Of a stretch of 42,515 nucleotides of DNA, positions 1 to 42,515 are shown in pieces (the stretch's first letter is position 1; each line of letters begins with the position of its first letter). The position numbers and the translations under genes were made by a program. The stretch spans positions 1 through 42,515 of the forward strand of contig CANQBA010000032.1 of the NCBI GenBank assembly GCA_947589545.1, written 5' to 3'. The DNA comes from an uncultured Oscillospiraceae bacterium (GTDB lineage: Bacteria; Bacillota; Clostridia; Oscillospirales; Oscillospiraceae). The notes beneath the pieces are model-generated. The model was not told the DNA's origin. It did not search any database and saw only the letters and a list, made by a program, of their open reading frames with translations.

Positions 1-74
1 CACTACCATATTTTCTATTTTCGGCCACCCATACGCCCGCTTACGCTGGGCGTGAGGTGGTTTTTTGACAGACT

Positions 75-120
75 GACAGAAAGAACGGCCCGCCGGAAAC
101 GGCGGGCCGTTCTTTCTGTC
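75..120. terminator. Long perfect hairpin, probable bidirectional terminator
   Basis: A perfect 21-bp inverted repeat closes on a GAAA tetraloop (arms 75-95 and 100-120). The outer arm is A/T-rich and the inner arm GC-rich, which gives a U-containing tail in either direction. A second hairpin follows at once. It lies 3' of the minus-strand gene that ends at 195 and probably ends that transcript. Confidence 0.75.
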
Positions 121-145
121 GGAAAAGCCCTGGCGGGCTTTTCCG
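120..145. terminator. Second tandem hairpin
   Basis: An 11-bp perfect stem (120-130 with 135-145) with loop TGGC directly abuts the larger hairpin. The stem ends in a run of A on one side and T on the other. It is probably a tandem terminator for the minus-strand gene ending at 195. Confidence 0.55.
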
Positions 146-194
146 ACTGACGGATGCACAGCGGCACGGTGAGCAAGGGCCGCGCTGGGACCGG

Positions 195-488
195 CTAAAA
201 GTGGATCAGCGGGATCTCGTCAAAAACGATCCTTGCTTTGTCGGAGCCCTCCACAACATTGTCATTCAGCCATTCCATAAACGCGGCTGCGCCGTCGTAC
301 ACCATGACCTCTGCCCCATTCAGGACCTTCCGATATGAATGGGGCGCGTTTTTGTCCCAAAGCCACTGATCGAATAGAGCTTGACAGTGGCCCACATCAT
401 CCGCGATATGATCGGGCACCTCCGCTATGCAATATCCGTTCTGCCCCTGATCGATGATGATGTATTTCATAACGGAACGATCCTTCAT
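195..488 (-). CDS. Small hypothetical protein, 97 aa
   Basis: I do not recognise this family. The protein is acidic and soluble with no membrane segment. It begins MKDRSVMKYIIIDQ and ends IPLIHF. A longer reading frame exists upstream, but I chose the ATG at 488 because a purine-rich Shine-Dalgarno (AGAGGGGGG) lies about 6 bases before it and the sigma-A-like promoter at 540-568 would otherwise fall inside the gene. Transcription ends at the tandem hairpins at 75-145. It is divergent from the gene at 783. Coding potential is reasonable; function is unknown. Confidence 0.6.
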   Translation of the reverse strand: MKDRSVMKYIIIDQGQNGYCIAEVPDHIADDVGHCQALFDQWLWDKNAPHSYRKVLNGAEVMVYDGAAAFMEWLNDNVVEGSDKARIVFDEIPLIHF

Positions 489-510
489 ACGGTATCCCCC
501 CTCTAAATTT

Positions 511-532
511 GTCGAACGGCCGCCTATTCGAC
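511..532. promoter_or_regulatory. GTCGAA inverted repeat, possible operator
   Basis: GTCGAA (511-516) and TTCGAC (527-532) form an inverted repeat with a 10-base spacer, just downstream of the -10 box of the minus-strand promoter. Another GTCGAA copy lies at 582-587. The placement fits a repressor site; no regulator is identified. Confidence 0.35.
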
Positions 533-539
533 ACGAAGT

Positions 540-568
540 ATTGTACCACATAAATCTGTCATACGCAA
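540..568 (-). promoter_or_regulatory. Sigma-A-type promoter for the gene ending at 195
   Basis: On the minus strand there is TTGCGT (563-568), a 17-base spacer and TACAAT (540-545). Spacing is ideal and the -10 box is one mismatch from consensus. Confidence 0.65.
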
Positions 569-625
569 CCGCCAAGGGGAAGTCGAATCGAGATCAAAAA
601 ATAAAAATAAAGTTTAACTTTCCTA

Positions 626-654
626 TTGACATTAATAATATTAAAGATTATAAT
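626..654 (+). promoter_or_regulatory. Perfect consensus promoter with palindromic spacer
   Basis: TTGACA (626-631) and TATAAT (649-654) are separated by exactly 17 bases, a full sigma-A consensus. The spacer begins with the palindrome TTAATA-A-TATTAA (632-644), which could be an operator. The nearest plausible start codon is 783, leaving a leader of about 120 bases. Confidence 0.8.
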
Positions 655-782
655 GAATAATGTTAAAGCGAGTGGGGAATATAAGGTTCTCCCGATTCAG
701 CCTGGACAGATGTATGGCCGACATTGCCGGTCGGGACAGGAGCGCTTTAAACAATGACAAAATCGCCGGGAGGTACGATCGT

Positions 783-1106
783 ATGAAAGGATGTAATTTT
801 CTTCAATTTCTTGGCTGCTGCGTGATCAGCATCGGCTTGATTGCCGCGGGGTGGCTCATCAGCGAGGGATTGCCCGACACAACAAGAGTGCCGGCAAACC
901 TTTCGGTGATCACAAAAACGGTGGACGAAGAGATTGGCGACTATCTGTCTATGCCCGAGATCGCCGCGTACTTCGGGGTCACAAGAGAGGACGTGGAGAA
1001 GCTGTTCAACTCCGGTGAACTGGAAGGAACATATATCAAGGTGGGAGCAAATCTTGTTTTCAGCCGCCAAAAACTTGACGAATGGGTGGAGAGACGGATG
1101 GGATAA
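783..1106 (+). CDS. Membrane-anchored excisionase-type HTH protein
   Basis: This 107-residue protein has an N-terminal hydrophobic segment (about residues 6-27) and a C-terminal helix-turn-helix of the excisionase/MerR-like (HTH_17) type, about residues 53-107, with the pattern LSMPEIAAYFGVTREDVEKL followed by a strand and LDEWVERR. I chose ATG 783 because GGGAGG precedes it at suitable spacing; an upstream ATG at 660 has no such site. HTH_17 domains bind DNA in phage excisionases and many small regulators. A membrane-tethered version is unusual and suggests an accessory sensor or anchor. It is followed by the DUF2089 gene on the same strand. Confidence 0.65.
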   Translation: MKGCNFLQFLGCCVISIGLIAAGWLISEGLPDTTRVPANLSVITKTVDEEIGDYLSMPEIAAYFGVTREDVEKLFNSGELEGTYIKVGANLVFSRQKLDEWVERRMG

Positions 1107-1216
1107 GCTCCCGTTTGCCGGGATATTGCACACTGTTGGCTAAATTTTCACCCCGGCTATGGCTCCGGTACTCCGGGAACACAGACGGGGAGATCGTGCT
1201 AAAGGGGGTGATCGGG

Positions 1217-1510
1217 ATGGAGATACTGCCCGGTTGGATGTCGGAGCTGGACGAGGGGGACATGACGTTTGTCAAGCGGTTCCTGCTGGCCTCCGGATCC
1301 CTAAAGGAGATGGCGCGGGAGTACGGGGTCACGTATCCCACCGTCCGCTTGCGGCTGGACAGGCTCATTCAGAAAATCAAGATGGCGGACAACGCCGAGA
1401 GCGAACCCTATGTGGCCCTGATCAAGCGGCTGGCGCTGGACGACCGGCTGGACTTCGACACGGCCAAGCTGCTGATCAGCGAGTACAAAAAAGAAAAAGG
1501 AGGAAACTGA
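1217..1510 (+). CDS. DUF2089-like small HTH protein
   Basis: This 97-residue protein has an N-terminal segment rich in Asp/Glu (LPGWMSELDEGDMTFVKRF) and a sigma-region-4-like helix-turn-helix at about residues 30-60 (SLKEMAREYGVTYPTVRLRL). It matches my recollection of the C-terminal part of DUF2089, whose biochemical role is unknown. The start at 1217 is preceded by a GGGGGTG Shine-Dalgarno; an earlier ATG at 1082 would overlap the previous gene and lacks one. It lies one base before the membrane-protein gene at 1512, so the two are probably co-transcribed and may form a regulator/membrane pair. Confidence 0.6.
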   Translation: MEILPGWMSELDEGDMTFVKRFLLASGSLKEMAREYGVTYPTVRLRLDRLIQKIKMADNAESEPYVALIKRLALDDRLDFDTAKLLISEYKKEKGGN

Positions 1511-1511
1511 T

Positions 1512-1961
1512 ATGGAATCTGCCACAAGTACGCAGATCAGCGGCCTGCTGGCTCTGCTCTTATACATCGCGCTTTTCGCGGGAACCATCGTCCTGCAGGT
1601 GTACCTGTCCCGCCGGGAGAGCCGCTGGCCGGGGCTTGTGCTGCCCATTTTGTCCTTCGTCCTGTCGCTGACGACGGCGCTGGCGCTGACGCTGTCCACC
1701 GCCGGCCCAGGAACCCTCACGGTGGAGGAATACGGCCCCGACGGCACCGTGATCAACACCCAGACCACCGAAGTGGATCCGTGGTCGGGGCCGGGGCCGG
1801 GGCCGGAGCGAAACGTCGGCGAAACCCTCATCGGCGGCGGGATCGCGTTCCTGGTCGCGAATATCCCCACCCTCATCTACACCGCCATCTACTGCGGCGA
1901 GCGTGAAAAATTCCGCCGCCGGGAGCAGATGAAGAAAATGAACATACAGGATCTGGAATAA
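1512..1961 (+). CDS. Small membrane protein with Gly-Pro linker
   Basis: This 149-residue protein has three likely membrane segments: about residues 10-30, 38-62 and 106-128. The loop between the second and third contains a Thr/Glu-rich stretch and a Gly-Pro repeat (SGPGPGPE) encoded by three GGGGCC units at 1787-1804. The C-terminus is strongly basic (REKFRRREQMKKM) and probably cytoplasmic. I recognise no family. It starts right after the DUF2089 gene with an AAGGAGGAA Shine-Dalgarno just upstream, so it is almost certainly in the same operon. Confidence 0.6.
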   Translation: MESATSTQISGLLALLLYIALFAGTIVLQVYLSRRESRWPGLVLPILSFVLSLTTALALTLSTAGPGTLTVEEYGPDGTVINTQTTEVDPWSGPGPGPERNVGETLIGGGIAFLVANIPTLIYTAIYCGEREKFRRREQMKKMNIQDLE

Positions 1962-2033
1962 ACGCGCCGCCTTTACGGCGGTGATCAAAAAATCCCCGGC
2001 TGATAGCGGCCGGGGTTCAAGGAGGAACAGAAA

Positions 2034-2207
2034 ATGAAGGATACCGTTCTAAGAGTGATCGTCACGTTTATTGTATTTGCGGGGATCTACCTGTTATCCG
2101 GGCCAATGATCGGATGGACTCAATATGATATGTATCTAAAGGGCATTGAGTTCCTGGCGGCGGTGACCGGCGCGGGCTGCTATTGGATAGGAAGCAATAA
2201 GCGCTGA
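2034..2207 (+). CDS. Small membrane protein, 57 aa
   Basis: A 57-residue protein beginning MKDTVLRVIVTFIVF with two hydrophobic segments (about residues 6-24 and 36-52) and a short polar tail (GSNKR). A strong Shine-Dalgarno, AAGGAGGA, sits about 7 bases upstream of the ATG. It follows the membrane protein ending at 1961 in the same direction and may be part of that operon. A short GC-rich inverted repeat (CCCCGGC...GCCGGGG, about 1994-2015) lies between them. No family is recognised. Confidence 0.55.
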   Translation: MKDTVLRVIVTFIVFAGIYLLSGPMIGWTQYDMYLKGIEFLAAVTGAGCYWIGSNKR

Positions 2208-2253
2208 ATTTGTGTTTAAAGCCGAATTACAAAATATTTAATTAAGAAATTGC

Positions 2254-2279
2254 AGAGGCCGCCGAGGGCGGCGGCCTCT
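2254..2279. terminator. GC-rich hairpin downstream of the small membrane-protein operon
   Basis: An 11-bp perfect stem (2254-2264 with 2269-2279) with loop AGGG. There is no clear U tract after it, so it could be a weak terminator or a 3'-end stabilising structure. Confidence 0.45.
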
Positions 2280-2485
2280 ACAGCATCTTATAGAAAATGA
2301 TTGGGGATTCGATACACGGGCCGGCCGGGTGTCCGGCCCGTACGGGGCGCGTGGTACGAAATGCGACAGGTTTCGTGCGGGCGTTCCCCCGGGGTTCTCC
2401 ACATAGGGGCGGCGGCCCCAGTGTGGTCGTTTTTAAAAGGGGGAGTCCCGTCCGCCTGTAAGGCGGACAACCTTATTCCCCTCGC

Positions 2486-2710
2486 TCACTCCTTCTCCGC
2501 CAGGATGGGCAATGCCGTAATTACCGCGGACAGCGGGAGGGCGATGAGGAGCTTCAAAAGAACCATGTGCCTGAGATTGGCAAACAGCACCGTCAGGGGG
2601 GAGGCCGAGAGCTTCAGATGCCAGCCCGGCACCAGGAGGGTCAGGGCGAAATAGGTGACGATCAGCGCCAGAAAAAACAGGACGGCGGACTGGAGCGCGC
2701 GTTTTTTCAT
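2486..2710 (-). CDS. Small membrane protein, 74 aa, downstream of the GT2 gene
   Basis: Two hydrophobic segments (about residues 7-28 and 50-70) with a basic N-terminus (MKKRALQ) and little else. It starts 15 bases after the GT2 glycosyltransferase stop, with an AAAGGAG site, so it is in that operon. Small membrane proteins often accompany processive GT2 synthases as export or stabilising partners; that role is only inferred here. Confidence 0.55.
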   Translation of the reverse strand: MKKRALQSAVLFFLALIVTYFALTLLVPGWHLKLSASPLTVLFANLRHMVLLKLLIALPLSAVITALPILAEKE

Positions 2711-2725
2711 GGATGAATACTCCTT

Positions 2726-3964
2726 TCAGACCAGATCCTTTATGGACACGTTGACCTTATGTTCAATGGGCTTCCACTCCACCTTCCGGAACAGGGCGCA
2801 GACGGAGATGGGGATGTAGGTCATCATAAAGACCGGGAAGGTCAGGGTGTACAGCACCTTTTTAGCAGCCGTGGTGCGGATATGCCGCCACTCCTTTACG
2901 GTGGTCAGCGCCCCCAGAAACAGCATAAAGAGGTATGTCCCGGCCAGAGAGCGCGCCGCCGGGAGAAGCACCTCCAGGAGGGTGCCGCCGGACAGCAGCG
3001 TCAGCACCGACACGGCGCCGTTGATGAGAAGCCCCGAGGTAGCCAGGACGATGGCGGGCATGATGGACATCACCATATCGAAGCAGGAGAAGCTGCCGTG
3101 GGCCGCAGCCGAGAGGAGCCGGCCGCCGTACAGGCGGAACACCTGCAAAAAGCCCCGGGACCAGCGCATCCTCTGCCGCCAGGACTGGCGGAATTTCACC
3201 GGCTGCTCGTCAAACAGCTCCGCGTCGGGGGCGTAGCCGATCCGATCCCCCCGGATCATGCAGTCCGCCGTGAATTCCGTGTCCTCCGTCAGGGTGTGGA
3301 AGGGCCAGCCGCCGTTGCGCTCCAGGATCTCCCGGCTCACCAGAAAGCCCGTCCCAGACACCACAGCGCTGGAGCCGATGAGGGCCCGGGCGTGGTTGAG
3401 ATATTCCGCGTCCCGCAAAAACCACAGGGCGTACCCGGCGCTGATCCAGTTGTCGCCGAAATTCTTGGAGTTGCGGTAGCTGGTGACGATCCTGTACCCG
3501 TCGGAAAACTGCCGGTTCATGGCGGTGATGTACCCCGGCGCCAGCAGATTGTCCGCGTCAAAGACGAAATACCCGTCAAAGACGTCGCCCCGCTCCCGCC
3601 AGATCTGCCGCAGCAGGAAATCCAGGGCGTAGCCCTTCCCCACACGCGCCCGGTCAAACCGCTCATAGACCGTGGCCCCGGCCCGCCGGGCCGTCTCGGC
3701 GGTGGCATCGTCGCAGTTGTCCGCCGCCACAAAGACGCTGACCAGCTCCCCCGGGTAGTCCTGGCTCCGGATGGACTCGATCAGGTTCCCGATGACCGCC
3801 TCCTCGTTGCGGGCCGCGATCAGCACCGCGTACCGGTGGAGGACCGCCGGCGCGTGGGGCCGGTCGCGCTTGAGGTGGGGGATCAGCAGATAGACAAGCT
3901 GGTAGAAATAGCAGGTGAAAAAGAGGATCGACAGTAAGACGTTGAACGCGCGCAGTGTGGACAT
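2726..3964 (-). CDS. Membrane GT2 glycosyltransferase, processive-synthase type
   Basis: This 412-residue protein has one N-terminal membrane helix (about 5-28), a cytoplasmic GT-A catalytic domain (about 44-290) and three or four C-terminal helices (about 290-395). The family 2 hallmarks are all present: an ARNEE nucleotide-binding strand near residue 50, the DxD-type motif DAD at 136-138, TED at 226-228 and QRMRW (QxxRW) at 264-268. Such enzymes polymerise or transfer sugars from a nucleotide-sugar to a growing polysaccharide or lipid; the substrate cannot be read from sequence. It is followed by a small membrane protein in the same operon. It is similar in architecture to BcsA/IcaA-type synthases but lacks a PilZ domain. 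Confidence 0.85.
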   Translation of the reverse strand: MSTLRAFNVLLSILFFTCYFYQLVYLLIPHLKRDRPHAPAVLHRYAVLIAARNEEAVIGNLIESIRSQDYPGELVSVFVAADNCDDATAETARRAGATVYERFDRARVGKGYALDFLLRQIWRERGDVFDGYFVFDADNLLAPGYITAMNRQFSDGYRIVTSYRNSKNFGDNWISAGYALWFLRDAEYLNHARALIGSSAVVSGTGFLVSREILERNGGWPFHTLTEDTEFTADCMIRGDRIGYAPDAELFDEQPVKFRQSWRQRMRWSRGFLQVFRLYGGRLLSAAAHGSFSCFDMVMSIMPAIVLATSGLLINGAVSVLTLLSGGTLLEVLLPAARSLAGTYLFMLFLGALTTVKEWRHIRTTAAKKVLYTLTFPVFMMTYIPISVCALFRKVEWKPIEHKVNVSIKDLV

Positions 3965-4052
3965 GACCGTGCCTCCCTTTTTTTGATGCTCCCATCATAC
4001 CAGAGGCCCGGTTAAGAAAAAATCCGAAAAGCGATTAAGAAAGTATTAATTG

Positions 4053-4080
4053 AAAAGCCGGACATTTTCGTCCGGCTTTT
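4053..4080. terminator. Bidirectional terminator between thioesterase and GT2 genes
   Basis: Stem AAAAGCCGGAC/GTCCGGCTTTT (4053-4063 with 4070-4080) and a 6-base loop. Both strands give a U-rich 3' side. It lies just beyond the stop of the minus-strand thioesterase gene at 4089. Confidence 0.85.
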
Positions 4081-4088
4081 TCATAAAT

Positions 4089-4775
4089 TTATTCCGCTTT
4101 GGCGGCGAAAACCAGCTCGCCGTTGTGCTTGCCCGCCGCGATGCCGCCGGGGGCGGTAAAAAGCTCGATCTCATCCCCCAGCCGCGTCTCGGCGGCGAAG
4201 TTCATGGTCAGCTCCCGCACCGACTCCAGTCCCAGCACCTCCAGGGCCAGATCGGCATAGCGGCAGTTGTTGGTGTGGTTGTTTTCGTCCAAATCATCGA
4301 TTGTCACGGTGTGGCGCCCCGCGGGCGTCAGCTCCCGGGGCCGGATACGGGCGATGCCCTCCGGCATGGCCGGCTCCGGGTTGTGGACGCCGGGAAAATC
4401 CAGGCCTGTCTGCACCGCGTGGCGGGTGGCGGCGTCCACGATGCACCACTGACTTGTGCCGGTGACCGGCTCCTCCCCCGCGGGGGAGAGGATGTGGAAG
4501 TCGCGGTCGTAGATCAGCGACCCGGTGCGCCGGGGATAGCTGAGCAGGGTGTATTCCGTCCCCGGCTCCAGGGCCCCGGACACCCGGAAGCGGTATTTTG
4601 TGATGACCCAGATGAGATTTTTGGCGATCAGCTCGTCAAAGCCCAGCCCCGCCGAGGCGGCGTGGGCCCGGGCGATGTCCTGAAAGGCGTGGAGGATCCG
4701 GGAGGCCCGCACCGTCCCGGCGGCGGTGAAATCCGCCTCAGAAAACCGGAGGGGCATGGTGTAATGAATATACAT
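4089..4775 (-). CDS. Acyl-ACP thioesterase
   Basis: A 228-residue protein of the acyl-ACP thioesterase family (PF01643-type double hot-dog). It hydrolyses acyl-ACP to release free fatty acid in the cytoplasm. The two hot-dog repeats are visible as VRASRILHAFQDIARAHA near the N-terminus and IDDLDENNHTNNCRYADLAL in the second half; DxNxHxNN-type residues are the catalytic signature. Its start at 4775 lies 10 bases after the pheT stop with a GAGGG site, so it is the third gene of the T-box-regulated pheST operon. That coupling of lipid release to phenylalanine status is odd. The length is typical for bacterial members. Confidence 0.88.
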   Translation of the reverse strand: MYIHYTMPLRFSEADFTAAGTVRASRILHAFQDIARAHAASAGLGFDELIAKNLIWVITKYRFRVSGALEPGTEYTLLSYPRRTGSLIYDRDFHILSPAGEEPVTGTSQWCIVDAATRHAVQTGLDFPGVHNPEPAMPEGIARIRPRELTPAGRHTVTIDDLDENNHTNNCRYADLALEVLGLESVRELTMNFAAETRLGDEIELFTAPGGIAAGKHNGELVFAAKAE

Positions 4776-4785
4776 CCGTTTGCCC

Positions 4786-7224
4786 TCAGCGTATTTCCGC
4801 GTTCAGCTTGGCCTTCAGGTCGTAGAGGATGCCCTTGATGAAGTGATCCAGCTCCTTGGGCTCCAGGGCCTTGTCCGAAGGGGCGAAGACGATCTTGAAG
4901 CTCATGCTCTTCTTGCCCTCGCCCACCTGCTTGCCGCGATAGACGTCGAAAAGCTCCACGGATCTGACGGCCTTGCGCTTGCCCCGGATCGTCTCTATGA
5001 GCTGGCCGCAGGTGACGCTCTCGTCCACCACCAGGGACAGATCCCTGTCCACGTCCGGGAATTCGGAGATGGGCTTATAGCGCAGGGCCTCCGGGAACAG
5101 CCAGGAGAGAGCCGCGTAGTTGATCTCGCCCAGATAGATACTGCCGCCGCCCTTGCTGTCCTTGGGCAGATCCAGGGTGGGGACGATCTCGTTGGCCAGC
5201 TTCCCGAACACGCCCACCGTCCTGTCCCCCACCCGGATGGAGGCGGAGACGCCGGGGTGGAGCCAGCTGACAGCGGCCCGGTCATAGTCGAATTTCACGT
5301 GGAAGGCCGCTCCCAGGGCCTCCACGGCCCCCTTGGCGGTGAAGAAGTCCTCCCCGTCGCCAAATAGCGCGAAGCCCAGGTGGGGGATCTCCCAGGGCAG
5401 CTGTGTCACCGGCCGGGCCTTGGGGACGTAGATGTTGCCGTACTCGAAAAGCCGCCCGGCGCTGTTGCCCCGCTTCAGATTCTCCACCACGGTCTTGAGC
5501 AAAGAGGGCGCCAGGGTGGAGCGCATGGTTGTCAGGTTGGCGGAGATGGGGTTCATGATTCTGATGGTGTTCCGCTCCGGGGCGTCCTCCGGCAGGCGCA
5601 GAGCGTCCAGATCCGCGTCGGCGTAGAAGGCCAGGGTGGAGATCTCATAGAAGCCCTGGGCGCACAGGACGCGCTTGAGCCTGTCCACCTGCTCCTGCTC
5701 CGCCGTCAGGCCGCCGTTGGTAACGGCGGCGTCCTTTAAGAAGGTGGGGACGATGTGCTCGTAGCCGTACTCCCGAATGACCTCCTCGGCCAGATCCGGC
5801 TCGCCGATCTCGATGTCCTCCCGCCAGCGGGGCGCCGTCACGTCCAGGGTGTCGCCGTCCCGCTCCACCCGGAAGTCCAGCCGGCGCAGGATGTCCACGA
5901 CGGTGTCCGCCGGAACCTGGATGCCCAGGATGCGGTTGATGCCGGAGACGGTGGCGGTGAAGCGCTTGCCCTCCCGGGGGGCGCCGGCGCTGCAGTCAAA
6001 TTCGCTGGAGGTGATCTCCCCGCAGCCCAGCTCCTGGATAAGGTGCAGGGCCCTGGCCATGCCCAGCTCGCAGGTGTACTCGGAGATGCCCTTCTCGTAG
6101 TGGGCGGAGGCGTCGGTATTCTGGCCCAGGCTCCGGGCCGTCCGGCGGATATTGTCCCGGGTGAATTTGGCGGATTCAAACAGAAGCTGGCGGGTGTCGT
6201 CTGTGATCTCGCTGTTGAGGCCGCCCATGATGCCCGCCAGGGCCACGGGCTTGTGGCCGTCGCAGATGACAAGGTTCTGGGGATTCAACCGGAACGCCTT
6301 GCCGTCCAGGGTGGTGATCGTCTCGTCCTGGGCGGCCCGGCGCACGATGATCCGGTGGCTCTCCAGGGTGTCCATGTCAAAGGCGTGCATGGGCTGGCCG
6401 ATCTCCAGCATCACGTAGTTTGTGATGTCCACGATGTTGCTGATGCTCCTGAGGCCGCACAGGGCCAGGTGGCGGCGCATCCAGGCCGGGGAGACGCCGG
6501 GGGTGATGTTCCGCACCCAGTGGCCCAGATACCGGGGGCACAGGTCGGGAGCCTCCACGGTGATGTCAAGGCCGGGATAGGTGACGTCCGTCTGGGTGTA
6601 GTCCGAGGCCGGCATTTTAAGGGGCTTACCCAGGCAGGCGGCCACCTCCCGGGCGATGCCCAGGATCGACTGGCAGTCGGCCCGGTTGGAGGTGATGGAG
6701 ATGTCAAAAACCGTCTCGTCCAGGCCCACCAGGGGCTTCACGTCCGCCCCCAGGGGGGCGTCCTCCGGCAGTTCCAGCAGGCCGCAGTACCCCGCGCCGG
6801 GGTAGAGATCCTCGTTAAGGCCCAGCTCCGTGCCGGAGCAGAGCATCCCCTCGCTGGCGTAGCCGCGCATCTTGCCCTTTTTGATGGTGGCCACGCCCAG
6901 CACCGTCTCGTGGTCGGCGGCCGTCTCGTACACCGTGGCCCCCTGGAGCGCCACAGGGTAGACCCCGCCCACACGCACGTTGTCCGCGCCGCAGCAGATC
7001 TGCAGGGGCTTCTCCCCCGCCACGTCCACCTGGCAGACGTGGAGATGGGTGTCCGGGATGGCCTCGCAGGCCACGACCTTCCCCACCACGACCCCGGAGA
7101 TATCCCTGCCGGTGTCGATAAGCTCCTCCACCTCAAAGCCGCAGCCGAAAAGCTTCTCCTCCAGCTGCGCGGCGGTGATATCAATGTCAACGAACTCTTT
7201 GAGCCAACTGAAAGGTACCTTCAT
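4786..7224 (-). CDS. pheT: Phenylalanyl-tRNA synthetase beta subunit
   Basis: An 812-residue protein with the full PheT architecture: N-terminal domain, EMAP/tRNA-binding domain (about 40-155), B3/B4 editing domain (about 210-385), B5 domain (about 400-480), core catalytic-like fold, and a C-terminal anticodon-binding FDX-ACB domain (about 715-812, KPISEFPDVDRDLSLVV). With PheS it forms the alpha2beta2 enzyme that charges tRNA-Phe and edits Tyr-tRNA-Phe. I chose ATG 7224, with AAGGAGG 9 bases upstream; a TTG at 7233 in the same frame overlaps that site. It lies 14 bases after pheS and is controlled by the T-box leader. Confidence 0.97.
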   Translation of the reverse strand: MKVPFSWLKEFVDIDITAAQLEEKLFGCGFEVEELIDTGRDISGVVVGKVVACEAIPDTHLHVCQVDVAGEKPLQICCGADNVRVGGVYPVALQGATVYETAADHETVLGVATIKKGKMRGYASEGMLCSGTELGLNEDLYPGAGYCGLLELPEDAPLGADVKPLVGLDETVFDISITSNRADCQSILGIAREVAACLGKPLKMPASDYTQTDVTYPGLDITVEAPDLCPRYLGHWVRNITPGVSPAWMRRHLALCGLRSISNIVDITNYVMLEIGQPMHAFDMDTLESHRIIVRRAAQDETITTLDGKAFRLNPQNLVICDGHKPVALAGIMGGLNSEITDDTRQLLFESAKFTRDNIRRTARSLGQNTDASAHYEKGISEYTCELGMARALHLIQELGCGEITSSEFDCSAGAPREGKRFTATVSGINRILGIQVPADTVVDILRRLDFRVERDGDTLDVTAPRWREDIEIGEPDLAEEVIREYGYEHIVPTFLKDAAVTNGGLTAEQEQVDRLKRVLCAQGFYEISTLAFYADADLDALRLPEDAPERNTIRIMNPISANLTTMRSTLAPSLLKTVVENLKRGNSAGRLFEYGNIYVPKARPVTQLPWEIPHLGFALFGDGEDFFTAKGAVEALGAAFHVKFDYDRAAVSWLHPGVSASIRVGDRTVGVFGKLANEIVPTLDLPKDSKGGGSIYLGEINYAALSWLFPEALRYKPISEFPDVDRDLSLVVDESVTCGQLIETIRGKRKAVRSVELFDVYRGKQVGEGKKSMSFKIVFAPSDKALEPKELDHFIKGILYDLKAKLNAEIR

Positions 7225-7238
7225 CTTCGTCAACCTCC

Positions 7239-8261
7239 TTAATCCTTGAACTGTCTGAGAAAACGAAGATCGTTCTCATAGAAAAGCCCGATGTTGTTGA
7301 TGCCGTACTTGAGCATGGCCACCCGCTCGATGCCGATGCCGAAGGCAAGGCCGGAGTATTCATGGGGGTCGATGCCGCAGTTTTCCAGCACCTTCCTGTG
7401 GACGATGCCGCCGCCCAGGATCTCGATCCAGCCGGTGCCCTTGCAGAGGCCGCAGCCGTGGCCCCCGCACTCAAAGCAGCTGACGTCCACCTCCACGCTG
7501 GGTTCGGTGAAGGGGAAGTAGCTGGGACGCAGGCGCGTCTTGGCGTCCTCTCCGAAGAGCTTCTTCACGAACTCGTCCAACATCCCCTGCAGGTCGCACA
7601 GGGTGATGTGCCTGTCCACCACCAGGCCCTCCATCTGGTGGAACTGGGGGGAGTGGGTAGCGTCACTGTCGGAGCGGAAGACGCGTCCCGGCACCAGCAC
7701 CTTGATGGGCGGCTTCTGGATGTCCATGACCCGGATCTGGCCGGGGCTGGTCTGGGTGCGCAGGAGGATATCCTCGGTGATGTAGAAGGTGTCCTGCATA
7801 TCCCGGGCCGGGTGGTTTTTCGCCACGTTGAGACGCGTGAAGTTGTGGTCGTCGTCCTCGATCTCCGGCCCCTCGAAGATCTCGAAGCCCATGCCGGCGA
7901 AGACGGAGATCATCTGGTTCTTCGTAAGGGTGATGGGGTGGAGCGCCCCCTCCTCCCGGGTTTTGGCCGGGAGGGTGATGTCGATCTGCTCGGAGGCGTT
8001 GCGCCGGACAAGCTCCGCCTGGGCGATCCGGGCCGCCGCCTCCTCGTAGGCCGCCGTCACCTGGGCCTTGAACTCATTGATGAGCTTGCCCATGGCGGGC
8101 CTCTCCTCCGGGGCCACGCCGCCCAGAGACTTCATCAGCTCCTGGACGCGGCCCTTCTTGCTGAGGAACTGCTGCCAGAAGGCGTCCAGCTCCTCCTTGG
8201 AGCCGACCCTGTCGATGGCCTCCGCCACCTGAGCGCGCATGTCTTTGATTTTTGATTCCAT
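7239..8261 (-). CDS. pheS: Phenylalanyl-tRNA synthetase alpha subunit
   Basis: This 340-residue protein has the usual PheS length. The N-terminal coiled coil (about 1-85) binds tRNA. The class II catalytic domain holds motif 2 (around VFRSDSDATHSPQFHQMEGL) and motif 3 (GLAFGIGIERVAMLKYGI). It forms the catalytic half of the alpha2beta2 synthetase. The gene follows the T-box leader and is first in the pheS-pheT-thioesterase operon. An ECGGHGCGLCKGTGW insertion carries four Cys, seen in many PheS proteins. Confidence 0.97.
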   Translation of the reverse strand: MESKIKDMRAQVAEAIDRVGSKEELDAFWQQFLSKKGRVQELMKSLGGVAPEERPAMGKLINEFKAQVTAAYEEAAARIAQAELVRRNASEQIDITLPAKTREEGALHPITLTKNQMISVFAGMGFEIFEGPEIEDDDHNFTRLNVAKNHPARDMQDTFYITEDILLRTQTSPGQIRVMDIQKPPIKVLVPGRVFRSDSDATHSPQFHQMEGLVVDRHITLCDLQGMLDEFVKKLFGEDAKTRLRPSYFPFTEPSVEVDVSCFECGGHGCGLCKGTGWIEILGGGIVHRKVLENCGIDPHEYSGLAFGIGIERVAMLKYGINNIGLFYENDLRFLRQFKD

Positions 8262-8293
8262 AAAAGCACCTCATAAGGAAGTTTTATTAAAAC

Positions 8294-8545
8294 AAAAAAG
8301 CTTCATCCCGAACAGGGACGAAGCTTTTGCTCCGCGGTACCACCCGTGTTTTTGCCAAATGAAAGACAACACTTGTACGCCCGTAACGGGGGCCGCCGTC
8401 CCGGACTACTCGAAATAGACCTTTCCCCCGGGAAGCTTCGGAGTGAATTGCGCCGCCCGCGTCAAGGGCCTCTCAGCACAGGGCCCTCTCTCTGTCACGC
8501 GGCAGTCCCGGCGCACCGTCTCCGTCAACGCTTTTGTCACTTTTT
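8294..8545 (-). promoter_or_regulatory. Phe-specific T-box leader upstream of pheST
   Basis: Reading the minus strand, the conserved T-box GGGTGGTACCGCGGAG (8330-8345) is followed by a terminator stem, AAAAGCTTC...GAAGCTTTTTT (8294-8328). Upstream lies a stem I region with AGAGAG and a candidate specifier TTC (8445-8447) in the context CAATTCACTCC. TTC is a phenylalanine codon, matching the genes. Uncharged tRNA-Phe would pair with TTC and the T-box, favouring the antiterminator and transcription of pheS-pheT-thioesterase. The specifier assignment is by context and family pattern, not by folding. Confidence 0.92.
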
Positions 8546-8551
8546 TTCTGT

Positions 8552-8580
8552 ATCTTATCATACCCGTCCGGAAATGTCAA
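8552..8580 (-). promoter_or_regulatory. pheST promoter
   Basis: On the minus strand, TTGACA (8575-8580), a 17-base spacer and TAAGAT (8552-8557), placed right before the T-box leader. Confidence 0.8.
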
Positions 8581-8627
8581 GCCGTGTCCCGGACGAAAAA
8601 GGGCCTGTGAAAGCCCTGAAAAAGCCG

Positions 8628-10010
8628 CTATTTTGTCTCCTCTTTCATCTCCGCTTTCAGGGGCTCGGAGGGCTTTGGCGCTTCCTGCTCCTCCGGTGCG
8701 GGCGCGCCGCTCTTTTTCCGCTTGGAGAGGATCGCGGCCACCCTGGAGGCTCGCTCCTCCGGCTCCGGGGCGGCGTAGGTGGGGGCCAGCGTCTCCGGGT
8801 CGATGGACTCCAGGCCGTGGTAGAAGCCGGTGTCCTCCGGCAGGGAGCGGCCCCGCAGGCGGCGGTTGTTGAGCCGCCGGAACAGGCTGTAAAGGACGGT
8901 GGTGACGGGCACGCCGATGATCATTCCCAGGATGCCGAACAGCCCCCCGAAGAACAGGATGGCGAACATGATCCAGAAGCCCGAAAGGCCCGTGCGGGAG
9001 GAATGGATGCGGGGCTTGAGGATCTGGCCGTCGATCTGTTGGAGGATCACGGTGAAGATCACGAAGATCAGCGCCTGGGTGGGATTCTCCAGCAGGATCA
9101 GCAGAGTGGAGGGCACCGCGCCGATAATGGGACCGAACATGGGGATCAGGTTCGTCACCGCCACGATGATGGAGATCAGGGCCACATAGGGCATCCCCAT
9201 AACGGTCATAAAGATGTAATTCAGGATCCCCACGATCAAGGAATCGATGACCGTGCCCACGATGTAGCTGCCAAATGCCTCGTTGACGGAGTTCAGCTCC
9301 TCCATGATCACGTTGGCGGCCTTGATTCGGCAGAGGGAGTAGATGAGCTTCTTGGCCTGGGCGATGAAGGTCTCCTTGTTGTACATCACATACACGGAGA
9401 TCACCAGGCCCATCACCAGATCTACGATGGTGCTGATGACGGAGATGACGCCGCCGGTGACGCTGGAGAGGAACCTGGTGATGTTGGGCAGCACCTCGTT
9501 TTGCAGCCAATTCACCACCTGTTGGGAGATGGTGTTGATCCACTCCACCACCATGGGCTCCAGGGCGTAGCCGTCAAAGGTCTTTTCGAGCCACGCGATG
9601 GCGCTGGCCAGGTAGTCGCTGGAGTTGGTGACGATGGTCACCACGCCCGCCACGATCTCCGGCAGGACGATGGCGAAGAGGCCCGCGATAAAGCCCAGGG
9701 CCAGCAGGAGCGTCACAATGATGCCGAAGATCCGCGCCGCCTTCCGGGCCTTCACCGGGTCTTTTTTGAACAGCCGCGTACAGAGCTTTTTGAAAACCCG
9801 GTTTTCCAGGATGGTCAGGATCTTGTTGAGCAGATACGCGATGATGAAGCCGTAGATCACCGGCGCCAGCGCGGAGAGCACCACGCCGATGCCGTGCTTG
9901 GCGCCGTTCCAGGTGTTCAGCAGCCAAAAAAACGCGATGCTGGCCACCACCACGCAGAAGGCCGTCACGCCCCAGTAAAGATATTTTTTATCCCACTTGA
10001 AGTTTTTCAT
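8628..10010 (-). CDS. AI-2E family (PerM/YtvI-type) membrane transporter
   Basis: This 460-residue protein has the AI-2E transporter family layout. It has about eight membrane helices, a long amphipathic extracellular segment in the middle (about 90-170), and the conserved IPxFGPIIGAVPS-like region (here NLIPMFGPIIGAVPSTLL) near residue 300. Family members export small molecules or act as Na+/H+ antiporters; the AI-2 role is not general. The last roughly 85 residues form a charged, Ala/Pro/Glu-rich cytoplasmic tail not seen in short family members. A Shine-Dalgarno AAGGAAG precedes the ATG. It is downstream of rqcP by 33 bases and probably co-transcribed. Confidence 0.85.
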   Translation of the reverse strand: MKNFKWDKKYLYWGVTAFCVVVASIAFFWLLNTWNGAKHGIGVVLSALAPVIYGFIIAYLLNKILTILENRVFKKLCTRLFKKDPVKARKAARIFGIIVTLLLALGFIAGLFAIVLPEIVAGVVTIVTNSSDYLASAIAWLEKTFDGYALEPMVVEWINTISQQVVNWLQNEVLPNITRFLSSVTGGVISVISTIVDLVMGLVISVYVMYNKETFIAQAKKLIYSLCRIKAANVIMEELNSVNEAFGSYIVGTVIDSLIVGILNYIFMTVMGMPYVALISIIVAVTNLIPMFGPIIGAVPSTLLILLENPTQALIFVIFTVILQQIDGQILKPRIHSSRTGLSGFWIMFAILFFGGLFGILGMIIGVPVTTVLYSLFRRLNNRRLRGRSLPEDTGFYHGLESIDPETLAPTYAAPEPEERASRVAAILSKRKKSGAPAPEEQEAPKPSEPLKAEMKEETK

Positions 10011-10043
10011 ATGGTCTTACTTCCTTTTTCAAAGCACGGCCGC

Positions 10044-10289
10044 TCAGCCGTCCAGCTCCCGGTACATGGAGGCCGCGTCGTCTTTCCGCACCGTCTCCTG
10101 GACGGAGGTGACCTCCACCCGCACCTTCCTGGCCCCGAAGGACATCTCGATGATATCCCCCACCTTCACCTCTTTGGAGGGCTTGGCGGTGACGCCGTTC
10201 ACCGAGATCCGTCCCCCGTCGGCGGCCTCGGCCGCCACGGTGCGGCGCTTGATGAGCCGTGAGACCTTCAGATATTTATCCAGCCGCAT
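10044..10289 (-). CDS. rqcP: S4-domain RNA-binding protein RqcP
   Basis: An 81-residue protein that is essentially one S4 RNA-binding domain (MRLDKYLKVSRLIKRRTVA, then GRISVNG and KVGDII). It matches RqcP/YabO-type proteins, which bind stalled 50S subunits with RqcH and help add C-terminal alanine tails in ribosome quality control. The gene neighbourhood (HU, mazG, SpoVB-like flippase) is the same as the yabM-yabN-yabO region of Bacillus, which supports the call. AGAGGG lies 6 bases before the ATG. Confidence 0.88.
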   Translation of the reverse strand: MRLDKYLKVSRLIKRRTVAAEAADGGRISVNGVTAKPSKEVKVGDIIEMSFGARKVRVEVTSVQETVRKDDAASMYRELDG

Positions 10290-10414
10290 GTCGTCCCTCT
10301 TTTCCAGCTTATGTAATATAATAGGGTATTATTTTCCTAAATTAGACTTTTTGCCCCGGCGGGCCGGGGCAAATCATCATAGACTCTCACGCCGTAAGGT
10401 ATCGGCAGGGGGCT

Positions 10415-10690
10415 TTACTCGGCGATGGTGTCCTTCAGCGCCTTGCCGGCCTTAAACTGGGGGATACGGGTGGCGGGGATGTTGATCTCCTCCTTGGTCT
10501 GGGGGTTGCGGCCCACGCGGGCGGCGCGCTCCTTGACCTCGAAAGCGCCGAAGCCCACCAGGGTGACCTTCTCGCCGGCCTTCATGGCCTCCACGACGGA
10601 GTCAAGGACGGCGTTGACGGCCTTATCGGAATCCTTCTTGGAGAGGCCGGTCTTCTCAGCGACGACGCTGATGAGTTCTGTCTTGTTCAT
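10415..10690 (-). CDS. hup: DNA-binding protein HU
   Basis: A 91-residue HU/IHF-family nucleoid protein. Visible features are the N-terminal dimerisation helices ([20 protein letters not shown]), the [20 protein letters not shown] signature (about 46-65), the beta-arm with the [11 protein letters not shown] end and a Lys-rich C-terminus. It bends and compacts DNA without strong sequence specificity. The true start is ATG 10690, with AGGAGG 11 bases upstream; a longer in-frame start at 10732 precedes that site. It sits between mazG and rqcP, as in other Firmicutes. Confidence 0.95.
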
Positions 10691-10741
10691 GTTGTTCTTT
10701 TCCTCCTGTACATTTTTTCCTTTGAAATTCAAAAGTATATC

Positions 10742-10764
10742 TTAAAGAGCACGCGGCTCTTTAA
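10742..10764. repeat. Perfect 9-bp inverted repeat between mazG and hup
   Basis: TTAAAGAGC (10742-10750) and GCTCTTTAA (10756-10764) are separated by ACGCG. The hairpin lies between the mazG stop and the HU start. It could be a weak terminator or attenuator, or an operator for hup; the sequence alone does not decide. Confidence 0.45.
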
Positions 10765-10781
10765 ATCGGTCAAAGCGCCTG

Positions 10782-11489
10782 TCAGAGGCCCCGCTCCGCC
10801 GCGTCGGCCACGAACCGGTCGGAGGCGGCGTTCAACAGCGCCTCGGGATCAAGCTTGCGCAGCCTTGTGAGCCGCACGCAGGCGAACAGCAGGTCGCCCA
10901 GGGCCCGCGCCTCCCCGTCCCCCTCCGTCAGGGCACGGCCGGCTGACTCCAGGGCCGTCCCGGCGCTCTCCAGCGCCGCTTGAGTCCCGTTCTCCAGGGC
11001 GCCGGCCTTGATGGCCTTCTTCTGGATCTTCTCCGCCCGCCAAAGGGCCGGCAGGCTCTTGGCTACGCTGTCCAGATCGGCGGCCAGGGTGTCCCGGTGC
11101 TTCTCCACCCGCTTGATCTGATCCCAGTTTTGCAGGACCTGGGCGGAATCCGTCACGGACACGTCCCCGAACACGTGAGGGTGGCGCGCGATCAGCTTCT
11201 TGCAAACGCCGTCGGCCACGCCGTTTAAGTCAAACCGCCCCGCGTCCTCCTCGATGTCCGCATGGAACACCACCTGTAAAAGGACGTCCCCCAGCTCCTC
11301 CCGGAGATGCTCGGAACTGCCCTCGTCGATGGCCTCCGCCACCTCGTAGGCCTCCTCCAGGAACTCCCGCCGGATGGACTCATGGGTCTGCTCCCTGTCC
11401 CAGGGACAGCCGCCCTCCCCCCGGAGGAGCTTCACGATCTGTCTCAGATCCGACACATCGTAGGATGACTTGTACACAAAATCTATCAT
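10782..11489 (-). CDS. mazG: Nucleoside triphosphate pyrophosphohydrolase MazG
   Basis: This 235-residue protein begins MIDFVYKSS and has the MazG NTP-PPase signature GGCPWDREQTHESIRREFLE with the EExxE metal-binding pattern (EFLEEAYEVAEAIDE) and EELGDVLLQVVFHADI. The enzyme hydrolyses (d)NTPs to NMP and pyrophosphate, cleaning the pool. The second MazG repeat is more diverged (about 130-235). GAGGG precedes the ATG. In Bacillus the orthologue (YabN) carries an additional methylase domain; here only the MazG part is present. It lies 45 bases downstream of the SpoVB-like gene, in one operon. Confidence 0.92.
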   Translation of the reverse strand: MIDFVYKSSYDVSDLRQIVKLLRGEGGCPWDREQTHESIRREFLEEAYEVAEAIDEGSSEHLREELGDVLLQVVFHADIEEDAGRFDLNGVADGVCKKLIARHPHVFGDVSVTDSAQVLQNWDQIKRVEKHRDTLAADLDSVAKSLPALWRAEKIQKKAIKAGALENGTQAALESAGTALESAGRALTEGDGEARALGDLLFACVRLTRLRKLDPEALLNAASDRFVADAAERGL

Positions 11490-11534
11490 ACTTTTCCCTC
11501 AACTGCAAGTAAAAAATGAATAAATCCGGTGCGC

Positions 11535-13151
11535 TCACCGCAATTTCAGCATTTTTGCTATTTTTTGTCCCTTTGGCAGCAATAATATGTCATCCTTGGT
11601 CACAGCCCGCAGGCAGACGATGAGCACCGCGTAGACCACCAGGGCCGCCAGGATGGCCAGACCCAGGCAGACGACGCTTCCGAACCTGCCGCCGCCCAGG
11701 ACGGGCAGAAGGTGTTTCTCCCCCAGGCCCTCCACCGCCCAGGCCGCGGCGCCCATCAGAAGTGCGCAGATCAGGGGCCGCAGGGTGATTTTCAGGTAGT
11801 TGGGCCGCTCCGGAAGCTTCACCGTCATGAAGACGATGTTCAGCACGGTGATGAGGATATAGCAGCACAGCGTCCCGATGGGCGCGCCGGCGATGTTCAC
11901 CGCGGGCATCCCCACCAAAATATAGTTGACGCAGATCTTGACCACGCCCCCCACCGGCAGGGCCAGCAGAGCCAGCTTCTCAAAGCCGGAGGCCTGCAGG
12001 ATCCCGTTGGTGATGAGGTAGGTGCAGACGAAATAGGAGGCGATCCCCAGCATAGTCAGGAGCATGGGGCCGTTCTCGTTGGAGCCGGGAAACAGCACGT
12101 GGAAGATGGGCTCCGCCAGCACCGCCAGGCCCACCGCCGCCGGCATAGCCAGCAGGTTCGTCAGCTTCATGCTGGACTCCATGGTGGTTCTAGCCTCCCC
12201 GTGTTCCCGGGTCACAAGCGACGCCGCGATGATGGGCACCACCGCCACGGCGATGGGCGTGATGAAGGAGGAGGGCAGGGTAAAGAGTGTCAGGCCCTTG
12301 GAGTACACACCGTAAAGTATATCCACTTCCTCCTGGGAAAAACCGGCCCCGGAGGCCAATCTTCCCCGCACCAGGGAGGTATCCACCAGATTGATGATGT
12401 TCAGCACCGAGGAGCTGAGGGTGATGGGGATACTCACCTTTAAGATCTGTCCCAGGGTATCCCCCACGCTGTCAGGCCGGTCCAGATTCAGGGTCATGGG
12501 CGTGCGCAGGGCGATGCGCCGGCGCATCGCCAGCAGGGTGGGGATCGCCAGGAAAAGGCCGATGGTGACGCCCACGATGGCTCCGGCGGCGATGACGCTG
12601 ACGGGATAGCCCATGGCCTTCAGGTACCAGGCGATGGCCAGGCCGAAAACCAGCTTGCAGACCACCTCCATGATCTGGCTCACCGCCGTGGGCAGCATGT
12701 CGTTGTGGCCCTGGGCGTAGCCCCGCAGGACGGAGACGACGCAGGCGAAGAACACCGCCGGCGACAGGAGCCGCACGCCCAGCACCACCTGGTCGTCCTT
12801 CATGAGGCCGGCAAGCTGGGGGGCGAAGACGAACATCACCGCCGAGCCCACAAGGCCGATGACGCCGAAGGCCATCATGCCCACGGTGTAATACCGCTTG
12901 GCCTGCATGGGCCGGGAAGAGGCCCGTGCCTCGGAGATGAGCCGGGACAGCGCCACGGGTACCCCCGCCGTGGAGACGGTCAGCAGCAGGTTGTAGATGT
13001 AGTACATCACATTGAAGTGGCCCGCCCCCGCGTCGCCCAGGAGGTTGAACAGGGGGATCTTGTAGACAAAGCCTATGACCTTCGTCAGGGCCACCGTAGC
13101 CGCCAGGATCGCCGCGCCGGTGAGATAATTCGCTTTTTTGGATTCAGCCAA
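11535..13151 (-). CDS. SpoVB/YabM-like polysaccharide flippase (MATE/MVF fold)
   Basis: A 538-residue integral membrane protein with about 14 hydrophobic segments, of the SpoVB/MurJ polysaccharide transporter family. It shows the family features IGFVYKIPLFNLLGDAGAGHF near the N-terminus and PVALSRLISE. Family members flip lipid-linked sugars, including peptidoglycan precursors, across the membrane. Only TTG codons are available near the start; I chose 13151, 10 bases after GAGAGG, since the alternative TTG at 13169 overlaps that site. Located upstream of mazG, hup and rqcP as in the Bacillus yabM-yabN-yabO region. Confidence 0.88.
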   Translation of the reverse strand: MAESKKANYLTGAAILAATVALTKVIGFVYKIPLFNLLGDAGAGHFNVMYYIYNLLLTVSTAGVPVALSRLISEARASSRPMQAKRYYTVGMMAFGVIGLVGSAVMFVFAPQLAGLMKDDQVVLGVRLLSPAVFFACVVSVLRGYAQGHNDMLPTAVSQIMEVVCKLVFGLAIAWYLKAMGYPVSVIAAGAIVGVTIGLFLAIPTLLAMRRRIALRTPMTLNLDRPDSVGDTLGQILKVSIPITLSSSVLNIINLVDTSLVRGRLASGAGFSQEEVDILYGVYSKGLTLFTLPSSFITPIAVAVVPIIAASLVTREHGEARTTMESSMKLTNLLAMPAAVGLAVLAEPIFHVLFPGSNENGPMLLTMLGIASYFVCTYLITNGILQASGFEKLALLALPVGGVVKICVNYILVGMPAVNIAGAPIGTLCCYILITVLNIVFMTVKLPERPNYLKITLRPLICALLMGAAAWAVEGLGEKHLLPVLGGGRFGSVVCLGLAILAALVVYAVLIVCLRAVTKDDILLLPKGQKIAKMLKLR

Positions 13152-13228
13152 TGGTATCGTTCCTCTCAATAAAGTGGGCAGGGCGCTCCCGCCTTGTCCC
13201 CACTGACAAATCTATTCACAGCCCCGCC

Positions 13229-13257
13229 ATTTTACACCGTTCCGGCGCAAAAAGCAA
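13229..13257 (-). promoter_or_regulatory. Promoter for the SpoVB-like gene
   Basis: Minus strand TTGCTT (13252-13257), a 17-base spacer and TAAAAT (13229-13234). Confidence 0.55.
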
Positions 13258-13327
13258 GCCCTTTTCCCAATGTGGGTAGACGCGCAAGTTTATAAAATAC
13301 CTCAAAGCCACTTCAGCGCTTTGGGGC

Positions 13328-13353
13328 CCCCGCCGGGCTGTCGCCCGGTGGGG
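13328..13353. terminator. Strong GC hairpin in the dnaI-SpoVB intergenic region
   Basis: An 11-pair stem (one G-T pair) made by 13328-13338 and 13343-13353, with loop TGTC. There is no U tract, so it may be a terminator without tail or another structured element. It lies inside a roughly 430-base stretch without a recognisable gene (13152-13585). Confidence 0.4.
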
Positions 13354-13483
13354 AAAGGAGGAGCGAACGCTGCGACTGAGCCATCATGCTTTGCGTGGCG
13401 GCGAGGTATCGCGCGTTCCGCGACGACGTGGTTTATGTAACCCTGGCCGCGCCTTGGAAATTTCCCCCTGTTTACATAAGTTT

Positions 13484-13559
13484 TGTGGAAAACTCTGTGG
13501 AAAATGTGCAAAACTGCCCCATAACCGGGGCTTTTTCCACAGGGAGAGGCTGTGGATAA
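13484..13559. promoter_or_regulatory. Cluster of DnaA-box-like motifs
   Basis: Four 9-mers lie in 76 bases: TGTGGAAAA at 13484-13492 and 13496-13504, its complement TTTTCCACA at 13533-13541, and the consensus DnaA box TGTGGATAA at 13551-13559. They are just downstream of the dnaD-dnaI replication genes. The cluster could be a DnaA-binding site. It is not accompanied by dnaA or dnaN, so I do not call it the chromosomal origin. Confidence 0.5.
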
Positions 13560-13585
13560 CGGGAAGAAAGGAAAATTTTGTCGAT

Positions 13586-14602
13586 TTACCTGCCCTCCGA
13601 TTTTGTAAACCTGCGTTCCCGGCGCAGGCGGCGGATATCGCTGCCCTCGAAGCGCACAAGGCTGTAATCGCCGGTGAGCCGGGACATGATGGCGGGGTTG
13701 TAGCGCGTCTCCAGCTCCCGCACCGTAAGGTTGGAGCTGATGACGGTCTTTTTCCGGCCCATAAGGCGCGTGTTGATCAGGGTATAGAGGGCCGAGACGG
13801 TGAAGGCGGTGGGGTATTCAGTGCCCAGGTCGTCCAGGATCAGCAGGTCGCAGGTCTCCAGGCGGCGGATATCGGCCCGCAGGGCCTCCGGATCCCCCCG
13901 TCCAAAGCGCTCGGATTCGTATTTGGAAAGGGCCTCCACCGCCGTCTCATAGACCACGCTGTACCCCTTGGCGGCCACCTCCCGGGCGATGCAGGCGGAG
14001 AGGAAGGTCTTGCCCAACCCCGGCGCGCCGGAGAGGAACAGGTTGGGGGAGGACTCCGGGTTGAACTTGTTGGCGTAGAGCAGACACGTCTCAAAGGCCG
14101 TCTCCATCACCTGACGGGGGGACATGCCCGTGGCGGGGTTCACCGTGTCGGGGTAAAAGCTTAAATCGAAGCTGTCGAAGGTTTCCTCCCCCAGCTTCAA
14201 AAGGGCGGAGAGGTCTTTGGCCTGCTCCTCCTTATAGAGCTCCATAAGGCAATGGCACAGGGCGGTGCCCCGGCTGCCGGTGTCGTGGCAGTCCGGGCAG
14301 GAATAGCGGTCGTCCAGATAATCCAGGGGCAGGCCCATCCGTGTCAGCTCCAGGCCCCGCTGCTCCTGCAGGTCGATATTCTCCTCCCGCACCGCCGCCA
14401 GGGCCTCCTGGGGATCCCCGCCGGCCAGGGCCGCGCCCATGGCGGAGAGCATCGTCTCCCGGAGCCGCCTGTCGATGGCGCGGATCCGGGAGTTCCGGGC
14501 GTAGACCTCCTCCCGGCGGCGGCTCGTCTCGGCCTCGTTCTCCCGCCGGCGGAGCTCAAGTCTGTCTCTGGCTCTGGCCAGAAGCTTCCCGTCAAGGCTC
14601 AT
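13586..14602 (-). CDS. dnaI: DnaI/DnaC-type helicase loader
   Basis: A 338-residue ATPase. The N-terminal part is a long charged helical region (about 1-85), then a small Cys cluster (C102, C105, C116, C118; pattern CPDC...CHC) that likely binds zinc, then the AAA+ domain. The Walker A motif GAPGLGKT is at about 192-199 and the Walker B LLILDDLG at about 262-269. It loads the replicative helicase and is the partner of the DnaD-like protein encoded just upstream; the two genes overlap by four bases (ATGA). The sensor/arginine region near the C-terminus (SRLTGDYSLVRFEGSDIR) is intact. Confidence 0.9.
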   Translation of the reverse strand: MSLDGKLLARARDRLELRRRENEAETSRRREEVYARNSRIRAIDRRLRETMLSAMGAALAGGDPQEALAAVREENIDLQEQRGLELTRMGLPLDYLDDRYSCPDCHDTGSRGTALCHCLMELYKEEQAKDLSALLKLGEETFDSFDLSFYPDTVNPATGMSPRQVMETAFETCLLYANKFNPESSPNLFLSGAPGLGKTFLSACIAREVAAKGYSVVYETAVEALSKYESERFGRGDPEALRADIRRLETCDLLILDDLGTEYPTAFTVSALYTLINTRLMGRKKTVISSNLTVRELETRYNPAIMSRLTGDYSLVRFEGSDIRRLRRERRFTKSEGR

Positions 14603-15564
14603 TGTCCGTCCTCCCCTTTCAGCATCCTCAGTGTGGCTCGCATCTGCTCATATTCGCCGGCCGTGACCTCCTCACGGGCGCTCCCCTGCCGGCGCGGGGG
14701 CTCCTTCCGGGCGGGCGGCGCGTCCTTTTCCCGCGCCTCTCCGGCCGTGTGGATGCCCTTGGCGTGCCAGGAGCACAGGATGGAGTCCATATACCGCCAG
14801 GTGAGGCGGCCCGTCTTGATCACTGTCCTGTCGTAGGCCTCGGCCACGGCGTCGGTGGTGAAGCCCATGTCCAGCCAGGAATCGATATAGCTCTTTTCCG
14901 AAGCGGAGAGGTTTCTGCCGGCCAGGCCGATGACGGCGGCTGTCTCCCGCTCTCCAACGCGCAGCTGGCTCTGGCGCTTCATGTAGTCCTCCGCCGCCTC
15001 CACGGTGACGATGCCCTCCCGCTCCCAGATATAGGCCTCCTTCTCCACGGTGCGCATGGAGGGGCGGCGGCCGGGGCCGTAGCGCTCCTCATCCCGGGCC
15101 GCGCACCAGTTCACCAGCATAAGGATCGCCGCCGGCTCCAGCTTCAGGTTGTCGTAGATATTCAAAAGCTTCAAAAGGCCGTCGGAGGAGAGCACGCGCC
15201 CCAGCACCGTCTGAACCTCGGGCACCAGCCCCTGAAAGGTCTTGTCGGTGGCGGCGAACCGCTTGATGTCCTCCAGGGTGTACTGGGGCCGCTCGTCGGC
15301 GGGCCGGAGCTTGGGGGCGGGGGCGGGGCTTGTCCGCGACGCCACAAGGCCCAGGCGCTCCAGGACCTCCATGGCGCTCTCCACCTGCCCGGAGGATCTG
15401 TGGATGGCCCCGGCGGCATCCACGGGCTCATAGCAGCCGCCGTGGGAGAGGATGTAGAGATACAGAAGGGCCGCGTCGCCGCTCCCGGCGGACAGGAGCT
15501 TCTCCACGGCCTCCCGGGAGACGGCGATCTCCCTGCCGTCCGTCAGCACATATTCAGCCGCCAC
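14599..15564 (-). CDS. DnaD-domain replication initiation protein
   Basis: A 321-residue protein with an N-terminal winged-helix-like region (about 1-100) and DnaB/DnaD C-terminal domains (PF07261-like) at about 125-275. The recognisable segments are ILMLVNWCAAR and FTTDAVAEAYDRTVIKTGRLTWRYMDSIL. In Firmicutes DnaD-type proteins remodel origin DNA and recruit the helicase loader. I chose the GTG at 15564, which follows AAGGGAGGGG at the right distance. An ATG at 15606 is only about 10 bases after the -10 box, making it unlikely. The stop overlaps the dnaI start. Confidence 0.82.
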   Translation of the reverse strand: MAAEYVLTDGREIAVSREAVEKLLSAGSGDAALLYLYILSHGGCYEPVDAAGAIHRSSGQVESAMEVLERLGLVASRTSPAPAPKLRPADERPQYTLEDIKRFAATDKTFQGLVPEVQTVLGRVLSSDGLLKLLNIYDNLKLEPAAILMLVNWCAARDEERYGPGRRPSMRTVEKEAYIWEREGIVTVEAAEDYMKRQSQLRVGERETAAVIGLAGRNLSASEKSYIDSWLDMGFTTDAVAEAYDRTVIKTGRLTWRYMDSILCSWHAKGIHTAGEAREKDAPPARKEPPRRQGSAREEVTAGEYEQMRATLRMLKGEDGQ

Positions 15565-15616
15565 GTCTTCCCCTCCCTTCGGCAGGACTCCGCATAAATC
15601 ATACATAGATGGTAGC

Positions 15617-15645
15617 AGTATAACAGATTTCCAGCCGTTTTACAA
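15617..15645 (-). promoter_or_regulatory. Promoter for the dnaD-dnaI operon
   Basis: Minus strand TTGTAA (15640-15645), 17-base spacer, TATACT (15617-15622). It supports the GTG start at 15564 for the DnaD gene. Confidence 0.65.
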
Positions 15646-15766
15646 CACCCAGAATAGGGACTGTCGAAAATGGGCGCGGGCGGGCCTTTGCCGGCGCGCG
15701 GGCCGCCGGAAAAAGGGCCGGATACGCGTTTTTTGAAGTGAGTTTTGCGATTTGGCGCGATGCCTC

Positions 15767-15795
15767 TTGCATTTTTCCCGCCAAACGGCTACAAT
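15767..15795 (+). promoter_or_regulatory. Promoter for the murT-gatD pair
   Basis: TTGCAT (15767-15772), a 17-base spacer and TACAAT (15790-15795). The ATG follows at 15841 after a short leader. Confidence 0.65.
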
Positions 15796-15840
15796 AGCGT
15801 ATGATTTCCTTTCCGCCCTCAGGCGGAGAAAGGCGCGAAT

Positions 15841-17244
15841 ATGGATAAAGTGAGAACAAAGCCCCGCGGCAAGGAGGCCGTCCGGTTCGCCCTGGCGCTT
15901 ATATGCGCCAAGCTGACGGTGCCGCTTTTGAAGCTCACCCGGCACAACGGCACCAACTTCCCCGGCGAGATCGCCATGAAGATCTGTCCGGCCTTCCTGC
16001 GGTATCTGGACAAGCCGGCGCGGCTCCTGGCCGTCACCGGCACCAACGGCAAGACCACGGTGACGAATCTGCTCTGCGACACGCTGACAAAGGCCGGCTA
16101 CAAGGTTCTCAGCAACCGGGCCGGCTCCAACATGTACCCCGGCGTGGCCACGGCGCTGCTGGAGGGCGTCAGCCTCTTCAACAAATGTTCCCGGGACGTG
16201 GCCGTGCTGGAGATCGACGAGCGCTCCTCCCGGCTCATCTTCCCCCACCTGACGCCGGAGCTGATGGCGGTGACCAACCTTTTCCGGGACTCCATCATGC
16301 GCAACGCCCATCCCCAGTTCATCGCGGATTTCCTCACCCGGTACATCCCCCGGGAGACGAAGCTGGTGCTGAACGCCGACGATCTCATCTCCGCCGCCGT
16401 CTCCCCCCACAACGACCGGGTCTATTTCGGCATCGAGCGGATGGCGACGGACGTGACGGAGTGCGTCAACCGCCTCAACGACATGCGGATCTGCCCCAAA
16501 TGCGCCGGGCGTCTGGAGTACGACTACCTGCGTTACCACCACATCGGCCGCGTCCACTGCGTGGACTGCGGCTTCTCCTCCCCCGCCTACGACTACGCCG
16601 GGGCGGACGCCTCCCTGGACGCCATGACCGTGACGGTGCGTGACAGGGGCGGCCGGGAGACGTACCCCCTCTTCTCCGACAGCATCTTCAATATCTACAA
16701 CCTGGTGACCGCCGTGGCCATGCTCCGTGAGTTCGGCATGGAGCACGCGGAGATCAAAAAATACCTCTCCCAGGTGAAGCTGGTGGGCACGCGGCACACG
16801 GACGAGGAGGTCAACGGCGTCCACGTGATCAATCAGATGGCCAAGGGCCTCAACGCCCTGGCCTGCTCCCGGGCCTTCGATTACATCGCCTCCCAGCCGG
16901 GGAGGAAGGAGATCCTGCTGCTGATGAACTGCCTGTCCGACGAGCGCCACTGGTCGGAAAACGTCTGCTGGCTCTATGACGCGGACTTTGAATTTTTGGC
17001 GGATCCCGACATCCACATCATCGTCACCGGCCCCCGGGGGAAGGACTACTTCCTGCGGCTGAAGCTGGCGGGAGTGCGGGAGGAACAGATGGATTACGAG
17101 CGGGACGAGTTCGCGGCGGCGGACAAGCTGTATCTGGAGCCCGGCTCCTCCGTCTACCTGCTCTACGGGGCGGATGACTCCCTGGATCTGGCTTTCCGGG
17201 TTCGGGAGAAGGTTTTGAGGCTTGCGAGGGAGGCAAAACGATGA
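15841..17244 (+). CDS. murT: MurT-like Mur ligase (lipid II isoglutaminyl synthase subunit)
   Basis: A 467-residue Mur ligase homologue with DUF1727 at the C-terminus. The ATP-binding P-loop GTNGKTT is at 67-73. The central domain holds a zinc-ribbon pair (C218/C221 and C240/C243, pattern CPKC...HCVDCGF), a MurT trait absent from other Mur ligases. The WLYDADFE motif near residue 380 carries a conserved Asp. In the known system MurT phosphorylates the D-Glu carboxylate of lipid II and GatD supplies ammonia, giving D-isoglutamine. It overlaps gatD by four bases (ATGA), so the two are translationally coupled. See the GatD entry for an oddity in the partner. Confidence 0.88.
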   Translation: MDKVRTKPRGKEAVRFALALICAKLTVPLLKLTRHNGTNFPGEIAMKICPAFLRYLDKPARLLAVTGTNGKTTVTNLLCDTLTKAGYKVLSNRAGSNMYPGVATALLEGVSLFNKCSRDVAVLEIDERSSRLIFPHLTPELMAVTNLFRDSIMRNAHPQFIADFLTRYIPRETKLVLNADDLISAAVSPHNDRVYFGIERMATDVTECVNRLNDMRICPKCAGRLEYDYLRYHHIGRVHCVDCGFSSPAYDYAGADASLDAMTVTVRDRGGRETYPLFSDSIFNIYNLVTAVAMLREFGMEHAEIKKYLSQVKLVGTRHTDEEVNGVHVINQMAKGLNALACSRAFDYIASQPGRKEILLLMNCLSDERHWSENVCWLYDADFEFLADPDIHIIVTGPRGKDYFLRLKLAGVREEQMDYERDEFAAADKLYLEPGSSVYLLYGADDSLDLAFRVREKVLRLAREAKR

Positions 17245-17957
17245 CCATTGAGCTTCTTTACCCGGAGGTGTGCAACCTCTACGGGGATCTGATGAATGTG
17301 GAATATCTGGCCCGCTCCTCCGGCGCCGCGGTCATCCGGACGGGTCTGAAGGACACGCCCCGCTTCGTGGCGGAAAAAATCGACCTGGTGTACATGGGCT
17401 CCACCACCGAGCGGGGGCAGGAGCTGGTGCGGGACGCCTTCGAGCCCTGGCTCCCGGCCCTGCAAAAGCGCACGGAGGAGGGCGGCGTGACCCTGCTCAC
17501 CGGCAACGCCCTGGAGATCTTCGGGGATCACATCACCGACGACGACGGCACGGACATCCCCATGCTGGGCTGGTTCCCCCTCCGGGCGGAGCGCCACTGG
17601 CTGGGCCGGTACAACGCCATGTATCTGGGAAAGCTGGAGGACATGACCGTGGTGGCCTTCAAGAGCCAGTTCGGGCACGCCTACCCCACCGGCAATGAGC
17701 TCCCCGCCTCCCTCTTCGAGACGGTTCGGGGCGCGGGGCTGAACCCGGAGCTTGCCGGTGAGGGCGTCAGGATCCGCAATCTGATGGCCACCTACCTCAT
17801 CGGGCCGCTGCTCATTCTGACGCCGCCCTTCGCCAAATATGTGCTGAAGCTTATGGGCGCGGAGGACACCACCCTGGCCTTTGAAAAGGAGGCCATGGAG
17901 GCATATGACGCCCGCGTGGCGGACTTCACCGACCCCAAGCGGAATTTTGTGTATTGA
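17241..17957 (+). CDS. gatD: GatD-like glutamine amidotransferase lacking its Cys and His
   Basis: A 238-residue protein of the CobB/CobQ-like class I amidotransferase type and the partner of MurT. The typical GatD N-terminus (LYPEVCNLYGDLMNVEYL) is present. Where family members have the nucleophile in a motif such as ICGGYQLLG, this protein reads LLTGNALEIFG, with Gly at position 88 in place of Cys. Where they have a Tyr-x-His-Gly element, it reads ATYLIGPLL, with Ile at 187 instead of His. The reading frame is intact, so this is not a frameshift. It probably cannot hydrolyse glutamine by the usual mechanism. It may use free ammonia, act as a scaffold or have another role. Confidence 0.8.
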   Translation: MTIELLYPEVCNLYGDLMNVEYLARSSGAAVIRTGLKDTPRFVAEKIDLVYMGSTTERGQELVRDAFEPWLPALQKRTEEGGVTLLTGNALEIFGDHITDDDGTDIPMLGWFPLRAERHWLGRYNAMYLGKLEDMTVVAFKSQFGHAYPTGNELPASLFETVRGAGLNPELAGEGVRIRNLMATYLIGPLLILTPPFAKYVLKLMGAEDTTLAFEKEAMEAYDARVADFTDPKRNFVY

Positions 17958-18046
17958 GTTCCCTTCTTCTACAGCATGAATTATACTACGAATACGTATA
18001 TTTGTCAAGTAAAAATATTTTAAAATTAATTAATTTTTTGTGAACA

Positions 18047-18077
18047 AGCGCCCCGGCGACGGATTTGCCGGGGCGCT
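18047..18077. terminator. Terminator between gatD and the M20 gene
   Basis: An 11-bp stem AGCGCCCCGGC/GCCGGGGCGCT with a 9-base loop. It lies between the convergent gatD (+) and M20 (-) genes and has a T-rich side in both directions. Confidence 0.8.
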
Positions 18078-18135
18078 CTTCATTTTTGCGGGGCGGAAAA
18101 TCGGGGAAGCCCGGCGGCGGGCCGCGAAGTCCGCT

Positions 18136-19317
18136 TTATTTTTCGCTGTGCTCCTCCAGCCACCGGATGGCGCAGTGGGTGAGGCCCGCCGCGCCCACGG
18201 GCAGGACGTCCTCGTTGAACATGACCTTGGGGTTGTGGGCGGGGGCGTCTCCGCGCTCATCGGAAAAGCCGGAGGCCAGATAGATGAAGGCGGTGGGAAC
18301 GCGCTCGGCCACCAGGGCGAAGTCCTCCGAGGCGCTGGAGGCAATGCCCTTGTACTCGGCAAAGCCGGGGATGTCCATCTCCCGCAGATAGCCCACCATC
18401 TCCCGGACGACGGCGCCGTCGCAGACCAGCGGCGGCACGCCCCGGACGATGTCGCACCGGGCCTCCCCGCCGTAAGCGGCGGCGATGCCGGCGGTCAGCT
18501 CGCGGATCCGGCGCAGGAGCTTGTCCCGGGCCTCCTTGTCGTTGGTGCGGATGGTGCCCTCCAGGACGGCGGTGTCGGGGATGATGTTGGCGGTGGAGCC
18601 GGCCTCGAAATGGCCCACGGTGAGAAGGGTGGACTTCTGGGGGTCGGACTCCCGGGCGATCAGCTCCTGGAGCCCCAGGTGGATCTGGACGCCGATGTTG
18701 ATGGGATCCACCGCCGTGTGGGGGTAGGCCCCGTGGCCGCCCCGGCCCTTGATGTCGATGCGGAAGATGTCGGTGGAGAACATCATGGTGGCGGCGTCGT
18801 TATACATGATAAGGCCCACGGGGAGCTTGCCGGGGCCGGTGTGGAAGGCCAGGGCCGCGTCGGGGACGGGATCCTCTAAGATGCCGTTCTCGATCATGTT
18901 CCGGCTGCCCTCGAAGGTCTCCTCCGCCGGCTGGAACATGAATTTCACCGTGCCGCGCAGCTCGCTCTCCCGCTCCTTCAGCATTTTGGCGGCGGTGAGG
19001 AGCATGGCCGCGTGGCAGTCGTGGCCGCAGGCGTGGTTCTCCGTGCCCGTGGGGCAGGCGAAGGGCAGGCCAGATTCCTCCGGCATGGGCAGGGCGTCCA
19101 TGTCGGCCCGGAGCAGCAGCACGGGGCTCCCCTGCCCCAGCGCGGCGGTGACGCCCTTCCCCAGGGGCCGGGGCGTCAAGCCGTATTCCGTCAGCTTCCC
19201 GGCGACGTAACGCACCGCCTTGGGCATCTCCAGGCCGCACTCGGCGTTTTGGTGGAAGAACCGGCGGTTAGCGACCGTCTCCTCCCTCAGCTCCAGCGCT
19301 CTTTCGTATTCGTTCAT
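18136..19317 (-). CDS. M20 family amidohydrolase (N-acyl-amino-acid hydrolase type)
   Basis: A 393-residue zinc peptidase-like enzyme. The metal-binding residues are visible: CGHDCHAAMLL (about 98-108), FQPAEETFEGSRNMIE (the Glu-Glu pair), ALAFHTGPG, and the C-terminal SASEDFALVAERVP with HNPKVMFNED. Family members remove acyl groups from amino acids or short peptides; the acyl substrate is not determined. A dimerisation insert sits at about 180-290. I chose ATG 19317 because GGGAGGG lies 6 bases upstream. The upstream -10 box TATAAT (19345-19350) suggests it is divergently transcribed from the rRNA methyltransferase gene. Confidence 0.86.
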   Translation of the reverse strand: MNEYERALELREETVANRRFFHQNAECGLEMPKAVRYVAGKLTEYGLTPRPLGKGVTAALGQGSPVLLLRADMDALPMPEESGLPFACPTGTENHACGHDCHAAMLLTAAKMLKERESELRGTVKFMFQPAEETFEGSRNMIENGILEDPVPDAALAFHTGPGKLPVGLIMYNDAATMMFSTDIFRIDIKGRGGHGAYPHTAVDPINIGVQIHLGLQELIARESDPQKSTLLTVGHFEAGSTANIIPDTAVLEGTIRTNDKEARDKLLRRIRELTAGIAAAYGGEARCDIVRGVPPLVCDGAVVREMVGYLREMDIPGFAEYKGIASSASEDFALVAERVPTAFIYLASGFSDERGDAPAHNPKVMFNEDVLPVGAAGLTHCAIRWLEEHSEK

Positions 19318-19362
19318 GAAAAACCCTCCCAAGTTTTTTCTTCCATTATAATCCCTTTTTCG

Positions 19363-19391
19363 TTGACTTGGAAGATGGGCGGTGATAAAAT
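19363..19391 (+). promoter_or_regulatory. Promoter for the SpoU methyltransferase gene
   Basis: TTGACT (19363-19368), a 17-base spacer and TAAAAT (19386-19391), about 27 bases before the start. Confidence 0.65.
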
Positions 19392-19418
19392 TTTTGTAAA
19401 TAAAAAGGTGGTGCGCCC

Positions 19419-20237
19419 ATGGCCGAGATCATTGAAATTACCGACATAAACGCCCCGGAGCTGGACATATTCGCCCGGCTCACCGAGTCCCAGCTTCGCT
19501 CCCGCCGGGAGCCGGAGAAGGGCATCTTCATCGCGGAGAGCCCCAAGGTGATCCGGGTGGCGCTGGACGCGGGCCTGGAGCCCGTGGCCTTGCTCATGGA
19601 GGGCCGGCACCTGGAGGGGGACGGCAGGGAGATCATCGCCCGCTGTCCCCGGATCCCGGTGTACACCGGCAGCCGGGAGCTTCTCAGCGGCCTTACGGGC
19701 TATACGCTGACCCGGGGCGTGCTGTGCGCCATGCGGCGGCCCGCGCCCGTACCCGCGTCGGAGATCCTGGAAAACGCCCGGCGGGTGGCGGTGCTGGAGG
19801 GCGTGGTGGACGCCACCAACATCGGCGCCATCTTCCGCTCCGCCGCCGCTCTCGGCCTTAACGGAGTACTCTTATCCCCCACCTGCTGCGATCCGCTCAT
19901 CCGCCGCGCCGCGCGGGTCAGCATGGGGACGGTGTTTCAGATCCCCTGGGCTTATCTGGAGGACTGGCCTGGGGGCGGGACGGCCCTGCTGCGGGAGCGC
20001 GGCTTCAAGACGGCGGCTATGGCGCTGACGGACGACTCCGTCCCCATCGACGACCCGCGCCCCGCCGGGGAACCCCGGCTGGCCATTGTCCTGGGCGCCG
20101 AGGGGGACGGCCTGGCCCCCTCCACCGTGGCCGCCTGCGACTACACGGTGAGGATCCCCATGTACCACGGGGTGGACTCCCTCAACGTCTCCGCCGCCGC
20201 GGCCGTGGCCTTCTGGGCTCTGACCCCCCGCGCGTGA
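19419..20237 (+). CDS. SpoU/TrmH family RNA 2'-O-methyltransferase
   Basis: A 272-residue RNA ribose methyltransferase (SPOUT fold). The N-terminal substrate-binding domain (about 1-100) is followed by the trefoil-knot domain with the family motifs: 1 (VDATNIGAIFRSAAALGL), 2 (LAIVLGAEGDGL) and 3 (YTVRIPMYHGVDSLNVSAA). It uses S-adenosylmethionine to methylate rRNA or tRNA 2'-OH. Target cannot be told; RlmB and TrmH paralogues look similar. RBS AAAGGTGG lies upstream. It stands alone, followed by an unrelated minus-strand gene. Confidence 0.9.
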   Translation: MAEIIEITDINAPELDIFARLTESQLRSRREPEKGIFIAESPKVIRVALDAGLEPVALLMEGRHLEGDGREIIARCPRIPVYTGSRELLSGLTGYTLTRGVLCAMRRPAPVPASEILENARRVAVLEGVVDATNIGAIFRSAAALGLNGVLLSPTCCDPLIRRAARVSMGTVFQIPWAYLEDWPGGGTALLRERGFKTAAMALTDDSVPIDDPRPAGEPRLAIVLGAEGDGLAPSTVAACDYTVRIPMYHGVDSLNVSAAAAVAFWALTPRA

Positions 20238-20244
20238 AAAAAAA

Positions 20245-20284
20245 GAAAGACGGACGCGCCTTCGTTTAGGGCGTCCATCTTTCA
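20245..20284. terminator. Terminator between the TrmH-like gene and the small secreted protein
   Basis: GAAAGA...GGACGC / GGGCGTCC...TCTTTC hairpin flanked by an A-run on one side and a T/A-rich tail on the other. It serves the plus-strand TrmH gene and probably the minus-strand gene ending at 20298. Confidence 0.6.
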
Positions 20285-20297
20285 TATAATCTAATCT

Positions 20298-20594
20298 TTA
20301 TTTTTCCGGGGACAGCGCCTTAACCTCACTTACATAACCGTTGTTATCGTAGTAAATGATGACCTCCGTCCCATCGTCAGGGGCATATATATCTCCCCAA
20401 AAACCGGAGAGCGAACCCTGCGGCTCACCGAATCTCGCGTGGACATCTTTCTCAGAAAAGGTGTGATCCAGGGCCAAAAATTCAGATGCGGGCCCTGCCG
20501 CGCCCCGCTGCCAGAAATACACGGCTAGAACAAGTGCCAGTATAAGTGCGATGCCAAGGAGAAGGAAACATAAACGGCGGCGTTCTTTTAACAT
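20298..20594 (-). CDS. Small membrane-anchored protein, 98 aa
   Basis: A basic N-terminus (MLKERRR) and a single hydrophobic segment (about residues 8-27) precede a soluble, acidic domain (HARFGEPQGSLSGFWGDIY...). It is probably an extracytoplasmic protein tethered by its signal anchor; there is no lipobox Cys. The DVHARFGEPQG pattern is reminiscent of SmpA/OmlA-like folds but I cannot assign it. AAAGGAG precedes the ATG. It lies at the left edge of the mobile-element graveyard. Confidence 0.55.
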   Translation of the reverse strand: MLKERRRLCFLLLGIALILALVLAVYFWQRGAAGPASEFLALDHTFSEKDVHARFGEPQGSLSGFWGDIYAPDDGTEVIIYYDNNGYVSEVKALSPEK

Positions 20595-20734
20595 AGCGGC
20601 GCTCCTTTCAATTGCCCATCAGAATAACGCAAGCGTCCCCGCTGTCGATCCCGCGGATCCGCTCAACCTGTCATACATAATAGGCATAGCACGATTTGGC
20701 AAAATCCGCAAGAGGGGAAAAACTGTTTTTTCAG

Positions 20735-21095
20735 GGTCAATCAGCGAGTAAACATAATGTGAACGAGAAACTTACCATAGCAAAAGGGTATGGTACACTG
20801 GGCAAAAGGAGATGTGTATCATGAAAAAGCTCAGCTTACTTGAAGTGCTGGAGGGACTGGAGGATAATCGGCGGAACTCAGTGTATGGTATCCGCTGCAC
20901 GAGGTGCTGTTCATTCTGCTGACGGCGATCATCTGCGGGGAGACATCCTACGCGAAGGTGGAGACATTCGGGCATTTGCGGGAGGAATGGCTGAGAAAAT
21001 ACCTGACATTAGAGCACGGGATTCCTGATGCCGGGACTTTTCGGTATGTGTTGGTGAAATTTCTCGTTCACATTATGTTTACTCGTTGATTGACC
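20735..21095 (+). mobile_element. ISAs1-derived miniature element with 39-bp terminal inverted repeats
   Basis: Terminal inverted repeats of 39 bp (20735-20773 and 21057-21095) differ at only two positions and begin GGTCAATCA. They enclose 283 bp with the first part of an ISAs1-type transposase (see next entry). The rest of the transposase is missing, so this is a deletion derivative, MITE-like, that could be mobilised only by an intact relative. No obvious target-site duplication is seen in the flanks. Its right end abuts an istB fragment. Confidence 0.7.
20821..21090 (+). pseudogene. ISAs1 family transposase N-terminal remnant
   Basis: The frame starts MKKLSLLEVLEGLEDNRRNS and then continues one frame away as WYPLHEVLFILLTAIICGE, EEWLRKYLTLEHGIPDAGTF, the usual ISAs1 N-terminal region (DPR-like start, YPL.E.L...IL.G and GIP...TF). 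A frameshift lies near 20890. The DDE catalytic residues (downstream) are absent because the gene was deleted into the right terminal repeat. It is not functional. Confidence 0.75.
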
Positions 21096-21639
21096 ATGTA
21101 CATTGAGGACAGGCGCCTTGACAAAGGCCGGATGCTCCGTTTCGCCACCTGCCAATACATCGATGAGGGACGGCACATCATCCTCAAGGGCGCGTCCGGA
21201 AATGGGAAGACATACCTTGCCTGTGCCCTTAGCAGCGCGGCCTGCCGCAAGTTCAAGACGATCCGGTACATAAGGATGCCAGAGCTTCTGGATGAACTGA
21301 GCGTCGCAAAAGCGAACAGAGCGTTCAGTGCCGCAGTCAGGGCATACAAGAAGGTGAATCTGCTGATCCCGGAACGAGTGGTTGATCCGCAAGCTGACAC
21401 CCAGGGAAAGCTATGACATTCTGGAGATCGTTGAGGCTCGAATCGACAGGTTCGTTATCTTTTGTACCCAGTACCATACAGAGGGTTGGTATGACCGCAT
21501 CAACCCTGACCCGAACAATGACAGCCCTATCTCTGACGCGATCATTAGCAGAATCGTCAACAACGTCTATGAGGCCATGATTGAGGGAAAGGTCTCTATG
21601 CGAAAGCGGCACGGCCTTTCAGAAGAGGCAGAGCCATGA
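21096..21639 (+). pseudogene. istB fragment (IS21 helper ATPase)
   Basis: The reading frame from 21096 shows an IstB-like AAA+ fragment: LDKGRMLRFATCQYI, Walker A GASGNGKT (about residues 31-38) and YIRMPELLDEL. Near 21374 the frame shifts by one extra base. The C-terminal half continues in another frame as [36 protein letters not shown] and [12 protein letters not shown], a typical IstB end. The N-terminal part is missing, cut at the right repeat of the ISAs1 element. It is non-functional. Confidence 0.8.
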
Positions 21640-21945
21640 CGCTGGCGAAAAAAGACTTGGATACCAAATGGGCCATGATGTTCCGATCCTGTAAACACCC
21701 CGAGGCGGCAAAAAAGCACTGGAGCGATTCTCAGAGAAACCAGGCAAAGGAAATGAATGGTCGGAACAGGTTTTATATGAGCAGCTGAGAAAGCTCGTCA
21801 GGAAGTACGAGTGACATACCGATACGGTAAACTTATGCTGCCGGCAGTCTTTCTGAAGAATTGCCGCAACATCAATACCCCTTCACGCATGCCGGGCACT
21901 CCCTGTGGGCAATTCCTCCGTGCACGCGTGGCATTGCGGGCGGGA

Positions 21946-22002
21946 TATACCCCCAGCGGAGCCCAGACCAGTGCCGTGCTGTTCAGCCTCATAAAGACGG
22001 CA
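21946..22002 (+). pseudogene. Possible IS66 transposase C-terminal scrap
   Basis: A short stretch reads TPSGAQTSAVLFSLIKTA, close to the C-terminal motif of IS66 TnpC (TPxGAxASAxxYSxVETA). The surrounding frame has no other support. It lies in the degenerate region 21640-22058, where nothing else is recognisable. Confidence 0.4.
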
Positions 22003-22058
22003 TCGGTTCTGCAGCCAAGAAGCTTCACGGTTTCGCCGAGACTGTTATCTCAAATGTA

Positions 22059-22378
22059 TTATTCATATTCTTCTTTCAAGGGCCCGATACCGCAAACTAT
22101 ATACTTAAAATTGCTGTTGCATAGTTTTTGCAACGCCTTGATCATCAGTATGTGATTTTTATATACATTTTGGCAAGAGCATAATCTTCTTCGTTGGTTG
22201 TTATAAGCGCATCCGTTCAATGCTCAAGCAACCATTCGACGGGATAGAACATTAGCAAGTTTTCCTTTTGAAATATCGATAGCAATATCAATTGTATTAC
22301 CCTCATCAATCAGTTCTTTTAAGAGCACTTGAAGAAACCCATTGTTCCTCCAATGGTAGTTATGTATAATATCCTCAT
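22059..22378 (-). pseudogene. Decayed GT4 glycosyltransferase
   Basis: Three pieces of a GT4-type glycosyltransferase can be read on the minus strand in order: MRILYITTIGGTMGFFK then LLKELIDEGNTIDIA after a one-base frameshift; ITTNEEDYALAKMYIK; and MIKALQKLCNSNFKYIVCGIG then PLKEEYE and a stop. These match the start, the middle 'NxEDYxxAK' segment and the C-terminal 'NPNxxYxICGxGPLxxE' element of EpsD/Cps-type GT4 enzymes, but the sequence is only about 320 bp, so most of the gene has been deleted. It lies directly downstream of the AT-rich glycan operon and shows the ancestral locus once had a transferase here. Confidence 0.75.
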
Positions 22379-22588
22379 TTCAAGCCTCTGCAATAATATG
22401 AAATCAAGCTTACCACATAAACGAAAATATCAATTTATTGTAATTACGTACTTTTCAATCTTCTCCCATACAGTGTATCAGGCCTTGCAGTACAAATGTT
22501 TCGTGACTTTGCCATCGGTAAAGTATCCTTTTTCTCTTGTTATCTTCTCGGAAATAATAGTCATCCACCACTTCTATTATCAGGCCAA

Positions 22589-23311
22589 TCAAAAATCCAG
22601 TAATTCCTTACTAATATTTCTTTCGGCTCTTTGATAATCTTCCAAAAAGTCTACTTCTCCCCAAAATTGGTCATTGGTTTCAATCATGCGAACATCGTAC
22701 TTTTTCATATCAAATACTCTCTGGAGAGCGCCCTCAAAATAGGAAGTAAATAACTTATCCCGAAGAACGCCAATGGTGCTTGCATTAAGATCATCAATAA
22801 CATTCTTTTTTATTTTTGCAATACCGATAAATTCGCCGGCTGCTACCTCCACGGGCATATATTTGGTAATCTCTACTATTTTCCCATTTTCCAGTCTTAC
22901 CTTCATTGCCTCATCATCACAGGGCTTGGTATCTGTCGGAAGCACAATATCGCCATCCGATTTGAGCAGCTGTTCAAAAATATGGATATCGCATATGGTG
23001 TCGGCATGGAGATAGATAAAATCATCATGTAACTGGCTCATTCCCATATAATACGAACCGATTACGTTGGTAAATTCATAAAACGGATTGTATATCAACG
23101 TGATGCCGGGGATGCCCCTTGTTGCTTCAATCATTTTTTCGTCCTGAAATCCCGTTACAACGGTTATATCCCAAATTCCGTATTTGTGAAGCATAGCGAT
23201 GTTAATGTCAAGAATTCTTTTGCCGTTGATCCTCAATAAACTCTTTGGAAGATCCTCTGTTAAGCTCCCAAGTCTGCTGCCCTTGCCTGCCGCCATAATA
23301 ATCGCCTGCAT
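22589..23311 (-). CDS. LicC-like nucleotidyltransferase
   Basis: A 240-residue NTP transferase with the signature MAAGKGSRLGSLTEDLPKSL (nucleotide loop and Lys). The sequence closely resembles phosphocholine cytidylyltransferase (LicC)-family proteins rather than glucose-1-phosphate enzymes. In this context it would make CDP (or another NDP) adducts of a small phosphorylated alcohol. The last gene of the cluster, 19 bases after the dehydrogenase with an AGGAGGAAA site. The acceptor (choline-P, glycerol-P, another polyol-P) cannot be read from sequence. Confidence 0.75.
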   Translation of the reverse strand: MQAIIMAAGKGSRLGSLTEDLPKSLLRINGKRILDINIAMLHKYGIWDITVVTGFQDEKMIEATRGIPGITLIYNPFYEFTNVIGSYYMGMSQLHDDFIYLHADTICDIHIFEQLLKSDGDIVLPTDTKPCDDEAMKVRLENGKIVEITKYMPVEVAAGEFIGIAKIKKNVIDDLNASTIGVLRDKLFTSYFEGALQRVFDMKKYDVRMIETNDQFWGEVDFLEDYQRAERNISKELLDF

Positions 23312-23330
23312 AATCGTTTCCTCCTGTGTT

Positions 23331-24443
23331 TTACATAGATTCTTTATAAAGAGTCACGATAATATTGTCCTCGTCAGCCAGTTTATCATTTTTTAGATTG
23401 CCGCTGACCATATCCGCAAGCTCTTCGGCGCTTGGCACTCTCCCAAGATCTGTAATATTTCGGGCAATATTCATTCCGTTCAGCCATTTTCTAATGCGAT
23501 CCTCAGGTCGTCCTTCTTCACATCCAAGCCAGTCAAGTATCCGTTTTATCCGCATTGGATTTACTGTGCTTTCGTACTTCATCCAAGCGGGATAAAGTGC
23601 GATCAGTCCCGCGCCATGACTTGTCTCAGTAACAACACCGATTGGATACTGTAAGCGGTGCGGCAGACAGTTTCCAATGTTTTTCACATTGTATCCCATA
23701 ATATGACTGGCAAAACTCATCATCTCCCTCGCCTCATGATCATCAAGATTTTTAGCGAGCCTTGGCAATGCCTCTCCGACAATCTTTATTGATTTCTCAG
23801 AAAGCATTTCGGAAAACATATCTGCTTTGACAGCGCAATAACTCTCCGCTGCGTGTGCGAATACATCAAACCCAGTTTCCATAGTCACTGTCAAAGGAAG
23901 TTTGAACGTATAAGTAGGATCTACTATTGCAACTGTCGGCGCCACATTCTCTCCTCGAATACCGGATTTTTTCTTTTTCTCCCGACTTGATATGATTGCC
24001 CCTTTGCTGAGTTCTGCGCCTGTTCCTGCCGTAGTTGGAATAGCTATGATAGGTAGGGTATCAACAGGAAGTATCAATTCCTGAATCAAATATTGTTCAA
24101 TATCAATATCAGAAACGATGCCCACTGCTGCTGCCTTAGCCGCATCTATGGCACTGCCGCCGCCGAAACCAATCACAGAATTAACATGATTCTCCTTGCC
24201 GATTTTTATTGCGTTTCTGATCTCATCAACATCAGGATTTGCCGTTACCTTATCATAGTAAAACACTTCTGATTTAAGCCACGACACCAGCTCATCCACA
24301 AACCCTAATTCCTTTAACGCGGTGCCTGTAGTTATTAAAAGAGTTTTGGAACCGATTATTTTTTTCTCTTTCTTAACTGCTTCCTCAACACATTTATTAC
24401 CAAAATATGTTCTTGTGTTCATCGAAAGCTGATATGATTTCAT
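23331..24443 (-). CDS. Iron-dependent alcohol dehydrogenase
   Basis: A 370-residue group III Fe-ADH. The NAD(P)-binding motif GGGSAIDAAKA lies at 94-104, followed by GTGAELSKGA. Metal ligands are suggested by DVFAHAAESY and ETSHGAGLIALYPAW. Members include lactaldehyde/propanediol, phosphonoacetaldehyde and butanol dehydrogenases. Here it sits between a sugar kinase/aldolase pair and a LicC-like enzyme, so it may reduce an aldolase-derived aldehyde to the alcohol used downstream. I saw no phosphoenolpyruvate mutase, so a phosphonate route is not supported. The gene starts 12 bases after the kinase gene. Confidence 0.85.
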   Translation of the reverse strand: MKSYQLSMNTRTYFGNKCVEEAVKKEKKIIGSKTLLITTGTALKELGFVDELVSWLKSEVFYYDKVTANPDVDEIRNAIKIGKENHVNSVIGFGGGSAIDAAKAAAVGIVSDIDIEQYLIQELILPVDTLPIIAIPTTAGTGAELSKGAIISSREKKKKSGIRGENVAPTVAIVDPTYTFKLPLTVTMETGFDVFAHAAESYCAVKADMFSEMLSEKSIKIVGEALPRLAKNLDDHEAREMMSFASHIMGYNVKNIGNCLPHRLQYPIGVVTETSHGAGLIALYPAWMKYESTVNPMRIKRILDWLGCEEGRPEDRIRKWLNGMNIARNITDLGRVPSAEELADMVSGNLKNDKLADEDNIIVTLYKESM

Positions 24444-24455
24444 ATCTGGTCCCCC

Positions 24456-25982
24456 TTACAAATTCTCAATTTGCATCTCCCTGGAACTTCTGATTTCATT
24501 CAGAACCTCTATTCGTCTGTCAAACATTGGAACCAATGATTCATACGTCTCTTTAAAAAGCTTATATACGACATTATACTTCTCATGATTATCCCTGTCA
24601 GGATGAATTGTCATTCTGCTTTTCGAGAACTTCTTCGAAAGATCCAAAAAGGAAATACCCTCTTGACCGTTTAATACCATCATAGCCGCACCGGACGCGG
24701 TAGTTTCAAATTCTGATAAAACAATCACCTCTTTCCCGGTAACATCTGCCTTGATCTGGGATATCAGATTAACTCTTGCAAGACCGCCGGAAAGACGAAC
24801 TGTGGTTACATCCGCGGTAGTTTCTCCTATCGCTTCCATCATTGTACGGTCTATAAACGCGGCAGCCTCAAAAACCGCTCTCGTCATGTCTTTTCGTGTA
24901 TGCATCCTTTCAAGGCCAAAGAATGTGCCTCTCGCATTGTCATTCCAAATTGGTGCCCGTTCGCCAAGAAGATAGGGCAAGAAAATGATACCTCTGGCGC
25001 CAACATCTGATTCCGCAGCTTCTTTTTCCATTACTTCATACGGATACTCTTCTTTTGAATAATAACATTGTTTAACCCACTCTATCAAACCTCCGCCGAG
25101 ATTATTCGAGCCTCCTATAATAGTAAAACCTCCCTGACGGAACGGTGTGGAATACACGCGCTCACTCGGAAGAAGTTCATCTTTTTTACTGAGCATACGG
25201 AACACGGTCACCGTTCCGCTTACATCACTTGCATCTCCCTCGCCGGATACGCCGCTTCCTACAAACGAGCAAACGGCGTCATAGGAAGTGACAATAATCT
25301 TTGCGGTATTGTTGCATCCAACTTGTCTTGCCACATCCTGCAATATCGTTCCAACACATTCCCCTGTTTTCATAACAGGGGGCAGTTTGTTCTCCGCAAT
25401 ACCGAGTTCTTCAAGAAGGCGGGAAGGATAAGATCTCGTATTAAGGGAATAATGAAATTTAACAGCATTTAATTCATCCGTAGCAACGACCCCGCTGAGG
25501 TGATAAAGCAAATAATCATTCGGAGATAAAAAATACCGTGCTTTTTTGAATGTCGTATTCTCATGCTTTTTAATCCACATTATTTTGGGCAGCATTACAC
25601 TAACAGATATAGGTAGTCCGGTGTCTTTTACTATATCTGCAATTAAAACATTGTCTTTTATCTCATTAACTTCTTCCACCGCCCTCTTATCGGAAACCAT
25701 AATTGCATTTCCAAGCGGATGACCGCTCTCATCCATACATACAAGACAGGAAGCCGATGTGGTAACGGTAATATAATCTATAAACTGAATCTTTGCGTCT
25801 TGAATCGATGAACGCATTACCCCAATAGCCTTATCCCACCATTCATCAGGATACTGTTCTACACGAATATCATCAATCGATGAGGTAAGCGTTCTTGATG
25901 CACTTGAAAGTTTCCTTCCGTTTGCATCGAATATTATGCTTCTTATACTTTTCATGCCCATATTAAGGACTAACACGTTCAT
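24456..25982 (-). CDS. FGGY-family carbohydrate kinase
   Basis: A 508-residue kinase of the FGGY group (xylulokinase/glycerokinase-like, ASKHA fold). The first domain begins MNVLVLNMGMKSIRSIIFDA. The second-domain motif LPYLLGERAPIWNDNARGTF and the phosphate/adenosine motif VRLSGGLARVNLISQIKAD are intact. It phosphorylates a ketose, polyol or similar substrate. I chose ATG 25982, since GGAG lies 9 bases upstream; an earlier ATG at 26009 has no Shine-Dalgarno. It is followed by the Fe-ADH and preceded by the aldolase gene, suggesting a kinase-aldolase-reductase series. Confidence 0.85.
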   Translation of the reverse strand: MNVLVLNMGMKSIRSIIFDANGRKLSSASRTLTSSIDDIRVEQYPDEWWDKAIGVMRSSIQDAKIQFIDYITVTTSASCLVCMDESGHPLGNAIMVSDKRAVEEVNEIKDNVLIADIVKDTGLPISVSVMLPKIMWIKKHENTTFKKARYFLSPNDYLLYHLSGVVATDELNAVKFHYSLNTRSYPSRLLEELGIAENKLPPVMKTGECVGTILQDVARQVGCNNTAKIIVTSYDAVCSFVGSGVSGEGDASDVSGTVTVFRMLSKKDELLPSERVYSTPFRQGGFTIIGGSNNLGGGLIEWVKQCYYSKEEYPYEVMEKEAAESDVGARGIIFLPYLLGERAPIWNDNARGTFFGLERMHTRKDMTRAVFEAAAFIDRTMMEAIGETTADVTTVRLSGGLARVNLISQIKADVTGKEVIVLSEFETTASGAAMMVLNGQEGISFLDLSKKFSKSRMTIHPDRDNHEKYNVVYKLFKETYESLVPMFDRRIEVLNEIRSSREMQIENL

Positions 25983-26028
25983 ATAGCTATTATCTCCATT
26001 ATTGTCCATATCTGTTGTATCGCCTTAG

Positions 26029-26814
26029 TTAAAGAAGTTTCATCTTCGCAACAGACTCTGACATTATTTCATCGTGAATGATCTTCGATGCATTGATCGG
26101 TTGTGACCAGGAACTACTTGCCTTTTCGATTCCTCTTTTGTATGCCATTTTCAAGTCGGTTGAAATGTTAATTTTTTTAACTCCAGGAATACGAATCAAT
26201 TTAGTCAAAACCTCATCCGACAGACCGCTTCCTCCATGAACAACAAACGGCTTATCCGTTATGGAAGTAGTATATTCGACAAGATCATAACGCAAGTTTG
26301 GTTCCACTTTATATTCCCCGTGAGCGTTACCAAACGCAACCGCAATAAGATCCACATCGGTTCTATGCAAAAATTCCGCGATCTCCTCTCTTGAAGCAAT
26401 TGCATCCTGCCGAACAATTACATCATCTTCAATTCCTTTTACTTGACCAACCTCAGCTTCAACTAAAACACCATGGGCATGGGCATACGATATAACCTCA
26501 TTTGTAAAATCAATATTTTGCTGTATTGGAAGAGAAGAACCGTCAGCCATAACCATATCCCATCCGCTATTTACCGCATGGAATAAAGTTTCCTTTTCTT
26601 TGCAGTGATCCAAATTAAGCAAAGCATGAATACCTCGATAGGCTGCATAAGTCTTCACAAAATTTGAAAACGCACAGGCAGGAAGCGCTTTATAAATTCC
26701 CGTTGAAGTCTGCAAGATGATGTCATGTTGAATTGATGCCGCCGCATCGATAACCGCTCTGGCTGATTCAAAATCCCATATGTTAAAAGCAAAATATTGA
26801 CCATTATTCAGCAT
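26029..26814 (-). CDS. Class II fructose/tagatose-bisphosphate-type aldolase
   Basis: A 261-residue class II (zinc) aldolase homologue. Visible landmarks are the catalytic Asp and zinc His in LNLDHC (D69, H70), VEAEVGQVKGIED with Glu (E119/E121), AFGNAHGEY (H165) and VVHGGSG (H193), followed by KINISTDLKMA. It is shorter than classical FBA and nearer the KbaY/GatY group. In the cluster it may cleave or form the product of the FGGY kinase, giving dihydroxyacetone phosphate and an aldehyde for the dehydrogenase. The substrate is unknown. RBS GAGGAG precedes the ATG. It is separated from LicD by a 260-base gap with no recognised gene. Confidence 0.85.
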   Translation of the reverse strand: MLNNGQYFAFNIWDFESARAVIDAAASIQHDIILQTSTGIYKALPACAFSNFVKTYAAYRGIHALLNLDHCKEKETLFHAVNSGWDMVMADGSSLPIQQNIDFTNEVISYAHAHGVLVEAEVGQVKGIEDDVIVRQDAIASREEIAEFLHRTDVDLIAVAFGNAHGEYKVEPNLRYDLVEYTTSITDKPFVVHGGSGLSDEVLTKLIRIPGVKKINISTDLKMAYKRGIEKASSSWSQPINASKIIHDEIMSESVAKMKLL

Positions 26815-27075
26815 CGGGTTCTCCTCAATAAAAACGATTTCGCTATCATTTATCGTAAATACTCACACATAGCTTTTCCGGATTCATTATGGTTTTACCG
26901 TGTAATGAATCAATTTGCCTTGCGCTCTAATGATTTGCTTCGAAATATTTGTTCCGACTCACGTTACGGTTCCACTGAAAAAGATAAACTCCGTGTTTAT
27001 TCATACGCCAGAAACAGCAAATATCTTATACTTTGCTTTTTTGATATTTAAAACATTAGGAGCATTTACATCACG

Positions 27076-27825
27076 CTATTTTACATGCTCCGGTTTTCGA
27101 TCTTCTACAGCCGGTAATTTCATATAGTCTCCATAGCAAATTGTTAAATATACATCATATTTTTGGGGAATATAAAATTTTGCGTCTTCAAAATCTACCA
27201 AAATTGCATTTTCCCAAGTATCAGAGGGGTACTTTTTTCTTATCCACCTATAAAAAATATTTGAGCAGTGAACACATTCTGTTTCTTTTTCATTTCCTAT
27301 CTGCGAGACCACATCATATCTTTTCCGAAGATATTCAGTAGAAAATAATTTTCCCAACATATGTGTCGTAAATAATAGCACTTTGTTTTTAAAGGAAAAA
27401 CCTTTATATACCACTTCTTCCTTCAACATTCCCTGTAATGCTGACAATCGAAATAATTTCATTTGAAATCTGAGCGGACTATCCGGCACATTATCGTTTA
27501 CAAATACATCTAAAGTGGGAATATATCCGCGTATCTCTGTCGAAGCTTTTTTCTGAATGCGGTAAATCCAAAGTTTTTTATGCATGGTTAATTCTCTGCA
27601 TTCACCGAAGCGCTCAACTAATTTGCTATAATTTTTCCTGTCAACACAAATATCCAAATCGTCATCCCACGGAATAAAGCCTTTATGCCTGACAGCGCCT
27701 AAACATGAACCTCCGTACAAAAAATATTTAATTCCTTCTTTTTCGCAAAAATTATGGAATATTTTCATGATATCCAATAATTCATTTTGTATTTTTTCTG
27801 TCCCGTATTGGTTTGGTTGAATCAT
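27076..27825 (-). CDS. LicD-family phosphotransferase
   Basis: A 249-residue protein with the LicD/fukutin nucleotidyltransferase fold. The signature GGSCLGAVRHKGFIPWDDD (about 38-56) with Asp residues is intact. Well-studied members transfer phosphocholine from CDP-choline to glycans, while fukutin-type relatives transfer ribitol phosphate. AGGAGG lies 10 bases before the ATG. It most likely pairs with the LicC-like enzyme at 22589. There is no choline transporter or LicA kinase in view, so the CDP substrate is probably not choline. Confidence 0.85.
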   Translation of the reverse strand: MIQPNQYGTEKIQNELLDIMKIFHNFCEKEGIKYFLYGGSCLGAVRHKGFIPWDDDLDICVDRKNYSKLVERFGECRELTMHKKLWIYRIQKKASTEIRGYIPTLDVFVNDNVPDSPLRFQMKLFRLSALQGMLKEEVVYKGFSFKNKVLLFTTHMLGKLFSTEYLRKRYDVVSQIGNEKETECVHCSNIFYRWIRKKYPSDTWENAILVDFEDAKFYIPQKYDVYLTICYGDYMKLPAVEDRKPEHVK

Positions 27826-27920
27826 TTTCCATCATCCTCCTAAATTGGATGTAAATCATTTTCTTTTTATAGCGTGAACGTCGGTTCCGCATATTCTCTT
27901 ACCATCGCAGGCAAGCAACT

Positions 27921-28310
27921 CTAATGTGCCTCTACAATTTCAACCATTCCGATCGTCAAAGAATACAGAAACGCTACTCTTTTTCCTCCAAACGCGATTG
28001 CAGGAGCAAGCTTAATAATCACCTTAAATCGATTTTTTACTAATAACTTTATATCTTCTTCTATGTCATTTGATACATAACAAATGTGATATGGCGTCGC
28101 GCCTATGTTCGTTAAGAAATTGTCCACAGGCGATCCACTACTGATTGGCGCAACAAGCTCAATTCTATATCCGTCCATTTTACCGAATGCAATATAGATA
28201 TTCCGATCACGATCTGTAATCGTTTCTTCAAACAAATATCCGAATGTTTCAAATATACTTTTGGCTTTGTCAATATCTTTAACCGCATATCCAATATGAT
28301 CAATTTTCAT
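27921..28310 (-). CDS. VOC (glyoxalase/epimerase-like) protein
   Basis: A 129-residue vicinal-oxygen-chelate protein with two paired βαβββ modules. The N-terminus MKIDHIGYAVKDIDKAKSIF resembles methylmalonyl-CoA epimerase, and metal-binding candidates are H5, E-rich RIELVAP, PYHICY (His) and the C-terminal VEIVEAH (Glu). ATG 28310 follows AGAGGATTT and lies 10 bases after the FkbH gene; the longer reading frame into FkbH is rejected. VOC genes beside FkbH-like genes occur in capsule loci, but I know of no assigned reaction. It may epimerise or isomerise the ACP-bound acyl group. Confidence 0.7.
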   Translation of the reverse strand: MKIDHIGYAVKDIDKAKSIFETFGYLFEETITDRDRNIYIAFGKMDGYRIELVAPISSGSPVDNFLTNIGATPYHICYVSNDIEEDIKLLVKNRFKVIIKLAPAIAFGGKRVAFLYSLTIGMVEIVEAH

Positions 28311-28320
28311 ATAAAATCCT

Positions 28321-29988
28321 CTATGATACAAAACAATCTGTGCACTCAAAGAAGCCTGTCGTTTTGGGCAAATCTTCGGTATCGATCCGAAAATCGCATT
28401 TATCGCCGGTTTCAATATCCACATTGGAATTGTCAGCCTGTGAAAATCCCAATTTGTCATACAAATGTAAAACCGGGGCGTTTTTTGCGCTTTTAATGTA
28501 TGAAGCATAAATTGTTTTAATAGACTTTTCAAGCCAATATTTTTTCAATTCAGCCATGATCTCAATTTCAGCCTTCCTGCTCATTACGCGGCAACTCATT
28601 AAGAAGGTATCTATTTCAGCATTATTTCCTGCATATTTTATGATCAGCACTCCTACAATACCCTGATCTCCATATTTGTCCGACATATGTACCGTTATAA
28701 CATCCGTATCTCGCTGCATGTTAAATTCTGATATATCATCCTCGTCATACCGTTTTGTCGTTGTGTTGAACTGATTCGTCTTATTCACAAGTTGCACAAC
28801 GCGCTTTAATTCTTCGGGTTTCATTAAATGAATGTCCATTTTCATATGGAGATTCTTCAGAAAATCTTCCGGCGAAGCGGAAGCGGAAAATTCCGTTTTC
28901 CGTTTTTGCTCTGCTTGGTACATGGCGGTTTTTTCGGCATCTTCGGCAGTAATATCCAACCTGAAAAAGTACTGTCGATAGATTTGGGACAGTACCTCGG
29001 GCAATTTTGACGTATCCTTTGGAAATTCAATGACCGTTACCTCCGGACATTCCGCTTTCATTTGTTCACGCTCTGCCGGATTATCGTCCAAAAAAACAAA
29101 CGCGTCCAAACCAATATTCAAATCTTTGGCAAGCTGCCGGATATTTTCTGACTTAGAATTCCAGTTTATGATTTCAGCGGCAAAATCCTCATGCCTTAGC
29201 AGCATATCCGGATGTGAAAAAACAGGTTCAACATCTTCCGGGTTGTTTTTAGAAAGGATCGCCAACATTACTCCCTGATTTTTCATCTGTTTCAGGAGTC
29301 TTTGCGCATCCTTATATCTTCTTCCCTCTTTGCTGTTTGAAAGCTGAATATTTTCAATGCCGTCTTCCCCGATAACACCTCCCCATAGTGTATTATCAAG
29401 GTCAACCGCAATACATTTCTTCTTTGCGCTCTTGGATGCCGAAAGATATTGAACGATCAATTCCGACAAAGCGGCCAACCCTTTTATAGAATACGGCATC
29501 GAGCCAATATACCACATTTTAGGAGAATAAAAAGCTTTTCTTCCAATGTCATACGCCAAATCATCTATCGGAAGCGTATAGATTCTCTTACCCTCATCGT
29601 AAAGCTTGTGAATCCCCTGATTCATAAACTCCGCAAAGTATAGATTCAGTCTTTGTTCTGCCGCATAATGACAATTATCTCCTGCTATATGAAAGGATGA
29701 GACAAATACGGGAATATTCGGCAAGCGATTTGTCAACGTCTTTAATGCGTTTACCCATTCCATAATCTGCCGTTCGCCGTTTTCTTTGCAATCCCAGATG
29801 TTTTCATGGCCATCTGCATACAATAATGCAACAATTGATTCAGGACCATATTCATATAAACCGGAATCCTCAGAAAGAATCTCCTGTTGCCATGTATCAA
29901 ATCCTGCCGGAATGTAAATATCGACATCATGCCTTAACTGATCCGCAAGCAGATCGACAGTAACATTTGATAAAAGAGCAACTCGCAT
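28321..29988 (-). CDS. FkbH-like HAD-IIIC protein (glyceryl-ACP synthase type)
   Basis: A 555-residue FkbH family protein. Its N-terminal SGNH-like part begins MRVALLSNVTVDLL, the HAD domain contains the catalytic DLDNTLWGG (about 196-204) and FLDDNPAEREQM, and the last part is a GNAT-like acyltransferase region with a Cys-rich end (FFECTDCF). In polyketide and tetronate pathways FkbH homologues load D-1,3-bisphosphoglycerate-derived glyceryl onto an ACP. Here it overlaps or touches the ACP gene at 30006, which fits that role. I use ATG 29988 with GGGAG 7 bases upstream; an ATG at 30006 overlapping the ACP stop is possible. It is not part of a PKS cluster in this window. Confidence 0.82.
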   Translation of the reverse strand: MRVALLSNVTVDLLADQLRHDVDIYIPAGFDTWQQEILSEDSGLYEYGPESIVALLYADGHENIWDCKENGERQIMEWVNALKTLTNRLPNIPVFVSSFHIAGDNCHYAAEQRLNLYFAEFMNQGIHKLYDEGKRIYTLPIDDLAYDIGRKAFYSPKMWYIGSMPYSIKGLAALSELIVQYLSASKSAKKKCIAVDLDNTLWGGVIGEDGIENIQLSNSKEGRRYKDAQRLLKQMKNQGVMLAILSKNNPEDVEPVFSHPDMLLRHEDFAAEIINWNSKSENIRQLAKDLNIGLDAFVFLDDNPAEREQMKAECPEVTVIEFPKDTSKLPEVLSQIYRQYFFRLDITAEDAEKTAMYQAEQKRKTEFSASASPEDFLKNLHMKMDIHLMKPEELKRVVQLVNKTNQFNTTTKRYDEDDISEFNMQRDTDVITVHMSDKYGDQGIVGVLIIKYAGNNAEIDTFLMSCRVMSRKAEIEIMAELKKYWLEKSIKTIYASYIKSAKNAPVLHLYDKLGFSQADNSNVDIETGDKCDFRIDTEDLPKTTGFFECTDCFVS

Positions 29989-30005
29989 TTCATGACTCCC
30001 ATTCA

Positions 30006-30236
30006 TCAATCAGCATTATCGGATGTTTGCGTGTACTTATAGAAATCCCGCAACGTCTTAATATGCGCGACCTCATCAATCGGTATTTCTATGTCGTAGT
30101 TTTCTTCAATTGCCATCACAAGCTTCAAATGCATAAGTGAATCCCATTTTTCTATTTCCCCGTATGCCGTATCCTCCGTAAGTTGGGATGCGTCAACATT
30201 CATTACTGTTGCAATAAAATCCAAAAAATTCTGCAT
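30006..30236 (-). CDS. Acyl carrier protein 1
   Basis: A 76-residue ACP, acidic and helical. The phosphopantetheine attachment site is the motif WDSLMHL with Ser33. A Ser in this position with Leu after it is the usual DSL pattern. It sits between the SDR and FkbH-like genes, so the FkbH-like enzyme most likely acylates it. AGGAGA lies upstream of the ATG. It is not the housekeeping ACP, which typically carries a DSLD motif and sits in a fab cluster. Confidence 0.82.
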   Translation of the reverse strand: MQNFLDFIATVMNVDASQLTEDTAYGEIEKWDSLMHLKLVMAIEENYDIEIPIDEVAHIKTLRDFYKYTQTSDNAD

Positions 30237-30247
30237 ATCGCTTTCTC

Positions 30248-30988
30248 CTATACTTTTCTTACAGAATGTCCCCCGTCTGCTGTAATAATCTGACCGTTAA
30301 TAAAGCGCGATTCCCGCGAAAGCAAAAAGCAAATCAGATTACTCGCGTCGGAAACTTCGCCTATGCCGAGCGGATAACTTTCAAGCAGACGCTTCAATTC
30401 ATCGGCTGTCATCTTATCCATCCAACCTCCTGACATAGAGGTTTTGACAGGGGCAAGACAGACCGCATTTATGCGTATTTTCTTTTCCATCAACTCGGCA
30501 GCCGCAGGCGCCAAATATCCCTCAAGAGCGCCCTTGGCCGAGGCATAAGCGCTGTGTCCCATTGCGCCTTCATGAGCCGATTGTGAAGAAATCAAAACAA
30601 TGCTCGTATCCTCATCATGATTTTGCTTCTTGCTGATTGCGGAAATGATCACCATCGGCACAAGGGCGTGAATACGCCACAAATTCTCAATATCTGTAAT
30701 TTTCGCCATGTGGATCGGAAACATTTTATCAAATCCTGCGCAATGCACAAATCCACCGATTTTTCCATGTTCCGAAACAATTCGTTTTATAAGTTCTGAA
30801 AGATGGTCGGTATCCATCAGATCATACTCATAAAGGAATAGACGATCAGACAACAGAGCTGCCATTTGTTTTATTTCTTCATTAAAATGCAAGTCGATCC
30901 CAATAACAGACGTTCCGGACGCAATCAACTGATCGGCAATTCCTTTTCCGATTCCGCCGGACACCCCGGTTATTACCACATTTTTCAT
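30248..30988 (-). CDS. SDR family oxidoreductase (FabG-like)
   Basis: A 246-residue short-chain dehydrogenase/reductase. The Rossmann motif TGVSGGIG is near residue 9, the catalytic Ser lies in ISSQSAHEG and the Tyr-Lys pair in YASAKGALEG. It ends HSVRKV. It could reduce a 3-oxoacyl-ACP made by the KASIII. I chose ATG 30988, which overlaps the ACP2 stop by four bases (ATGA). It is probably translated through coupling to ACP2. Confidence 0.85.
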   Translation of the reverse strand: MKNVVITGVSGGIGKGIADQLIASGTSVIGIDLHFNEEIKQMAALLSDRLFLYEYDLMDTDHLSELIKRIVSEHGKIGGFVHCAGFDKMFPIHMAKITDIENLWRIHALVPMVIISAISKKQNHDEDTSIVLISSQSAHEGAMGHSAYASAKGALEGYLAPAAAELMEKKIRINAVCLAPVKTSMSGGWMDKMTADELKRLLESYPLGIGEVSDASNLICFLLSRESRFINGQIITADGGHSVRKV

Positions 30989-31206
30989 TCCTGCACACAC
31001 TTTCTGTAAAGATCGCCTATGGTTTTACACTTAAGGAATTCTTCTACGGAAACCTTAACACCATATTCATCCTCCATCATTACGATAAGTGAAAAGCCCA
31101 TCAAGGAGCTAAAATCTTCGATCTCCTCACGGAAAACAGTATCCATCGTAATTTCTTCAGGTTTGACCTCAAAAATTTCAGCTGCAAGTTCAAAAAAATT
31201 TTCCAT
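30985..31206 (-). CDS. Acyl carrier protein 2
   Basis: A 73-residue, very acidic ACP-like protein. The probable attachment Ser is S34 in DFSSLMGF, where the Asp and Ser are not adjacent as in the canonical DSL, so attachment may need checking. GGAAGG lies before the ATG. It starts 7 bases after the KASIII stop and overlaps the SDR start, suggesting that this ACP serves the KASIII/SDR step, while ACP1 serves the FkbH-like enzyme. Confidence 0.72.
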   Translation of the reverse strand: MENFFELAAEIFEVKPEEITMDTVFREEIEDFSSLMGFSLIVMMEDEYGVKVSVEEFLKCKTIGDLYRKCVQE

Positions 31207-31213
31207 TAATAAA

Positions 31214-32308
31214 TCATCCTTCCTTTATTGGCATATCTTTATCATTTTCGGTATATTGAAAAAATTGATAAAACGCATTTGTATCAAGCGTTATGATACC
31301 TGCGCTGGCAGACAATCCTCCGCCGAATCCTGACATTAAAATCCGATTATTTTGAGTTTTATTCAGCTTTTCGTTTGCATTCAATGCAATTGTAACAGGA
31401 ATCGTTGCTGATGCGGAATTACCAACCGCGTCGCCCGACTGCCAAGTGCGATCCCATGTAAAATTCAATTTTTTTGCCAGCTTTTTTATCATATACATGT
31501 TAGCCTGGTGCGGAACAAAAGCATTCAGCGACTCACTGCTATCTCCGACCTCATTTAGAAATTTCATCAGCCACTTGGAAACATCCATCGCAACAAATTT
31601 AAAAACGGAAAATCCGTCCATATAAATGTCAATATTTCTGCGTTTTCCGTTTTCTTTATAATCCTGAAATTCCAAATCTTCCTCTTTGAAGGGCGACTTA
31701 GTCCCGCCGGATGGGATGATCAGCGCATCTCTTTGCGAACCGTCCGTATAGAACGTGAACACCCACTCATCTTCAGAGGAGCTTGGCGAAATCAACGTGG
31801 CAGATCCCGCGTCGGCCATGACCGGAACCGTTGATTTGTCATATTCGGATACGTAGGCGCTCTGAATATCTCCATCCAGCAGCAACACTTTTTTCCCCGA
31901 AGATTTTGCAAACAGAGAGGCAACATACATACCGTATGAATATCCCGAACACGCAAGACTAATATCAAAAGCCGGGATCTCCTTTGAGAGTCCGAGTTTT
32001 TCCTGCGCCAAAGACGCATTGAACGGCATAAGCCGATCCGGAGTGAAGGTTACAAAAATTACGCCTCCGATTTCTTCCGGTGAGGTATGCGTACCACATA
32101 ATAATTTTTGGGCGCACGCAATGCAAAGATCCGATGAAGTCGTTCCTGATTTTGCAATATACCGGGTTTTTATGCCCGTCGAATCAATGATCAATCTCGC
32201 ATCGTCACCGTACAAGTTTTTAAGGGCAGATTCGTTGTCAATTTTAATTTCAGGCACGCAGGAAACGATTCCGTCAATATGAATACCTTTGCAATGATAG
32301 ATTTGCAT
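31214..32308 (-). CDS. KASIII-like 3-oxoacyl-ACP synthase
   Basis: A 364-residue FabH-type thiolase-fold enzyme, longer than housekeeping FabH (about 320). The catalytic triad is intact: Cys120 (DISLACSGYSYG), His267 (VPHQANMYM) and Asn297 (GNSASATIP). Such enzymes condense an acyl-CoA starter with malonyl-ACP, or act as ester/amide-forming acyltransferases in specialised pathways (CerJ-like). AAGGAGA precedes the ATG. The C-terminus has an extra tail of about 20 residues (FYQFFQYTENDKDMPIKEG). It is 24 bases downstream of the NeuD gene and starts the acyl-ACP block. Confidence 0.86.
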   Translation of the reverse strand: MQIYHCKGIHIDGIVSCVPEIKIDNESALKNLYGDDARLIIDSTGIKTRYIAKSGTTSSDLCIACAQKLLCGTHTSPEEIGGVIFVTFTPDRLMPFNASLAQEKLGLSKEIPAFDISLACSGYSYGMYVASLFAKSSGKKVLLLDGDIQSAYVSEYDKSTVPVMADAGSATLISPSSSEDEWVFTFYTDGSQRDALIIPSGGTKSPFKEEDLEFQDYKENGKRRNIDIYMDGFSVFKFVAMDVSKWLMKFLNEVGDSSESLNAFVPHQANMYMIKKLAKKLNFTWDRTWQSGDAVGNSASATIPVTIALNANEKLNKTQNNRILMSGFGGGLSASAGIITLDTNAFYQFFQYTENDKDMPIKEG

Positions 32309-32332
32309 TGTGTTCTCCTTACTAAAAATGGC

Positions 32333-32974
32333 TTAAAATTCTATTCTTTTTGCGGGGACACCCATTACGGTAGTGCTCCTTTTTACATTTCTGATCACTA
32401 CAGAACCAGCACCCACAACAGAATGATCGCCGACTGTTTTACCCGGTAAGACTGTGCTGTTGGTGGATAGGTAAGCAAAGCTGCAGATTGTAACATGGCC
32501 GCATATACAGGTTCCCGACATAGCCGAAACATAATTTTCGATGATACAATCATGCCCTACTGTAACTGAAATGTTGAACAAACAATGAGAGCCGATTCGT
32601 GTATTCACGCTGACGTTCGTTCCGGCGCAAAGAATACAGCCACAGCCTATCGCGGAAGTATCGGAGATGTTGACGGAAGGGTGTATGAGCGTCTCCCAGC
32701 CATTGAAATTTGGAAACTTATCCACAATCCTTTTTCGGGCATCTCCATTCTGCATAGCAATCACCGCACTGACCTGATCCTTTTTTTGCAGTTCAGGAAG
32801 TGCATCTGTCGTTCCTAAGACCGGATACCCGTTCAAAGTCAATCCGATTTTGTTAATATCATCGTCTAAATATCCAAGGATCGTATAGGTAGGCGATACT
32901 TTGTTTATATCACCGATCAGCCAGGCAACTTCTTTTCCAAAATCTCCCGCACCTATAATAACAATGTTTTTCAT
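32333..32974 (-). CDS. NeuD/PglD-like hexapeptide O/N-acyltransferase
   Basis: A 213-residue protein with the NeuD family layout: an N-terminal Rossmann-like domain (MKNIVIIGAGDFGKEVAWLI) that binds the sugar nucleotide or substrate, followed by a left-handed beta-helix with hexapeptide repeats (about 95-205). The catalytic His is probably that of VTVGHDC. Family members acetylate sialic acid or UDP-amino sugars. The neighbouring ACP, KASIII and FkbH genes suggest it may accept an ACP-bound donor instead of acetyl-CoA. The ATG overlaps the stop of a short leftover frame (ATGA). It is the first gene of the AT-rich block. Confidence 0.82.
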   Translation of the reverse strand: MKNIVIIGAGDFGKEVAWLIGDINKVSPTYTILGYLDDDINKIGLTLNGYPVLGTTDALPELQKKDQVSAVIAMQNGDARKRIVDKFPNFNGWETLIHPSVNISDTSAIGCGCILCAGTNVSVNTRIGSHCLFNISVTVGHDCIIENYVSAMSGTCICGHVTICSFAYLSTNSTVLPGKTVGDHSVVGAGSVVIRNVKRSTTVMGVPAKRIEF

Positions 32975-33006
32975 TTTTCAACTGCCACGCTTTCTGAAGT
33001 ATTGCG

Positions 33007-33147
33007 CTAACAGCGGTTGTGATCCGACAATGGCAAGGTATCCGCATATGTACCGATGGCGTAGACGTTGTTTTCGTAGATGTCGAACACGATGAGCTGC
33101 TTCGGTTCATAAGCCGCGATCTGGCGGCAGAACTCGGAACCCATCTC
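33007..33147 (-). pseudogene. CapD/FlaA1-like epimerase/dehydratase fragment
   Basis: Directly after the fabD stop, the minus strand reads GSEFCRQIAAYEPKQLIVFD and then IYENNVYAIG, which is the beginning of the NAD-binding domain of CapD/WbpM-type nucleotide-sugar epimerase/dehydratases (GSIGSELCRQI... followed by P..LI..DIYENN). The preceding glycines and everything after are missing. It marks the join between the GC-rich fabD block and the AT-rich cluster. Confidence 0.75.
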
Positions 33148-34020
33148 CTATATGCCCATACATTTCGGGCGAAAGGTGATGGCCTTGTTCATTTTTCTCA
33201 AAACCTGGCCGTTACCCACCTCGTAAAACGCCTCAACGCCCGCGTCTTTCATGGCGATTATGCTGTCGTACCACCTGACCTGGCCCGTGATCTGCGTCAG
33301 AAGGTTCGCTTTGATCTCGGCAAGCTCCTTAGTTGGCCTGCCGGTCACGTTGGACACGACGTAAGCCGCCGGCTCGTGAAGCTTTACCGTTTCGATTTCC
33401 TTTGTCATGATCTCGGCGGCGTTTTTCATCTGCGGACTGTGAAAAGCCGCGCTGACGTTCAGGCGCTTTACCTTGACATCTTCCCTGTCCGCAAGCCTCC
33501 CGGCTACCTTGTCAACGGCGCTCCCAGCGCCGGAAATAACGATCTGGGTTTTGGTGTTGAGATTCGCCATCACCACGTCGGGTATCCCCTCGAGATATCC
33601 CTGCAACTGGCTCTCCTCAAGGCCGAGCACCGCCGCCATGATTCCCTTGCCGTTTTCGGCGCTCATCGCCTGTCCGCGTTTGAGCACGAGCCTTAAGCCG
33701 TCGGAAAAGCTGAACACCCCCGCCGCGTAAAGGGCCGTGTACTCGCCCAGACTGTGCCCCGCCACATAGCCGTAGTCGATGCCGTCGAGCTTTGCCTTTT
33801 CCAAATACATCGCGGAACAGGTGTAGATCGCGGGCTGGGCATACTGAGTGTCCGTCAGCTTTTCCAGTGGGCCGTTGAACATCAGATCCTTCAGGTCAAA
33901 TTCGGCGACGTCGCACGCCTCGTCCAAAATTGCTTTGGCCTGCGGTAGCTGTTCATACAGCTCCTTTCCCATGCCCACCTCCTGGGATCCCTGGCCGGGA
34001 AAAAGCAGCGCGTTCACCAC
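33148..34020 (-). CDS. fabD: Malonyl-CoA:ACP transacylase
   Basis: A 290-residue MCAT. The nucleophile Ser90 lies in GHSLGEYTAL; the catalytic His is in AAFHSPQM; LFPGQGSQ starts the domain. It transfers malonyl from CoA to ACP for fatty-acid or related synthesis. GTG start with AAAGGAG upstream. The last residues (MNKAITFRPKCMGI) differ from usual FabD ends and the protein is about 15-20 residues short, consistent with recombination at its 3' end; the active-site domain is intact. It lies at the end of the transcarboxylase operon and just before the AT-rich cluster. Confidence 0.88.
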   Translation of the reverse strand: MVNALLFPGQGSQEVGMGKELYEQLPQAKAILDEACDVAEFDLKDLMFNGPLEKLTDTQYAQPAIYTCSAMYLEKAKLDGIDYGYVAGHSLGEYTALYAAGVFSFSDGLRLVLKRGQAMSAENGKGIMAAVLGLEESQLQGYLEGIPDVVMANLNTKTQIVISGAGSAVDKVAGRLADREDVKVKRLNVSAAFHSPQMKNAAEIMTKEIETVKLHEPAAYVVSNVTGRPTKELAEIKANLLTQITGQVRWYDSIIAMKDAGVEAFYEVGNGQVLRKMNKAITFRPKCMGI

Positions 34021-34039
34021 AAATCAGCTCCTTTGCTTG

Positions 34040-35584
34040 TCACAGCGGGATATTCCCGTGCTCCCTGTATCCGGCCGCAGTCCTGTTCTTGTTTCTCAAC
34101 GCCGCGAAGGCCGCCTTGATCTTTGCGCCGGTCTCCTCCGGGAGGATGACCTCGTCGATGAAGCCCCGCTCGGCCGCGATATAGGGGGTCATGTATTCGT
34201 CCTCGTATGCCTTCACCAGCCTGCTTCTCTCCGCGTCAGGGTCGGCCGAGGCTTTGATCTGTTTGCCGTACATGATATTGACGGCACCGTCGGCGCCCAT
34301 GACGGCTGTCTGGGCTATGGGCCACGCGAAAACCATATCCGCGCCCATCCCCTTGCTGTTCATGGCGATATACGCCCCGCCATACGCTTTCCGCAGGATC
34401 AGCGTCACCTTTGGCACCGTGGCCTCCGCGTAGGCGTACAGGAGCTTGGCTCCCCGGCGGATGATCCCGCCGTGCTCCTGCTTCGTCCCCGGCATGAAGC
34501 CCGGCACATCCACCAGCGTCAGGATGGGGATGTTGAAGCAGTCGCAGAACCTGACGAACCGGGCCGCTTTTTCGGAGGAATCTATGTCCAGCGAACCGGC
34601 CATGCCGCCCTGGGGGTTGTTGGCCACGATCCCCAGCGTCTCTCCCTCAAGTCTGGCAAAGCCCACCACGATATTTTTCGCGAACTGAGCCTGCACCTCA
34701 AAAAAGGAATCCTCGTCGATGAACGTATGAATAACGTCCTTTATGTTGTATATCCGCCTCTGGTTATCCGGGACTATTTCCTCAAGGCTTGCGGAATCGT
34801 CTTTCGCCGTTCCCTCGACTCTCGGCGGCCTCTGGCTCCGGTTATCCGGAAGATAGGACAAGAGGCGCTTCACCCCGTCCAGACACTGAAGGTCGTCCGG
34901 GTATGTGAAATGCGCCACGCCGCTCTTTCTGGCGTGTACCGCGGCGCCGCCCAGCTCGTTTGCCGGGACGCTCTCGCCCAGCACCGTCTTGACGACCTCC
35001 GGGCCCGTGATGAACATGTCCGCACTTTGCTCGGACATAAACACAAAGTCCGTGATGGCCGGGGAATAGCACGCCCCCCCGGCGCACGGGCCGAGGATCA
35101 CGGAGATCTGCGGTATGATCCCCGACGCTCTTGTATTCCTGTAAAAGATACCGCTGTACCCGTTCAGGGAGCTTATCCCCTCCTGGATCCTCGCGCCGCC
35201 CGAATCGTTGATGGACACATACGGGGCGGACATCTTCAGCGCCAGATCCATGATGTGGCAAATCTTGCGGGAGTGAACTTCTCCCAGCGTGCCGCCCTGC
35301 ACCGTAAAATCCTGTGCCGAGGCGTAGACGACCCGGCCGTTGATCGTTCCATAGCCCGTGATCACACCGTCCCCGGGAACCGGTTTCCTGTCCGACCCGG
35401 CCCGATCCGGCATCATCAGCGTGTTGATCTCCACAAAAGAGCCCTCGTCAAAGAGATAGTCGAGCCTTTCCCGGGCCGTCCGCTTGCCCTTGCCGTGCTG
35501 GCTGTCTATCCTTGCCTGTCCGCCGCCGGCGTACGCCGTCTCCCGGCGTCTTTCAAGCTCCGCCCTGTATTTCCCGTCCCACAT
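34040..35584 (-). CDS. PccB/12S-type acyl-CoA carboxyltransferase
   Basis: A 514-residue carboxyltransferase of the AccD/PccB/MmdA family with two crotonase-like domains. Recognisable segments are GTINGRVVYASAQDFTVQGG (CoA-binding domain), SINDSGGARIQEG, GPCAGGACYSPA and VDVPGFMPGTKQEHGGIIRRGAKLLYAYAEATVPKVTLI. It transfers CO2 between carboxybiotin and acyl-CoA. FabD next to it suggests acetyl-CoA/malonyl-CoA rather than propionyl-CoA/methylmalonyl-CoA, but that residue-level specificity is not decided here. AAAGGT precedes the ATG. It is 15 bases after the OadA-like gene. Confidence 0.85.
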   Translation of the reverse strand: MWDGKYRAELERRRETAYAGGGQARIDSQHGKGKRTARERLDYLFDEGSFVEINTLMMPDRAGSDRKPVPGDGVITGYGTINGRVVYASAQDFTVQGGTLGEVHSRKICHIMDLALKMSAPYVSINDSGGARIQEGISSLNGYSGIFYRNTRASGIIPQISVILGPCAGGACYSPAITDFVFMSEQSADMFITGPEVVKTVLGESVPANELGGAAVHARKSGVAHFTYPDDLQCLDGVKRLLSYLPDNRSQRPPRVEGTAKDDSASLEEIVPDNQRRIYNIKDVIHTFIDEDSFFEVQAQFAKNIVVGFARLEGETLGIVANNPQGGMAGSLDIDSSEKAARFVRFCDCFNIPILTLVDVPGFMPGTKQEHGGIIRRGAKLLYAYAEATVPKVTLILRKAYGGAYIAMNSKGMGADMVFAWPIAQTAVMGADGAVNIMYGKQIKASADPDAERSRLVKAYEDEYMTPYIAAERGFIDEVILPEETGAKIKAAFAALRNKNRTAAGYREHGNIPL

Positions 35585-35599
35585 GTTTGGTTTTACCTT

Positions 35600-36991
35600 T
35601 CAAATGTTATTTCCGTCCCATTCAACAACGATCTCATGGATGTTCTCCCGTTTTCTTATGAACTCCGGCGCCACCTGAGGGAACAGTGCGCAGCTCAAAA
35701 GATCCTCGGTACTCCGGCATATACCGCCGTATTCGTCCCGGATCTTGCCCATCTCCGGTTCTATGAGATCTGCGGGCCGGCATCGGATGATCTCATCCCC
35801 GCCGATAGCCCGTCTCCTAACGTCCTCATTCACTTCTCCCGGCAGCTGACCGTACTCGCCCCGAAGCAGGGCCTTCGCCTCTTTTGTGAAGCTCCTGTAT
35901 CGCCCCATCAGGACGTTCAACACCGCCTGGGAGCCTATGATCTGACTGGTGGGCGTCACCAGCGGCGGATACCCAAAGTCCGCCCGCACCGCCGGAACCT
36001 CCCGGAGGACATCCTCGAGCCTGTTTTCCGCGTTGGCCTGCCTGAGCTGAGAGATGAGATTTGACAGCATCCCGCCCGGCACCTGATAGAGCAGCGTGTT
36101 GGGATCGGCCCGGAGGACTTTGGTGCTTATAAGTCCCTCCGTCTCCATCCGCGCCGCCACCGTCTTGAAATGGCTCGCGGCCTCGTTCAACTTTTTCAGA
36201 TCCAGCCCGGTGTCCCGGCCCGTCCCTCTCAGCGCCGCCACCATCGATTCCGTCCCCGGCTGGGACGACCCGTTGGCAAAGGGCGACAGCGCGCAATCTA
36301 TGATGTCCACGCCCGCCATCGCGGCGGCCAGATAGACCATCGAGCCGGTGCCCGCCGTGTTGTGCGTGTGGAGGTGGATGGGGATATCCAGCTCCGCTTT
36401 CAGCTTATATATGAGGCTGTAGGCGTCGCTCGGGAGCAGAAGATTTGCCATATCCTTGACGCAGATCACATCGGCGCCCAGCGTCTTCAGCTCTCTGGCC
36501 TTTTGAATGAAATATTCCTCGCTGTGCACGGAGCTCGTGGTGTAGCTCAAGGCCGCCTCCACGGTACCGCCGCTTTTCTTGACCGCCCGTATGGCCGTCT
36601 CCATATTCCGAACATCGTTCAGCGCGTCAAAGACGCGAACGATGTCTATGCCGTTCTCAATGGATTTCTGAACAAACGTCTCCACAACGTCGTCAGCATA
36701 GTGCCGGTATCCCAGAAGGTTCTGCCCCCGCAGGAGCATTTGCAGCTTTGTCTTTGGGAGCGCTCTGCGCAGCTGTCTCAGTCTCTCCCAGGGATCCTCT
36801 TTTAAAAAACGCATACAGGCGTCAAATGTCGCCCCGCCCCAGCACTCCAGGGACCAGTAACCGATATCGTCCAGTATCTCACAGGCGGGGAGCATATCCT
36901 CGACCCGCATCCTTGTGGCGGCCTGGGACTGGTGCGCGTCTCGAAGAATCGTATCGGTTATGTATAGCTGCTTTCCCCTGAACTCCAACAC
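35600..36991 (-). CDS. OadA/5S-type carboxyltransferase subunit
   Basis: A 463-residue DRE-TIM barrel protein of the oxaloacetate decarboxylase alpha/pyruvate carboxylase B/transcarboxylase 5S group. Signatures: ITDTILRDAHQSQAATRM (metal Asp18), ADVICVKDMANLL (Lys that is carboxylated in relatives) and IHLHTHNTAGTG (metal His pair). No C-terminal biotinyl domain is present; the biotin carrier is the separate protein at 36995. GTG start at 36991 with GGAGG lying inside the carrier gene end. It would move CO2 from oxaloacetate to biotin. Confidence 0.88.
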   Translation of the reverse strand: MLEFRGKQLYITDTILRDAHQSQAATRMRVEDMLPACEILDDIGYWSLECWGGATFDACMRFLKEDPWERLRQLRRALPKTKLQMLLRGQNLLGYRHYADDVVETFVQKSIENGIDIVRVFDALNDVRNMETAIRAVKKSGGTVEAALSYTTSSVHSEEYFIQKARELKTLGADVICVKDMANLLLPSDAYSLIYKLKAELDIPIHLHTHNTAGTGSMVYLAAAMAGVDIIDCALSPFANGSSQPGTESMVAALRGTGRDTGLDLKKLNEAASHFKTVAARMETEGLISTKVLRADPNTLLYQVPGGMLSNLISQLRQANAENRLEDVLREVPAVRADFGYPPLVTPTSQIIGSQAVLNVLMGRYRSFTKEAKALLRGEYGQLPGEVNEDVRRRAIGGDEIIRCRPADLIEPEMGKIRDEYGGICRSTEDLLSCALFPQVAPEFIRKRENIHEIVVEWDGNNI

Positions 36992-36994
36992 GGT

Positions 36995-37360
36995 TTATGC
37001 CTCCAACTCCATAAGCGGGGCGTCCGCCGCGACAGTCTGGCCCTCCGCCACAAAAACCGCGCTGACCTTCCCCGCTTTTGGGGCGCACACCTCGTTTTCC
37101 ATCTTCATGGCTTCAAGGAGCAGGAGCACGTCACCCTCGGCGACCATATCGCCCGGCTTTACCATAATTTGAAGGATATTTCCAGGCATCGGAGCCGTTA
37201 TGGTGTTGGGACCGGCCTCGGCTGTCTTCTCCGGCACGGGAGCGGGTCTTGGTTCTTCGCCCTTAGGCGTCTCAAGCTTCTTTTTGGGATTCCCCTCCTC
37301 AATAAGCTCAATTTCCATTTCGTAAGTTTTGCCGCCTATTTTTATTCTGTAAAGGCTCAT
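36995..37360 (-). CDS. Biotin carboxyl carrier protein
   Basis: A 121-residue carrier. The C-terminal biotinyl domain (about 52-121) has the EAMKMEN motif with Lys86 as the biotinylation site. The middle is a Pro/Glu/Lys-rich linker and the first 20 residues form a short N-terminal strand block (MSLYRIKIGGKTYEMEI). It serves the 5S-like and 12S-like subunits next to it. The start overlaps the 41-residue protein gene by four bases (ATGA). Confidence 0.92.
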   Translation of the reverse strand: MSLYRIKIGGKTYEMEIELIEEGNPKKKLETPKGEEPRPAPVPEKTAEAGPNTITAPMPGNILQIMVKPGDMVAEGDVLLLLEAMKMENEVCAPKAGKVSAVFVAEGQTVAADAPLMELEA

Positions 37361-37482
37361 TCAGCGTCCTCCTGCGCGTCATTGACCTCTTTAAATGAGA
37401 TCACTCTGACTTTTCTCACATCTGTACCCAATTCCTCCGCGACAGCCGCCACGGTCATGGCTACAATTTCATCGAGTTCCAT
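37357..37482 (-). CDS. MmdE/OadG-C-terminus-like small subunit, 41 aa
   Basis: A 41-residue protein (MELDEIVAMTVAAVAEELGT, then KVRVISFKEV) with a Shine-Dalgarno AGGAGG 6 bases upstream. It resembles the cytoplasmic C-terminal tail of OadG (a helix followed by the IRVRSI element) without the membrane helix. Veillonella methylmalonyl-CoA decarboxylase has such a small epsilon subunit (MmdE), which stabilises the complex. This gene is the first of the operon, overlapping the biotin carrier gene, so it is probably an assembly factor or minor subunit of the transcarboxylase. Confidence 0.65.
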   Translation of the reverse strand: MELDEIVAMTVAAVAEELGTDVRKVRVISFKEVNDAQEDAE

Positions 37483-37606
37483 AATTTTCCTCCTGCTCCA
37501 TCTGTTAAAGCGGAGCATATTGTTCTCCCGGAAGAATAACCAGAAAAATACTCAAGGCCAGGCGCTCAAGCACATGGGAGACCTTGGGGACATATTGCTT
37601 ATGCGT

Positions 37607-37622
37607 TTTGAATTTAACCAAA
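37607..37622. promoter_or_regulatory. Possible operator in the transcarboxylase leader
   Basis: TTTGAATTTAACCAAA is a partial palindrome (TTTG...CAAA) some 35 bases downstream of the -10 box. Fatty-acid regulators often bind such TTTG/CAAA sites, but length and core do not match FabT or FapR. Low confidence. Confidence 0.25.
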
Positions 37623-37655
37623 GCTTGAGAAACGCGACAAGGTTTTCGAAATATC

Positions 37656-37684
37656 ATTATAACATTTCTGCCGAATACGTACAA
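37656..37684 (-). promoter_or_regulatory. Promoter for the transcarboxylase-fabD operon
   Basis: Minus strand TTGTAC (37679-37684), a 17-base spacer and TATAAT (37656-37661). It can drive the small subunit, carrier, OadA-like, PccB-like and fabD genes, and possibly the AT-rich cluster downstream. Confidence 0.75.
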
Positions 37685-38098
37685 GCCTTTTTTGATAAAA
37701 ATAATAACACGAATGTAAGGGCCGCAGGCAAAAAATTAAGGTAACCCTTACACTTCGTTCCATTTTTTGCTTTTTTGCATAGCAGACACGCTGCGGAACA
37801 CGTGGAGGCGGGTAGGGTCAGCCTATCGCTGGACTGAAGTTTTATGTGTGCCGGACGGTTCTTTCAAGCACCAATGAGTAGGGCTTTGCACCCTGTAACC
37901 TTATCTTTGAAGAGACGGATTACTTCAATCTTTCAGCGAACGTCCAGTCAACCGTTTACGGAGGCAGAGCTGAAAAAGCTGTGGGACGCCTACGGATCCG
38001 GTGAAAGTTTCACAGGTGATTTTGATGGTATTTGCGAGTACGCCGCAGGACGTTTCACTCCCGTTTCGGGTTTAACTTTTTGGGTGAAAATGCAGACA
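37685..38098. other. Intergenic stretch without a supported gene
   Basis: About 415 bases. An imperfect inverted repeat (ACGAATGTAAGGG...CCCTTACACTTCGT, about 37710-37758) is present near the left. An open frame at 37844-38110 (+) reads PFTEAELKKLWDAYGSGESF but has no Shine-Dalgarno and no family that I can recognise. It could be a leftover of a mobile element. Confidence 0.4.
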
Positions 38099-38143
38099 AA
38101 AAGGGCTTAAAAACCGCTAAATCAGCGATTTTTAAGCCCTTTT
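38099..38143. terminator. Terminator beside the tRNA-Ser fragment
   Basis: A long stem (AAAAGGGCTTAAAAA... with ...TTTTTAAGCCCTTTT) with one mismatch, closing on an AAATC loop. It lies at the 3' end of the tRNA fragment on the minus strand and would end its transcript. Confidence 0.8.
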
Positions 38144-38203
38144 GGCGCGGAAGGAGGGATTTGAACCCTCGCTCGGCTCAACACCGACTACTCCCTTAGC
38201 AGG
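38143..38203 (-). tRNA. tRNA-Ser(GCU) 3' fragment, prophage attachment site
   Basis: The minus strand shows only the 3' part of a serine tRNA: anticodon loop CTGCTAA (anticodon GCT at 38198-38200), anticodon 3' stem, a class II variable arm (TCGG...CCGA), T-arm GAGGG TTCAAAT CCCTC, acceptor strand CTTCCGC and an encoded GCCA end. The D arm and acceptor 5' strand are absent; upstream sequence breaks off inside the anticodon 5' stem and does not fit tRNA. This is the remnant left where a phage integrated into the tRNA gene. The intact tRNA copy should be at the other prophage end, outside the window. Confidence 0.85.
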
Positions 38204-38338
38204 GGCGTGAAAGCGGTTAATTCCGTAAGGAAACGGCCATTTTGATAACTATTTTGTTAACTATAAAATAATTTTCCCGGGGTTGCGTGAGGACGGCAGA
38301 GAATCGTACAGCATATGCCTATAGCTCCATCCTCCTCC

Positions 38339-38358
38339 GCCCCGCCTTTCGGCGGGGC
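38339..38358. terminator. Hairpin downstream of the endolysin gene
   Basis: An 8-bp stem GCCCCGCC/GGCGGGGC with TTTC loop. It lies 3' of the phage lysis genes. It has no long U tract. Confidence 0.55.
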
Positions 38359-38418
38359 TTTGAGGAAACACTACCCCCGGCGTACCCTGTGCCGAAACGC
38401 CGGGAGGAGCGGACTGGA

Positions 38419-39252
38419 TTACTTGCTGTACAGGCCCATCCTGTCATTGATCACCAGGATCCGCAGGGCGTCCTCGCTCAGATGGAGATCTGCGGGATAC
38501 CCCTCCGCGTCCTTGGCCTCCGAGCCGCCGCGCAAGGCGTTGGCCATGCAAAGCTTCTCGATCGTAGGCGCGGCCCAGCTTGCCTCTGCCCGGATCTGGC
38601 TCACCGTATCATAGGTTTTCATGCCTTCTTCCTCCTTTTGCTCTGTCATAAGATCTTTCACGTCCTGCCGGAACCCGTCCATGGAACACCCCATGCGCGG
38701 GAACCAATTTTCTACGTCAGAGTGAGTTGACGCTATCCCACGACGCGCACCCTCCTTGTGGCAGATGACAACGCCGTCCGCCAGCGGGTCGAGCCCATAG
38801 AGCTTGCAAAGGTAAGCCGTGAACTCAACGGCCTCTTTGTACACCGACCGGAAGTACACCGGATCGTCCAGGTTATCTTCACAAATCTCAAAAGCAATGT
38901 GCGTGGCGTTCCCGCTACCATTCGGGCCGTAATAGCAGTGCCACGCCTGCATCTCCCACGGGAGCGTCTGCACCGTGGCAATAGAACCGTCCGCCAGCTT
39001 GCCGATGAAGGCGTGGACGCACTTGCGCTTGTTTGGATCGTCGATGTGTCGGTTCCAATGATTCCCGTTGCTGTTCTTCCCCAGCGCGGCGATCAGCCCG
39101 TCATAATTTTCCTGCCCCGCCACCGGCTGGACGTACCGCCGCAGGTTGGGATTATTCACTCCGGTGGAATGTACCATCACGCCCCGGGGCTTCATCCCCG
39201 CCCCGGCTTTGTAACAGTCGTTTTCAATGAGGAGGCATTTCATCAGTTTCAT
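38419..39252 (-). CDS. Phage endolysin, N-acetylmuramoyl-L-alanine amidase
   Basis: A 277-residue lysin. The N-terminal amidase-2/PGRP-like domain (about 20-185) carries zinc-site candidates in MVHSTGVNN (His), NATHIAFEICED, and VICHKEGARRGIASTHSDVE (His). The C-terminal part (about 205-277) is a helix-rich domain, likely wall-binding. It cuts the bond between MurNAc and L-Ala. AAAGGG lies 6 bases before the ATG. It overlaps the end of the holin gene by 29 bases, giving a standard lysis cassette. Confidence 0.87.
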   Translation of the reverse strand: MKLMKCLLIENDCYKAGAGMKPRGVMVHSTGVNNPNLRRYVQPVAGQENYDGLIAALGKNSNGNHWNRHIDDPNKRKCVHAFIGKLADGSIATVQTLPWEMQAWHCYYGPNGSGNATHIAFEICEDNLDDPVYFRSVYKEAVEFTAYLCKLYGLDPLADGVVICHKEGARRGIASTHSDVENWFPRMGCSMDGFRQDVKDLMTEQKEEEGMKTYDTVSQIRAEASWAAPTIEKLCMANALRGGSEAKDAEGYPADLHLSEDALRILVINDRMGLYSK

Positions 39253-39739
39253 CGTTGTCCCTTTCTTCCGCGTCCGCTTCGTCGGTCAGGGCCTCGCCGG
39301 TCTTATCTACGGCGGTCTTGCCGATGGCCAGCAGCTTCGGCAGCCACTTGGGGATCGGTGCTCCGAGGGTGACTGCGTTCTCCGCCACACTCCCCAGCTC
39401 CGTCAGGATGTACCACACCAGCACCACCGGCGTAACCAGCCCCCTGAAATCAAAGGGGAGGCTGATGACAGGCAAAAACGTCAATACCGCCCACAAAACC
39501 AGATCCGTCCCGGCGGACACCAGCACCACCCAGACCATGCCCAGCTTATGCCGCGCCCCGGCCCGCGCCTTTTCGCTGGACCACTCACCCGTCAGCCAGG
39601 CGCCCACGCACCCGGTCACGTAGTCCAGCACCATGCAGACGATCCAGCCCACCACGAGCCAGCCCATCCACCCCCAGAGTCCCGTGAGGACCCCGGCCAG
39701 CGCCGCGATCCACAGCTTTATTTTATTTACCGTTTCCAT
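39224..39739 (-). CDS. Phage holin (holin 4/phi-LC3-like)
   Basis: A 171-residue membrane protein with three or four hydrophobic segments (about 8-30, 30-48, 75-98 and 106-124) and the family element VLDYVTGCVGAWLTGEWSSE followed by KLGMVWVVLVSAGTD. Holins of this type form lesions that let the endolysin reach the wall. A long acidic tail (ADAEERDNDETDEMPPH) ends it. AAAGGAGAT lies upstream of the ATG. It overlaps the amidase start. Confidence 0.87.
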   Translation of the reverse strand: METVNKIKLWIAALAGVLTGLWGWMGWLVVGWIVCMVLDYVTGCVGAWLTGEWSSEKARAGARHKLGMVWVVLVSAGTDLVLWAVLTFLPVISLPFDFRGLVTPVVLVWYILTELGSVAENAVTLGAPIPKWLPKLLAIGKTAVDKTGEALTDEADAEERDNDETDEMPPH

Positions 39740-39842
39740 GTTTTTATCTCCTTTCGCTTTTTACACTCCCTCCGGGTTTTTGTCTCGGATGGTATCCCAA
39801 TTTGTGACGTTAAGCTCTACAGCTTTACCACCTTCAATGTCC

Positions 39843-40487
39843 TCACCTCCCGTAATTGCGCGTCCGCCGGTCAAACTCGGCGGCTACACCGTCCAGCTCC
39901 GTCGCCTCAAGCGCCGGGAAGAAGGTGGAGGTGAACATCAGCTCACTATAGGCGCACTGCCAGAGTAAAAACCCGCTCAGCCGCTGCTCCCCGCCCGTGC
40001 GCAGGATCATATCCGGCTCCGGCGCCCAGGAGAGGGCGGCGTCCAGCTCCTCCCGCGTCCTGGCCCCGGCCTCCACGGCCCGGGCGATCTCGTCCCGCCC
40101 GCCGTAGTCCACGCAGATGTTAAGGGTCAGGGCGGTGCAGGACGCCGTGGCGGCCTCCATGTCCTCCATGACCTCCACCACATCCGCCGGGACGCGATCC
40201 CGCCGGCCGCGGAAGCACACCCGCACACCCCGGGCCACATACCAGCCCTTGTTGCTGGCAAAATACGTCCGGATCAGCCTCCGGAGGTGGTTCAGCTCCT
40301 CCTTTGACCGCTTCCAATTCTCCGTGGAGAAGCAATAGAGGGTGAGGTAATCCACCCACCGGTCAATAGCCCAGTCGCAACATCGGCCAATGACCGTGAT
40401 CCCCTGCGCGTGCCCCGCCTCCGGGGGGAGGCCGTTGGCCTTGGCCCACCGCCTGTTGCCGTCACAAATGATTGCAAGATGTCTCAT
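39843..40487 (-). CDS. Undecaprenyl diphosphate synthase homologue on prophage
   Basis: A 214-residue cis-prenyltransferase, somewhat shorter than host UppS (about 240-250). Conserved elements are MRHLAIICDGNRRWAKANG with catalytic Asp9, the GH pair in EAGHAQG, LTLYCFSTENWKRSKEE, ICVDYGGRDEI and DMILRTGGEQRLSGFLLW. It condenses farnesyl-PP with isopentenyl-PP to make a long-chain Z-polyprenyl diphosphate, the wall lipid carrier. The ATG at 40487 overlaps the preceding glycosyltransferase stop (ATGA). It ends with a strong GGAGGTGA site beyond its stop. Encoded in a prophage next to lysis genes. Confidence 0.88.
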   Translation of the reverse strand: MRHLAIICDGNRRWAKANGLPPEAGHAQGITVIGRCCDWAIDRWVDYLTLYCFSTENWKRSKEELNHLRRLIRTYFASNKGWYVARGVRVCFRGRRDRVPADVVEVMEDMEAATASCTALTLNICVDYGGRDEIARAVEAGARTREELDAALSWAPEPDMILRTGGEQRLSGFLLWQCAYSELMFTSTFFPALEATELDGVAAEFDRRTRNYGR

Positions 40488-41596
40488 AGCTCGTACACCT
40501 CCAGATATCCCGCCCGCCGGGTGCGCCAGGAGAAGTCCCGGCGCATCCCCGCGGCCCGTTTGCCCGCCAGCGCGTCCTTGTCCCGGTACAGCGCAAACGC
40601 CCGGTCTATGGCCTCCGGGAGGCCGTCTTGGATAATAACGGCCATCTCCGCGTCCATGTTGTCCCGGAGTCCCCCGGCCAGGGTTGTAATGGGGATTGTC
40701 CCAAACCGGGCGGCCTTCATGGCCGTGAGGCCACACGGCTCATATTTTGAGGGGTTGAGCAAAAAATCCGCCCCGGCCAGCAGGCCCACGCCCTGCACGG
40801 GGTTGGCCCACTTAGTGGCCCAGATCACCCCGTCATCCCTCGTCAGGGACGCCAGACGCCCCTCCAGCGCGGGGTCTCCACACCCGGCGAATAAAGTGAC
40901 GCCCCCGGCGTCCCGTATCATGTGGACGGCCTCCAGGGCCTCACAGACGCCCTTCTCCGGGGTGAGCCGCGCCATAAAGAGAAATACGCACGGGTCGCCC
41001 TGGATGCCGTAGTCCCGCAGGAGCCGCCGCTTGCAAACTGCCTTACCGGTGAGATTATCCGCGGAGTACGCCGCGTCGATCATAAGGCCCCGCTCCGGGG
41101 CATAGGCCGCCGTCAGGATGCCGTTGGTCACGCCCCGTATGGGCGTGCGGTAATGGGCCGTCAGCTCCTGGGCATGGGCGTGTGAGACGCTGCACACGGC
41201 ATCCCAGATCAGCACATCCGACGCCGGGGGCAGCTCCGGCCCCTCCACCGTCAGGACGCGCCAGCCGCATTTTTCCGGCCAGATGTTGGGCGGGGCAAAG
41301 GAGTGGAGGATATCCGGCCCCAGCTCCCCGACGATTTCCGCCGCCCGCTGCGGCCAGCGGGATTGCTCAATGAGGACGTAATCCACGCCAAAGAGGCGGC
41401 AGCGCCGCACGCCGTCCACCCGCTCCGAGAGATTGTCCGCCATGCGGATATACACGCTGTCCCCGTCGGGGCACACCACCGTCACCCGGTAGAGATCGCT
41501 CATCACGTTGGCTGCACTGTCCGCCACCTCCCCCACGCCCGTCCGGGCCGTGCCGGAGAGGATGGACTCGGCGGTGAGGATGCAAAGTGTTTTCAC
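40484..41596 (-). CDS. Glycogen-synthase-like GT-B glycosyltransferase on prophage
   Basis: A 370-residue GT5/GT4-type enzyme. The N-terminal loop ARTGVGEVADSAANV resembles the KTGGLxDV motif of glycogen synthase. The C-terminal half holds FMARLTPEKG and LLNPSKYEPCGLTAMKAARF, followed by TTLAGGLRDN, closely matching the donor-binding motif of glycogen synthase (PSRFEPCGLxQLxAMRYGT...GGLRDT). The protein is about 100 residues shorter than GlgA. The acceptor is unknown. It overlaps both neighbours by four bases (ATGA with DUF1385 upstream and the UppS gene downstream). Confidence 0.82.
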   Translation of the reverse strand: MKTLCILTAESILSGTARTGVGEVADSAANVMSDLYRVTVVCPDGDSVYIRMADNLSERVDGVRRCRLFGVDYVLIEQSRWPQRAAEIVGELGPDILHSFAPPNIWPEKCGWRVLTVEGPELPPASDVLIWDAVCSVSHAHAQELTAHYRTPIRGVTNGILTAAYAPERGLMIDAAYSADNLTGKAVCKRRLLRDYGIQGDPCVFLFMARLTPEKGVCEALEAVHMIRDAGGVTLFAGCGDPALEGRLASLTRDDGVIWATKWANPVQGVGLLAGADFLLNPSKYEPCGLTAMKAARFGTIPITTLAGGLRDNMDAEMAVIIQDGLPEAIDRAFALYRDKDALAGKRAAGMRRDFSWRTRRAGYLEVYEL

Positions 41597-42432
41597 CGCT
41601 TCCGCCTCCCCACCATCCCCAGCCCGGGCTGGACAACGATTGTCTTTGACCCGGCCCGGAGTTTGACCTGCTGCCCGGCGGAGAGCTTAAATGCCGCCAG
41701 GGCCACCTCCAATTCTGCATCCCTCGGCTCAGATGTCCACAGCCGCTGTGCGGCCATACCCATCCGCCGCACGGCCCGGGCAAAGGCGTTTTTCTTCCCG
41801 CTGACTGTCTTCTCCCAGAGCTTGGAGAGGCAGGCCTTGAGGATCACCTTGGCCGCCACGGCAAGGACGCACGTCACAGGCCACCAGGGCGTCACGATCA
41901 GCGACGCCAAAAGCGTGCTGAGAAAGACCATCCAAGCCCCCTCCACCGTGCCGCAGGCGTCATGGATGGGCGACTGCGCCTTGGCGTTCTCCGGCGTCAG
42001 CTCCAGCCGGGCGCGGGCGCAATTAAGGACTTTATGCTCCGCACCGTGGTATCTGTTCCGGGCCGCTCCCCCGGGGGAAACGACCCGAAGGATCATCAAC
42101 ACCGCCACATACGCCGCCAGCCGGACAGGGAATTCCAGCCAAAAAGGCAATCCCCACACCGGCAACAGCACCGGCACGGCATCCGCCAGCAAGTCCCGCA
42201 GGGCCTCCCGGAGGAAACCGCCCTCCAGGCCCAGCGCACCGCAGAGATTGAGCTGCGACATCTCTGCACTGTCCATCGTATCCGTCAGATTTTGGATTTT
42301 CTCCACTTTGGTGTGGATTTTGCCGTCCGGCGTCCGCACCGCTGTGGCACGGGATATCTCATTGGTGTACTGTACCCCGCAAAACAGCGCCTGTCCCCGG
42401 ACGCCACCGCCCTGCCAATTACCTTTTTTCAT
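41593..42432 (-). CDS. DUF1385 (YqhQ-like) membrane protein on prophage
   Basis: A 279-residue protein of the DUF1385/YqhQ family. Signatures are the Gly-rich start (GGGVRGQALFCGVQ), RYHGAEHKVLNC (about 126-137), the SPIHDACGTVEG element and the C-terminal REPDD-like TSEPRDAELEVALAAFK. There are about four membrane helices (around 88-118 and 162-195). The His/Cys pattern may bind metal; the function of the family is not established. Its start overlaps the previous gene's stop (ATGA) and its end overlaps the glycosyltransferase start. A phage copy is unexpected. Confidence 0.82.
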   Translation of the reverse strand: MKKGNWQGGGVRGQALFCGVQYTNEISRATAVRTPDGKIHTKVEKIQNLTDTMDSAEMSQLNLCGALGLEGGFLREALRDLLADAVPVLLPVWGLPFWLEFPVRLAAYVAVLMILRVVSPGGAARNRYHGAEHKVLNCARARLELTPENAKAQSPIHDACGTVEGAWMVFLSTLLASLIVTPWWPVTCVLAVAAKVILKACLSKLWEKTVSGKKNAFARAVRRMGMAAQRLWTSEPRDAELEVALAAFKLSAGQQVKLRAGSKTIVVQPGLGMVGRRKR

Positions 42433-42515
42433 TCGTTTCCCCCCATCATCTCCCGCAGCATCTCCGGCTTGATGCTGGCCAGCATATCCGCCGCCTGCTC
42501 CGCCGTGGCCTCCGC
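42429..42515 (-). CDS. Phage protein, partial (C-terminal 28 aa)
   Basis: The window edge cuts this gene. Only the C-terminus is visible: AEATAEQAADMLASIKPEML followed by REMMGGNE and a stop that overlaps the DUF1385 start. The short helical tail cannot be assigned to a family. The overlap implies translational coupling in the same cassette. Confidence 0.65.
   Translation of the reverse strand, partial: AEATAEQAADMLASIKPEMLREMMGGNE

Follow-up and report, generated by a model that had tools for sequence, protein, structure and literature searches.

A candidate ACP-dependent gene set for sugar N-acylation, with an adjoining malonyl supply, in an uncultured Oscillospiraceae bacterium

The 42,515-nucleotide stretch analysed here (the window), from an uncultured Oscillospiraceae bacterium, contains seven genes, NeuD, KASIII, ACP1, SDR, ACP2, FkbH and VOC, whose place and strand (27921-32974, minus) agree with a preliminary description of this DNA and which we believe, with a probability of about 80%, to N-acylate, with ACPs as carriers, an amino sugar destined for a surface glycan. 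Directly upstream are FabD and the three genes of a transcarboxylase (BCCP, 5S/OadA and 12S/CT; 33148-37360, minus strand). The preliminary description had already proposed ACP-based acyl building that feeds a sugar acyltransferase, which holds, but it left this adjoining malonyl supply unaccounted for. Together with the block, FabD and the transcarboxylase would constitute a self-contained acyl-ACP pathway, the steps of which we infer. At the level of sequence, the gene set, its catalytic motifs where tested, the association of the genes, selection on them and the apparent lack of a second malonyl set in the host can all be documented. The transferable, self-contained cassette of this gut bacterium probably makes a small hydroxylated acid on its ACPs for attachment to the amino sugar. 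The LicD-type gene downstream (Table 1) may act later in the island's pathway; VOC is likewise followed by a LicD in a related locus, L037.

Table 1. The acyl block and neighbouring features, in positions of the window
Feature	Position	Strand	Evidence
BCCP (biotin carrier, 1.3S-like)	36995..37360	-	Biotin_lipoyl 76.6 bits; EAMKM (presumed biotin motif)
OadA / transcarboxylase 5S-like carboxyltransferase	35600..36991	-	PYC_OADA and HMGL-like matches
CT, 12S/PccB-like acyl-CoA carboxyltransferase	34040..35584	-	Carboxyl_trans 620.8 bits; Ile406 at PccB-422 position
FabD, malonyl-CoA:ACP transacylase	33148..34020	-	TIGR00128 281.7 bits vs cut-off 260.9
Fused remnants: PglF-type dehydratase (33144-33040) and PglC-type transferase (33049-32999)	32999..33144	-	tblastn
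NeuD/PglD/VioB-type acyltransferase, proposed N-acyltransferase	32333..32974	-	TIGR03570
KASIII (C120, H267, N297)	31214..32308	-	ACP_syn_III and ACP_syn_III_C above cut-off (Pfam)
ACP1, proposed malonyl/ketoacyl carrier	30985..31206	-	PF00550 above cut-off
SDR, proposed 3-oxoacyl-ACP reductase	30248..30988	-	adh_short_C2 above cut-off; alternative GTG start 31000
ACP2, proposed glyceryl carrier (WDSL)	30006..30236	-	PF00550 above cut-off
FkbH (HAD-IIIC and transferase domain)	28321..30009	-	TIGR01686 318.8 bits vs cut-off 146.65
VOC protein, methylmalonyl-CoA-epimerase-like	27921..28310	-	Glyoxalase_4 above cut-off
LicD-type phosphotransferase, downstream neighbour	27076..27825	-	LicD 114.9 bits
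GT4 glycosyltransferase remnant, four pieces	22002..22417	-	54-66% to L033 GT4

The seven block genes are open and under purifying selection, with dN/dS of 0.07-0.25 for every one of them over the whole divergence from the related locus L033. Spacing on the minus strand is tight, as described before (gaps from NeuD to VOC of 24, 7, -16, 11, -4 and 10 bases for the longest ORFs), while the "several" four-base overlaps reduce to at most two, both dependent on the start codon: one between ACP2 and FkbH, given a FkbH start at TTG 30009, the other between ACP1 and SDR, given an SDR start at ATG 30988. VOC starts at ATG 28310 rather than at the ORF start, 28532. A scan of genome contigs recovered the order KASIII-ACP1-SDR-ACP2-FkbH-VOC in five of six loci; this recurrence, together with the dN/dS values, argues that the block did not arise by chance. 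ACP2 adjoins FkbH directly in the window, L033-L038 and L053, and ACP1, 77-81% identical in L034-L037, adjoins SDR in the window, L033-L037 and L053.

Are the proteins equipped for such chemistry? NeuD scores 181.1 bits against the TIGR03570 cut-off of 160.8, has VioB (7txp) as its best PDB match and contains the His-Asp of a GHD motif present in all eight aligned NeuDs, which we take to be the catalytic His region of NeuD/PglD/VioB acyltransferases. The KASIII triad named earlier, C120/H267/N297, was confirmed in the window and in L033-L037, and its C, H and N columns are kept in 9/9 aligned KASIIIs; the protein falls below the housekeeping-FabH cut-offs (TIGR00747, 184.3 vs 292.1; NF006829, 211.4 vs 249). 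The Ser-Leu of ACP1 is likewise present in the window and L033-L037. FkbH carries DLDNTLWGG at 203 (HAD DxDxT) and SCRV at 472, with a conserved Cys that is presumably the functional residue of the transferase half. VOC scores 67.9 with the methylmalonyl-CoA-epimerase model, below the cut-off of 114.95, and its H/E/H/E positions, assumed here to be the functional ones, are unvaried in all seven aligned sequences. The combination characteristic of vio/wfp-type systems, a NeuD homologue, ACP, KASIII and reductase, is thus found together.

Where would the malonyl groups come from? FabD carries an AAFH motif and CT carries Ile406, features that fit malonyl/acetyl rather than methylmalonyl substrates, Ile406 presumably indicating acceptance of acetyl-CoA. 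OadA matches the Propionibacterium 5S chain 1rqb at E 4e-129 and exceeds the cut-off of the pyruvate carboxylase subunit B domain model; its equivalog cut-offs were not reached. Of the curated transcarboxylase models, the 5S model NF008984 scored 559 vs 827 and the mmdA model TIGR01117 723 vs 998.8. Three subunit types in a genome with no biotin carboxylase match are what a transcarboxylase would show. The host genome, a MAG estimated at 99.85% completeness and 3.55% contamination, yielded no FabD match besides that of the window, no Carboxyl_trans match other than the window CT, and no match to FabF or biotin carboxylase; by these results the malonyl supply seems to be reserved for the block. 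Fatty acid synthesis appears to be absent from the host. A PPTase candidate is present. FabD was matched in one of 12 same-genus genomes (G399), and Carboxyl_trans, FabF and biotin carboxylase each in one of nine, in every case G399, whose FASII cluster is of the ordinary kind. The window FabD is 59-66% identical to block FabDs versus 32-34% to FASII FabDs and joins those of L034, L035 and L037 in one block-specific clade (support 100/100). FabD directly precedes KASIII in three of six scanned loci, and CT homologues occur in two (L034 and L035). The stretches examined of all six showed neither OadA nor BCCP, and DNA resembling OadA is widespread in the genus, so it is adjacency and CT that tie the transcarboxylase to the block.

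How might the parts work together? It is an even call, in our judgement, whether the route is primed by glyceryl (FkbH, ACP2) and extended by malonyl (ACP1) to give a 3,4,5-trihydroxypentanoyl group. OadA and CT would pass a carboxyl group from oxaloacetate via the biotin of BCCP to acetyl-CoA, forming malonyl-CoA without a biotin carboxylase, and FabD would load malonyl onto ACP1. FkbH would remove phosphate from 1,3-bisphosphoglycerate and place D-glyceryl on ACP2, where VOC may epimerise C2 of the thioester. KASIII would then condense glyceryl from ACP2 with malonyl-ACP1, SDR would reduce the 3-oxo group to 3,4,5-trihydroxypentanoyl-ACP1, and NeuD would act on UDP-2-acetamido-4-amino-2,4,6-trideoxyglucose or a sugar like it, acylating the 4-amino group; a PglC-type enzyme would afterwards hand the sugar to the lipid carrier.

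The preliminary description allowed for one or two acyl groups; one product from a single two-ACP line is more likely, given a plasmid locus of Parabacteroides distasonis (NZ_OY725812.1, L078). Besides PglF- and PglC-type genes, this polysaccharide locus has NeuD (32%), two ACPs, KASIII (39%) and SDR (25%) in the arrangement NeuD-ACP-ACP-AMP ligase-KASIII-SDR, and no tblastn match in the 19 kb examined to the window FkbH, VOC, FabD, CT, OadA or BCCP. An AMP-ligase takes the position of FkbH, which suggests that the starter loader can be exchanged. The acyltransferase may vary too: in L035 no block-type NeuD was found, and a hexapeptide acyltransferase with LpxD as its best NCBIfam model (118.3 bits, below the cut-off of 207) stands before the block; LpxD itself acylates a UDP-amino sugar from acyl-ACP. 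Tentatively, and with somewhat less confidence than in the acyl group itself, we propose a portable, FASII-independent mini-polyketide line within the glycan island of a cell lacking fatty acid synthesis, in which oxaloacetate-fed malonyl-CoA and a (possibly epimerised) glyceryl starter yield trihydroxypentanoyl on a bacillosamine-like sugar, with exchangeable loader (FkbH or AMP-ligase) and acyltransferase (NeuD or LpxD-like). Two acyl groups are possible in L034 and L036, since L034 has two NeuDs and both share an extra gene behind VOC, the L034 copy of which has no Pfam match.

Most likely the acyl group is received by the amino group of a UDP-4-amino-4,6-dideoxy sugar, with the amide made before glycan assembly, as DegT and PglC precede NeuD in relatives and PglF/PglC remnants persist in the window. 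DegT, then PglC, lie directly before NeuD in L033, L037, L038 and L053; in L034 the order is DegT, CT, NeuD. A DegT aminotransferase is thus upstream in all five of these loci, a PglF-type dehydratase occurs in L038, and L036 gave no DegT match. The glycan setting claimed earlier is borne out by relatives, which sit in polysaccharide-type loci where NeuD and aminosugar genes recur. The surface-glycan island is not, however, an intact locus: PglF-, PglC- and GT4-type genes were found there only as remnants, the first two fused and lying in the 173-bp gap between FabD and NeuD (PglF, 62.5% over 40 aa, E 4e-13; PglC, 70.6% over 17 aa, E 4e-6; tblastn). With these neighbours broken, the block would have to work in trans here.

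Could the acyl genes themselves be functionless in this host, left over from a recombination or deletion event that fused two glycan clusters and removed the sugar genes? The remnants would fit, as would the sharp shift in G+C and third-position use at about 33.1 kb, coinciding with the PglF/PglC remnants, a shift that gives FabD/CT and NeuD-VOC different histories; moreover, among the candidates scored from 19 relatives (no more than 15 per genome), matches to 22516-33147 never exceeded 84 bases. Such decay is compatible with the other readings, which address a working cassette, but we consider it unlikely: the acyl-side genes have open reading frames and, where tested, unbroken motifs, the dN/dS values, though averaged over the whole divergence from L033, are low, and DegT-PglC-GT4 on host contig 12, without NeuD between them, could use the block in trans.

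A single product is challenged by the doubtful, though somewhat less improbable, reading that KASIII (from acetyl-CoA and malonyl-ACP1) and SDR make 3-hydroxybutanoyl-ACP1 for attachment by NeuD, the glyceryl group of FkbH-ACP2-VOC being used elsewhere or by the same NeuD. The Pseudomonas vio island, where KASIII, SDR, one ACP and a NeuD homologue are proposed to yield 3-hydroxybutanoyl-viosamine (PMC3927599, in the portion available), and L076, with NeuD-KASIII-ACP1 and no FkbH, VOC or SDR in 19.7 kb, both lack FkbH, so such KASIIIs can work without glyceryl. FkbH-ACP(-VOC) in turn occurs without KASIII: 29 other order-level FkbH loci contain MBOAT in 12 and KASIII in none (flanks of about 1.5 kb). 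The paired NeuDs of L034 would also suit two groups. Against this, KASIII, ACP1 and SDR accompany FkbH in all five FkbH-found loci that continue past it (L033-L037); L053, found through KASIII, keeps all seven genes in a different order with FkbH, ACP2 and VOC intermixed; one sugar acyltransferase was found in the window; and the Parabacteroides locus pairs its second ACP with another loader. A diffusible tetronate-like metabolite, formed if KASIII joined glyceryl-ACP2 to a short ketoacyl chain and the ring were released without any glycan, is very improbable. FkbH, ACP and a FabH-like protein do form part of the tetronate-making set (PMC7489565, in the text available) and are present here, but the full set, which further comprises an acyltransferase, a dehydratase and a polyketide to be released, was not recovered: in line with the preliminary description, the 22 window proteins scanned against family models showed no polyketide synthase, nor did general family scans find an Agg4/Agg5-type gene among them. 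Furthermore, NeuD and aminosugar genes recur in relatives, and a malonyl loader and reductase fit chain extension.

ACP-dependent sugar acylation by this block would extend to gut Clostridia a process known or proposed in Flavobacterium and Pseudomonas, and suggests how glycerate-derived acyl groups could enter bacterial glycans. For the glyceroyl group on Tannerella pseudaminic acid, the gene is described as elusive in the available part of PMC6120980, and the literature searched, seen in part, made no mention of a 3,4,5-trihydroxypentanoyl group. Should fatty acid synthesis really be absent from the host, its sole malonyl-CoA/malonyl-ACP enzymes would serve the glycan, a clean setting for tests.

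How does the block compare with known systems? Like the Propionibacterium transcarboxylase (12S, 5S, 1.3S), the window enzyme brings three subunit types together in a host genome with no biotin carboxylase match; it differs in adjoining FabD, in its Ile406, which presumably permits acetyl-CoA, and in scoring below the 5S equivalog cut-off. The remaining comparisons draw on the accessible portions of the papers cited. The Campylobacter jejuni flagellin locus, a flagellar glycan locus, includes cj1302, likened to our FkbH by its fkbH-domain description and with a putative glycerate role; di-O-methylglyceric acid on pseudaminic acid is known (PMC7099621, PMC3068675). In tetronate glycerate utilisation (mad7/8/16), FkbH is proposed to put glyceryl onto a free-standing ACP, and a FabH-like protein is described as using the glyceryl-ACP; that system releases its polyketide as a ring, whereas the block has a reductase, malonyl loader and sugar acyltransferase and no polyketide synthase seen (PMC7489565). 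Pseudomonas syringae vioA/B/S/R/acp shares the NeuD-type VioB, KASIII VioS, SDR VioR, an ACP and an N-acylated 4-amino sugar, and a vioR mutant lost modified viosamine; it differs in its 3-hydroxybutanoyl group, single ACP and seven genes without FkbH, VOC, FabD or transcarboxylase (PMC3927599). For wfpC-wfpG of Flavobacterium psychrophilum O-polysaccharide R1, one ACP and no FkbH, VOC, FabD or carboxyltransferase is named (PMC6519341). There, as in the block, a PglD/NeuD-type acyltransferase, ACP, ketoacyl synthase and reductase occur together: the ACP is locus-specific, ketoacyl-ACP synthases and a reductase are adjacent, the PglD homologue is predicted to transfer hydroxyacyl from ACP to UDP-D-Qui2NAc4NH2, and a 3,5-dihydroxyhexanoyl amide is known from the structure (PMC6519341).

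All seven genes named in the preliminary description (NeuD, KASIII, ACP1, SDR, ACP2, FkbH and VOC) lie at 27921-32974 on the minus strand. Family scores exceed curated cut-offs for NeuD, both ACPs and FkbH, Pfam supports KASIII, SDR and VOC, and a residue check in the alignment recovered C120, H267 and N297 of KASIII as claimed. From NeuD to VOC, which starts at 28310, the intergenic spacing is 24, 7, -16, 11, -4 and 10 bases, as tight as originally described, but the "several four-base overlaps" reduce to two at most, depending on the start codons chosen. Scans of the operon for promoter-like sites (20 versus 16.1 expected, sd 4.4) and terminator-like sites (18 versus 12.2 expected, sd 3.6) were near chance, the latter listing none on the coding strand of the FabD-NeuD interval. 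The initial interpretation, glycan acylation from unusual ACP-bound acyl groups, was right in part; the system is larger than first noted. Upstream, four further genes lie 3-19 bases apart, and FabD is separated from NeuD by 173 bases.

Predicted malonyl supply genes and sugar-gene remnants in the window
Feature	Position	Remarks
FabD	33148-34020	same strand as block, upstream
PccB/12S-type carboxyltransferase (CT)	34040-35584	same strand as block, upstream
OadA/5S-type subunit	35600-36991	same strand as block, upstream
BCCP, biotin carrier	36995-37360	same strand as block, upstream
PglF-type dehydratase remnant	33144-33040	62.5% over 40 residues, E 4e-13
PglC-type transferase remnant	33049-32999	70.6% over 17 residues, E 4e-6
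GT4 gene remnant	22417-22002	four pieces

What do these additional genes supply? A transcarboxylase transfers carboxyl between two acids and does not need biotin carboxylase. CT, OadA/5S and BCCP look like parts of such an enzyme, whose carboxyl donor here would presumably be oxaloacetate. According to PMC3199775, biotin carboxylase is the feature separating carboxylases from transcarboxylases and decarboxylases. The host genome, a MAG with 99.85% completeness and 3.55% contamination, yielded no biotin carboxylase C domain, no FabF, and no second FabD or Carboxyl_trans protein beyond those of the window. The host therefore seems to be without type II fatty acid synthesis, and malonyl genes were found only here. 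Carboxyl_trans, FabF and biotin carboxylase each occur in one of nine same-genus genomes, always G399, which carries an ordinary FASII cluster and a FabD 33% identical to that of the window; type II fatty acid synthesis has apparently been lost in this gut Clostridia genus. OadA-like DNA is present elsewhere in host and genus, so OadA by itself is not diagnostic.

A housekeeping role for the window FabD was rejected, because only one genome of the genus, G399, gave a FabD among 12 and because the window protein groups with block FabDs. It is 59-66% identical to the FabDs of three relatives, with which it makes up a single clade of four (100/100). Seven FASII rows, including one G399 protein entered twice, fall outside that clade; by this phylogeny FabD is assigned to the block. 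Methylmalonyl, hinted at by mmdA-like and epimerase-like matches, is not favoured as extender. Malonyl and acetyl-CoA fit the AAFH motif of FabD together with Ile406 of CT, the residue that aligns with position 422 in Streptomyces PccB, and at other loci VOC accompanies FkbH without CT.

An FkbH scan of genome contigs reduced 16 pattern matches to six confirmed loci (L033-L038). Five keep the order KASIII-ACP1-SDR-ACP2-FkbH-VOC, and block-type NeuD is present in all except L035. FabD directly precedes KASIII in three of the six and CT occurs in two, while OadA and BCCP were found in none of the sequence stretches examined. L038 was considered as a minimal NeuD-ACP-FkbH module and dropped, its contig stopping within FkbH. 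Measured against L033, the seven block genes have dN/dS values of 0.07-0.25. Counting the host, block KASIII was detected in two of 391 class genomes (E 1e-100) and two of 398 phylum genomes (E 1e-85). The class match, L053, has all seven block genes at 31-56% identity in a rearranged order (DegT-PglC-NeuD-KASIII-ACP2-FkbH-VOC-ACP1-SDR). The phylum match, L076, contains NeuD-KASIII-ACP1, but its 19.7 kb gave no match to FkbH, VOC or SDR, evidence against the link being obligatory.

FkbH itself is found in 71 of 394 genomes of the order, host included (E 1e-40). Among the best 30 of these loci, one being the window's, the other 29 have flanks mostly of ~1.5 kb, some shorter, containing ACP in 24, MBOAT in 12, VOC in five and a weak NeuD-like match in one. 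Neither KASIII nor SDR was seen within those flanks at any of the 29. Judging by these neighbourhoods, FkbH-ACP(-VOC) seems to be a portable module that frequently lies next to an MBOAT gene; a coupling of FkbH to KASIII, as in the window, is unusual. Against plasmids, FkbH matched 40 records, with 30-35% identity among the 12 matches listed. Four FkbH-ACP-VOC loci (L041-L044) continue with a DltB/MBOAT-like gene, to which L042 and L043 add an SGNH-like gene recognised by eye; glyceryl O-acylation of an envelope polymer is probable for these sets. The host has a second FkbH-ACP-VOC set on contig 49 (FkbH 32-33% identical), in the vicinity of three integrase genes sharing 87-92% with one another.

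Which sugar would receive the acyl group? DegT aminotransferase and PglC-type transferase genes directly precede NeuD in L033, L037, L038 and L053; L034 has DegT, CT and then two NeuDs in succession, and L036 gave no DegT match. In L035 a hexapeptide acyltransferase (best model LpxD) precedes FabD, with Gfo/Idh-like dehydrogenase, PseC-like aminotransferase and TviB-like dehydrogenase neighbours; the LpxD-, Gfo/Idh-, PseC- and TviB-like scores fall below equivalog cut-offs, the general nucleotide-sugar dehydrogenase model alone being passed. The window's FabD-NeuD gap is a fused remnant of two sugar genes, of PglF and PglC type. Together with the gene order in relatives, these remnants suggest that the ancestral acceptor was probably UDP-4-amino-4,6-dideoxy-GlcNAc. 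Host contig 12 carries DegT-PglC-GT4 with no NeuD between (PglC 57% and GT4 46% identical to those of L033), a candidate partner of the block in trans. This set directly follows a Phage_integrase-family recombinase (9098-9976 of L075, the contig 12 locus) and adjoins a DltA-ACP-MBOAT-like set, named by eye. A host PPTase candidate scores below cut-offs. Behind LicD at 22589-26814 of the window, a class II aldolase, FGGY kinase, iron alcohol dehydrogenase and nucleotidyltransferase stand in a row, a set that looks suited to making a CDP-activated polyol or a similar phosphate decoration. L034 has LicD, a nucleotidyltransferase-PEP mutase domain fusion, an iron alcohol dehydrogenase and a TPP enzyme (16067-21110), a likely phosphonate decoration.

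The block may be decaying in this genome, and the contig may contain an error at the junction. At 33.1 kb, G+C drops from 0.56-0.60 to 0.43, which indicates different sources for the two halves. Among scored candidates, at most 15 per genome, 22516-33147 shared only pieces of up to 84 bases with 19 relatives. The right flank (~37.8-42.5 kb) matches same-genus genomes, best at 89% and 70% in G398. In it (37800-42515), amidase and phage holin genes lie next to genes for UPP synthase, a glgA-like protein and a DUF1385 protein, and parts of the stretch are repeated at 85-95% on contigs 47, 125 and 96 of the host.

How does the block compare with known systems? Searches on FkbH and on Campylobacter glycerate, in a literature collection with few subscription journals, pointed to cj1302 and turned up no description of these genes as a set. 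The accessible part of a paper on enterobacterial flagellin islands mentions ACP, FabG and related genes and not FkbH (PMC4875605), and PMC13317340 mentions none of FkbH, acyl carrier, 3-oxoacyl, VOC or glyceric. The metal-site residues of the VOC superfamily (H, E, H, E) are retained in the block's VOC protein. Its family models lead to methylmalonyl-CoA epimerase, whereas in the PDB its nearest chains carry the names lactoylglutathione lyase and glyoxalase I; given this conflict, epimerisation of glyceryl C2 by VOC is plausible but weakly supported. In a tetronate pathway, a FabH-like protein is reported to use glyceryl-ACP (PMC7489565). A Parabacteroides distasonis plasmid locus follows the block's plan with a different loader, an AMP-ligase, beside NeuD, two ACPs, KASIII and SDR; these 19 kb also include genes of PglF and PglC type. 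This supports a scheme in which one ACP would carry the starter and the other the extender; two separate acyl groups instead of one are a less likely alternative. The vio and wfp loci (PMC3927599 and PMC6519341) share a core in which a PglD/VioB homologue, the proposed N-acyltransferase for a 4-amino sugar nucleotide, is combined with ketoacyl synthase, ACP and reductase. With FkbH, VOC and a second ACP added to that core, and with the tetronate and Parabacteroides precedents, the favoured product would be 3,4,5-trihydroxypentanoyl, and the block is probably a variant of ACP-dependent aminosugar acylation.
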